Source: Nitrospira sp. (GTDB lineage Bacteria; UBA10199; SBBF01). Taken from it: a stretch of DNA of 39,300 bases. How positions within the stretch are numbered: the stretch's first letter is position 1; each line of letters starts with the position of its first letter. The notes beneath the pieces were generated by a model. That model was given only the letters and a program-made list of their open reading frames with translations. It did not search any database and had not been told where the DNA came from. Location: assembly GCA_005240075.1 (NCBI GenBank), contig SBBF01000009.1:1-39300 (forward strand), given 5' to 3'. This document shows, in pieces, positions 1 through 39,300 of this stretch. The position numbers and the translations under genes are program-made.

Positions 1-27
1 ATAGGGTCTCCTTTGGGGAAACCCTAT
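1..27. repeat. Hairpin at left edge
   Basis: The arms ATAGGGT and ACCCTAT pair, and an inner TCC/GGA continues the stem after one mismatch, with a short loop. No T-run follows, so it is not a convincing terminator. It may be the end of a repeat cut by the window edge. Confidence 0.4.
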
Positions 28-29
28 AA

Positions 30-115
30 ACTGCACTTTTAAAATTTAAAACTGCATTTTTAATCTTTAAATCACTGCACTTTTAAATTTTAGATGACAT
101 TTTTGAATTTTGTCT
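30..115. repeat. Degenerate AT-rich tandem repeat, about 22-bp period
   Basis: ACTGCAYTTTTAA-like units start near 30, 51 and 74, with a weaker copy near 95. The reverse complement of 53-72 matches 7027-7045 almost exactly (ATTTAAA, one optional G, then ATTAAAAATGCA). It is therefore likely a dispersed AT-rich repeat rather than unique intergenic sequence. No gene is visible between here and the promoter at 238. Confidence 0.55.
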
Positions 116-237
116 TGACTCTCAAGAAATAACGACAGTGATGATGCCATTGAACAGCGTGCCGGCCAACTTATCGATTGCGGGAACGACGATAAGCCTC
201 CAGCGACAGTCATAATTATAGAGAGCAAAATTAAATG

Positions 238-278
238 TTGACATGTGGTTATTTTACGCTGTAATTTAACCACTATGT
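238..278 (+). promoter_or_regulatory. Near-leaderless promoter with palindromic operator over the start codon
   Basis: TTGACA (238-243) and TGTAAT (260-265) are separated by 16 nt, which would place transcription start near 272, only a few bases before the ATG at 275. An inverted repeat has arms ACATGTGGTTA (241-251) and TAACCACTATGT (267-278), identical apart from one extra base. It covers the end of the -35, the -10 and the start codon. This is what an autoregulatory operator would look like, but that role is inferred. Confidence 0.55.
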
Positions 279-1426
279 ACATCCAAAGAGGTTTAACCAA
301 AATTCTTGAACAGGGCAAAAAAAGTTTTCTTCTCCTTGGCCCCCGACAGACAGGTAAATCAACCCTCATCAGCCAGCTCAAACCTGATCTCACCATCAAT
401 CTGGCCGACGAAACGACCTATCTGGAATTTGCCAGAAATCCTTCTGAACTCAAAGAACGCCTTGCCGGAAAGCCTGTACGAACTGTTTGTATCGACGAGG
501 TCCAACGTCTGCCCAGTCTTCTGAATACCTTACAGGATATTCTGGATCATCAGAAGACGTCTCTTCGGTTTTTTCTGACCGGATCAAGCGCCCGAAAATT
601 GAAAAGGGGAGGGGCCAACCTTCTTCCTGGCAGGATCCACAGCTATCATCTGGGTCCTCTTGCATCATCGGAACTGGATTATTCTCTTAATGTGCTTCAA
701 TCTCTGGCGACCGGCACTCTTCCCGGCATTTATACGGAGGATTCCAGGCAGGAACAGATCAAAACACTTCGCACCTACGCCGCCACTTATTTAAAAGAGG
801 AGATTCAGGCCGAGGCTTTGACAAGAAACCTGGAGGGGTTTTCACGTTTTTTGTTTGTGGCGGCCCAGAGCGCAGGTCATTTTCTGGATCTGGCGAGTCT
901 TGCCTCCGAGGCCCATGTTCCCAGACAGTCTGCCGTTCGTTATTTTGAAATTTTGGAAGATACTTTGGTTGTTCAACGTTGCCTCCCTTTTTCATCCAAT
1001 AGAAAAAAAAGATTGATCAAGCATCCCAAATTTTATTTTTTTGATACGGGGGTGCTCAATGCTCTTCTGGGAAGTTTCGAGGTTTCGGAAGACCGCAAAG
1101 GTCTTCTCTTCGAACATCTGTTTTTTAATCAACTTGTGGCCAGTGCCGCCAGCCAGGACACCGACATCGGGATTTACACCTACAGAACGGAACATGGGGC
1201 CGAGGTTGATTTTATTGTGGAGAACGGCAAGAAAACCTGGGCTATTGAGGTCAAGGCCTCCAAAAATGTCGGTCGGAACGACTTATCAGGGCTTAAAAAC
1301 TTCTCCTTTTTTTTCAAGAAACCCTGCTATTATAGGGTGGCGTATTGGGGAGATGTGGTGAAGGTTATCGACGACGTCACTATCATGCCGTGGCAACAAC
1401 TTTTAAAGGAAATGGAGCTCTTCTAA
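275..1426 (+). CDS. AAA_14 / DUF4143 family ATPase
   Basis: A 383-aa protein of the large AAA_14 plus DUF4143 family. The Walker A is GPRQTGKST at residues 22-30 and the Walker B is VCIDEVQ around residue 75. A GSSAR sensor-like stretch follows. The C-terminal DUF4143 part contains GAEVDFIV...WAIEVKAS, resembling the metal-binding core of PD-(D/E)XK nucleases. Family members are abundant, often mobile or strain-variable, and their cellular role is not settled. I start at ATG 275 rather than an in-frame GTG at 245, because family members begin a few residues before the P-loop helix. No Shine-Dalgarno is visible, in keeping with the near-leaderless promoter. The gene converges on a TA pair. Family assignment is secure; function is not. 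Confidence 0.85.
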   Translation: MYIQRGLTKILEQGKKSFLLLGPRQTGKSTLISQLKPDLTINLADETTYLEFARNPSELKERLAGKPVRTVCIDEVQRLPSLLNTLQDILDHQKTSLRFFLTGSSARKLKRGGANLLPGRIHSYHLGPLASSELDYSLNVLQSLATGTLPGIYTEDSRQEQIKTLRTYAATYLKEEIQAEALTRNLEGFSRFLFVAAQSAGHFLDLASLASEAHVPRQSAVRYFEILEDTLVVQRCLPFSSNRKKRLIKHPKFYFFDTGVLNALLGSFEVSEDRKGLLFEHLFFNQLVASAASQDTDIGIYTYRTEHGAEVDFIVENGKKTWAIEVKASKNVGRNDLSGLKNFSFFFKKPCYYRVAYWGDVVKVIDDVTIMPWQQLLKEMELF

Positions 1427-1427
1427 A

Positions 1428-1458
1428 ATGAGGAATGGAAATTGGACAAGTTCCTCAT
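1428..1458. other. Hairpin between convergent genes
   Basis: ATGAGGAA (1428-1435) and TTCCTCAT (1451-1458) form an 8-bp inverted repeat in the short gap between the ATPase and the HepT-like gene. There is no T-run on either strand. It could aid termination of both transcripts, but this is weak. Confidence 0.3.
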
Positions 1459-1883
1459 CAAGAGGAAGATATCGAAAAATGCCGTAAAATACAGAGGTAA
1501 AATTCCTCCACATCATGGAGGTTTTTTGTGAGAATTGATTTCAGGACCCCCGTATCAATATGGGAATAGTCATGAACGGCAATGTTCCGGAAGCCGACCA
1601 TTTTTTGAAGCCGATTGGATAACGAGGCATCGATAATCCCCTTCTTTTCCAGAAGAATAAAATTTTCCCTCAGTTCTGTCGGCAAACCTAATCCCTCATC
1701 AGCAATCACATGAGCCGCCAGATCAATACATGCCTGGATGGCCCGCTGAAGATTGAGGACAAATATTTCCTGGATGTCCAGGTCTTCCAGTTTTTCAGGG
1801 TTTCCTTCCGTTTTTTCGTTGATTCTCTTAAGGCAGTTCTGGATCTGATTCACCTTTTCAAGGACAACATCCCTATCCACCAT
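1458..1883 (-). CDS. hepT: HepT-like HEPN ribonuclease toxin
   Basis: A 141-aa all-helical HEPN-domain protein (DUF86/HepT family). The diagnostic RX4HXY motif is present as RNIAVHDY near residue 97. In studied HepT proteins this motif forms the RNase site and its tyrosine is modified by the partner MntA. I start at ATG 1883 because AGGAG sits 6 nt upstream; a longer reading to 1913 would lengthen the overlap with the partner. The gene follows the nucleotidyltransferase with an 11-nt overlap, implying translational coupling. A MntA-HepT type VII TA module is the natural reading. Chromosomal versus mobile origin cannot be judged from the sequence. Confidence 0.85.
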   Translation of the reverse strand: MVDRDVVLEKVNQIQNCLKRINEKTEGNPEKLEDLDIQEIFVLNLQRAIQACIDLAAHVIADEGLGLPTELRENFILLEKKGIIDASLSNRLQKMVGFRNIAVHDYSHIDTGVLKSILTKNLHDVEEFYLCILRHFSISSS

Positions 1884-2274
1884 AAATTCTCCTTTGCCCC
1901 AGCTTCTTTTCAATTGGGGCCCTCACTCTTTTGATGTCGTCATATTCATTCAAAGAAGAGGTAAAAAAGCTCAGCAGAAAGGATTTGTTTTTAAGAAGAA
2001 GAAGTTTTCCATGCTTGAAGATCTGGTGTTTCAAGATGGGATTGGCCCGGTTCATGACCACCAGATCAACTTCCTGATGGAGCAGACCGGATAAAGTCTC
2101 TCTCATTTCGATTTGTCGGAAGATTTCCGGCACAGAGGAGGGCTCAAACAGGACTCCAATATCCAGGTCACTTTGAGGGGTTTGACGGTTCCTGGCCACA
2201 GAACCAAACAGGTAAACTGCCGCCACACCCGGAATGGCCTCAAAAAAAGAACTGATAAGTGGTATTTTTTCCAT
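1873..2274 (-). CDS. mntA: MntA-like minimal nucleotidyltransferase antitoxin
   Basis: A 133-aa minimal nucleotidyltransferase. The GSX10DXD active-site motif is complete: GSVARN near the N-terminus, ten residues, then DLD. A downstream VDLVVM strand supplies the third acidic residue usual in the fold. MntA proteins neutralise HepT by adding AMP to its active-site tyrosine. I use ATG 2274; a TTG at 2283 is also in frame and neither has a clear ribosome-binding site. The C-terminal tail (LNEYDDIKRVRAP) overlaps the hepT start. The pair points away from the large lipoprotein operon. Confidence 0.82.
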   Translation of the reverse strand: MEKIPLISSFFEAIPGVAAVYLFGSVARNRQTPQSDLDIGVLFEPSSVPEIFRQIEMRETLSGLLHQEVDLVVMNRANPILKHQIFKHGKLLLLKNKSFLLSFFTSSLNEYDDIKRVRAPIEKKLGQRRIYGG

Positions 2275-2412
2275 TAATAACAACTATAAGAGAACTTCTA
2301 GTTTAAATCCAGCTCACTTTTTGACCCACCGCGTCATAACCCTCAAAATTTTTTTTAAAAATTGAAAATTGTTAGCAACTTTTTTGAAAGTTTGCCGAAA
2401 ACACTATTAGAT

Positions 2413-5400
2413 ATGACTCTATTTGGGGTGGACAATCAAAACAGATACTTAGCTCTTTTTCTGTCGGTTTTCCTCAGTGCTCTCTCTTTTACAGCCTGTG
2501 TGGGGGGGGGACAGCAGGAGAACTCAGGGGAAATCCCCTTTATTGACACCCCGGTGGGGGAGGAAGGGGAATATGACCCAACCTCAGGCGAACCGCATGA
2601 TCCTGATCCCGATGGGGCTGGCGAACAGTGCGAAAACCTGGATACCATTTCCATCAGCCCCACCTCCATCAGTTTTGGTTTAAGCGAATTCAATCATCTG
2701 GAATGCCAAACCGTAGCGGTCAATCCCTGTGTCAGTTTTAACGCGGAGATTGATGACTCGTCAGACAGCCAGTTTGTGCTCTACTCCCAAGACGACGCGG
2801 AAGTGACCGGACGACTGACTGACCAGCAGGAAACCCTGCAAGTTTGCTACACACGGACCGAAACCGGTTCCCATACGGGGCGGGTGAACATTGTCATGTC
2901 GTCCGGATCAGCCACCTATGCGTATGGGGTTCCCTTGACCGGCAGTACGGTTGATTCTCTGTTCAATATTACCTCTCCTACAGACGGACAACTTGTTTGG
3001 GAACATGATGGAATCAGCCAGTACGATTCTGCCTCAGATTCATTTGTTCTTTCTGCCGCAGGAACTGTTAATTCGGACCTTCAGTCTATTTTATCGGACA
3101 GCAACGTGACTGTGGAGGTGGATGGAACAGCACAAACGTTGACTTTGGGGGATGATTATTCTTTTTCCACATCCATTGCCATTCCTTCCAGCCCCGATGT
3201 TTACCCGGTTAATTTTTCCATGGAGACCTCTCATGGAACATTAACGACAACTAAAAACGTCATCCGTTTTTATAGGCCGGACGGAAGTCTGGAAATTCGC
3301 GATGCCAGCGGCGATGTAGTCAGCGCTGTGGCGGCGACCGACGCGAAGAATACTGATTCGTCGGTCTTAACGGCCGGCATTGTTATTGACAACCTGGATG
3401 TCTCCGGCCCCCGCGCGGAACATCCGGTGGAAATGACTCTTTCCATTACCAGTCCCGAAGGAAAAATCACCAAATACACCGGAAGCGACTGGGAAGAAAC
3501 AACCGATGAGGTATCCCCCATCAATTTTTACGTTGAAGATTTTGATTTTGGCGGCGAGGAGGACGAAGAAGGGGTGAGTGGCATGTGTCCTTCTTCTTTT
3601 TCGGATCAAACAACCACGTATTGTATTCCTCTCCCCCCCACAGCCAACCTGGGGCGTGGAACCAATGTATTAACCGCCACCCTGTGCAATGAATATACCG
3701 ATTATGAAGCGGGCTGTGTGACAGCCACGACTTCGCTGGTGGTGGACAATGATGTGCCGGTGATTACCGTCAGCACGCCGGTGGAAAATACCTACTATGA
3801 CATTTACGGTCAAAGCGGCGCGATGGTTACGGTTACAGGCACTCTTGAAAATTTTGTGAAGGAGGAAGAAACCACGGCGGAGGATGGAACTATTTCCACC
3901 ACCTGTCTGGCCAAACTCTGGGTGAACACCTCGATCAGTCAGACCGCCATTGATTTGTGCGACTACCTGACGATTATTTCCAGCGAAGACCAAAACTCCA
4001 CCAGTGGCAACAGTGGCAATATCCGCAAAGCTAGTTTTAGCCTCGATCTCAACTTTACCGGCGATGCCAATGGCTACAACAAGCTGACCCTTTACACCAA
4101 TCTGATCTACATCCAGGTGGAAGACAGCAAAAGCCATGTGGCTTACAAAACCCGCAGTTTCCAGATTGGGTCGTTGAATGAGTCGACCATCAAGACCTCC
4201 AGTTCGGGGGCCACCCCAAAACTTTCTCTGACAGGGGATTTAACGTCCGGGCAGTTGGGGGAAATCTCTCAGCTTGATGGAAGCACGATCCGGACTCCCT
4301 TGATGCTGAATGTAACAGAAGCAACGGTTCAAGATCCGAAGATCATCGCGGTTGTTGAAAAAATTCTGAATGACAATGTTAAATTTGCCGATGTTGTCCA
4401 GGGGGGGGTTCTTCCTGGAGATGAAGATGGGGATAATGTTGAAGATCAGGGGGAGAATATCGACTTTGAGGCGGAGTTTGACTATGACGAAGGGGATAAT
4501 TTTTACGATCTGGATTACGAAACTCAGAAAAAATGGATCTGGCAGAATCTTCATGCCAGCATGCCGCAGAAGGTAAGGGCGTTAAGTCGTTACCGTACCC
4601 TTCTGGCCTTGAGGGATGAAGCCGATCCCGGAAATCTCGAAAATGTTTTTTTCAAAGATGAATGCGGTCAAAGCGACCCGAATGATTTTGAAACAGGCTG
4701 GAATGTGGCCTGTGATTCCTGTGGAAACAAGCTTTCAACAGCACTCGTCACTTACAATACTCTTCAGTATATCTACGAGGGTATTTTGGAAGATGAAACG
4801 ATAACCAATCAGCGAGTCTGGCCTACTGCATTAGGTAATTCGGTGGATGCCGATGATACCGTTCAGGGCAAGTGGAAGATAGGTTCGTTAAATCTTAAGA
4901 ATGATGGTTATATCGATGCCGATGTTTGTATTGTGGGCGAAGGGGATGTGGTTGAAGGGTGTGACGATGTAGCAGACAATAATCATCATGAACCTGCATT
5001 TTGGGGGCATGTAGCGGCCATCGGGTTGATTGAAAAAGGGATTACCGGTTTGGAGAATGACCCGGTTCTTCCGCTGATCTGGAATGTTGGCAAAGTGAGG
5101 ATCACTTTCAAGAATGTTCTCCAGATCAAGAAAGAAAAATTATCTGACAGCACCTATACGAACAAGTTTATTATTCATGAAGATAAGATCATTGATGGCT
5201 TAAGCGGTTCTATCCAGTTGGAGCCTTACCTCGAATGCGCCGAATATTACGACGAAAAATTTGGAAAGGAGACCCCCGATCCTGTCGGTTGCATTAAGAC
5301 TGATGAGGGCTATAAAGGTGAAATATACCCTGTTATTATTGATCGCACCGCCCTCCAAGGAGCTGAGGCCTATTATCACATGTCTGAAGAGGGGAATAAC

Positions 5401-7017
5401 CTCTTTCTTTTGGATATTCTTTATTCGGAGCTTTTAAAAACTTTTAAGGGGATGGTTTCCTGCATGGATGATGAGCTGGTGAACCCTTTGATCAATCCGG
5501 CTGTTTTTGAATACCCGGCGTGGGTTTCTGAAGATGTGAAGGTGGATGAATTATCTCTGGCGCTCGATAGCACGGATGATGGGATGAGTGTGACTCTTAA
5601 GGAAGATGCGGAAGATCCCCAATTTTATTTTACCCCTAATCTTACGGAAGCCGATATTGTGATAGAGGATGGAGGCTTAAGCTTAAAACTCCCGATGACT
5701 TTGGGCGCAGGCGACGTTTCCACCCTGCGCCTCTTTTCACTGCTCGGTTCTTCCGGCGCCGACACGCGCGCCAACGGCTATATGTACCGCGATCCCTCCG
5801 CCGAATCGGCCGAGGCGCTGGAATCGCTGGCCAACATTTCCAAAGTAGAGGACGAACCCTATCTGGGACTGTCCCTTGGCCTGGAAGAAGTAGGCAACTC
5901 CGCCCTGCATGTGTTGTTCAGGAAGGGTTTGAAGAGTGTCTTGGAACTGGTTTCTCAGGATCTGGTGGATGATCTGAATATGCAGTCCAACTACACCATT
6001 GGGATTGACAAAGTGATTTTGGGGAATTTTGGCTTATGCGGTCAATTAGCTGGAGGTCTCGCTAGTACAGACCTTGCTGTCCAGACTTTCTTCCCCTATA
6101 TCAGCACCTTTTTCGGGGATCATATAGCTACTCACTGGGATATTACTCTCGATAAAAATTCTCCTCCTACTCTGGCCTTATTGCCCATAGAAGGTGATGA
6201 CAAAGCTGTGATGCTCCAGCTGGGTCTTTCCAATGTTCAAATTGATGTTAAATCGCTCAAAGAACATACCGAGACCGATCCCCCGACCTACGAAATACTC
6301 AATTCCGTAGTCAAATTACGTTTGGATGGACTCATTCGTATCGTCCTTTACTACAATAATGATCCAAGCTCTGAGGATTCAAAAATACTGAAAGTCTATA
6401 TCCTCCCTTTTGATGAGACTCCTTTCTATGTGAGTGTCATCAACCGGGGGTACACCTATGACGATTCAGAAGTGATTGGGCAATTGACTGATCAAATCCT
6501 TGATGCTGCTTTTGATATTGCGGCTAAGTCTTACGAATTAGGGGGCGTGGCTGATGGGAGTATCGAGATTCCCCTCCCTAATTCGGCAGTTGGCTTTGAT
6601 TCAATGGAGGTAGTTAATAATATACGCCAAGAAGCCAATGACGAGTGCACTGAAGGAGAAGAGCCTCAGTATTATTCAGAAACATCCGAAGCCACCAAAG
6701 ATGGGGATGAAAATGATGATGAGGGGGGCAAGGATGGCGAATCCAGCAGTTCTCATCCATCTCTATCCCTGGAAAACATTAAAATAAGTACGCCGCCTAG
6801 TGAGATTTTTCCCCTGGATGGTCCTTGTTTTATTCTCAACGTCAAACCAGACAACGATATTGAGGAAGCGCTGTGTGATGTGGGCATTCAAGATATCCAA
6901 TTTGGAGAGGGGTATCCCGATATTATTTTTGATTCTGATAACGGGTATCTTCATTTTTCAACCAAACTGTTGATGGAAATCTATGACTGGTTGGCGGAGG
7001 AGGTGAGCACAGAATGA
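2413..7017 (+). CDS. Giant acidic lipoprotein with Ig-like domains, unknown function
   Basis: A 1534-aa secreted lipoprotein. The signal peptide runs from residue 1 to a lipobox ending SFTAC, with the lipidated Cys at 29. A Gly/Asp/Pro-rich linker follows, then an Ig-like sandwich (ISISPTSISFG...) resembling ASH or choice-of-anchor-D domains, and further beta-rich segments to about residue 600. Two acidic low-complexity tracts stand out (near nt 4420-4500 and 6690-6740). The rest is beta-rich and has no fold I recognise. Many Asp/Glu residues suggest calcium-dependent folding outside the inner membrane. ATG 2413 gives a compact signal peptide; an in-frame TTG at 2362 would add 17 residues. 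It leads a three-gene operon and overlaps the next gene by 4 nt. Role unknown; surface structure or adhesion is a guess. Confidence 0.8.
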   Translation: MTLFGVDNQNRYLALFLSVFLSALSFTACVGGGQQENSGEIPFIDTPVGEEGEYDPTSGEPHDPDPDGAGEQCENLDTISISPTSISFGLSEFNHLECQTVAVNPCVSFNAEIDDSSDSQFVLYSQDDAEVTGRLTDQQETLQVCYTRTETGSHTGRVNIVMSSGSATYAYGVPLTGSTVDSLFNITSPTDGQLVWEHDGISQYDSASDSFVLSAAGTVNSDLQSILSDSNVTVEVDGTAQTLTLGDDYSFSTSIAIPSSPDVYPVNFSMETSHGTLTTTKNVIRFYRPDGSLEIRDASGDVVSAVAATDAKNTDSSVLTAGIVIDNLDVSGPRAEHPVEMTLSITSPEGKITKYTGSDWEETTDEVSPINFYVEDFDFGGEEDEEGVSGMCPSSFSDQTTTYCIPLPPTANLGRGTNVLTATLCNEYTDYEAGCVTATTSLVVDNDVPVITVSTPVENTYYDIYGQSGAMVTVTGTLENFVKEEETTAEDGTISTTCLAKLWVNTSISQTAIDLCDYLTIISSEDQNSTSGNSGNIRKASFSLDLNFTGDANGYNKLTLYTNLIYIQVEDSKSHVAYKTRSFQIGSLNESTIKTSSSGATPKLSLTGDLTSGQLGEISQLDGSTIRTPLMLNVTEATVQDPKIIAVVEKILNDNVKFADVVQGGVLPGDEDGDNVEDQGENIDFEAEFDYDEGDNFYDLDYETQKKWIWQNLHASMPQKVRALSRYRTLLALRDEADPGNLENVFFKDECGQSDPNDFETGWNVACDSCGNKLSTALVTYNTLQYIYEGILEDETITNQRVWPTALGNSVDADDTVQGKWKIGSLNLKNDGYIDADVCIVGEGDVVEGCDDVADNNHHEPAFWGHVAAIGLIEKGITGLENDPVLPLIWNVGKVRITFKNVLQIKKEKLSDSTYTNKFIIHEDKIIDGLSGSIQLEPYLECAEYYDEKFGKETPDPVGCIKTDEGYKGEIYPVIIDRTALQGAEAYYHMSEEGNNLFLLDILYSELLKTFKGMVSCMDDELVNPLINPAVFEYPAWVSEDVKVDELSLALDSTDDGMSVTLKEDAEDPQFYFTPNLTEADIVIEDGGLSLKLPMTLGAGDVSTLRLFSLLGSSGADTRANGYMYRDPSAESAEALESLANISKVEDEPYLGLSLGLEEVGNSALHVLFRKGLKSVLELVSQDLVDDLNMQSNYTIGIDKVILGNFGLCGQLAGGLASTDLAVQTFFPYISTFFGDHIATHWDITLDKNSPPTLALLPIEGDDKAVMLQLGLSNVQIDVKSLKEHTETDPPTYEILNSVVKLRLDGLIRIVLYYNNDPSSEDSKILKVYILPFDETPFYVSVINRGYTYDDSEVIGQLTDQILDAAFDIAAKSYELGGVADGSIEIPLPNSAVGFDSMEVVNNIRQEANDECTEGEEPQYYSETSEATKDGDENDDEGGKDGESSSSHPSLSLENIKISTPPSEIFPLDGPCFILNVKPDNDIEEALCDVGIQDIQFGEGYPDIIFDSDNGYLHFSTKLLMEIYDWLAEEVSTE

Positions 7018-8348
7018 TAACGCAAAATTTAAAATTAAAAATGCAAAATTATAATTCAAAATTCAAAAAATTTTTTAATTTTGCCTTATTGTTTTTCATT
7101 TTTAATTTTTCATTTTTAATTAATTCCTGCTCTTCCCTCTTTGGCAATGGAAGCGAAGGTGAGGGGGCTTCATCCATTAATGATATTGCAATCTCTAATG
7201 AGATCATCAGCTTTGAATCATCCGGCGGCCAAACAGATTACCATACAGTCTCTTTCAAAAATTTGTCGGATTCTCCTATTACCGTTACAAATATTATTTT
7301 CTACCATAATCTTTGTTCTGCTTTTTCTCTTTACAGTATTACTGACCAGACCGGACAGATGCTTCTGGATGGTAGTGAACCGATCAATTTTACGGTGGGA
7401 GCCGGAGCGACGGTTTACTTGCATCTGGCCTATTGCCCTCCTGAGTGTATTTACAGCGACTACGATACAACTCTGTTCATCTATTATGAGGATAATTCTG
7501 GAAACCAAGTAACCTACGTAACTTTACAGTCTTCTCCGGCTGGCGGCGTTTGCCGCGATGTTTTGGTTTGTGAAGAAGATCCTTTTGCCTTTGAATATAA
7601 ACCTGAAGTTTTTGGCCAGGGACTGCCTGAAACAGGAGATTATTATTTTCGCATCAATAAAATGCATGCCTATCTGTATCCTGTTTCAGCTCCTGAAAAC
7701 ATCAAAGTGATCGGCACCGATATCAATATTGATCCTGACATGTTTCAGTCTCCTTATTTAAAAGTAAGTCTTGATGATGTTCAGGGGAATGGAACTCTCT
7801 ATCAGATTGAGGAATGTTCCCAATTTATCATTCCGGCACCCGAGGATGATCCCTACTTTGCGGGAGCCGACACTCAATTAACAACAAAGGATAATACCTT
7901 TTTTGTCCTGGATGAAGATGGGAATTTGGAAGTTGATGAATTGGTGATAACCCTTCTTACGGAAAATATAGACAGCTCTGAGCTGGGTTCTCCATCTCCA
8001 TTGCCGGATGATAATGGGACATTTCAGATTTCTCTTAAAGTGACTTTAACAACGGATGCAACGCCTGAAGATCAGTATTTAGGAAGCCTGCTGGATAGTA
8101 GTGACTATTATGATGGGATTATGAATCTGATCGATTCCGATGATGATGGACAATACCAGCTTCAGGGAACTGCTCTGAGCGGTGATGATGCCACTATTAC
8201 TCTTGTGGCCCGAGGGGAGTTTACCAACGAGGATGACGACTTTATCGGTGAGGAGACCGTCGGAACAATTCTTTTGGAGGATGAAGCCTATATTTATGTC
8301 CAGATTGAGGCGACACTGGTGACACGTGTAGGATCTCTTGAGGACTAA
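7014..8348 (+). CDS. Acidic lipoprotein with ASH-like domain, unknown function
   Basis: A 444-aa lipoprotein that starts in an ATGA overlap with the preceding gene, so the two are probably translationally coupled. The signal peptide is very Phe/Asn/Lys-rich, ends in LINSC and lipidates Cys 39. An in-frame ATG at 7041 would give a more usual 30-residue signal (lipidated Cys 30). The signal-peptide DNA is made almost wholly of an AT-rich inverted repeat. Residues about 55-165 form an Ig-like sandwich (IISFESSGGQTDYHTVSFKN) like ASH or choice-of-anchor-D domains, with a few cysteines. The remainder is Asp-rich beta sequence (LDEDGNLEVDE, DSDDDGQYQL) with calcium-binding-like loops. It is the middle gene of the three-lipoprotein operon. 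Function unknown. Confidence 0.8.
   Translation: MITQNLKLKMQNYNSKFKKFFNFALLFFIFNFSFLINSCSSLFGNGSEGEGASSINDIAISNEIISFESSGGQTDYHTVSFKNLSDSPITVTNIIFYHNLCSAFSLYSITDQTGQMLLDGSEPINFTVGAGATVYLHLAYCPPECIYSDYDTTLFIYYEDNSGNQVTYVTLQSSPAGGVCRDVLVCEEDPFAFEYKPEVFGQGLPETGDYYFRINKMHAYLYPVSAPENIKVIGTDINIDPDMFQSPYLKVSLDDVQGNGTLYQIEECSQFIIPAPEDDPYFAGADTQLTTKDNTFFVLDEDGNLEVDELVITLLTENIDSSELGSPSPLPDDNGTFQISLKVTLTTDATPEDQYLGSLLDSSDYYDGIMNLIDSDDDGQYQLQGTALSGDDATITLVARGEFTNEDDDFIGEETVGTILLEDEAYIYVQIEATLVTRVGSLED
7021..7127. repeat. AT-rich inverted repeat inside a signal-peptide coding region
   Basis: The left half (7024-7070) carries AAAATTAAAAATGCAAAATT-type units. The right half (7081-7125) carries their complement as two TTTTTCATTTTTAATT-like units. 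The segment 7027-7045 matches the reverse complement of 53-72 near the left edge. The repeat lies within coding sequence and supplies most of the lipoprotein signal peptide. Confidence 0.5.
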
Positions 8349-8354
8349 AAATTT

Positions 8355-11300
8355 ATGTTAAGGATTTTTAAAAAATTATTTTTTCTCATCCCTGTTTTAG
8401 CGGGGGTTATCTTGATCCATTGCAGTGGTGGAGGGGATAGTGATTCGCAGGATGAAGTTGTCCAGCCGACAAACCCCAGTATCAGTCATTCCGATGATTT
8501 ATCATCGTCTGCAGTCAACACCTTCCTGGATAATGGAATTCAATTGACTATCGATCCGACCTACGCCGATTTGGGGGAGACAACCCAGGATGAGCCCCTC
8601 AAGACTTCCTTTACGATTACCAATGGCACCTCAGATTCTCAACTGATTACTTTAAGCCTTTTTGGTTCATCCGGAGTTTTCAGGATGATGAAGGACAATG
8701 GAGAATTCTTTGCTTATCTTCCTGATGTCAGCTTGGCGGCTGGTGAGTCCCAAACCTTGACTCTTGTTTATGATGCAAGCCTCATGGGGACGCATACCGG
8801 CTATCTGGAAATTACCGCTTACAATGTTTCAGGCACTATCTATTTTCCCTTTAGGGGAAGTGTGACCGGTCCGGCTGATTTCAGGATTATTTCGTCAGGG
8901 TACATGTGCACGAATGACAATGCCCCTCAGTTGACCAGCCTTGATTTTATGAAAGTAGCCTCAGATCGTTCAAAAGTCCTCTCTTTCAAAATTTGTAATA
9001 CTGGGGGGGAACGACTCAAAATCAACACAATTGAATTTGGTAAAGAGACTGACGGTGTATCTTCCATGGCCATGGATGTAGACCCTTTTCAAGATTTTGA
9101 ATGGGAAGTAACCGATGCTCTGAATACGGCTTATTTTGAGTATTACAACCCCCCCACGGATTCATCTTTTATTGAGCCTGAATATATTGATTATACGGGG
9201 GCTCTTCCGGATGCCACGGCCGCCTTTGAAGTAGAAGAGCATACCTATGAAATTAACCCGGATGGTTTGGTCATTGACTCAGGTTCTTATGCTGTTTTTG
9301 ATGTAACTTTTGCTCCCGAGTTGGATGCCGAAGCGCCCGAAGGACAACTGTATAATCCAGTTTCGTATGCGGCTGACATGAAAATCAGTACTTCCTTGGG
9401 AGAATTAGAAATAGATCTTGTTGGAGCCACAGGAGGAAAGGAACCGATACTTGAAGTGAGTTACATTAAGGAAGACGATTCTGCGACAACGTATGAAGTG
9501 GATCTTGATTCTCAAGGAGCGGCTATCCATTTTGGCACGGCTTCAATTTTTGATGATTGGATTACGGAGGATACGAAGGAAGTTACGTTGACCCTGGCCA
9601 ACATGGGAAGCGGTTTAAAAAGTCTTCAAATCTGGGCCGATTCTATTGACTTGGGTTATTTTACTTTTGTTCGTGAATCGCCTGAAAGAAGTTTTCCGAT
9701 TGAACTTGACCCTGGCGTGGCTACAACCATCAAGCTGGTGTATGCTCCCACTCCGGAAGGGAATGTGGCTCAGGATACCTATGATATGGGGCAGATGGTT
9801 CTTCGGCATACGGCGGGGAATGGGCCGGTTAATCCGGTCACATTCGTGGGAGAAGAAGAATCGGGAGAAATTATCGACATTCAACAGGCAGGAGGAGTTA
9901 AACTCAAAAAGAATGATGCGGGTGCGGATGGAAGCAATCCGTATGATAGCGCGCCCAAACGCTTTTGCATTTCTCAGGGGGACGATGCCAGCTGGTCCAC
10001 AATCAGTTTTGAAATAGCTAATCATTCGAGCCTTGCGGACAACATACTCACAACAGGTTGGTCAATCGCCCTTGATCCGCAGGAAGGAACGGGTCAATCC
10101 TCAGGCATTGTTACTCCTGTGGGTGACAACCCTGTTCAAACTGGACCAGGTGAAACAGGGACTTTTGGTTTTATAGTTACTCCCGCTACCGATGAGGAAG
10201 GAGACATTTTGTCCACAATCAATGGAACATTAATGATCACTAATAGTTTTGCTCTCGAAGAAACCTTAGGCGTCTCACTCGATTATGACTATGAGGTCAA
10301 CTTTACTATGACCGTTGCCTCCACAGCCGATGGTTGCAGTGGAGGAAGCGGCCAGCCCCTCACTGGCACAAGAAAACTAGTCATTGATGCCATTACCATG
10401 AACATGCCTTCGGGGGCCATTACTGAACCGGCGACCAATCGTTCTCCTTTCAAATTTCATTTACCCATCGATCTTGATTCCACCAACGGTTATGCTCGAA
10501 TCCATGGTCTCGACTATAGCACAGAGGCTGGGGTGTCTCCGGTGACCCAGATTCGTTCTTATGCTCACCAATTAACAGGGGCCTATTTGGGCTGTCGTCC
10601 CTATCCTACGAATCCTTACCGGCTTGAATTTGAAGAAGGAAGTTGGGATGGTCCCTTCCAGTGTCCCTATGAAGAAGACCCTAATTTTGGAGTCAAAGAC
10701 GGCACGGTAACCTGCATGGATAGTAATGGAGCAGAAGACTACGTTGTTGATGAAACAACAACCTATAAAGTATTTTATCATGAATTTATTCAATTCAATG
10801 AGGATTGTACGGTCAAGTTTAAGGGAAAATTTGCCTATTTTTACCTGAAACCGGGGGAAACAGTAAAAGATGCTGTTCAACGGATTATCGATGAATACGG
10901 CGTATCGGCCAAGGATTATGAATATGAAACAGGGAGAGGCGCCTTTCAATTCGATTCTTATATTACCTTTAATGAACCTTATACGTGTAACGGAGTCACT
11001 CAATCGGGAACCGTTACTGACCCCGATGCTATCAAATTATGTTGGATGCAATTTCATGACGATCAGGTGAGCCGCTTATCTGGTTTTATTGACGAATGTA
11101 ATTATTTCAACTTCTCTATTGATGAAGGGTGTATTCCTCGCGATGCGCCGGGGAGTATCAACTATACGGAAGAGGAATTGTGCGATGATGGAAGTATCAC
11201 CTACGATGACCCCGATACTTGGGTCGGCTTTGGAGAATATGAACCGCGGGAGGATGACGAAACAAAATGGGATTTAACCCTTCGCAATATTCATATTCAA

Positions 11301-12107
11301 GCTTTTGTACTCCATGCCAATGAGTTTTTTAAAAATAACAGTAAAATGCTTTTTTCAGACCTTTATGTGACTTTAACCACTCGAGCAATTGGAGAAAATT
11401 CAGACGATCCACAGGATCTTATTGCGGTCAATAGTCGTAGCGATTTTTCCACTGATAGAATTTATATTCCGAAAAGTAGTGACATGGCGCAAGACTACTG
11501 GATCCAGCATGGCAAGAATTCCAAGTTCTTTACGGGTGAGGAGCAGTATGTTGATTGTGATCCTTCGCAACCGCTCACATCGTGCCGAGGCAATTTTGTG
11601 TATAACACAGGTGGAAATGAGATTCTCCACTCTGGGGAGCCGATTGATTTTGTGACTGATGGAGAAAACCGTACCATCCTTGTTGGAGTAGGTTCTTTTC
11701 ATGGGAAAGATCAAATGGCCCCCTTCTTTGCCCAAGAGCTTAAAGATGGTCGTGGATCAGCCCTTTATTTTACCTTTCATGGTTGTTTTGAAGCCGATGA
11801 CGCAGATACTATTACAGAGGGGGCTGGCTGTTTTGCCCCCCAACTCGATCCAGGGACTGATGACGATGGTGCCAGTATTTCCAGCCTGTTTCCGGATTAT
11901 GTCGAGCACACTATATTGGCTGATACCGATATTGATTCTACTGACGTCGAAAGTAGCAAGGCTTACATTAATTATCATATCTTTGATTTTGATCGCGATC
12001 GTGCCACCGATTATTATAGTGGTGGGAGTCTTGGCCATCCGAATGGGAACTATTATGTCGATGAAGATTATTATAACGACAATTCTTGCGGTGGCTATGG
12101 GCACTAA
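8355..12107 (+). CDS. Large lipoprotein with choice-of-anchor-D-like domains
   Basis: A 1250-aa lipoprotein that starts 6 nt after the previous stop. The signal peptide is MLRIFKKLFF followed by a hydrophobic core and the lipobox LIHC, with Cys 23 lipidated. Repeated beta-sandwich units follow, each with a DLG or FGT start and a GESQTLTLVYDAS-like or STVDFTFAP-like middle. These are typical of choice-of-anchor-D/ASH domains (first about 65-175, another about 375-500, and a third, weaker one to about 660). The C-terminal half has many cysteines (for example CNYFNFSIDEGC) and a Tyr/Asp-rich tail ending CGGYGH. It is the last gene of the operon, with a strong terminator 59 nt downstream. Family function unknown; probably displayed at the cell envelope together with the two upstream products. 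Confidence 0.82.
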   Translation: MLRIFKKLFFLIPVLAGVILIHCSGGGDSDSQDEVVQPTNPSISHSDDLSSSAVNTFLDNGIQLTIDPTYADLGETTQDEPLKTSFTITNGTSDSQLITLSLFGSSGVFRMMKDNGEFFAYLPDVSLAAGESQTLTLVYDASLMGTHTGYLEITAYNVSGTIYFPFRGSVTGPADFRIISSGYMCTNDNAPQLTSLDFMKVASDRSKVLSFKICNTGGERLKINTIEFGKETDGVSSMAMDVDPFQDFEWEVTDALNTAYFEYYNPPTDSSFIEPEYIDYTGALPDATAAFEVEEHTYEINPDGLVIDSGSYAVFDVTFAPELDAEAPEGQLYNPVSYAADMKISTSLGELEIDLVGATGGKEPILEVSYIKEDDSATTYEVDLDSQGAAIHFGTASIFDDWITEDTKEVTLTLANMGSGLKSLQIWADSIDLGYFTFVRESPERSFPIELDPGVATTIKLVYAPTPEGNVAQDTYDMGQMVLRHTAGNGPVNPVTFVGEEESGEIIDIQQAGGVKLKKNDAGADGSNPYDSAPKRFCISQGDDASWSTISFEIANHSSLADNILTTGWSIALDPQEGTGQSSGIVTPVGDNPVQTGPGETGTFGFIVTPATDEEGDILSTINGTLMITNSFALEETLGVSLDYDYEVNFTMTVASTADGCSGGSGQPLTGTRKLVIDAITMNMPSGAITEPATNRSPFKFHLPIDLDSTNGYARIHGLDYSTEAGVSPVTQIRSYAHQLTGAYLGCRPYPTNPYRLEFEEGSWDGPFQCPYEEDPNFGVKDGTVTCMDSNGAEDYVVDETTTYKVFYHEFIQFNEDCTVKFKGKFAYFYLKPGETVKDAVQRIIDEYGVSAKDYEYETGRGAFQFDSYITFNEPYTCNGVTQSGTVTDPDAIKLCWMQFHDDQVSRLSGFIDECNYFNFSIDEGCIPRDAPGSINYTEEELCDDGSITYDDPDTWVGFGEYEPREDDETKWDLTLRNIHIQAFVLHANEFFKNNSKMLFSDLYVTLTTRAIGENSDDPQDLIAVNSRSDFSTDRIYIPKSSDMAQDYWIQHGKNSKFFTGEEQYVDCDPSQPLTSCRGNFVYNTGGNEILHSGEPIDFVTDGENRTILVGVGSFHGKDQMAPFFAQELKDGRGSALYFTFHGCFEADDADTITEGAGCFAPQLDPGTDDDGASISSLFPDYVEHTILADTDIDSTDVESSKAYINYHIFDFDRDRATDYYSGGSLGHPNGNYYVDEDYYNDNSCGGYGH

Positions 12108-12165
12108 AATTTCCCTCCTGTAGTTCAATCACACCAGGGAACCAACGGCTCGGAGGGGTGGAAAG

Positions 12166-12198
12166 CCCCCGCACGAAAGTGCGGGGGGGTGTTTTTTT
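12166..12198 (+). terminator. Intrinsic terminator of the lipoprotein operon
   Basis: A perfect 9-bp stem CCCCCGCAC/GTGCGGGGG with a GAAA tetraloop is followed after GGTG by seven T residues. It ends transcription of the three lipoprotein genes. There is no T-run on the other side, so it is one-directional. Confidence 0.93.
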
Positions 12199-12401
12199 CA
12201 AGCCGCCTGTTTTTTGAAAACGGCCTTTTCCAGGCGGTCTATCCGACCAACGAGGCCTTCGGATTCTCCAAAAAGAGCCTTCTTAAGAATTTGATTCAAT
12301 ACCGTCTGGTACTTTCCCCCTCCCTCGGTAGCCAGTTGACGGATCATCGTTATCACGTCCTTGTCCAAATCTGCATGACAAAAAAAGATTGGTGCTGGCA
12401 A
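12198..12401 (-). pseudogene. Orphan RHH antitoxin remnant (BrnA/CopG-like)
   Basis: The 67 codons contain a recognisable antitoxin tail: LDKDVITMIRQLA, then KYQTVLNQILKKAL, like the ribbon-helix-helix end of BrnA/CopG antitoxins. The part before it (PAPIFFCHA) does not look like the usual strand. Only a TTG is available as start, an in-frame TGA lies two codons upstream, and no ribosome-binding site is visible. No toxin gene adjoins it. I read it as the 3' remnant of an antitoxin gene. A short functional antitoxin remains possible. Confidence 0.5.
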
Positions 12402-12541
12402 AAATCATTGAAGGGGTTCGTTGTCTTCCCTGGCAAGAAGGTTTGGCAAAAATTGGGTTCAGTGTATCTTAAAGATTCAAAAATAACTCTGTTTTAAGTC
12501 CCTTGAAAATCGATCTGGGCCCGCCCCGAAAAAATTTTTGT

Positions 12542-12553
12542 CCACAATTGTGG
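12542..12553. other. 12-bp perfect palindrome after an antitoxin gene
   Basis: CCACAATTGTGG lies 2 nt beyond the stop of the Phd-like gene. It could be a short hairpin or a protein site. In the direction of that gene it is followed by an A-run and then a T-run, so weak termination is possible. Confidence 0.3.
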
Positions 12554-12555
12554 GC

Positions 12556-12801
12556 TCAGACCCCTCTCGACTTGCGATAGGCCTCTAGTGACATGCCCCC
12601 TTTTTGGGCAGAAACTTTTTGGAGCATTTTGCGGAATCGGGGGCTTCTTTCTAAAAGATAGTCTTCTACATCATCTTCCGAAATAGCTTCTATGACAGCT
12701 GTAATATGACCATTTCTGGTAATAAATACAGGTTCTTTTTTGGCCATTTCTAGAAAATGGGGGAGTTTTTCTTTGAAACTGGCAATAGGTGTTACTTTCA
12801 T
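12556..12801 (-). CDS. Phd/YefM-family antitoxin
   Basis: An 81-aa protein whose N-terminal half (MKVTPIASFKEKLPHFLEMA, then EPVFITRNGHITAVI) is the Phd/YefM DNA-binding fold. The C-terminal half (YLLERSPRFRKMLQ...LEAYRKSRG) is the flexible toxin-binding tail. It should neutralise the RelE-type toxin encoded just upstream and repress the operon. The start overlaps the toxin stop by 4 nt (ATGA), so the toxin is translated first, the reverse of the common phd/relB order. Family assignment is firm. Confidence 0.85.
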   Translation of the reverse strand: MKVTPIASFKEKLPHFLEMAKKEPVFITRNGHITAVIEAISEDDVEDYLLERSPRFRKMLQKVSAQKGGMSLEAYRKSRGV

Positions 12802-13091
12802 GATGTATTCTCCTTCTTATAGAACGAAACAGTATCTTCTTTATGAAGAATACGAAGTATCCAGACTTCGTTTGCTATGACGTTGTAAAAAATCCTCCAA
12901 TCATCAATTCTTAATCGAAATTCTGCTTGTTGTTTTCCTTTTAATTTTTTGATCCGTGAACGACTTTCTTTTAATGGTTCCCATTTAAGATGCTCCTCAA
13001 TTCCATCGAGAATTTTTGTGGCATCATACTTTCTTAATGAATCCAGATCATCAATGGCCGCTGGTTTTAAGTGAATGGAATAAGAAGCCAC
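12798..13091 (-). CDS. RelE/ParE-superfamily toxin
   Basis: A 97-aa toxin of the RelE fold: a helical N-terminus (KPAAIDDLDSL), then KKLKGKQQAEFRLRIDDWRIFYNV, and a closing strand VWILRILHKEDTVSFY. The RLRIDDWRIFY segment is the usual core that carries the basic mRNA-cleaving residues. The start is a GTG with no clear Shine-Dalgarno. It is the first gene of the pair, coupled to the Phd-like antitoxin by a 4-nt overlap. A perfect palindrome lies just upstream. The toxin is probably a ribosome-dependent mRNA interferase, although ParE-like gyrase inhibition cannot be excluded by eye. Confidence 0.85.
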   Translation of the reverse strand: MASYSIHLKPAAIDDLDSLRKYDATKILDGIEEHLKWEPLKESRSRIKKLKGKQQAEFRLRIDDWRIFYNVIANEVWILRILHKEDTVSFYKKENTS

Positions 13092-13104
13092 AAATTATAG
13101 ACAG

Positions 13105-13130
13105 AATTATGACAGAATTAAGTCATAATT
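13105..13130. promoter_or_regulatory. Palindromic operator of the RelE/Phd-type pair
   Basis: AATTATGAC (13105-13113) and GTCATAATT (13122-13130) form a perfect 9-bp inverted repeat with an 8-nt spacer. It lies 14 nt upstream of the toxin start. Phd/YefM antitoxins repress by binding such palindromes, so this is the likely autoregulatory site. Confidence 0.6.
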
Positions 13131-13226
13131 ACAATATTTTATTGAGAATATGTGCTTTTATTATATTCAAAAAACTTAGCAACTTTTTCTGCGTTCTACC
13201 GATAATAAGGAGGAGAGGAGCGTTGT

Positions 13227-13442
13227 ATGAAGCAGGAAAACGTTTTAGATCAGAATCAAGCAAGAGTCCCCCTCCGATTGGTCTCTGTTGCGGAAGACGT
13301 TATTCCATTGGAAAATCAAAAAGTTCTGCAAAAATTCATCGCCAGCCTGGAATCGATGACCAGTTATCTGAATCGTTCCCGTATCCCTTCAGAAGATTTT
13401 TCCCCCCTTCCCCGTAGACAACCCGATAGTCGGGTGTTATAG
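13227..13442 (+). CDS. Small protein of unknown function
   Basis: A 71-aa reading frame starting with ATG after a strong AAGGAGGAGAGG ribosome-binding site. That signal, plus a predicted helical middle (ENQKVLQKFIASLESM), argues that it is translated. I do not recognise a family. It has no signal peptide or membrane segment. The end includes a short ACCCGA/TCGGGT hairpin (13421-13435), so the true C-terminus might be altered by a repeat. It lies 53 nt before the kinase and is probably in the same transcript as kinase-panB-panC. Confidence 0.55.
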   Translation: MKQENVLDQNQARVPLRLVSVAEDVIPLENQKVLQKFIASLESMTSYLNRSRIPSEDFSPLPRRQPDSRVL

Positions 13443-13495
13443 ACTCACGCCATTGGATGAAGGATCTGGCTTGGCCAGTCCTGAACTCGGAGGCT

Positions 13496-14143
13496 ATGGA
13501 AAAACTAAGATATCTCGCCGTGGAAGGGCCGATAGGGGTGGGGAAAACCTCGCTTGCCAAAATGCTGGCCGAAGATATGAACGGGAGGCTTGTTTTGGAA
13601 GAAGCCTACGAAAATCCTTTTTTGGGCCCTTTCTATGAGAATCCGGATCGATTTGCTTTTCAGACCCAGATTTTTTTTCTTCTCTCCCGTTACCGTCAAC
13701 AGTGCGAATTAAAACAGCAGGATCTCTTCAGTCAGACGACGGTTTGTGATTATATTTTTGCGAAAGACCCGATTTTTGCCTCCCTCAATCTCTCTCCTGA
13801 AGAAATGGATTTGTACAACAAGGTCTACCAGCTTCTCGATTCCCGTCTTCCCAAACCGGATCTGATTATTTTTTTGCAGGCGAGTTCCGATATCCTGATG
13901 GGACGGGTCAAAAAAAGAAAAATCCCCTTTGAAAAGGGGCTTAAGGAGGATTATCTGGACGAGCTGGCTCAAGGCTACAGCCGCTTTTTCTTTCAGTATT
14001 CCGAATCCCCTGTCCTGGTGGTCAACACCAGCGGGATTGATTTTGTGAAAAATCCCAAAGACTATGATACGATCAAAAAAGAGCTTTATAATATGGTGAA
14101 AGAAGGGAAGGACAAACATTATGTCACCATCGACAATCGATAA
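13496..14143 (+). CDS. Deoxynucleoside kinase (dAK/dGK type)
   Basis: A 215-aa kinase that would phosphorylate a deoxynucleoside for the dNTP salvage pathway. The P-loop is GPIGVGKTS at residues 10-18. Next come the YENPFLGPFY substrate-binding region, FQTQIFFLLSRYRQ, the CDYIFAKD motif and a basic lid (RVKKRKIPFEKG). ATG 13496 is chosen because CGGAGG precedes it by 2 nt and the P-loop then sits at the usual distance from the start; a longer in-frame reading from 13457 is less likely. The gene overlaps panB by 23 nt and belongs to the same operon. Substrate preference (dA, dG or dC) cannot be told by eye. Confidence 0.87.
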   Translation: MEKLRYLAVEGPIGVGKTSLAKMLAEDMNGRLVLEEAYENPFLGPFYENPDRFAFQTQIFFLLSRYRQQCELKQQDLFSQTTVCDYIFAKDPIFASLNLSPEEMDLYNKVYQLLDSRLPKPDLIIFLQASSDILMGRVKKRKIPFEKGLKEDYLDELAQGYSRFFFQYSESPVLVVNTSGIDFVKNPKDYDTIKKELYNMVKEGKDKHYVTIDNR

Positions 14144-14969
14144 AATCACGGTCCCCCATCTGATTAAAATGGTTCAGGGGGGGGAAAAGATCACCATGCT
14201 GACCGCCTATGATGCCACCATGGCGCGCTTGGTGGATGAGGCCGGGATGGACATCATTCTGGTGGGGGACTCTCTCGGCATGGTGATTCAGGGGCATTCG
14301 AACACCCTGCCGGTATCGATTGAGGAATTGATCTATCACACCCGCTGTGTGGCGGCGGGAATCAAAAAAAGTCATTTGATGGCGGACATGCCTTTTATGT
14401 CGTATCAGGCTTCCTACGAGGAGGCGGTTAAAAATGCGGGGCTTCTTTTAAAAGCGGGGGCAGAGTCGGTCAAGCTGGAAGGGGGGGAGGAGATGACTGA
14501 TCTGGTTTGGTACTTGACCAAAATCGGCATTCCAGTGATGGGACACATTGGTTTAAAACCGCAGTCGGTGCATGTGATGGGGGGATACAAAGTCCAGGGG
14601 AAAACCAAAAAAGAAGCGCAAGCGGTTATTGAAGACGCCAAAATGCTGGAGGAAGCGGGGGTTTTTTCGTTGTTGCTTGAAGGGATTCCGATTGAAGTGG
14701 CGGAAGAAATTACACGATCGGTTCATGTTCCCACCATTGGAATCGGTTCCGGCCCTTACTGTAGCGGCCAGGTTTTGGTGGTTTATGATCTGCTGGGAGC
14801 CAATTCCCAGTTCAAACCCCGCTTTGTCAAGAATTATGCCGATTTTCACAGTTTCGCGCAAAACGCGATTGGCAATTATATTCAGGAAGTGAAAAAAGGA
14901 ATCTTCCCTGCCGAAGAACATGGAGTGCATCAGAGTCTGGTAATGGTGAGGGGGGAAAAAAAGGGATAA
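14121..14969 (+). CDS. panB: 3-methyl-2-oxobutanoate hydroxymethyltransferase
   Basis: A 282-aa PanB, the first committed step of pantothenate synthesis: transfer of a one-carbon unit from methylene-tetrahydrofolate to ketoisovalerate, giving ketopantoate. Typical segments are all present: MLTAYDATMARLVDEAG, ILVGDSLGMVIQGH, ADMPFMSY, VKLEGG, GHIGLKPQSV and TIGIGSG. The metal ligands Asp of GDS and Asp of ADMPF and the catalytic Glu of LLLEGIP are intact. A GGGAAGGA ribosome-binding site precedes the ATG. It overlaps the kinase and is followed 6 nt later by panC, so the pathway genes are coexpressed. The protein has family-usual length. Confidence 0.97.
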   Translation: MSPSTIDKITVPHLIKMVQGGEKITMLTAYDATMARLVDEAGMDIILVGDSLGMVIQGHSNTLPVSIEELIYHTRCVAAGIKKSHLMADMPFMSYQASYEEAVKNAGLLLKAGAESVKLEGGEEMTDLVWYLTKIGIPVMGHIGLKPQSVHVMGGYKVQGKTKKEAQAVIEDAKMLEEAGVFSLLLEGIPIEVAEEITRSVHVPTIGIGSGPYCSGQVLVVYDLLGANSQFKPRFVKNYADFHSFAQNAIGNYIQEVKKGIFPAEEHGVHQSLVMVRGEKKG

Positions 14970-14975
14970 ACGCCA

Positions 14976-15818
14976 TTGCAAGTCATCCGCTCCCCAAAAA
15001 TAATCCAAAAAACAAGCCTCGCTCTCAAACGTCGCGGCCAAACAATCGCCTTTGTTCCCACAATGGGTTTTTTGCATGAAGGGCATATAACCCTTCTCCG
15101 GCGCGCGCGTCAGGCAGGGGATGTTGTTGTTCTTTCGATTTTTGTGAATCCCACCCAGTTTGGACCGAAGGAGGATTTTAAAAAATATCCCCGCGACATG
15201 AAAAGCGACTTGAAAAAAGCGGCGGCCGCCGGTGTTGATTTTGTTTTTGCGCCGACTCCTTCTTCTCTTTACGCTGATAGTTTTGAGACTTATCTGGAAG
15301 TGACCAACGCCACCCGAGAACTATGTGGCCAATTTCGTCCGGGGCATTTTCGAGGGGTGACCACGATTGTGGCCAAGCTTTTTAATCTCATCCAGCCCGA
15401 TATCGCCTTTTTCGGAAAAAAAGATTTTCAGCAGTATGCGGTGATTCGAAGGATGGTCAATGATCTCAATTTTCCCGTCAAAATCATTGGCGTTGATACG
15501 GTGAGAGAACCCGATGGCCTGGCGATGAGTTCCCGCAATGTTTATTTAAATGATCAGCAACGGCTCGCGGCCCTTTGTCTTTCCAGGGGTTTAAAAAAAA
15601 TTAAAACGGCTGTCAGGGGGGGAAAAAAAGATTTAAAAAAATTAATCGGCATCCTTCAACAGGAAATCAAAAGGGAGCCTTCCGTTAAAATCCAATATGT
15701 CAAAGCAGTGGACAAAGATTCCATCCAGCCGCTTGCTGTTTATCGTCCGGGCAAAACTCTTTTTGCCGTCGCTGTTTTTATTGGAAAAACCCGTTTGATT
15801 GACAACCTGGTTGTGTGA
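14976..15818 (+). CDS. panC: Pantothenate synthetase
   Basis: A 280-aa PanC, which joins pantoate and beta-alanine with ATP. It has the nucleotidyltransferase HIGH-like motif (PTMGFLHEGHITLL, residues about 28-41), VSIFVNPTQFGP-like residues, the FFGKKDFQQ motif and MSSRN (the KMSKS equivalent). It starts at TTG 14976, because no ATG is available before MQVIRSPK, which matches the family start. Length is normal. With panB directly upstream it forms a pantothenate unit. No panD is seen in this window. Confidence 0.95.
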   Translation: MQVIRSPKIIQKTSLALKRRGQTIAFVPTMGFLHEGHITLLRRARQAGDVVVLSIFVNPTQFGPKEDFKKYPRDMKSDLKKAAAAGVDFVFAPTPSSLYADSFETYLEVTNATRELCGQFRPGHFRGVTTIVAKLFNLIQPDIAFFGKKDFQQYAVIRRMVNDLNFPVKIIGVDTVREPDGLAMSSRNVYLNDQQRLAALCLSRGLKKIKTAVRGGKKDLKKLIGILQQEIKREPSVKIQYVKAVDKDSIQPLAVYRPGKTLFAVAVFIGKTRLIDNLVV

Positions 15819-15834
15819 GCGTAAAACAAAAAAA

Positions 15835-17124
15835 ATGCAGATTATCTCCGCTAAATATTTGCTCACTATGGATTCCCCCCCCATCTCCGATGGGGGAATA
15901 ATTGTTGAAGAGGGAAAAATTGTTGCTGTTGGTCCGAAGAGCGATCTTTTGTCCCAATACAAAGTCGAACAAACCGAAAACTATCCCGATCATGTTCTTA
16001 TGCCGGGGCTTGTTAATGCCCATGTTCATCTGGATATGGGGGCTCATCGCAATTTTCCCTTTGATCCGGTCAGAAACCTTTTGCCGGAAGTCAATTTTGT
16101 CGACTGGCTGATCTCCTGTATTGATTATAAAAAGAAGGCGAGACAAGAGAGTTTAAGAGAAGCGCTGGAAGAAGGAATCGCCCAAAGCATTGAAGCGGGG
16201 ACAACCTGTGTGGGGGACATGGGGAGCTTTGAGGGGATTTTTCAGCTTTTGCAGTCGGCAGGGCTCCGCGGCGTTGTCTTTCCGGAAGTCATTAATTACG
16301 ACAAGTGGCTGACCCAGGATCTTTATGAAAGTGCGCTGGCCACGGTGGAAAAATATCAGGAGGCCGGTTTTCCGCTCCTGAAAGTGGGGCTCGCCCCTTA
16401 TTCTCCCTACACCCTTTCGCGGAATATTCTCAAAGTCATGTCGACTTACTGCGCCGGGACAAAAACGCCGCTGATGCTGCACACCGCGGAGAGTTTTTCG
16501 GAAATGGAATTTTTTTACAATTCTTCCGGCGATATTGCGAGTCGCTTTTTCCCCCGCGTCGGATGGGGGGACCAACTTCCCCCCGCTTTTCATAAAACCC
16601 CCATCGCTTATCTGGATGAAATCCAATTTTTAAAACCGGGGCCGATTCTGGTGGGCTGTGTGCAGGCGACTCCCGATGATTTATTGCGGATTGCCAAAGC
16701 ACAGGCCAAAGTGGTGTTGACCCCCCGGGCGAATCATTATCTTCAAGTGGGGGAGCCGCCGATCGAAAAAATGGCGGCCAGCCAAGTCCCGCTGGCGTTG
16801 GGAACCGACGGATTATCTTCAACCAATACCCTATCGATGTGGGATGAAATGCGGTTTGTGCATGAACAAATCATCAAAGGAAAAAATTCTTCATTAACCG
16901 CTTTGGATCTGCTCCGGATGGCCACCGTCAACGCCGCCCGGGCGCTCGGTTTGGAAAATCAGATTGGAACTTTGTCATCAGGGAAACGGGCCGATTATTT
17001 GGCTGTGAAGATTGACAATAATGTTACTATCGAAAATATTTCCTCTCACCTCGTTCAAAACACAAAGAGCTATCGGGTTCACAAAGTGGTGGTGGACGGG
17101 CGGGTATTGAAAAACATCATTTAA
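15835..17124 (+). CDS. Amidohydrolase-superfamily protein, chlorohydrolase/MTA-SAH-deaminase type
   Basis: A 429-aa protein of the TrzA/AtzA/MtaD branch of amidohydrolases. The metal-site residues H63 and H65 (NAHVHLD), H216 (HTAES) and D325 (ALGTDGLSS) are present, as is E219. The segment usually written AHCVH reads VGCVQA (G274, Q277), so the histidine that helps catalysis in characterised deaminases appears to be replaced. The following VVLTPRANHYLQVGEPP resembles aminofutalosine/SAH deaminase relatives. I start at ATG 15835; upstream in-frame codons from 15799 overlap panC. No Shine-Dalgarno is seen. It follows panC by 16 nt, likely in the same transcript. The substrate is unknown and the activity may differ from a deaminase. 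Confidence 0.8.
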   Translation: MQIISAKYLLTMDSPPISDGGIIVEEGKIVAVGPKSDLLSQYKVEQTENYPDHVLMPGLVNAHVHLDMGAHRNFPFDPVRNLLPEVNFVDWLISCIDYKKKARQESLREALEEGIAQSIEAGTTCVGDMGSFEGIFQLLQSAGLRGVVFPEVINYDKWLTQDLYESALATVEKYQEAGFPLLKVGLAPYSPYTLSRNILKVMSTYCAGTKTPLMLHTAESFSEMEFFYNSSGDIASRFFPRVGWGDQLPPAFHKTPIAYLDEIQFLKPGPILVGCVQATPDDLLRIAKAQAKVVLTPRANHYLQVGEPPIEKMAASQVPLALGTDGLSSTNTLSMWDEMRFVHEQIIKGKNSSLTALDLLRMATVNAARALGLENQIGTLSSGKRADYLAVKIDNNVTIENISSHLVQNTKSYRVHKVVVDGRVLKNII

Positions 17125-17153
17125 ACCAACAATTTTAACGGTTTGAAAAAAGC

Positions 17154-17186
17154 TTGACAACTTTTGGAATACTGGTTCAATCTTAT
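17154..17186 (+). promoter_or_regulatory. Candidate sigma-70 promoter
   Basis: A perfect TTGACA (17154-17159) is followed by weak -10 choices: TTCAAT at 17176 after 16 nt, or TCTTAT at 17181 after 21 nt. It sits 25-50 nt before the small membrane protein start. Confidence 0.4.
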
Positions 17187-17211
17187 TTTTTTAAACAGGA
17201 GGAGAATAATA

Positions 17212-17373
17212 ATGATCAAGAAAATTATCGGGGTTTTATGTTTGGTGGCAGGCGGCGTGATGTATATTATCGGTAACAACTCATCCCACTTAAGTGAACT
17301 GAAGGATTTTTTCTGGGTTCCGTTGCCGCTTGGAATCCTTCTGCTTCTGATTCCAAATAAAAAGAAAGCTTGA
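17212..17373 (+). CDS. Small two-segment membrane protein (DUF3185-like)
   Basis: A 53-aa protein starting with MIKKIIG after a textbook AGGAGGAG ribosome-binding site. Two hydrophobic segments (about 5-20 and 31-45) flank a short polar loop (GNNSSHLSELKD), and the C-terminus is KKKKA-like, on the cytoplasmic side. The N-terminal IIGVLCLVAGGVMYIIG pattern resembles DUF3185 proteins. It has its own candidate promoter. Function unknown. The strong translation signal supports a real gene despite its size. Confidence 0.7.
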   Translation: MIKKIIGVLCLVAGGVMYIIGNNSSHLSELKDFFWVPLPLGILLLLIPNKKKA

Positions 17374-17467
17374 AAGAATAAGACAACCCCTCTGGGATAA
17401 AATGAGTGTCTGAATTGCACAGGATCGAAAATTGGTTTGATTAAGTCTCTTCAAGGTTTGGGAGAGA

Positions 17468-19507
17468 TCAGTAAGCCAGCGCTCTCAAAATTTCTCCGTC
17501 GACTTCGAAAGTTTCCAGATTGGTGGTGGAGTCGACAACTCCCCCATCGCTGTTGACCAGCGATTCCAGATAAGTTTGCAAAGTCTGTGATGAACTGTGT
17601 TCGACTGCTTTAAAAGCCAGCAGGGCATAGGCGGTTGCCTGGTAAGGGTTGTCGTTGGCTGAGCCATTGGTCACATAGCCAGATGCGTTGACCAAAGTTT
17701 CAAGTCGTGTGGTCAGGCTAGAGATCAATGAAGAATAGGTTGTTGATTCAGAACTGGTGGCCAAAACAAAGAGAGGCATGGCCAATGAAAGATCGCCGTA
17801 AGTATAGGTGGTGTCAGCATCGTAGGCGGGAAGAAAAATATTTTGAGTGTAATCAACCAGAAGGCTTAAACTGTCGGTGGCATCCTGGCTGAAATTTGTC
17901 GACAAACTGGCCATGGCCGATACCGCTTCAGCACAGAGCCCCATGTCCCACGGAATCAATCCTGGAATCGAAGCGCGCCCCTGGATGATTCGGTTGAAAA
18001 TTCCATCGACTCTTTTGGTGGCATCGTCCCCGTAAGTGGTGTCACGCGCGTTCAGCAGTTGATCAAAAGCAGAAACAACGGTTGCCTGAAGCGGGACGTC
18101 GGGATTGTCCGTTAAATACCAGGCTAACAGGGTCCAGTTGGGGCAGGAAATATTTTTGGAGGTGTCGGCAGGATCGGTCAGAAAAGTAGTGATCAATCCC
18201 TCAAAATAATTCACAGTCGTTGTGAGTGCACTACTCCATGTGAGCGTGCTCACCGACCGGCTTGTGGCCAGATCCATAAAATCAAACCAACCAAGAGCCG
18301 AAACACCGGTGACGTTTTGGTAACCGGTGGTCTCTGGAGTTAAAGCTTGCGAGACATCCTGTTGCCAGTCAAAGCTCCCATCGTCGTTTTGAACCGTGGC
18401 CAATCGGTTGGCGAGCAAGGTCAGAACATTAAAATCAGCTGTTACTTGAAAAGGGATTGCCGGTCCCTCGTAAAACCAAACATGTCTTCCGGTGTCTTCG
18501 GCAATCACAATGTCGCAGGTGGGATTAACCGCAAATCCTTCCTGGTCAGTGTGCGGAAGGCTCCACTCCTGAATAAAAGTTCCGTTGGTATCTAGAGAAA
18601 CCAGTTTGTCGTTGGAATCATAAGCGGCATAAACATGCCCGGTTGTTGAATCGTAATCGAGTCCGGCTAGATTCGTTCGCCCCGAAACTGGCGTTATTTT
18701 ATTGATGAAGGTGACCGATGTGGAGGTGGAACTGGTTTGAATGGGAAGCTCAAAAATATAAATCGCTCCCTCCCCCTGATGACCAGCGTAAAAATAACCC
18801 CCTTCACTGCTTAAACTGTCCGGGACAAAGATCAACGCTTCCAGCCCCTGATTGTCAGCCCCGGTCATCCAGGAGGTGAGAGTGAAAGTACGAAGAACAG
18901 TACCGGTGGCCGGATCAAACTCTTTAATGCCGTCCGGATTTTCAATTCCCAGATAGATGTAATTGTTGATCCCCGGTGCGTCGGTGATCCCCTCAAGGTC
19001 GGCGCTGGCGGTCCATTCAGTTATGTTGGTCCCATCCCAATCCATCATGGTGACTGTCCCCTCATCGCTGACCAAAAGAAGCTGGCCGGTCGGTTCGTAA
19101 AAATCAGCGCCGCTCGGCTCATAGAGAGCGGCCAGTCCCCCCGCAATGTCAGTGGGAGTTCCAGAAAACGAAAAATAATCTTCACATCCTGTCGAGGTTG
19201 AACTTGTCGATGATATGGAACTACTGGAGGCATCGGAAGAAGAACTGGAAGAACTGCTCGAAGAGGAAGCATCGGTGGAGGGGGAACTTTCTGTTGGAAT
19301 GACTTCATCGGTGGCCCCCTCTGAGGCCTCTTCGGCTGAATCTTCTTCAGCCGGATTTTCTTCGGTTGATTCATCCCCCGAATCAAACGGAGCGGCTGAC
19401 GATCCGTCATCAGAAGGAGCGGGGTTTGTAGAATCGCCGCAGGATATTAATCCGGCAACTATGCAAAAGATAAGAGGAAAAATAAAAATCTGTCGACTCT
19501 TCAGCAT
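17468..19507 (-). CDS. Lipoprotein with SdiA-regulated-like propeller and alpha/alpha repeats
   Basis: A 679-aa lipoprotein: signal peptide to ISC (lipidated Cys 23), an acidic and Ser-rich linker to about residue 105 (including a run of Ser), then a beta-propeller at about 110-355. The propeller has DLEGIT, GLEALIFVPDS, NLAGLDYDSTTGHVY and QEGFAVNPTCDIVIAED, the pattern of SdiA-regulated/YjiK-type domains. The C-terminal 300 residues contain repeats such as LATVQNDDGSFDW, like alpha/alpha toroid proteins (terpene-cyclase or pectate-lyase-10-like). The start MLKSRQ at 19507 is preferred over 19525. It is divergent from the next lipoprotein gene. Enzymatic activity is not predicted; binding or surface function is inferred. 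Confidence 0.78.
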   Translation of the reverse strand: MLKSRQIFIFPLIFCIVAGLISCGDSTNPAPSDDGSSAAPFDSGDESTEENPAEEDSAEEASEGATDEVIPTESSPSTDASSSSSSSSSSSDASSSSISSTSSTSTGCEDYFSFSGTPTDIAGGLAALYEPSGADFYEPTGQLLLVSDEGTVTMMDWDGTNITEWTASADLEGITDAPGINNYIYLGIENPDGIKEFDPATGTVLRTFTLTSWMTGADNQGLEALIFVPDSLSSEGGYFYAGHQGEGAIYIFELPIQTSSTSTSVTFINKITPVSGRTNLAGLDYDSTTGHVYAAYDSNDKLVSLDTNGTFIQEWSLPHTDQEGFAVNPTCDIVIAEDTGRHVWFYEGPAIPFQVTADFNVLTLLANRLATVQNDDGSFDWQQDVSQALTPETTGYQNVTGVSALGWFDFMDLATSRSVSTLTWSSALTTTVNYFEGLITTFLTDPADTSKNISCPNWTLLAWYLTDNPDVPLQATVVSAFDQLLNARDTTYGDDATKRVDGIFNRIIQGRASIPGLIPWDMGLCAEAVSAMASLSTNFSQDATDSLSLLVDYTQNIFLPAYDADTTYTYGDLSLAMPLFVLATSSESTTYSSLISSLTTRLETLVNASGYVTNGSANDNPYQATAYALLAFKAVEHSSSQTLQTYLESLVNSDGGVVDSTTNLETFEVDGEILRALAY

Positions 19508-19549
19508 GTCAGCCTGATAGCACAATAGAAAAATACGTCAAGAAGTCTA

Positions 19550-19578
19550 TTGTTCCCCTGATGTCAATGACGTATAAT
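19550..19578 (+). promoter_or_regulatory. Promoter for the lipoprotein gene at 19747
   Basis: TATAAT (19573-19578) is perfect, and TTGTTC (19550-19555) lies 17 nt upstream. Transcription would begin near 19585, leaving a leader of about 160 nt. The leader holds GCCTGCAGGC (19610-19619) and repeated GGTCCTG words at 19601 and 19679, probably dispersed-repeat debris. Confidence 0.45.
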
Positions 19579-19746
19579 TGCTGAAAAATACCACCCAACG
19601 GGTCCTGCCGCCTGCAGGCATCCCGCTGGTGCTCGTACCTCGATTTGGATTGTTTTATAATGATTTCTTTTGGCTCGGTCCTGCGCGCCATCGGGAGCCC
19701 TCCTTCCGGCGCCACCCATTGGGTCCCGGTATTTTTCAGTAAGCTC

Positions 19747-21174
19747 ATGAAAACTTTTCTGAGTCTTAAAAGTTTTTTTAGTTTTTTAGTCATCTTTTTT
19801 TTTCTCGCCTGCGGCTCAGGGGGGACTGAAACGGGAAACAGCACGGATGGAGAGGAGGGGGATGACGGAACATCGGGAGGAGGGGTCCGGGTTGTGGGGG
19901 AACTTTCCTCGCTCACTGTTTCCTCATTGGTTCTCAATCAGGAATCAACGGAAGGAACAGTGACTGATGTAGTGGCAGTCAGTCCCGAAACGGGTGGTTC
20001 TGCTTGCGATACCCAAGACATTGGAGATAACGGAACGTTTGAAATCGAAATTGAGGAGGGACAACCCTGGTTTTTATATTTCATTGATCGCTCGACGAAT
20101 GAATTTCTGGGGCAGTATTATTCGGAGGATCTTGATTTGGATACCCTTGTTCCATTGGTAGCCGAAGGGGAAATTGATTTGGGCACTTTGACCATTGATG
20201 GCGACACAGGGCTGGCCAGCTCTTCCCTGTCGATTGGCAATATTCTTGCTGATCTCGGAATTACGGAGATGGTTGCCGAGGCGATCGGAAATCTGGATGA
20301 CATTGCTGGCCGTTATCAGAATCCCGATCTGGATGGGGACGGTACGTTGGATTGTGAAGGGGAACAAAGTTTCATCCTTGATTTTCATGTTCGTTACAAC
20401 ATGCTGTTGAGCGGGACTCAGGCGACAATTGATGATATCATCGATGACTTTTTAGATCAGGACGACACCACCTTTGAATATGTGAACACAGGAATTTATG
20501 TTGCTTATCCCACTTCTTATTCTTCGGAAGATACGGGGAGTGTTACGTTTGTCGACTCAGACGTTACGACCGACGAAGGGGGGGCGATTCCTGCTAACAC
20601 AGCCACCTCCGATGTGACGACAAACAATTTTGGAGACTACAACGGGTTTGGGCCGAATACCAGTTCCACATCAGAACTTCCCACAGGGACTATCATTTAC
20701 AGCTTTGGGGACAAGACGCTTACTTTTTCGGGGCTCAGAGCCCCTTCATTGGCTGAAATCTCCGCGTCAGAGGGAAGGATTTTTCCTTTCATCACCTTCA
20801 CAAAAACCGATTCCAGTTGTACGACAGATTGCACTCTTTCCAATGTCGGTTATCAGTGGCTCAAAAAAACAGAAGAGGGTTGGACGGAAGCATCCACCGA
20901 CGAGCTTGATCTTCTGATAGCAGGAGATGGAGGTAATATTTCGATCCGGGTTGATGACGACGAGAACAGGGGCATAGGCATTACTATTCCCAAAACCAGT
21001 GTGAGCGGGGAGATTGAATGGAACTCCAGCAATGCCAATCTATCAGGGGTGACAGACGATGAATTTGAGGCGGTCACAACCGATCAGATCTGCCATTTGG
21101 GATTAAGCTACGACGATCAGTTGGGAATGCGTTATTTTCAGGGAATCAACGATGCCCCGGGGACCTGTCTCTAA
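19747..21174 (+). CDS. Acidic lipoprotein of unknown function
   Basis: A 475-aa secreted lipoprotein starting MKTFLSLKSF, with a hydrophobic core ending FLAC (Cys 22 lipidated) and a Gly/Thr/Asp linker. The next region (about 65-160) looks like a small beta-sandwich with FEIEIEEGQPWFLYF, as in carboxypeptidase-regulatory-like domains. It is followed by a helical stretch (IGNILADLGITEMVAEAIG) and a calcium-loop-like DLDGDGTLDC. The C-terminal half is beta-rich with paired cysteines. ATG 19747 is used because only it gives a proper signal peptide; the reading frame is open much further upstream. It is divergent from the propeller lipoprotein. Function not recognised. Confidence 0.78.
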   Translation: MKTFLSLKSFFSFLVIFFFLACGSGGTETGNSTDGEEGDDGTSGGGVRVVGELSSLTVSSLVLNQESTEGTVTDVVAVSPETGGSACDTQDIGDNGTFEIEIEEGQPWFLYFIDRSTNEFLGQYYSEDLDLDTLVPLVAEGEIDLGTLTIDGDTGLASSSLSIGNILADLGITEMVAEAIGNLDDIAGRYQNPDLDGDGTLDCEGEQSFILDFHVRYNMLLSGTQATIDDIIDDFLDQDDTTFEYVNTGIYVAYPTSYSSEDTGSVTFVDSDVTTDEGGAIPANTATSDVTTNNFGDYNGFGPNTSSTSELPTGTIIYSFGDKTLTFSGLRAPSLAEISASEGRIFPFITFTKTDSSCTTDCTLSNVGYQWLKKTEEGWTEASTDELDLLIAGDGGNISIRVDDDENRGIGITIPKTSVSGEIEWNSSNANLSGVTDDEFEAVTTDQICHLGLSYDDQLGMRYFQGINDAPGTCL

Positions 21175-21258
21175 AGAAATCAAATAACCGACCGGAATTC
21201 GGACGGCTAACGTTTTTCAACTCAATCCCAACTCATTGTAATAATTCAATAACGATTC

Positions 21259-21276
21259 TTGGCACAAAAATTGCTT
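21259..21276 (+). promoter_or_regulatory. Sigma-54-like -24/-12 promoter
   Basis: TTGGCAC, five A residues, then TTGCTT gives the GG and GC pairs with exactly the 10-nt spacing sigma-54 needs. Transcription would start near 21286, just before the YraN ATG at 21289. That leaves no room for the AAAGGGA ribosome-binding site, so the match could be fortuitous. Confidence 0.45.
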
Positions 21277-21288
21277 AAAGGGATCATC

Positions 21289-21690
21289 ATGGTTGATGAG
21301 ACTACCAAGGATCATTTTCTTAAAACTACCGGCAACGAGGGGGAGAGTGAGGCGGAGCGATATCTCAAAAAAAACGGATTTAAAATTGTGGAACGGAATT
21401 TCTCCTGCCGGTCGGGGGAGATCGACATCATGGCCGAAAAAAAGGGGGAGCTTCATTTCATTGAAGTCAAAACGCGCCGCTCCCTTCGCTATGGCGATCC
21501 ACTGGAAGCGATCACCCCCTGGAAGCAACAACGGATGTTTCGCGCGGCCCACTATTATCTCCATCTCCACCCCTGGCGGCAGAAATCGGCCCGTTGTTTT
21601 TCGGTGATGAGTATTTATAATCCAGACAACGAACAGGCCAAAATCGAATTTATCCCGAATGCTTTCGAAGTGTGGGGAAACTATTATTAA
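21289..21690 (+). CDS. yraN: YraN/UPF0102 family putative nuclease-fold protein
   Basis: A 133-aa UPF0102 protein with the family pattern GNEGESEAERYLKKNGFKIVERNF, RSGEIDIMAEKKGELHFIEVKTR and a C-terminal basic strand region. The conserved E, D and ExK residues of a PD-(D/E)XK nuclease fold are all present (E of GESEAE, D of GEIDIM, EVK). The cellular function of the family is unresolved. I start at ATG 21289 with AAAGGGA before it; the TTG at 21259 belongs to the promoter-like motif. tatA follows 47 nt later under its own promoter. Confidence 0.9.
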   Translation: MVDETTKDHFLKTTGNEGESEAERYLKKNGFKIVERNFSCRSGEIDIMAEKKGELHFIEVKTRRSLRYGDPLEAITPWKQQRMFRAAHYYLHLHPWRQKSARCFSVMSIYNPDNEQAKIEFIPNAFEVWGNYY

Positions 21691-21699
21691 GTTTTTGAA

Positions 21700-21749
21700 T
21701 GGACAAATTTAACGGAATTCTTTTATAGTTTAAACCTATGTTTAAACTA
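21700..21749 (+). promoter_or_regulatory. tatA promoter with perfect palindrome over the start codon
   Basis: TGGACA (21700-21705) and TATAGT (21724-21729) are 18 nt apart, putting transcription start near 21736, 2 nt before the ATG. TAGTTTAAAC (21726-21735) and GTTTAAACTA (21740-21749) form a perfect 10-bp inverted repeat with spacer CTAT. It overlaps the -10 and the start codon. It may be an operator, or a hairpin that hides the start. Confidence 0.55.
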
Positions 21750-21917
21750 GGCCCATGGGAAATAGCTCTGATAGTCGTCATTGTTCTTATCATCTTCGGC
21801 CCCAAACGCCTGCCTGAATTGGGTAAAGGCATCGGCCAATTTTTCAAGAATTTCACCAAAAGCCTCAAAGGGGAATCGGACGACTCCGAATCACAAAAGC
21901 CGGATAAAAAAGAATAA
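21738..21917 (+). CDS. tatA: Twin-arginine translocase subunit TatA/E
   Basis: A 59-aa protein that fits TatA/TatE: a short N-terminus (MFKLGPWE), one transmembrane helix (IALIVVIVLIIF), the hinge FGPKRLPELGKGIG, an amphipathic helix (QFFKNFTKSLKG) and an acidic/basic tail ending KPDKKE. TatA forms the pore-like assembly that exports folded proteins with twin-arginine signals. No Shine-Dalgarno precedes the ATG, in keeping with a near-leaderless transcript. tatB or tatC is not seen in this window. The gene ends 10 nt before the convergent helicase stop. Confidence 0.92.
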   Translation: MFKLGPWEIALIVVIVLIIFGPKRLPELGKGIGQFFKNFTKSLKGESDDSESQKPDKKE

Positions 21918-21927
21918 CCAAAAAAAT

Positions 21928-23163
21928 CTACCGTCTCCTTCTTCGCCCGAAGCGGAGGGGGGTTTTGGGCTTGAACTCCACGAATGGGGGGACGCCGGGG
22001 ACGGTGCAACGGGGGATTTCCTGACCGAGCGTTTGTTCAATCTCCTTGACCATCGTGACATCTTTCCAGGTGGCAATCGTGGAAACCAACCCGACAGCAT
22101 TTCCACGCGCGGTACGGCCCGCACGATGGATATATTCCTCCACCGTTCCCGGAATATCAAAATTGACGATGTGTTCAATAGCCGGGATATCAATCCCCCG
22201 CGATGCGATGTCAGTTGCCACTAAAATTCTGTGAGCCCCTTCCCGAAAACTTTTCAAGGCCTCCACCCGTTCCGACTGGCTTCGGTCGGAATGAATTTTG
22301 GTTACCGGGTGTCCCTCCTTATCCAGCATTCTAAAAAGCCAATCGGCATCGATCCGTGTCCGGGTAAAAACCAGCGTGCTCCCCAGTTCCTGATTCAGGA
22401 GAGTCACAAGGCAGTTTTGTTTGTTTTCCCTTTCAACAAGGTAGAGGCGGTGGGAAATCCCGACCGCCGCTTTTCCCTCGGGCAAAATATCAATTCGCAC
22501 CGGATCATGCAAAAATTGCCGCGCCAGCCGTTCAATCGGTCCCGGCATGGTGGCCGAAAACATGAGCGTATGCCGTTTTTTGGGAATCCTTTTTAAAATT
22601 TCCTCGATTTGCGGAAGAAAACCGAGGTCGAGCATGTGGTCCGCTTCATCCAGGACCAACTCTTCCAGCGTGTCCAATCTTACCGTCCCTCTCCGTAAAT
22701 GATCCATCATTCTCCCCGGTGTGGCCACAATGATGTCCGGTTTTTTGCTCAAATCCCGAATTTGAGGCCCCGCCTTCACTCCGCCAATAATGCAGGTGGT
22801 CGCCAGCTTGTGGGTCTTTCCAAAAAGATCCAAAAAAGCTTTGGTTTGAAGGGCGATTTCGCGCGTGGGGCAGAGGATCAATCCCCGAATTCCCCTTCCA
22901 TGGAGCAGTTTTTCCGCAAGGGGGAGAACAAAAGCAGCGGTTTTGCCTGAACCGGTCTGGGCCAGTCCAATCAAGTCTTTTCCTTTCAAGGCAATGGGAA
23001 TGACTTGCGCTTGAATGGGAGTGGGATGAATAAAACCAACCCGTTTGACCGAGGCCAGGATATCGGGTGACAACCCCAGCGATTCAAAGGTGCCCGGTGT
23101 TGTACTGACAGGATGGTGCCCCAGCGATAAGGGTTCATTGTTTATTGAATCAAGATTGGTCAT
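21928..23163 (-). CDS. rhlE: DEAD-box ATP-dependent RNA helicase (RhlE type)
   Basis: A 411-aa DEAD-box helicase with all core motifs in order: Q-motif (GFIHPTPIQAQ), motif I AQTGSGKT, Ia PTREIALQ, Ib TPGR, II DEAD (VLDEADHMLD), III SAT, then TRTRIDADWL, IV-V region DIASRGIDIP and VI HRAGRTARG. The C-terminal extension is short and ends in a run of arginines, so it is close to RhlE rather than to longer family members. Such proteins unwind RNA in ribosome assembly or decay. The N-terminal 30 residues are poorly conserved. No ribosome-binding site is clear. It runs convergent with tatA. Confidence 0.93.
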   Translation of the reverse strand: MTNLDSINNEPLSLGHHPVSTTPGTFESLGLSPDILASVKRVGFIHPTPIQAQVIPIALKGKDLIGLAQTGSGKTAAFVLPLAEKLLHGRGIRGLILCPTREIALQTKAFLDLFGKTHKLATTCIIGGVKAGPQIRDLSKKPDIIVATPGRMMDHLRRGTVRLDTLEELVLDEADHMLDLGFLPQIEEILKRIPKKRHTLMFSATMPGPIERLARQFLHDPVRIDILPEGKAAVGISHRLYLVERENKQNCLVTLLNQELGSTLVFTRTRIDADWLFRMLDKEGHPVTKIHSDRSQSERVEALKSFREGAHRILVATDIASRGIDIPAIEHIVNFDIPGTVEEYIHRAGRTARGNAVGLVSTIATWKDVTMVKEIEQTLGQEIPRCTVPGVPPFVEFKPKTPLRFGRRRRR

Positions 23164-23280
23164 TTATCAATTAGCCGAACGGGTCCTGTCTTTGCTCCTC
23201 CCCCGTTACTGCTTGTTTCACTGCGCGCTGGCGGGGGGCCTCCACTCAGATACCCATTCGACTCTCGTTTGTGTCCCTTA

Positions 23281-24044
23281 TTACTTTCTCAAAGAAGAGG
23301 AAAGGATGTTTTTTCGGATCCGGATATTTTGGGGGGTTATCTCCACCTGCTCATCGTCTTTGATAAACTCCAGAGCCTTCTCCAGAGTCAGAGGGTTAAC
23401 GGGTGTCAGTAGAACATTTTCGTCCTTTCCGGCCGCCCGGATGTTGGTCAGTTTCTTGGCTCTGCAGATATTCACATCCAGGTCATTGTCGCGCGTATGC
23501 CCCCCCCTTCCTTAATTCATTTCGATAGCCGATCAAACCGCGCGATGGGATCTGAAGTTCTCCTCTCCCTTTGACGGTGAACTGGCTGGCATTGCTTGTC
23601 CCCTCCAGCTTCAGCGCAACGTTATGAAGTGTTTCCTTCAGGAGCCGTTCATCAATTTTTCGGGACTGGACCCATTTACCATCTCTCCCGGAAAAGGACA
23701 AAGCGGGTTTGCGGCAGGGGCCCTTCAGCCGCATCGACCAGCAAAATCGCTCCGTCCACCATTTTCAATCCCCGCTCCACTTCCCCGCCGAAATCGGCGG
23801 GCCCCGGCGTGTCGATAATGTTGATTTTGACCCCGTTCCAGAAAATGGAGCAGTTTTTGGAGGCGATGGTAATCCCCCGCTCCCGTTCCAGGTCAAGATT
23901 GTCCATGACCCGCTCGGCCACCGCCTGATGGGCGCTAAAAATCCCGCTCTGTTTCAGCATATGATCCACCAGCGTGGTTTTTCCATGGTCCACATGCGCG
24001 ATGATGGCAATATTCCTGATTTTGTCCTGAAGGCTTTGACGTCT
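23281..24044 (-). pseudogene. typA: Decayed typA/bipA GTPase gene
   Basis: Pieces of TypA (BipA), a ribosome-associated translational GTPase, remain in order. An N-terminal G domain has [28 protein letters not shown] and [15 protein letters not shown], where the normal catalytic His of DTPGHAD is Pro. A fragment [14 protein letters not shown]...VKGRGELQ joins directly to IPSRGLIGYRNE. The C-terminal part DNDLDVNICRAKKLTNIR to IRIRKNILSSSLRK follows in another frame. Large deletions (the middle of the G domain and about a hundred residues before IPSRG), a frameshift at the G-run near 23500, and loss of the start codon show it is not functional. The 5' end carries the 39-bp repeat copy at 24012-24050. 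A functional typA may exist elsewhere. Confidence 0.9.
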
Positions 24045-24050
24045 ATTTAA
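24012..24050. repeat. 39-bp direct repeat, copy 1 (typA side)
   Basis: Identical over 39 bp to 27446-27484, with unrelated sequence on both flanks. It encodes the N-terminal residues of typA ([12 protein letters not shown], read on the minus strand), which continue here into the rest of the pseudogene. The TAA stop of the ATPase gene at 24047-25459 lies in it. Confidence 0.9.
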
Positions 24051-25459
24051 TTAAAAAAATCATCCAATCCCACAACATCCAGTTCCGGGTGATCCACAAG
24101 ATTTGGGGAAAGCCTGGCATTGGTCACAAGCAATTTTCTTAATGTGTGTTTTTTAGGATTGGGATAACGCTGACACTTTGTTTCCAACTCTTTCATGAGT
24201 TCATAACCAATCTGTGTCTCAGACCACTTGCATTCTCCAATCAGGGTTGTCCGATCACGGCATTCAATAACCAGATCTATTTGCACCCCCGGACCGTGAC
24301 GGACGCTGGATTTATGCCAGTACATTCCCGATCGAACAAACACATCTTCCAAATTCAATTTTTTTAAAATGACTTGAAGGTTTTTATGGCAAAAGACCTC
24401 AAAAGCAAGCCCCAAGTAGGAATGCCACTGTGGTTTGACCAATGTATCAAAAATAAATTTTTTGGAATTGTGTTCAATAGCCTGTCTGTTGGGATGAATG
24501 AATAGAAAATAGAATCTCACGTACTCATCAGTAATTTTATACAGGACAGTTTTAGAAGTTTCTGAAAGTGTGATGGGCCGGTGTTCGTGGATGATGCCGA
24601 TCTCCTTGAGACGATCCACATTGAACATGAGTGAACCTGTGGGTGTTTTGAGGGCACGGGATAAATCCGTCAGCGTCATGGAACGCCTGGCCAAGTGCTG
24701 CAGGATTTTAAAGTATTTTTTTGGCTGTTTGAGTTGACTGGACAGGATATATTTTAACTCATCGACAAAATAAGCATTTTCAACAAAAGACAAATGATTG
24801 ATGTTTTGTTCAAAAGATTGATGGCGATGGTAAAGTTTAAGATAAGCGGGAACAGCTCCAAAACACATAAGATATCGGATGGCATCCCCATTTTTTTTAA
24901 TGCCAAGAAGCTGACGGGCTTCTGAAGAAGTCAGGGCCATTAATTCCAGCGTTTGTGTTCTTCTGCCAAAAAGGGGACTTTTCTCTGCCAACACTTCAGA
25001 AATCATGAAACTGGTGGATGAGCCGCACAGAATCAAATGAACTGTATTGTGATATTGCCAATGATGATCCCACACATGTTGAATGACTGACTGCAACGAA
25101 GAACCGGGTCGGCACATCCACTGAAACTCATCCAGTACGATCACGATTTTGCCCTTCGGCAATTTGCTGACAACGACATCAAAAACTTCACGCCAAGCGG
25201 TCAAGGATAGCAGGGCAATCAAAGGATCACCCGCAAATGCAGAAAAATCCTTCAAGAAGTTCTTGATTTGTTCTTCCTGGGTTCCGTCCAGGGCGCTGTA
25301 GTAGAAAGATGTTTTGTCCGAGCAATAATGCTTTAACAATTCTGTTTTGCCAATGCGGCGCCGGCCGTAAAGGACGCTGAAATGAGAGCGCTTTTCCTGA
25401 TAACATTTATTCAGAAGAAACTGTTCTTTATCACGACCGATGAAATCCAGATTTGACAT
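24047..25459 (-). CDS. Archaeal-type AAA ATPase with DUF234 C-terminus
   Basis: A 470-aa protein. The ATPase_2 domain begins with FIGRDKE and has Walker [13 protein letters not shown] (residues about 31-42) and Walker [24 protein letters not shown] sensor region follows. A winged-helix-like part ([28 protein letters not shown]) is followed by the DUF234 domain with [19 protein letters not shown], a PD-(D/E)XK-like D..E.K pattern. Family roles are poorly known. Its start codon lies inside the first of four ATTTTACTTAAGTAT-type motifs, and its TAA stop lies in the 39-bp repeat, next to the typA remnant. It has no Shine-Dalgarno. Confidence 0.85.
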
Positions 25460-25557
25460 TTTACTTAAGTATCATTAAATAAAGTATAGTCAAGTAAAAT
25501 GTTAAGTTTTTAATATTTTACTTAAGTATGTATTAATAATCCATCTTTAAGTAAAAT
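25458..25557. promoter_or_regulatory. Cluster of four alternating operator-like motifs
   Basis: ATTTTACTTAAGTAT occurs exactly at 25458-25472 and 25515-25529. Shorter inverted copies lie at 25491-25500 (CAAGTAAAAT) and 25546-25557 (TTTAAGTAAAAT). The centres are about 29 bp apart, near three helical turns. The first overlaps the ATPase start codon. This suggests cooperative binding of a regulator. Confidence 0.55.
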
Positions 25558-25590
25558 GATGCAAGATCCAAAAAAGCCTCCAAAAAATCA

Positions 25591-26715
25591 TTATTGATGG
25601 CTCAACCAGTGTCTCAAGAGGGGATCTACAACATCAAACCCTTTTTCTCTTTTTTCAATTAAATCGAGTTGAATCAATTTTTTTAAAGCCCCCTGGATTC
25701 CGCCTGTGGAGCCCAGATGGTGGGCTTTAATGTAGTTAAACGAAAAAAGAGAAGGGGAAGGATCCAAAGCCAGCGCTTTAAGGAGGACAATCTGTTGGGG
25801 GGCCAGTCCCTGAAGGATCGCCTCAAAGACCGGCTTTTCCGCATTGATCAAAAGATCAAAGGCGGGCTTTAAATCGGATTCATTCACCTTTTTTTCAGCC
25901 GTCTCGAAAACAAAAAAGGATAACTTTTGGGCATAATAGGGATGTTGATGAACTCTGCTTGATATTTTTTCGGCAACAGGCAAAGGGCATTCTTTTTTCC
26001 CCCTCTGGAATTGATCCACCAAAAAAGGAGCCAGCTCCTCATGCGGAAGGGCTTTGAGTTCGTAATTGAGGGCGCTTTGAAAGAAAGGGCGTTTTCGTTC
26101 ATTGAACATGTCTAACAGAAGTCGGCGCCTTGACCCCACAAAAAAATAAGAGATCGGTTGTTTTTGGATGTGGGAACGCATGATTCCTTCCAGGGAGAGA
26201 GATTCCTTGAGCAATACGATTTCCTGAAATTCATCAAAGACAATCTGTATTTTTATCTTTTTATCCCTGGCGAACTCATCCAGGGACCCTAAGACCTCCT
26301 CGATGGTTTCCAACCCTTTTTGTTTTGTTGTTGCCAGTTCCACAGTCAACGAAAGTTTCCCCTCATCGTCCGGTTTAAGAACAGGCCGGAACGATTTCAA
26401 AAGCCTGATTGATTTTTTAAACCAGTTTTCTTCCTTGCGGGTCATTTCAAAAAAAGCCCTTGCCAGCCGGAACGCAGCCTCCTCGGCCGAAGTGATGCCA
26501 AAAAAGTCGGTAAACAAGGTCAGGTAACCTTGAGTCCCCAATTCTTTTTGAACCCGTTTTACGAGAGAGGTTTTTCCATAACGCCGTGGAGAAAAGAGCA
26601 CCACATTGGCGTTGGCCCGGGCATAACCCAACAAATCCCTTTGTTCCTGTTGACGGTTACAGAAGGGGGAATCAGGATCTATCTCTTTGAAAGTAAAGGG
26701 ATTTATTAATACCAT
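25591..26715 (-). CDS. AAA ATPase (archaeal ATPase_2-like), no nuclease domain
   Basis: A 374-aa protein: NPFTFKEIDPDSPFCNRQQE, then Walker A FSPRRYGKTSLV, Walker B IQIVFDEFQEI and sensor FVGSRRRLL, and a C-terminal winged-helix region (LLKALALDPSP...GGIQGALKKLIQLDLIEKR) ending VVDPLLRHWLS. It lacks a DUF234 domain, which distinguishes it from its neighbour. Such ATPases are common in archaea and deltaproteobacterial genomes and often variable between strains. Transcription likely starts a few nt before the ATG from the promoter at 26725-26753. A palindrome covers the start. The cellular role is unknown. Confidence 0.82.
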   Translation of the reverse strand: MVLINPFTFKEIDPDSPFCNRQQEQRDLLGYARANANVVLFSPRRYGKTSLVKRVQKELGTQGYLTLFTDFFGITSAEEAAFRLARAFFEMTRKEENWFKKSIRLLKSFRPVLKPDDEGKLSLTVELATTKQKGLETIEEVLGSLDEFARDKKIKIQIVFDEFQEIVLLKESLSLEGIMRSHIQKQPISYFFVGSRRRLLLDMFNERKRPFFQSALNYELKALPHEELAPFLVDQFQRGKKECPLPVAEKISSRVHQHPYYAQKLSFFVFETAEKKVNESDLKPAFDLLINAEKPVFEAILQGLAPQQIVLLKALALDPSPSLFSFNYIKAHHLGSTGGIQGALKKLIQLDLIEKREKGFDVVDPLLRHWLSHQ

Positions 26716-26753
26716 ATCATAAGTACTATGATATAGTATCTATCTTATGTCAA
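26714..26753 (-). promoter_or_regulatory. Near-leaderless promoter and palindrome at ATPase start
   Basis: On the minus strand TTGACA (26753-26748), 17 nt, then CATAGT (26730-26725) form a promoter whose start point falls only a few nt before ATG 26715. ATATCATA (26714-26721) and TATGATAT (26727-26734) form a perfect 8-bp inverted repeat overlapping the -10 and the start codon. This matches the layout at 241-278 and 21726-21749. Confidence 0.5.
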
Positions 26754-26905
26754 GGGAAGACGGGAAATTCAAAGAATCGGCAGGAAAAAGAGTTATCATT
26801 TTTTTAAGACAGAAAAACCAATTACTGACCGATCACGAAATTTGTTGGATACCCCGTTGACAAGGTTCATCATAAATGATACACCTAAATTCAGAAGGTG
26901 AAACG

Positions 26906-27142
26906 ATGCCTACAACAAATCCCCGCTTAAATGTTGTTCTCGAAAAGCCCATGTTGCGAATGTTGTTGAAGTCTGCAAAAAGATCAGGTGTTTCCCTTTC
27001 CTTGAAGGCGCGAGACTTGATCCGGCAGGCCCTGGAACTGGAGGAAGATTTTTATTGGACTCAAAAAGCGGATCAGAGGGCCAAAACATTTAATCCTCGA
27101 AACGTCTTAAGCCACAATGAAGTTTGGAAAAAAGGTTCTTAA
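26906..27142 (+). CDS. RelB/RHH-type antitoxin
   Basis: A 78-aa protein, MPTTNPRLNVVLEKPMLRML, followed by KRSGVSLSLKARDLIRQALEL, which is the strand-helix-helix pattern of RHH antitoxins. An acidic/aromatic tail (EEDFYWTQKADQR...HNEVWKKGS) follows, as used to wrap a RelE toxin. ATG 26906 has AAGGTGA just upstream; an in-frame ATG at 26876 is less well served. The toxin starts 8 nt after its stop. Together they form a conventional antitoxin-first module inside the repeat-bounded segment. Confidence 0.8.
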   Translation: MPTTNPRLNVVLEKPMLRMLLKSAKRSGVSLSLKARDLIRQALELEEDFYWTQKADQRAKTFNPRNVLSHNEVWKKGS

Positions 27143-27150
27143 AGTTGGTC

Positions 27151-27435
27151 ATGCGCTTCAAAATTTCTTATCATCCGGACGTTGCAAGCCTTGATCTGCC
27201 TCTCATTAACAGGAACATGCAACAAAGAATCAAAAAGGCGATCGAAACACGGCTGATGAACGATCCTGTCCACTTTGGCGCCCCCCTTCGCCATACCCTG
27301 ATGGGATATCGTAAACTTCGTGTGGGAGATTACCGTGTTATTTATGAAATTATGGAGACTGAAATCTGCATTTATACCATTGGTCACCGAAAAGAAGTGT
27401 ATCAATCAAGCTTGAGAGAATGGCGCCTCGCATGA
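27151..27435 (+). CDS. RelE-family toxin
   Basis: A 94-aa RelE/ParE-fold toxin: RFKISYHPDVASLDLPLI, helices to about residue 35, DPVHFGAPLRHTLMGYRKLRVGDYRVIYEI and IYTIGHRKEVYQ. The G-x-x-KLRVGDYRVIY core and IGHRKEVY end are diagnostic. It is predicted to cleave mRNA at the ribosome, with its antitoxin encoded immediately upstream. ATG 27151 is preferred over an earlier in-frame start at 27124 that overlaps the antitoxin. It ends just before the second repeat copy. Confidence 0.87.
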   Translation: MRFKISYHPDVASLDLPLINRNMQQRIKKAIETRLMNDPVHFGAPLRHTLMGYRKLRVGDYRVIYEIMETEICIYTIGHRKEVYQSSLREWRLA

Positions 27436-27445
27436 GAACCATGAC

Positions 27446-27484
27446 ATTCCTGATTTTGTCCTGAAGGCTTTGACGTCTATTTAA
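27446..27484. repeat. 39-bp direct repeat, copy 2 (isolated typA 5' fragment)
   Basis: The exact second copy of the typA 5' fragment, with no further typA sequence beside it. The stop codon of the next ATPase gene (27481) lies in it, as the stop of the 24047-25459 ATPase lies in copy 1. Confidence 0.9.
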
Positions 27485-28647
27485 ACAAACGCCGTTAAAA
27501 ATTTATTTGCAGGAATAAGGTGGATGGCATCCTTTACAAATTCCCTCTCCGTTTTTAGTACAACCTGGAATAAAAAAGGGATTTTAAGTCGGCTTCCAAA
27601 GTATTTGAGTGATGGAGAAAGATCATGACCTGAGAGCTTGGCTTCTACCGCAAACCATGGCTTGTTGTTGACGGTTACCAAAAAATCAACCTCCCGTTTA
27701 TCGAGGTCGCGCAAATACCAAAGTTCTATTTTGTAGCCCTCCGTATCCTCCAGGTAATGGCAAAATTTTAACAAGTGGGAGGCCATCATGTTCTCATAGC
27801 GATAACCGACATCTTCAATCAGGGTCCAATCCCAAAGATAGATTTTTGGCTCTTTTTTTAAAGCCCTTACCATGTTTCCTGAGTAGGGGTTGAGGCGGAA
27901 TACATAATAAAGTTTTTCAAAAATAGTCATCCAATGGGTGAGGGCCTTGTGGCTCACTTCAAGGTCTTCACGAAGTGAATTAAGTGACAGAGGGCTCCCT
28001 ACTCTATGAGGCAGGAGATCCGAGAGAAGTTGAATGCTGGACAGGTCGCGAATATTTTCAAGGTCACGCAGATCCTCCCTGAAAAATCGCTCGATGTGTT
28101 CCTTTTGCCAGCGGCGATGTTTTTTAGCATTTTGGGCCAGCAAAGGTTCCGGGAACCCGCTATAGTTCAACAAGGTTTCCAGATTGTTATGATTTTTACT
28201 CAAAAAAGAGAGGGGATCAAAAGGAGACAGTGGATTGATCATATGATTGATTTCATTTTGGCTGAAAGGATGAAGTCGGTAATGATGGTAACGCCCTTGA
28301 AGGGAATCCCCCCCTCGTCGATAGACATCCAAACGGGCACTTCCAGTCACCATAAATTTTAACCGATTTTTATGAATATCATATTCTCCTTTGATCCATT
28401 GTTTCCACTTGCTGTATTTATGAAGTTCATCCAGTACAATCATTCTGGCTTCCGGCGGCCATTGGGACTTGAGCAGAGCCTGACGGTCATGGCGATTATC
28501 CCAAAGGTAATAGGCCCCTGGTCCATTTTGATTGATCATGTTTTGGGCAAGGGTTGTTTTACCCACCTGCCTGGGACCCGCTAAAAAAACCATTTTTTCT
28601 TGAAGGTCTTCTTGAATGGACTCTTCTAAATAACGAGCCAAATTCAT
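27481..28647 (-). CDS. AAA_14 / DUF4143 family ATPase
   Basis: A 388-aa relative of the ATPase at 275-1426. The Walker A is LAGPRQVGKTTLA, the Walker B is MIVLDELHKY, and VTGSARLDVYRRGGDSLQGRYHHYRLHP is the usual conserved stretch. The DUF4143 C-terminus has EVDFLVTVNNKPWFAVEAKLS, again a PD-(D/E)XK-like pattern. ATG 28647 (MNLARYLEES) is the family-like start; the frame is open to a TTG at 28731 overlapping radA. Its TAA stop lies in the 39-bp repeat. Transcription from radA may continue into it, since it lies 80 nt downstream on the same strand. Confidence 0.87.
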   Translation of the reverse strand: MNLARYLEESIQEDLQEKMVFLAGPRQVGKTTLAQNMINQNGPGAYYLWDNRHDRQALLKSQWPPEARMIVLDELHKYSKWKQWIKGEYDIHKNRLKFMVTGSARLDVYRRGGDSLQGRYHHYRLHPFSQNEINHMINPLSPFDPLSFLSKNHNNLETLLNYSGFPEPLLAQNAKKHRRWQKEHIERFFREDLRDLENIRDLSSIQLLSDLLPHRVGSPLSLNSLREDLEVSHKALTHWMTIFEKLYYVFRLNPYSGNMVRALKKEPKIYLWDWTLIEDVGYRYENMMASHLLKFCHYLEDTEGYKIELWYLRDLDKREVDFLVTVNNKPWFAVEAKLSGHDLSPSLKYFGSRLKIPFLFQVVLKTEREFVKDAIHLIPANKFLTAFV

Positions 28648-28727
28648 ATACGATAAATTGTGCCTTAAGGTAAAAAAAATTACAACTTTTTTTTCCTTTG
28701 GGTTAAATTTATTATAAGCCCCGGAGG

Positions 28728-30083
28728 TCAAAAAAGAACTTCCAACACTTGAGAGACATTTTTGACGGCAATCAATTCAAGGGGGAGAGAGGCGAGTTGT
28801 TTTTTAAGGGAGGGGACGAGGCATCGTTTAAAGCCCATTTTGGCCGCTTCTTTAACCCGCACATCCAGCCCCTGAACCGGTCGGATTTCACCCGACAACC
28901 CCACCTCCCCCACAATCAGCGTGTCGGGGCGGACCGGCTTGTTTTTAAAACTGGAAACGAGCGAGGCGAGGATCGCCAAATCAACGGCCGGTTCCACCAC
29001 TTTCAATCCACCCGCCGCGTTGACATAAACATCCTGGGCATACAAATTAAGCCCCACAATTTTTTCCAAGACCGCAATCAATAGTGCGACTCTTCCACTA
29101 TCCACTCCCAGTGTTGTTCGCCGAGGATTGGCCAGGCTCGACTGCGAAACCAATGCCTGGATTTCGATCAGAAAGGGACGCATGCCCTCCAAGGAAGCGG
29201 TAACAACCGAACCGGCGGACCGTTCGGGATGTTCGGATAAAAAAAGGGAGGATGGGTTTTGAACTTCCTGCAATCCACTCTGCGTCATTTCAAAGACCCC
29301 AATTTCATTGGTGGAACCGTAGCGGTTTTTAATCGTCCGTAAAATCCGGTAATGCTGACCGGAGTCCCCTTCAAAATAAAGGACACAATCAACCATATGT
29401 TCCAAAACCCGTGGGCCGGCGAGCGCTCCATCCTTAGTGACATGCCCAATCAGAATAGTTGAAACGCCGACTGTTTTGGAAAGATACAAAAGTTTTCCGG
29501 CCGATTCACGAACCTGGGATACAGAACCGGGGGCTGACTCCAGGTTGGACAAGTAAACGGTCTGAATGGAATCAACCACCACCACCTGCGGTTTTATTTT
29601 TTTGATGTGATCGATGATTCGCTCAATCGAATTTTCGGCAACCACCAAAAGATCGGAAGAAATGTCGAGCCGATCGGCTCTCATTTTAATCTGCTCTTTC
29701 GATTCCTCGCCGGTGGCATAGAGAACTTTGATCCCCTTCTGGCTTAAACGATCGAGCACCTGCAAAATCAGGGTTGACTTGCCGATGCCGGGATCTCCGC
29801 CGATCAACACCAGAGAACCGGGAACAACGCCCCCCCCCAGCACCCGATCGAGTTCATTGATCCCGCAGGAAAAACGGGGCTTGTCGGTCAATTCGATTTT
29901 GTTTAAGGAAACGGCTGTTTCCGTTGTGAGAGAAAAAAAATCCCCGGCGCCGGACAGTGTGGCATTCTGGAAAGTCTCTTCCGCAAAAGTGTTCCACTGG
30001 TTGCAGTCGGGGCATTTGCCCAGCCACTTGGGAGATTGGGACCCGCACGATTGACAGGAATAGATTGTTTTGAGTTTAGGCAT
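28728..30083 (-). CDS. radA: DNA repair protein RadA/Sms
   Basis: A 451-aa RadA, a RecA-like helicase that helps branch migration in recombination repair. A C4 zinc finger uses C10, C13, C24 and C27 (YSCQSCG...GKCPDCNQW). The Walker A is GGDPGIGKST at 95-104. The RadA-specific KNRFG motif is here KNRYG (IKNRYGSTNEIGVFEM). The C-terminus is the Lon-like domain (DVYVNAAGGLKVVEPAVDLAI). Length and order match the family. It is followed downstream by the ATPase with the typA repeat and preceded by the BrnT/BrnA-type pair. Confidence 0.97.
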   Translation of the reverse strand: MPKLKTIYSCQSCGSQSPKWLGKCPDCNQWNTFAEETFQNATLSGAGDFFSLTTETAVSLNKIELTDKPRFSCGINELDRVLGGGVVPGSLVLIGGDPGIGKSTLILQVLDRLSQKGIKVLYATGEESKEQIKMRADRLDISSDLLVVAENSIERIIDHIKKIKPQVVVVDSIQTVYLSNLESAPGSVSQVRESAGKLLYLSKTVGVSTILIGHVTKDGALAGPRVLEHMVDCVLYFEGDSGQHYRILRTIKNRYGSTNEIGVFEMTQSGLQEVQNPSSLFLSEHPERSAGSVVTASLEGMRPFLIEIQALVSQSSLANPRRTTLGVDSGRVALLIAVLEKIVGLNLYAQDVYVNAAGGLKVVEPAVDLAILASLVSSFKNKPVRPDTLIVGEVGLSGEIRPVQGLDVRVKEAAKMGFKRCLVPSLKKQLASLPLELIAVKNVSQVLEVLF

Positions 30084-30099
30084 AGAAGCTTAAAAAAAC

Positions 30100-30369
30100 C
30101 TAGACATTTTGGCGCGATTCTTCTCTGGCTTTTTGGCTCAACCATATTTTGATCAGAGCCTGATAGGCAATATCCATGTGTGATGCGATTTGTTTGATCT
30201 GGTTTAAGAGAGGGAGCGGGAGCCTTAACGAAATGGACTGTACAGCCGGTTCGTAGATCATGGAAACCTGGTTTTGACGGTTGAGATTTAAGGCTTCAGT
30301 CGCATCATTGGTTTCCCAAAACTGAGCCACCTGTTTTTCAGTAATTTTGGTCTCTTTTTTCTTTTTCAT
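30100..30369 (-). CDS. CopG/BrnA-type RHH antitoxin
   Basis: An 89-aa antitoxin. The N-terminal part (VAQFWETNDATEALN) and the C-terminal RHH (SISLRLPLPLLNQIKQIASHM, then AYQALIKIWLSQKARE) match CopG-type antitoxins that pair with BrnT-like toxins. It overlaps the toxin reading frame by 32 nt, and AAGGAC precedes its ATG inside the toxin gene. It should bind the toxin and repress the promoter upstream of it. Confidence 0.85.
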   Translation of the reverse strand: MKKKKETKITEKQVAQFWETNDATEALNLNRQNQVSMIYEPAVQSISLRLPLPLLNQIKQIASHMDIAYQALIKIWLSQKAREESRQNV

Positions 30370-30643
30370 ACCATGTCCTTTCTTTCTGGCTCATCGGTCT
30401 GGCGCTAATGACCCTGGCTTTTTTATCCCGTACGGTAAAAGCGACAAGCAATGGCTTGTTTTGCCTGGTTTCACCAAACAGGATAAAACGCTCTTCTGTT
30501 GGGGTTGAATGTTTTAGATCGGGGAAGACAAAATTTTTCCCCAAAAAAGTTTTTTCGGCTTCCTCACAGGTTACCCCATGTTTGAGACGGCTTTTGTCAG
30601 AAGTCCCTTTGTCCCATTCAAACCCTGAAAATATTATAGACAT
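30338..30643 (-). CDS. brnT: BrnT-type ribonuclease toxin
   Basis: A 101-aa BrnT (DUF497) toxin: FEWDKGTSDKSRLKHGVTCEEAEKTF, EERFILFGETRQNKPLLVAFTVRDKKARVISARPMSQKERTWYE. The FEWD start, KHGV, ISAR and RxxY elements are family hallmarks; the basic residues include the R/K pair needed for RNA cleavage. The gene is first in its operon with the antitoxin overlapping. A good promoter lies 20-47 nt upstream and a CTTAAG-centred motif covers the start region. Confidence 0.92.
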   Translation of the reverse strand: MSIIFSGFEWDKGTSDKSRLKHGVTCEEAEKTFLGKNFVFPDLKHSTPTEERFILFGETRQNKPLLVAFTVRDKKARVISARPMSQKERTWYEKEKRDQNY

Positions 30644-30662
30644 ATCTTAAGTATATTTCTAC

Positions 30663-30690
30663 AATATAAATAAAGTATTTTTTATGTCAA
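30663..30690 (-). promoter_or_regulatory. brnT promoter
   Basis: On the minus strand a perfect TTGACA (30690-30685) is followed after 16 nt by TATATT (30668-30663), about 20 nt before the start codon. A motif reading TACTTAAG at 30646-30653 (minus strand) sits between promoter and start and shares its centre with the 25458-25557 motifs. Confidence 0.6.
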
Positions 30691-30934
30691 TCAACTATTT
30701 CGTAAGAGGTGGCTCCTTGGGACTTACTCTGGTTGAGACGAAAATGTCAACCTGCTGACTCGACTCCTCAATCGTGGGTGGAGCCCCCCCTTTTTGAGGG
30801 GTCTGTTTTTCAATCCATTCCGCCAAATAAAAATTATATAATAATATCAATAAGTTAAAAATAATAAATTTATAGTTCTTGCTCTCTTTTTGGTATGGAT
30901 CTTGATAGAGTAGAGAGGGAGGGTGGATTTTATC
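30691..30934. other. Intergenic region with hairpin
   Basis: There is no gene here. CCCC (30787-30790) and GGGG (30798-30801) make a short stem followed by a T-run at 30806-30811, resembling a weak terminator on the plus strand with no gene before it. The rest is AT-rich; GGAGGGTGG before 30935 serves the next gene. Confidence 0.35.
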
Positions 30935-33900
30935 ATGACAACATCGTTGTCCCAAATGAGCCGGGAGGAGTACGACCTTCTCGCGTACGGCGATTTTCAT
31001 GCCCAGCTTGATCAGGCAGCCAGTCAGGATCCGCTCTGGGAGACCATCCGGGAAAAATTGGATCAGGAAACCAATCCGATGAGGGTGCCTGACTACGAAA
31101 CTTTTTTCCGGATTTGTCAGGAGACGCTTCATGAACAAGGGATGTTGAGTGACGGAGCGGAAAGCTGGAATCAGGGAACCTATGCTCGTTTTGCTTCTTC
31201 TCAAACTGCCCCTCTGATTCCTTCTTCCGAATATCTTGACATTGAAATGTCTGAGTTCAAACAATTCAACCTTCCCGATTTTATTTTTTATCATCTTGAT
31301 GCGGGGCATATTGGCGAGGCCGATCATCCCGAGCGCGACGGTTGGGGGGATTGGGCCATGCCCGCCTGGGCTCATGCGATGGGCTATGGGCATTTAAGAA
31401 TCACAAATTTTTCTCTGGATCGTTCGTTGACCGATGCGGAGAGACTCCAAAAAATCCGCCAGGAAATTTATACAAAACGGATGAATCTCCGTTTAGACTA
31501 CAGCGAGTGTCGTCGTTATTTGCCGGAGCTGGAAAAAGTGGTGGAGTTGATTGCCGGGAAGATGGGGGTTGTTTATCAGGCTCTTCCCCCTCGTGAAGTG
31601 CCGCACTACGATCTGGCCCTTTCTGTTTCACAGTTGGCGAAAATCCAAAAAGGGGGAACGGTTTGGGGGGTTGATAAGAAAGACAAGGGGATTTTTGAAG
31701 TTCGTTTAAATGCCCAGGCTGTGAGTGACCTGCTTCAAGCCAACGGTTTATCCCCCGATCAGCTTTCAGCCGATTCTGAGGAAGTTGTTTATCTTAAGAT
31801 AAGCCGGGATGCCTTTGGATCAGTCCGTCAGGTGCCTACTATCTCGAGTGCTGATAAACCGCTTCCCAAACCTCTTCTGGAACTTAAATCAAAAAGCAGG
31901 GGAATCCTACTTACAGACTATCAGCAGCCTATGACAGAACCCTCACAACTTCCGGCTCTGGTTCAATATCTTCCGCAGGTGCAGGAGGCCCTTTTCGTAT
32001 TGGGGATGTTGATCAGCCCGATGGCCAGTGCCAATCGAGGAGGAGCTTCCCATGCCCTGATTCAGGGAATGAATCGCGGATACCAAACTACCGGTTTTGT
32101 TCCGCCGAAGAATATGCTGAATCCTCTTTATCCCGAAACGTTTCCAAAACCGCTTCCAGCACCATCAACTCTGCCTCAACCTTCATCTCTCCCCCCTGCA
32201 CTTCCATCGGGGAGTAGGGCTCCTCAACAGATCCATCCTTTAGTGATGCAGGGTTCTGGTTCAACAAACGGCGGGGCATCGGGTTTACAGACTAATCCCT
32301 CCGCAAGCAAAGTTGTCATTCCCTCAACCTCTTCTGTCCCCCCTCCTCTGCCGGGGAGACGACCAGGCACACTATCTCCGTTGTATGACTATGGGGTTGG
32401 ATCAACGGTCTCTCCTTATAACCTGCCGGTAGTTCCTTTTTCTTTATTTCCTTATGCCCCTTCAGCGTTGATGTATGGAGGAGGGATGGAGGCGAACATT
32501 CTTCCTGGTTTTGATGAAGGGCAAGAGATGGACTTGCCGGCGGCAATCCGAGAGTTGGTTATGCAAACGCCGGGACTTTTTACGGATGATTATGATTTGC
32601 CTGGCCATCCAGCGCGGGAAGTGGGCGATCAAGGGCCGATCGGGGATCAGCCGGTAGTAACGGAGGAGATGATTATTGATGAAATCAGAAACGATCCGGA
32701 ATTGAATCGTGAATTTACCCGTCTCTGGATGGAATGGAACCAATACAATCAAGAAAATAATTTTACCAAGGCGAGCCAGGTTTATGCCGAGCTTGTTGAT
32801 CTTTTGGAAACGGCAAAAGCAAGGACCACCCGCAAAGAGGGGATGGTGATGGCGGGGGATTCTCTTGAGGGCTTATTATCCCAGCAGGGAAAAACAAAAA
32901 GTGGAATCCAATTTAAAATAAATGGGGGGCAGGTCATCGTCTATCCTCCCGGTGCGGAAACTGAAATAAGTGTAGGTGGTTTTGGCATTACCGACAGAAG
33001 TGTGGTGAAAATGGATGAGGAGGCTCCCGGTTTATCGGAGCTTTTCAATAATGCTCAGGGACATGTTATCTTCGTGGGTAACGGTTTTAGTGATTACCCT
33101 TTGTCTCTTGCCGAGAGATACAAGCAAGGAGAAATCAGCCACCAACCTATTATTGTTGAATTGTACGATTACAGGCTTGTTCTAGAAGATTTTACAAATT
33201 TAAGGAGAGCTTTTGAAAAGGGAGGTTTTGAATTTCCATCGGAGTTGGAGGGGCCTTATCAAACAGTCAAACGCATTGTTGATGCCATGGATGCCGGGTT
33301 GATTACCTCGTTTACTTATTCAATGGACCTTTTAAAGCAAGCTCTCGAGGCTTCCAATTCTTTTACCTATCAGGGGATAACCTACAAAAAGCCAAAAGAT
33401 ATTTTAGGAGATCATCCAGAGTATGAGCCGGTGCAACGCGATATCAGTGTGGCCAGGCTCAGGCAATATGCCGAAGCCATGGAGGCAGGGCGGTGGGATT
33501 GGGAAAACATGCAAGCACCGAATGTGGATGGAGAGCTGATCGATGACCCTATCGGAATTCTAACAACTCCTTCCGGTAGAAAAATAATCGGAAATGGCCA
33601 TCACCGGTATTTTGCAGCTCAATTAACCGGCACTCCCATTCCCGAAAGCGCCATTCATGATAAAACCACTGGTGATGAACCAAAGTCTCTTTCATGGGAT
33701 CAAGTTGATTGGCTGTGGGTTGACCCCCATGGAGTCTATCCCATTTTAACCCCCCCTTATACAAAAGGACCCGATACTTCCCCTCCCCTCCGGACCACCG
33801 AAACAGAAAAGGGAGATACAGTTATTCATGGTGTAACCAAAGTCGATCATGGAAAATCGGGTGGTGACCCTGATGAAGTTTATATCGATTTTGCCCAACA

Positions 33901-34828
33901 GCCAGGTGTTGCCGTTTCGGCTGTTCTGAAAAGAGTATTACAAGCCGACAAAACCTACCGCGTTACCCGCGAAGCGGATGGGCGGGTGAAGTTTGAGGAA
34001 GTATTTGGGAACGCTCCCCCTCGAGAGGGGGAGATGCGGGCTGAAATGAGTGGCGGACTTTTCGGTTTTGGAAAATCTTGGCAGTGGCAAAGATTTAACA
34101 AGGGGCAATGGGTACCGATAGAAATATCACCAGAAGAGGCTCCGTTGGCAGGAATGGAAAAAACGCCGGATGTCTTGGCGAAAGAACCGATCACCTTCAG
34201 CGAGGTTTTGATGAAATCGGTAGGGAGATTTTATTCTTTCGATTGGTCGTCGCGCGACGGAGTAGCCGTTTATTTTGGAATCGCTTCAGAAAGATTAAAG
34301 ACAGAAGCAAAAATAATTGCCAACCGTCCGCTGGTGGTTGATATGTTTATACATAAAGGCGATCTGGAAACGGCCGATCTGATCCAGCTCCACACCTGGT
34401 GCCGGGAGATTATCAAAGATTATCCCAATCTGGGCGGTTTTAAAATTGTGGTGATGGACAGGCGCGATTATTCAACAGAAGTTTTGACCGATTTCACCAA
34501 CCCCGATTATCAACCGGGTGCGGAACCCAGAAGAATCGAGGAAGAGGAACCTCCCCCTCGTTGGTTAACCACCCCTCCTCCTCCCAAACCTGATGCGATT
34601 CTTCCTATTCCCCGCCTCCGACCTCTGGCCCTGGGCCACAGCGCCGCGACCTTGATGGCAAAGGGAGAAAGGCTCATCGCCAGTTGGGAAGCAGATCCCG
34701 CCAACTACACTCCCGAAAATATCCAAGCCGCCCGCGATGCCCTGACTAAGGCCCAGGATTTGTTTGTGCAAGCGGGAGACGTCGAAAACGCCGCACGAGC
34801 GGAGGGATTGTTGAACCAGTTGAAATGA
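30935..34828 (+). CDS. 1297-aa multidomain protein with ParB-like segment, unknown function
   Basis: A very large protein without signal peptide or clear membrane helix (apart from a weak hydrophobic stretch near LFVLGMLISPM at about 355). The N-terminal 330 residues are globular. Proline-rich linkers lie at about 388-510 and 1200-1225. A helical hairpin (LWMEWNQYNQENNFTKASQVYAELV) resembling a TPR unit follows the first linker. Residues about 825-930 look like a ParB/sulfiredoxin-type fold: ISVARLRQYAEAMEAGRWDWE and GNGHHRYFAAQ (at about 886), the G-HHR phosphate-binding motif. The C-terminus is a two-helix repeat (ARDALTKAQDLFVQAGDVENAARAEG). ATG 30935 with GGAGGGTGG upstream is used. Neighbours give little help. 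It may be an effector or scaffold. Confidence 0.75.
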   Translation: MTTSLSQMSREEYDLLAYGDFHAQLDQAASQDPLWETIREKLDQETNPMRVPDYETFFRICQETLHEQGMLSDGAESWNQGTYARFASSQTAPLIPSSEYLDIEMSEFKQFNLPDFIFYHLDAGHIGEADHPERDGWGDWAMPAWAHAMGYGHLRITNFSLDRSLTDAERLQKIRQEIYTKRMNLRLDYSECRRYLPELEKVVELIAGKMGVVYQALPPREVPHYDLALSVSQLAKIQKGGTVWGVDKKDKGIFEVRLNAQAVSDLLQANGLSPDQLSADSEEVVYLKISRDAFGSVRQVPTISSADKPLPKPLLELKSKSRGILLTDYQQPMTEPSQLPALVQYLPQVQEALFVLGMLISPMASANRGGASHALIQGMNRGYQTTGFVPPKNMLNPLYPETFPKPLPAPSTLPQPSSLPPALPSGSRAPQQIHPLVMQGSGSTNGGASGLQTNPSASKVVIPSTSSVPPPLPGRRPGTLSPLYDYGVGSTVSPYNLPVVPFSLFPYAPSALMYGGGMEANILPGFDEGQEMDLPAAIRELVMQTPGLFTDDYDLPGHPAREVGDQGPIGDQPVVTEEMIIDEIRNDPELNREFTRLWMEWNQYNQENNFTKASQVYAELVDLLETAKARTTRKEGMVMAGDSLEGLLSQQGKTKSGIQFKINGGQVIVYPPGAETEISVGGFGITDRSVVKMDEEAPGLSELFNNAQGHVIFVGNGFSDYPLSLAERYKQGEISHQPIIVELYDYRLVLEDFTNLRRAFEKGGFEFPSELEGPYQTVKRIVDAMDAGLITSFTYSMDLLKQALEASNSFTYQGITYKKPKDILGDHPEYEPVQRDISVARLRQYAEAMEAGRWDWENMQAPNVDGELIDDPIGILTTPSGRKIIGNGHHRYFAAQLTGTPIPESAIHDKTTGDEPKSLSWDQVDWLWVDPHGVYPILTPPYTKGPDTSPPLRTTETEKGDTVIHGVTKVDHGKSGGDPDEVYIDFAQQPGVAVSAVLKRVLQADKTYRVTREADGRVKFEEVFGNAPPREGEMRAEMSGGLFGFGKSWQWQRFNKGQWVPIEISPEEAPLAGMEKTPDVLAKEPITFSEVLMKSVGRFYSFDWSSRDGVAVYFGIASERLKTEAKIIANRPLVVDMFIHKGDLETADLIQLHTWCREIIKDYPNLGGFKIVVMDRRDYSTEVLTDFTNPDYQPGAEPRRIEEEEPPPRWLTTPPPPKPDAILPIPRLRPLALGHSAATLMAKGERLIASWEADPANYTPENIQAARDALTKAQDLFVQAGDVENAARAEGLLNQLK

Positions 34829-34855
34829 GGACTGTAAATTTTTAAATTAACGATC

Positions 34856-35023
34856 ATGATGAGTCAGATAAACAGTCCTTTCCGGACCATTCAAACCTAC
34901 TGGGATTCTCCGCAATGGTTGGGCAGGCGGATGTTTTTTTTTGCCGCCAAAGTATTCCATAGAAAAAGTTCTGATTGCAGCCCATGGAGTAACGCAAGGA
35001 GTTTTATCAGGAAAATTTTTTGA
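34856..35023 (+). CDS. Doubtful 55-aa reading frame
   Basis: It begins MMSQINSPFR and ends IRKIF, with no ribosome-binding site and no recognised family. It could be a fragment of a lost gene or chance. It is listed because it is the only open frame in the gap. Confidence 0.15.
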   Translation: MMSQINSPFRTIQTYWDSPQWLGRRMFFFAAKVFHRKSSDCSPWSNARSFIRKIF

Positions 35024-35217
35024 TAAAATTTTGACTTTGGAAGATTTGTTTTAAATTCTGGAAATTGTCAAAATTTTGATCTTATTTTTTTATAGTAATT
35101 ATTTTGTTAATATGTTTTTTTTGTGAGTCGAACATTTTTTTTTATTGAGACCACAAAAATATAAAAAAATACATCAAAATCAAATAGTTAATATTTGTAT
35201 TCACTCAATCATTTATC

Positions 35218-35246
35218 TTGACACTCCCCCTGGCTTGGAGTACCCT
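35218..35246 (+). promoter_or_regulatory. Probable dcw promoter
   Basis: TTGACA (35218-35223) with TACCCT (35241-35246) at 17 nt spacing. The -35 is perfect, the -10 poor, as expected for a regulated promoter. It sits just upstream of the MraZ boxes. Confidence 0.5.
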
Positions 35247-35254
35247 AACCAAAA

Positions 35255-35281
35255 AGTGGGATAAAGTGGTATATAGGGGGG
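35255..35281 (+). promoter_or_regulatory. MraZ-box operator, three 10-bp-spaced repeats
   Basis: AGTGGGA, AGTGGTA and AGGGGGG repeat at exactly 10-bp intervals (35255, 35265, 35275). Each carries a TGGGN-like core separated by 5 nt, the pattern bound by MraZ in other bacteria. The third core is weaker (GGGGG). Binding here would overlap early transcription from the promoter at 35218 and make mraZ self-repressing. Confidence 0.7.
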
Positions 35282-35414
35282 TTAAGGCCCTGGATGGCCA
35301 AGCGAACAAACCGGCTCTGCCGGTTGTGAGCGCGGGGTTTGGGGCCATTGCGAAGCGAGCAGATTTTAAGGATGCGAATAGCGACCATGCGAGCTGAGCA
35401 GGGCCCCAAGTCTA
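35282..35414 (+). other. Structured mraZ leader
   Basis: The 133-nt leader holds a 7-bp hairpin AACCGGC/GCCGGTT with a TCT loop (35309-35325). A long-range stem TTGGGGCC (35339-35346)/GGCCCCAA (35402-35409) closes a loop with repeated GCGAGC and GCGAA words. The mraZ ATG lies 5 nt after it and no Shine-Dalgarno is visible. A regulatory leader or a dispersed GC-rich repeat are both possible. Confidence 0.45.
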
Positions 35415-35849
35415 ATGTTTCGAGGGAGATACGAGCATACGATTGATGGAAAAGGGAGGACTTCAATCCCGTCAAAGTTTCGGGAAGTGTTGGCGACCAA
35501 CTACGATGAGCGGCTTATCATCACCAATTTTGACAACTGTTTATGGTCCTATCCGGTGGCGGAATGGCAGGTCATTGAAAACAAAGTGGCGGCTCTTCCC
35601 CAATTTCGGGAGGACGTCAAGGCGCTCCAACGTTTTTTTGTGTCAGCCGCCACGGAGTGCCCGATCGACAAACAGGGGAGGATTTTAATTCCTCCGACTC
35701 TTAGAAGCTATGCCGGTTTGGAGAAAAATATTGTTTTTGTGGGGATGACCAAACGGATTGAAATTTGGTCTCAGGAGCGATGGGCCAAAGATTTTGAAAA
35801 ATCACAAACGCTCGCAGTCAGCGGCAATCTCACCGACTTGGGATTGTAG
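35415..35849 (+). CDS. mraZ: Transcriptional regulator MraZ
   Basis: A 144-aa AbrB-fold protein with the two MraZ half-domains: MFRGRYEHTIDGKGRTSIPSKFREVL at the start and ECPIDKQGRILIPPTLRSYAGL at about residues 77-98. The DxKGR and DKQGRI loops that contact DNA are intact. It should repress its own dcw promoter through the TGGGN repeats at 35255-35281. It is the first gene of the dcw cluster and is followed by a STAS-domain gene after 8 nt. Confidence 0.97.
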   Translation: MFRGRYEHTIDGKGRTSIPSKFREVLATNYDERLIITNFDNCLWSYPVAEWQVIENKVAALPQFREDVKALQRFFVSAATECPIDKQGRILIPPTLRSYAGLEKNIVFVGMTKRIEIWSQERWAKDFEKSQTLAVSGNLTDLGL

Positions 35850-35857
35850 AAAAAATC

Positions 35858-36289
35858 ATGTACGAAATAACTAGGGCCAGCGACATTTCCATTCTTCACC
35901 TCTACGGAGAACTCTCCCTCCTGGAAATGGAATTGCTGGAAAAAACCATTCGTTCGCTCAAACGGCATCAACAGTGCAAAATTCTTTTGGACTTAACCGG
36001 AGTCGATCACCTTCATTTTGAGGTGGCCCGCAAACTGGTGCGGGAAGCGAACCAACTCCGACTGCAGAATGGAGAACTGAAAATCGCGGGAATCAACCAG
36101 CAGGTGCGGCACATTTTTCAATTTACGGGAGCCGACCAGTTTTTGGAGGACTATTCATCCATTTCGGATGCCATCTTGAGTTTTTTGAAGGAAACGAGGC
36201 AGAACGCCGGATTCGAGGAATTGCAGGGGAGCGTGGCTGTTGAAAAAACTCCTAACCAGCGTTGGGCCAATCGGGAGGAGATGATTTAG
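35858..36289 (+). CDS. STAS-domain (anti-sigma antagonist-like) protein
   Basis: A 143-aa STAS fold: ITRASDISILHLYGELSLLEMELLEKTI, CKILLDLTGVDHLHFEVARKLVREANQL, GELKIAGINQQVRHIFQFTGADQFLEDY and a helical tail. The place where SpoIIAA-type antagonists have a phosphorylatable Ser (DSSG) reads LHFEV, so regulation by a kinase at that site is unlikely. It stands between mraZ and rsmH, where normally no gene occurs. It may link envelope regulation to a partner-switch, but no sigma or anti-sigma factor is seen here. Confidence 0.85.
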   Translation: MYEITRASDISILHLYGELSLLEMELLEKTIRSLKRHQQCKILLDLTGVDHLHFEVARKLVREANQLRLQNGELKIAGINQQVRHIFQFTGADQFLEDYSSISDAILSFLKETRQNAGFEELQGSVAVEKTPNQRWANREEMI

Positions 36290-36297
36290 AATTTATA

Positions 36298-37176
36298 ATG
36301 CATGTTACTGTTTTAAGGCAGGAGGTGGTTGATTTCCTGCACATTCAAAAAGAGGGTTTTTATCTCGATGCCACAGCAGGGGAAGGAGGGCACGCTGAAG
36401 AAATTTTAAAAAGGCTTGGGAGTCTTGGGCGGCTGATGTTGAGCGATTGCGATCCAGCCGCTTATACCAACCTTCAAAAAAAATTTGGAAATGATTCTCG
36501 TTGTCAGGTCGTCCGAAAAAGATTTTCCGAGCTCTTTGATATCACAACAAAAAACCAGGGTTGTTTTCAGGGAATCGTGGCCGATCTCGGCTTTTCAAGC
36601 GTCCAATTAAATGACCCGCAGAGAGGTTTGAGTTTCCAAGCAGACGGGCCGCTCGACATGCGGCTTGATTCCAGAAGATCCGCGACGGCGGCTGATTTGC
36701 TGGATGAGATGGATGAAAAAGATTTGGCCGATTTGTTCTGGCGATTTGGGGAGGAAAGGGGATCGAGAAGGATAGCCCGCGAAATTGTAAGGAGAAGGAA
36801 TGAGGCTCCCCTGGAAACAACGGCTGAACTAGCCGGGCTTGCTGTACAAGTTCTGGGGCCTCTGTATCGAAGGCAAAAAATTCATCCGGCGACCCGGATT
36901 TTTCAGGCTTTGAGAATTGCGGTGAACCATGAGCTGGAAGAATTACATGCTTTGCTGAAACTTCTTCCGGTTCTGCTGGCGCCAGGAGGAAGAGCGGTTT
37001 TGATTTCTTTTCATTCTTTGGAGGATCGGATCGTCAAAAATGAATTCAAACGGTTAAAGGGAGAAGGGTGGCAGATCATCACAAAAAAACCGGTTGTCCC
37101 GGCGGATGAAGAAATAAAGGGCAACCCTCGAAGCAGAAGCGCGAAGTTAAGAGTGATTGAAAAAGGAGGACGATGA
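36298..37176 (+). CDS. rsmH: 16S rRNA (cytosine(1402)-N(4))-methyltransferase
   Basis: A 292-aa RsmH (MraW). The SAM-binding signature is FYLDATAGEGGHAEEIL at about 24-40, with MLSDCDPAAY, IVADLGFSSVQLND and the DMRLD segment present. The typical C-terminal HPATRIFQALRIAVNHELEEL, LISFHSLEDRIVK and NPRSRSAKLRV follow. It methylates 16S rRNA at C1402. I start at ATG 36298 (MHVTVLRQEV), the family-like start, 9 nt after the STAS stop; GGGAGGAG lies 18 nt upstream, somewhat far. The ftsL ATG overlaps its stop by 4 nt. Confidence 0.97.
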   Translation: MHVTVLRQEVVDFLHIQKEGFYLDATAGEGGHAEEILKRLGSLGRLMLSDCDPAAYTNLQKKFGNDSRCQVVRKRFSELFDITTKNQGCFQGIVADLGFSSVQLNDPQRGLSFQADGPLDMRLDSRRSATAADLLDEMDEKDLADLFWRFGEERGSRRIAREIVRRRNEAPLETTAELAGLAVQVLGPLYRRQKIHPATRIFQALRIAVNHELEELHALLKLLPVLLAPGGRAVLISFHSLEDRIVKNEFKRLKGEGWQIITKKPVVPADEEIKGNPRSRSAKLRVIEKGGR

Positions 37177-37526
37177 GCAGAGTTTATACTCCCTGGGCGA
37201 TGGAGGCTCCTGTCATCAGGCGCCAGAGGGCGTATACCAAAGAGGATTTTTTAAAAACAAGGCTGTTGTTCAAAATCCTCTTTCTGGTCGCCTTCATGGC
37301 TATTTTGAGTCTCTTTTATATCTGGTCGCGGGTGCAGATTGTTCAGTACGGTTACGAGATCAACGAACTGCGGGGAAAGCATCAGGTGCTAACTGAACAA
37401 AACAAAAAATTGAAAGTGGAGGTGGCCACGCTGAAGTCGCCACAACGGATCGAAACACTGGCGGTGGAGAAACTAAAAATGCAATCACCGAAGCAGGAGC
37501 AAATTAGACTCCTGCCTGAATTTTAA
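37173..37526 (+). CDS. ftsL: Cell division protein FtsL
   Basis: A 117-aa bitopic membrane protein: a basic cytoplasmic N-terminus, one transmembrane helix (about 32-50, ILFLVAFMAILSLFYIW) and a periplasmic coiled coil (YGYEINELRGKHQVLTEQNKKLKVEV...LKSPQRIETLAVEKL). The shape, size and position between rsmH and ftsI identify FtsL, although sequence conservation is low. It starts in an ATGA overlap with rsmH. It acts in the divisome with FtsB and FtsQ. Confidence 0.9.
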   Translation: MSRVYTPWAMEAPVIRRQRAYTKEDFLKTRLLFKILFLVAFMAILSLFYIWSRVQIVQYGYEINELRGKHQVLTEQNKKLKVEVATLKSPQRIETLAVEKLKMQSPKQEQIRLLPEF

Positions 37527-37533
37527 ATTTTCT

Positions 37534-39243
37534 ATGAGTTCTCTTAAATGGATCAAGCTTCGAATTCTCTTAACGAGCCTTGGCTTTGTGATTTTTTTGG
37601 GGTGTCTCCTTTTTCGAAGCTACCATTTGCAGGTGGCGAAAAATGGCCGCCTTTTTGATTTGGCGTCCCACCAGTACCAGGCTCGCCTACCGGTTGTTGC
37701 CAAGAGAGGAACGATCGTTGACCGAAACGGGCAGGCTCTTGCCATAGATGTGCAAGTAGCCTCCGTGGGAATTCATCCTTCCCAGATTAAAAATGCCGAT
37801 CCAGTGATTTTACAGTTGAGTTCGGTCTTGAAACTCTCCAAAGAAAAAATCAAAGCCAAACTCAATTCCTCCAAAAAATTTGAATGGGTGACAAGAAGAA
37901 TTTCGGCGGAAACGGGAGATGTCCTGCGTCGTCTCAAGTTGGATGGCGTGGTGGTGGCGACTGAATACAAGCGGTTCTATCCCAACAAGGAAATCGCAGG
38001 ACATCTTTTGGGGGCTGTGGGGTACGACGCCAAGGCGCTGGGAGGGTTGGAGCTGGCATTTGATAATTTCTTGAAATCGTTCCCCCAAAGCCAGTTGGCT
38101 GAAAAAGATGCCAAGGGGCGTCTGTTTACGCCGGTAGCCTCCCAGGAAATTTTTCATGATATTCATCTGACGATTGATCTGAATCTTCAATTCATCGCGG
38201 AAAAATATTTGAGGGAGAACGCCCAGAAATACAAAGCTAAAAGCGGATTTGCCCTGATTATCGATCCTCACACGGGTGAAATTCTGGCGATGGCCAATTA
38301 TCCTTTCTTTAATCCGAATCTCTATTGGGAATACCCCGCCGAACACTGGAAAAATCATGCCTTAATCGACACCTTTGAGCCGGGTTCCACTTTCAAGGCG
38401 GTGTTGGTTTCATCCGCCCTGGATACGGGAAAGGTCAATCCGGAGAGCCTCTTTTTTTGTGAGAATGGCACCTACCAGGTGGAAAAACGGACCATCCATG
38501 ATCATGCCCCTTACGGCAACATGACCGTCAAAGACATTATCAAAGTTTCTTCCAATATCGGAGTGACCAAAATCGCCCAAAAGATTGGGAAACAGGCGCT
38601 CTACGATACAATCGTTGCCCTGGGCTTTGGCCAAAAACCGGGCCTTGATTTTCCGGGGGAGGAACAGGGGATTTTGAGGAATGTCAAGGGATGGTCGGCG
38701 CTCGATCAATCCAATATTGCTTTTGGTCAGGGGATTTCAGTAACCGGCCTGCAGATGGCGCAGGCTTACGCGACGTTTGCCAATAGCGGAATTCGGATGA
38801 AATCTTTTCTGCTTTCAAAAGTGGTCAGCTCGGAGGGGGAGGAGATTTTGAGGCAATATCCTTCGGAAGCGGGTGTTGTTTTAAAAAGCCGGACAGCTAC
38901 CCAGGTTACTCAAATGTTGGAAGGAGTTGTGGATGAAGGGGGGACCGGACAGCTCGCCAATCTGGAAGGCTATCCCGTTGCCGGAAAGACCGGAACGGCG
39001 CAAAAGGTTGATTCCAAAACCAGGCAGTATGCGCCGGGGAAATATGTCAGTTCGTTTATCGGTTATGTGCCGGCTTCCTCTCCCGAGTTTGTGATCTATG
39101 TGGTTTATGATACCCCCACCCCGCAGTACTATGGGGGCGTGGTGGCGGCGCCGGTATTTAAAAATATTGCGCGGGAAGCGCTGGCTTATCGGGGGGTGCC
39201 TCCGGTGGCTGAAACAAGGTTGGCGAGGCAGGGCAACCTGTAG
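37534..39243 (+). CDS. ftsI: Penicillin-binding protein, FtsI type
   Basis: A 569-aa class B PBP for septal peptidoglycan transpeptidation. A single N-terminal transmembrane helix (about 9-28) is followed by the dimerisation part (ARLPVVAKRGTIVDRNGQALA). The transpeptidase motifs are SxxK at S285 (PGSTFK), SxN at 339-341 (SSN) and KTG at 485-487 (GKTGTAQ). The length is typical for FtsI. There is no PASTA domain. It lies 7 nt after ftsL in the dcw order. Its TAG stop lies in the repeat at the window end. Confidence 0.97.
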   Translation: MSSLKWIKLRILLTSLGFVIFLGCLLFRSYHLQVAKNGRLFDLASHQYQARLPVVAKRGTIVDRNGQALAIDVQVASVGIHPSQIKNADPVILQLSSVLKLSKEKIKAKLNSSKKFEWVTRRISAETGDVLRRLKLDGVVVATEYKRFYPNKEIAGHLLGAVGYDAKALGGLELAFDNFLKSFPQSQLAEKDAKGRLFTPVASQEIFHDIHLTIDLNLQFIAEKYLRENAQKYKAKSGFALIIDPHTGEILAMANYPFFNPNLYWEYPAEHWKNHALIDTFEPGSTFKAVLVSSALDTGKVNPESLFFCENGTYQVEKRTIHDHAPYGNMTVKDIIKVSSNIGVTKIAQKIGKQALYDTIVALGFGQKPGLDFPGEEQGILRNVKGWSALDQSNIAFGQGISVTGLQMAQAYATFANSGIRMKSFLLSKVVSSEGEEILRQYPSEAGVVLKSRTATQVTQMLEGVVDEGGTGQLANLEGYPVAGKTGTAQKVDSKTRQYAPGKYVSSFIGYVPASSPEFVIYVVYDTPTPQYYGGVVAAPVFKNIAREALAYRGVPPVAETRLARQGNL

Positions 39244-39300
39244 GGGCAGACCCCTGTGTCTGCCCACAAATTATCGGGCGACCACAGGGATTCGCCCCTA
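39241..39300. repeat. Inverted-repeat element after ftsI
   Basis: The ends TAGGGGCAGACCCCTGTG (39241-39258) and the reverse complement of 39283-39300 (TAGGGGCGAATCCCTGTG) match at 15 of 18 positions. An inner 8-bp hairpin GGGCAGAC/GTCTGCCC (39244-39251/39258-39265) is also present. The ftsI stop is its first three bases. It resembles dispersed GC-rich repeats seen in many environmental genomes. The copy may continue beyond the window. Confidence 0.65.

Follow-up and report, generated by a model that had tools for sequence, protein, structure and literature searches.

A lipoprotein operon and a class-wide gene pair linking a predicted TULIP-like protein to an ASH lipoprotein in UBA10199

Operon organization and lipid anchors

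The locus described here raises the question of whether three neighboring lipoprotein genes form a conserved unit and, if so, what such a unit would do. It lies within 39,300 nucleotides of the UBA10199 contig SBBF01000009.1 (hereafter the window), and its genes, A, B and C, are arranged head to tail. Gene A (2413-7017, + strand) encodes a 1534-residue lipoprotein with an ASH-like domain, an Ig-like region and a predicted TULIP-like C-terminal part; it is counted from the ATG at 2413, and the same frame is already open at a TTG at 2362. Gene B (7014-8348, +) encodes a short ASH lipoprotein of 444 residues, and gene C (8355-12107, +) a long ASH lipoprotein of 1250 residues. A and B overlap by 4 nt, and B and C are separated by 6 nt. 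An intrinsic terminator is located 3' of C (12166-12199, +). Its stem of 9 bp (12166-12187) is perfect, encloses a GAAA loop and is followed by a T-run; the fold z-score is -2.5, and this is the strongest among the terminator-like sites listed.

Eight genomes of the window's order were sampled. Homologues of A and C were found in all eight (C as a fragment in G005) and homologues of B in seven, with identities of 30-46% within the order. In seven of the eight genomes, A, B and C are adjacent, in the same order and on one strand; in the eighth, G005, the locus is divided by contig ends. Because the same trio recurs in the same order in seven of the eight genomes, the linkage of A, B and C is not due to chance. 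The initial annotation had proposed an operon of three lipoproteins, and the reading frames, protein sizes, overlap, gap, lipobox cysteines and terminator all bear this out. The comparison of gene order that it suggested as a check agrees, as homologues occurring singly or scattered were not seen within the order. The reading frame is broken in A of G001 and in B of G003, either through assembly errors or genuinely. For relatives of C, a contig search with the single protein found none, and an alignment-based search found four loci.

The genes that flank the trio vary between genomes while the trio itself stays. A DUF4143 ATPase is present upstream in four genomes, a block with rplS/trmD-type genes flanks the trio in three, and other genes are found elsewhere; these names come in part from reading the sequences. 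The DUF4143 AAA ATPase of the window (245-1426, +) is 91% identical to its counterpart in G001 (L019:6935-8113), which is possibly the result of recent transfer or of strong constraint; between the same two genomes the identity of the trio is far lower (A 42-50%, B 32-34%, C 42-46%). Between the ATPase gene and A, the window encodes a HepT-like ribonuclease and a polymerase-beta-type nucleotidyltransferase (1458-2283, -), probably a toxin-antitoxin pair of the HepT/MntA type, which is missing at the same place in G001, G002 and G005. The view upstream of A is bounded in the window by the start of the contig at position 1. That the operon has a fourth gene, 5' of A, was considered and is not claimed, as homologous ORFs were found only in G001 and G004. 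These belong to a fast-evolving gene 5' of A (L019:3554-6115 in G001 and L023:18330-19898 in G004, E 1e-15); G003, G006 and G007 have ORFs in a similar place without clear homology to it.

All three proteins carry a signal peptide and a conserved lipobox-type cysteine, Cys29 in A, Cys39 in B and Cys23 in C, and this cysteine is invariant in the homologue alignments of A, B and C alike. In A, the signal peptide ends in the lipobox FTAC with the putatively lipidated Cys29 (2413-2499, +), which is invariant in eight homologues. C has the lipobox LIHC, with an unusual residue at position -1; the cysteine of this lipobox is still invariant and is followed by a glycine-rich stretch. The three proteins are acidic, with 16-17% aspartate plus glutamate and 4-6% lysine plus arginine. 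To judge from these features, A, B and C would be exported and anchored through N-terminal lipids. In E. coli, a residue other than aspartate at position +2 leads to sorting to the outer membrane, a rule that may not hold in this host. Since none of A, B and C has an aspartate at +2, the anchoring membrane is probably the outer membrane. Lipid anchors are thus predicted by the sequences of the three proteins, but the sequences do not imply that the proteins are exposed at the surface or physically assembled.

ASH-like N-terminal domains

The initial annotation had assigned an ASH-like domain to the N-terminal part of each protein. In C, the domain (residues 64-170; 8544-8864, +) is firmly identified by Pfam Cep192_D4, with further matches to DUF1573 and to NCBIfam choice_anch_D. 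The Cep192_D4 match, over residues 76-159, scores 36.0 bits against a cutoff of 35.5 (E 8.5e-9), the DUF1573 match has an E value of 2e-5, and the choice_anch_D match has an E value of 8e-7, yet lies under that family's cutoff. All seven C homologues match Cep192_D4 at E values up to 0.1, and a search of PDB sequences with C gave a weak match to CEP192 and otherwise chance-level matches.

In B, the domain (residues 58-172; 7185-7529, +) is supported by predicted structure. The AlphaFold2 model of B has a mean pLDDT of 76, with values mostly between 70 and 90 in the beta sandwich of the N-terminal domain. Compared with the PDB, this domain matches CEP192 SPD-2 best (E 8e-7), and also the PapD-like domain of HYDIN (TMt 0.75) and MSP, so that its predicted fold is a beta sandwich of the PapD-like/ASH type. 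No family scored above cutoff for B in the curated profiles; one B homologue matched Cep192_D4 with an E value of 0.014.

In A, the domain (residues 73-190; 2629-2982, +) is only probable, and is suggested by profile-profile matches of 78-91% to the N-terminal domain of C (E 1e-5 to 1e-6). Pfam gave no match to ASH for this region, no profile match was obtained between A and B, and PDB sequence searches with A and B returned chance-level matches alone. The shared domain therefore stands for C by Pfam and for B by its model, and is reduced to a probable one for A.

The A/D and C/C' gene pair across the class

Two protein families of other orders are related to the trio: D, an exported protein of 1200-1400 residues, and C', a long lipoprotein that is ASH-like in parts. 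In hhalign comparisons, whose values are single-pair, computed without secondary structure and uncalibrated, A matched D (21 sequences) at 99.3% with an E value of 1.8e-20 over 867 columns, colinear from around residue 256 up to the C-terminus of A (3178-7014, +). The result was weak with three D sequences (P 0.011) and decisive only with 13-21, about 870 colinear columns being aligned already with 13. On the same scale, C matches C' over residues 287-745 (9213-10589, +; 96.4%, E 1.1e-9), with a second match at 94% (E 1.5e-7), and the C-terminal beta domain of B (residues 193-441; 7590-8336, +) is recognizable at two places in C' (86.5% and 80.4%). Control pairings gave nothing comparable (C-D 0.5%, B-D 1.7%, and A-C' 30% over 37 columns), and the ASH-like domain of A was not found in D by hhalign. 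The parts of the three proteins beyond the ASH-like domains, initially taken for unique acidic beta regions, are not simply that: the remainder of A belongs to a class-wide family, and B and C are related to C' outside ASH.

A profile search with A and D across 385 genomes, largely metagenome assemblies, gave matches in 32 of the 46 genomes that belong to the class and in none of the 339 other genomes. Genomes with A/D have about one copy each. In 27 of the 32, the neighbor of A/D, in tandem or divergent orientation, is a long ASH lipoprotein (C or C'), and this holds over many families. In four of the five exceptions (G005, G032, G036 and G042) contig ends lie next to A/D, and G027 is the sole genome that has no partner despite sequence on both sides. 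Because of this adjacency, and because four of the five exceptions fall at contig edges, the unit conserved across the class is the pair A/D with C/C' and not the ASH trio; the association of these genes is firm.

The pair members are separated by B in the window's order and by one or two small ORFs in G013 and G038. B-type lipoproteins, sought with a B profile that included distant members, were found in 28 of the class's 46 genomes, generally as a single gene. Outside the order their genes are mostly unlinked to the other two, with a B-type gene located beside or near C' and D in G013, G015 and G028. As a short ASH lipoprotein, B is class-wide; in the window's order it has become part of the operon, and in three other families it is located close to the pair.

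In several other families (loci L151, L175 and L178), D is also flanked by a lipoprotein of 845-920 residues, and those scanned carry a VWA domain; ORFs are found in a similar place at L173, L174, L179 and L181. The VWA-domain lipoprotein is a possible further partner.

Predicted fold of A and possible function

The motifs of A and D by themselves suggested a BPI-like (TULIP) pattern. The AlphaFold2 model, which covers residues 600-1534 of A, is weak overall (mean pLDDT 49, pTM 0.40) and contains two candidate TULIP modules with pLDDT of about 60-80, at residues 696-1019 (4498-5469, +) and 1239-1389 (6127-6579, +). In both, long beta strands lead into a long helix; in the second, two strands of 23-24 residues precede a helix of 19 residues. 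In a Foldseek comparison with the PDB, the best 28 matches of the model all belong to the TULIP superfamily (best E 5e-3, probability 1.00), the table giving no assignment of a match to the first or the second module. They include BSP30b, SPLUNC1/BPIFA1, the SMP domain of TMEM24, OrfX1-OrfX3 and juvenile-hormone-binding protein. These matches make a TULIP-like fold the likely prediction for the C-terminal part of A. Neither A nor D has a sequence match to any TULIP family in Pfam, PDB sequences or NCBIfam, and the PDB search with A and D together returned chance-level matches alone. Because no sequence method confirms TULIP, A is not assigned to any described TULIP family.

An internal repeat between the two halves of A was sought with hhalign, and none was found. 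A 500-residue paralogue in G005 (L027:782-2284) contains only the part corresponding to A residues ~640-1035, which suggests that this part may be an independent module.

Few bacterial TULIP families have been described, and how these cooperate with partners is mostly unsettled (PMC6791001); they comprise P47, OrfX2, YceB/DUF1439, DUF4403, DUF2140 and DUF2993 (PMC6791001). A shares the predicted fold with these proteins, an N-terminal lipid anchor with YceB, and probably the presence of two modules in one chain with DUF4403 and P47. It differs from them in having no sequence match, in its length of 1534 residues, in the Ig-like region and ASH-like domain that precede the TULIP-like part, in its link to a long ASH lipoprotein of its own, and in its restriction to one class in the sample. 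Structurally, the A model comes closest to eukaryotic lipid carriers of the BPI/PLUNC (BPIFA1, BSP30b) and SMP groups. The likeness is in predicted fold only, with 10-13% identity, and A, in contrast, is bacterial, lipid-anchored and composed of several domains. With ASH, choice-of-anchor D and DUF1573 proteins, C shares a domain that exceeds the Pfam cutoff and B the predicted fold of its N-terminal domain; however, C and B each add extensive regions that belong to their own families and fall below the NCBIfam choice_anch_D cutoff. A literature search found no paper on UBA10199 lipoproteins, on bacterial ASH/choice-of-anchor D lipoproteins or on the A/D and C/C' pair. As the initial annotation supposed, no described system of this kind was found in Pfam, the PDB or the literature. 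TULIP-like proteins and ASH lipoproteins are each already known, and it is their pairing that is undescribed as far as this search reached.

ASH and Ig domains typically serve in interactions or as spacers. TULIP domains in other proteins bind lipids (PMC5507252, PMC6791001). The reading preferred here, to which about even chances are given, is an envelope module with the TULIP-like A/D and the long ASH lipoprotein C/C' as its core and B as a third member, in which A would handle lipid. Against this reading stand the poor model of A, with a best Foldseek E value of only 5e-3, the negative sequence searches for TULIP families with A and D, and the mostly unlinked B-type genes outside the order. 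We infer a complex, its location, its ligand and the direction of transfer as follows. The ASH and Ig parts of the trio would form a stalk and a protein-protein interface, and C and B would dock A and hold it in place at the outer membrane. The TULIP modules of A would take up a lipid or another hydrophobic molecule, and A would pass this ligand to or from the membrane.

The lipid anchors, acidic composition and Ig and ASH domains of the trio would also suit a structural or adhesive surface complex, in which the ASH, Ig and beta domains form a stalk or coat contacting surfaces, matrix or cells and no lipid is carried. Its fast divergence, with 30-46% identity within the order, and the VWA-domain lipoproteins that adjoin the pair in other families point the same way. 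Such a complex is nevertheless rather unlikely, as it leaves unexplained both why the A model matches TULIP folds only and why A/D, at one gene per genome, stays together with its partner throughout the class. Some TULIP-like proteins may carry no lipid, and the fold of A could serve protein-protein assembly with C and B instead. Among the matches of the A model, OrfX1-OrfX3 are proteins with TULIP-like domains in tandem and assemble into a protein complex, and a large partner always travels with A; the best matches of A are, however, of the lipid-binding BPIF, SMP and JHBP types, and a purely assembling role is considered improbable. It is very improbable that these are ordinary divergent lipoproteins without a common task, with a linkage left over from history and a TULIP match produced by a poor model; the A model is indeed weak and ASH is the sole named family found, but adjacency holds in 27 of 32 genomes of many families, in tandem or divergently, the homology stands beside clean comparisons of unrelated pairs, and the TULIP matches are uniform.

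The lipid-handling envelope module may, more tentatively, be a lineage-specific system: a giant TULIP protein would move lipids across or along the outer membrane together with an ASH-repeat lipoprotein dedicated to it. If true, this would add a further family to the bacterial TULIPs and, as a lipid-handling module of the envelope, would be of a new kind. About one TULIP-like gene per genome, a near-invariant partner and absence from the 339 outside genomes sampled point to a lineage-defining envelope function, and A/D with C/C' offers a testable gene pair for a little-studied lineage that is known almost solely from metagenomes.

Two further regions of the window were noted. Three AAA ATPases, of the ATPase_2/DUF234, ATPase_2 and AAA_14/DUF4143 types, are encoded close together at 24047-28731 (-). 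An ORF of 1301 residues without a Pfam or NCBIfam match (30923-34828, +) lies just 5' of a mraZ/mraW/penicillin-binding-protein cluster.

Follow-up and report, generated by a model that had tools for sequence, protein, structure and literature searches.

A STAS-domain gene between mraZ and rsmH that looks like an overlooked member of the dcw cluster

The gene between mraZ and rsmH in a 39,300-nucleotide stretch of DNA from Nitrospira sp. (hereafter the window) encodes a single STAS domain of a distinct, conserved subfamily. Comparison of gene order indicates that it belongs to the dcw cluster, as its co-linear position is conserved in 34 of 41 genomes of the same class and also in other phyla, and on these grounds it looks like an overlooked cluster member rather than a chance insertion. 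The protein represents a STAS branch that has evolved away from phosphorylation. We tentatively propose that it acts as a phosphorylation-independent adaptor at the MraZ/RsmH node.

Few bacterial gene neighbourhoods are as highly conserved as the beginning of the dcw cluster with mraZ and rsmH, and to our knowledge it is still an open question why its first two genes encode a transcription factor and an rRNA methyltransferase. A third gene that several deep lineages retain exactly between the two, with its key residue cleanly changed, offers a testable handle on that question. No description of this gene was found in the open-licence full-text literature, and one may exist elsewhere. The cluster as listed in the relevant passage of PMC8871954 has no STAS gene, and neither mraZ nor cell division occurs in a review of non-canonical STAS proteins (PMC8256260).

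The STAS gene, its neighbours and its predicted fold

The coordinates of the open reading frames, together with the PF01740, TIGR00242 and TIGR00006 scores (Table 1), bear out the earlier note, which had recognized a STAS protein between mraZ and rsmH. The gene starts 8 nt past the stop of mraZ (35849) and ends 8 nt ahead of the rsmH ATG (36298). This ATG is the real start of rsmH; the listed TTG at 36262 would overlap the STAS gene. The intergenic spacing is tight in most members of the family, with the STAS gene overlapping rsmH in some genomes, and because of this spacing the gene is very likely co-transcribed with mraZ from the mraZ promoter.

Table 1. Features of the dcw locus in the window, with the matches or patterns on which each assignment rests.
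Feature	Position	Strand	Evidence
Candidate MraZ operator, upstream of mraZ	35257..35281	+	three TGGG-like units at 10-nt period; 10/12 pattern bases
mraZ	35415..35849	+	PF02381 116 bits; TIGR00242 145 bits (cut-off 98)
dcw-linked STAS protein gene	35858..36289	+	143 aa, ATG start; PF01740 47.3 bits
Codons of residues 51-55 (HLHFE) of the STAS protein	36008..36022	+	family alignment and column counts
rsmH (mraW)	36298..37176	+	PF01795 321 bits; TIGR00006 312 bits (cut-off 154); ATG at 36298
ftsL	37173..37526	+	TIGR02209 47 bits (cut-off 42)
FtsI-type penicillin-binding protein gene	37534..39243	+	PF00905 273 bits; PF03717 77 bits

Upstream of mraZ lies an array of TGGG-like repeats, the consensus of which we take, from work on E. 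coli MraZ, to be the MraZ operator. The 10/12 match in the window is equalled by 5% of shuffles and is therefore weak alone. Most relatives have arrays of this type, with the same 10-nt period, ahead of mraZ, and at six loci (L079, L085, L101, L122, L130 and L131) all 12 bases match. With such a candidate operator ahead of mraZ, the STAS protein would be made under MraZ control. The locus in the window has no kinase or phosphatase gene, and no stressosome genes stand beside the STAS gene.

Several other features of the window were recorded. An open reading frame of 1301 aa (30923-34828), with no Pfam match, immediately precedes the dcw cluster. The adjoining genes for a HepT-like protein and a minimal nucleotidyltransferase (1458-2283) form an MNT/HepT-type toxin-antitoxin pair. 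There are also two AAA_14/DUF4143 ATPases (245-1426 and 27481-28731) and, by eye, two further ATPase-like open reading frames (24047-25459 and 25591-26715).

The PF01740 match covers residues 3-105 of the 143-residue protein and scores 47.3 bits, compared to a curated cut-off of 22.6; the score with TIGR00377 (anti-sigma factor antagonist) is 42.9, below the curated cut-off of 53.45. The open reading frame stands alone and carries the STAS domain only, without the attached transmembrane transporter domain that would place it among the SulP/SLC26 proteins. The mlaB_1 model gives a weak match (E 6e-4) in one of 34 family members and none in the window protein. NCBIfam contains no model specific to this group; its 34 members are matched only by broad anti-sigma antagonist models and a handful of other models. 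In the class alignment, many of these proteins terminate in Trp-His, Trp-Gln, Leu-Gln or Cys just before rsmH.

The AlphaFold2 model, built with 34 family rows, has STAS topology and a mean pLDDT of 89, with residues 1-110 mostly above 90. Structure comparison revealed SpoIIAA, RsbV, RsbS and TM1442/TM1081 as the closest solved folds; it yields the common STAS fold only, and a shared fold is no proof of function.

Loss of the phosphosite

Alignments to TM1442 and SpoIIAA revealed that the canonical D-S-x-G motif reads His53-Phe54-Glu55-Val56 in the window protein, which places Phe54 at the phosphoserine position; the aligned Ser of TM1442 and SpoIIAA is presumably the phosphorylated one. A family signature H-h-[DNH]-[YF]-[KR] stands where other STAS proteins have [FYW]-h-[DN]-S-[SAT]. 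Ser or Thr occupies the phosphosite column in none of the 69 unique dcw copies (identical rows removed), compared to 48 of 50 STAS proteins encoded elsewhere, a control set taken from good matches to the dcw profiles and thus chosen against the contrast. The absence of the usual phosphoserine site, which the earlier note had seen in the one protein, is thereby a property of the whole family. Any action of these proteins must consequently be phosphorylation-independent at that site.

The replacing residue is aromatic in most members. Among the 34 unique class proteins the column holds Tyr in 28, Phe in four and Leu in two; outside the class Tyr is found in 14 of 20 members, the rest having Leu, Phe, Val, Glu, Gly or His. 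A further 15 members from the phylum of G255 all have Tyr (21/21 dcw rows, six of them repeats). Three columns before the phosphosite, 30 of 37 ordinary STAS proteins have an aromatic residue, whereas 41 of 44 class rows have His there, as do 9 of 20 rows from outside the class. Glu55 as a phospho-mimic was considered and ruled out, since it is Phe54 that aligns with the phosphosite, where most members have Tyr.

The best solved sequence relatives, SpoIIAA and RsbV (TIGR00377, TIGR02886), are likewise single STAS domains with the same fold throughout (1thn_B, Z 17.9, rmsd 1.6, 111 aligned). Unlike them, the dcw protein has its phosphoserine replaced, sits in the dcw operon and has no kinase or phosphatase gene at its locus. 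The stressosome proteins RsbS and RsbR also share the STAS fold (6jhk_B, RsbS, Z 17.1), their sequence match being barely detectable (E 0.007-0.009). The review PMC8256260 describes SypA, a non-canonical STAS-only protein, as acting while unphosphorylated, on targets still to be identified; it retains Ser56, which is phosphorylated, and has its own kinase/phosphatase, SypE. Both are missing from the dcw family. The canonical STAS protein of the window's own genome (contig C66, L001:1486-1818) is 21% identical to the dcw protein. In contrast to the latter, it keeps a DSS motif, and its gene adjoins one for a HATPase-GAF-SpoIIE protein and sigma-54 activators.

Conservation of the gene, selection and origin

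An initial contig search with the window protein alone as query recovered no relative. A protein search of 99 genomes, followed by rsmH and mraZ searches in 46 genomes of the window's class, presumably GTDB UBA10199, revealed mraZ and rsmH on one contig in 41, with the STAS gene between them in 34. The domain ends are 378-587 bp apart in these filled junctions. The remaining seven junctions (G012, G022, G024, G027, G032, G037 and G041) have no STAS gene between mraZ and rsmH and are empty, with gaps of 26-87 bp. Five genomes stand outside the count (G004, G008, G026, G038 and G043), as rsmH and/or an intact mraZ is absent from a shared contig. In a family profile search, the best class matches (E<1e-34) are the 34 copies at the junction; STAS genes at other sites score far lower. 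On a tree of MraZ+RsmH for the 41 genomes, two changes account for the absences, and one falls within a family whose other members have the gene. Loss is thus rare, and the gene is old in the class and was lost at least once.

Outside the class, 385 genomes were searched by profile and the neighbourhoods of 40 matches (38 outside the class) were checked, which revealed the order mraZ-STAS-rsmH in 11 outside genomes. Two Candidatus Eisenbacteria loci (L073 and L074) have it as well, as do three of three genomes of the phylum of G216 and 18 of 20 of the phylum of G255, where it was not found in G399 and G400. A census independent of the STAS score covered the first 80 outside genomes (G046-G125) and counted every mraZ directly before rsmH within 700 bp. 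Such a junction is present in 63 of the 80, and 17 of the 63 are longer than 260 bp. Eleven contain a STAS gene; ten of these are clear, and the eleventh (G070) is divergent, with the signature HLDYR and 25.9 bits with a second profile.

Three outside junctions stand out. The open reading frame in G096 (L124:322-708, minus strand) may be a very divergent STAS gene; it reaches neither profile and was left out of the count. In G112 (L121:568-816), one of the 17 long junctions, a MerR-type regulator (PF00376, 38 bits) takes the place of the STAS gene, indicating that the junction also accepts other regulators. The dcw STAS frame of G102 (L129:602-946) seems broken near its end, with odd residues past the GLN motif, perhaps through an assembly error.

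Close pairs gave dN of 0.02-0.13 compared to dS of 0.19-2.1, with dS near saturation for most pairs and no finite dS for two of the seven. The cleanest pair, from Eisenbacteria, has a dN of 0.02 and a dS of 0.19. As dN lies far below dS, these substitution rates indicate that the protein is maintained by purifying selection. A random insertion, or absence from all close relatives, had been named in the earlier note as what would speak against its reading, together with a call to survey the junction; the gene fills 34 of the 41 class junctions, and its conserved position and the purifying selection rule out a random insertion.

A single origin is suggested, not proved, by the trees. After removal of the signature columns and of four long rows, 51 dcw rows lie on one side of a branch and 35 other STAS proteins on the other (support 88, not starred). 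With all rows kept, the split is not clean and requires three changes.

Possible partners and roles

From its position and the structure of the operon, coupling of the STAS protein to cell-wall gene expression is plausible. We propose that the face which meets the anti-sigma kinase in SpoIIAA and RsbV has been rebuilt around an aromatic residue, and that this face would meet a different partner, one whose gene belongs to the dcw operon or shares its control, the protein thus serving as a phosphorylation-independent, protein-binding adaptor. The partner would most likely be MraZ, of which the oligomer or the operator binding might be altered, and less likely RsmH. Since the STAS gene would itself be expressed under MraZ control, the protein could serve as a feedback arm, setting how strongly division and cell-wall genes are expressed. 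Rather than to phosphorylation, it may respond to protein abundance or to a small ligand. Against the adaptor counts that the gene is dispensed with in seven class genomes and in most of the outside junctions sampled.

Co-evolutionary comparisons did not point to MraZ in particular. Distance-matrix correlation (mirror-tree) gave r values of 0.70 for the STAS protein with RsmH and 0.63 with MraZ, and so does not favour MraZ. MraZ proteins carry DxxxR motifs, and residue 87, the third residue of the second DxQGR loop (35673-35675 in the window), is Gln, Asn or Pro in the 34 class genomes with the STAS gene and Ser or Ala in the seven without it. It splits the two groups perfectly and has changed in both lineages of loss. 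As a co-varying contact, however, it is reduced to a lead, because 44 of 368 pseudo-loss sets (12%) also give a perfectly separating MraZ column and no such association exists beyond the class. Open frames of 293-314 aa in some genomes, considered as MraZ-STAS fusions, turned out to be out-of-frame extensions.

A more specific version of the proposal, to which we give somewhat less credence than to the adaptor in general, is that the protein is an undescribed third component of the MraZ/RsmH node, namely a STAS domain without phosphorylation turned MraZ co-regulator and possibly sensing a ligand via the rebuilt His/Tyr/Lys site. If true, several bacterial phyla would set division and cell-wall gene expression by an anti-anti-sigma-type protein unrelated to sigma factors.

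Among the alternatives to an adaptor at the MraZ/RsmH node, the one that survives best, itself unlikely, is that the STAS protein binds FtsL, FtsI or another division or peptidoglycan protein, and that stoichiometry keeps its gene in the operon, without any transcriptional role. The genes for FtsL and an FtsI-type penicillin-binding protein come next in the operon, and STAS domains are general protein-binding modules that are also attached to membrane transporters. Nevertheless, the gene is fixed between regulatory and RNA-modifying genes rather than beside ftsL or ftsI, and nothing points to a membrane partner.

We give slightly less weight still to RsmH as the partner, in which case the STAS protein would tune the activity or stability of the 16S rRNA methyltransferase. 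The gene stands directly upstream of rsmH, and the STAS-RsmH correlation is the higher of the two; immediate neighbours, however, correlate anyway, and none of 287-288 RsmH columns separates the class genomes with the STAS gene from those without it.

The earlier note had suggested that the protein could couple cell-wall gene expression to a partner switch independent of phosphorylation, with anti-sigma partners to be sought elsewhere. Independence from phosphorylation at that site and a conserved place in the dcw operon are supported; a partner switch in the anti-sigma sense is not, and a classical switch by this protein is unlikely. RsbW-like proteins do occur in many class genomes, the window's own included, where the one strong RsbW-like ATPase is part of the HATPase-GAF-SpoIIE protein on contig C66 and thus adjoins a different STAS gene. 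Among the 34 class genomes that carry the dcw STAS gene, 8 (cut 1e-8) to 10 (cut 1e-9) give no RsbW-like match, while all seven without the gene give one (Fisher p 0.31 and 0.16 at the two cuts), with no positive association. Moreover, when 18 of the 46 class genomes were searched for STAS proteins, the dcw copy was the only one detected in G013, G015, G018, G023 and G040. Completeness is 100% for G013, 98% for G018 and only 73% for G040, and G015 has 8% contamination. The second STAS domain of G010, G028, G033 and G036 lies in frames of transporter size (513-589 aa). Because RsbW-like matches are missing from 8-10 of the 34 genomes and the dcw copy is the sole STAS protein detected in five, a conventional anti-sigma partner appears unnecessary for the family.

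The same counts make it improbable that the protein is a constitutive anti-anti-sigma factor, non-phosphorylatable and permanently titrating an RsbW-type anti-sigma kinase. It shares the fold of SpoIIAA and RsbV, and RsbW-like proteins are at hand in many class genomes, but the residue at the contact is now a bulky aromatic. Equally improbable is a near-neutral passenger that merely keeps mraZ and rsmH translationally coupled: the STAS protein is the most divergent of the three (mean distance 0.67, compared to 0.35 for MraZ and 0.53 for RsmH) and two changes within the class are required to explain where it is present, whereas purifying selection on it is strong and the signature His/Tyr is conserved and common to different phyla.
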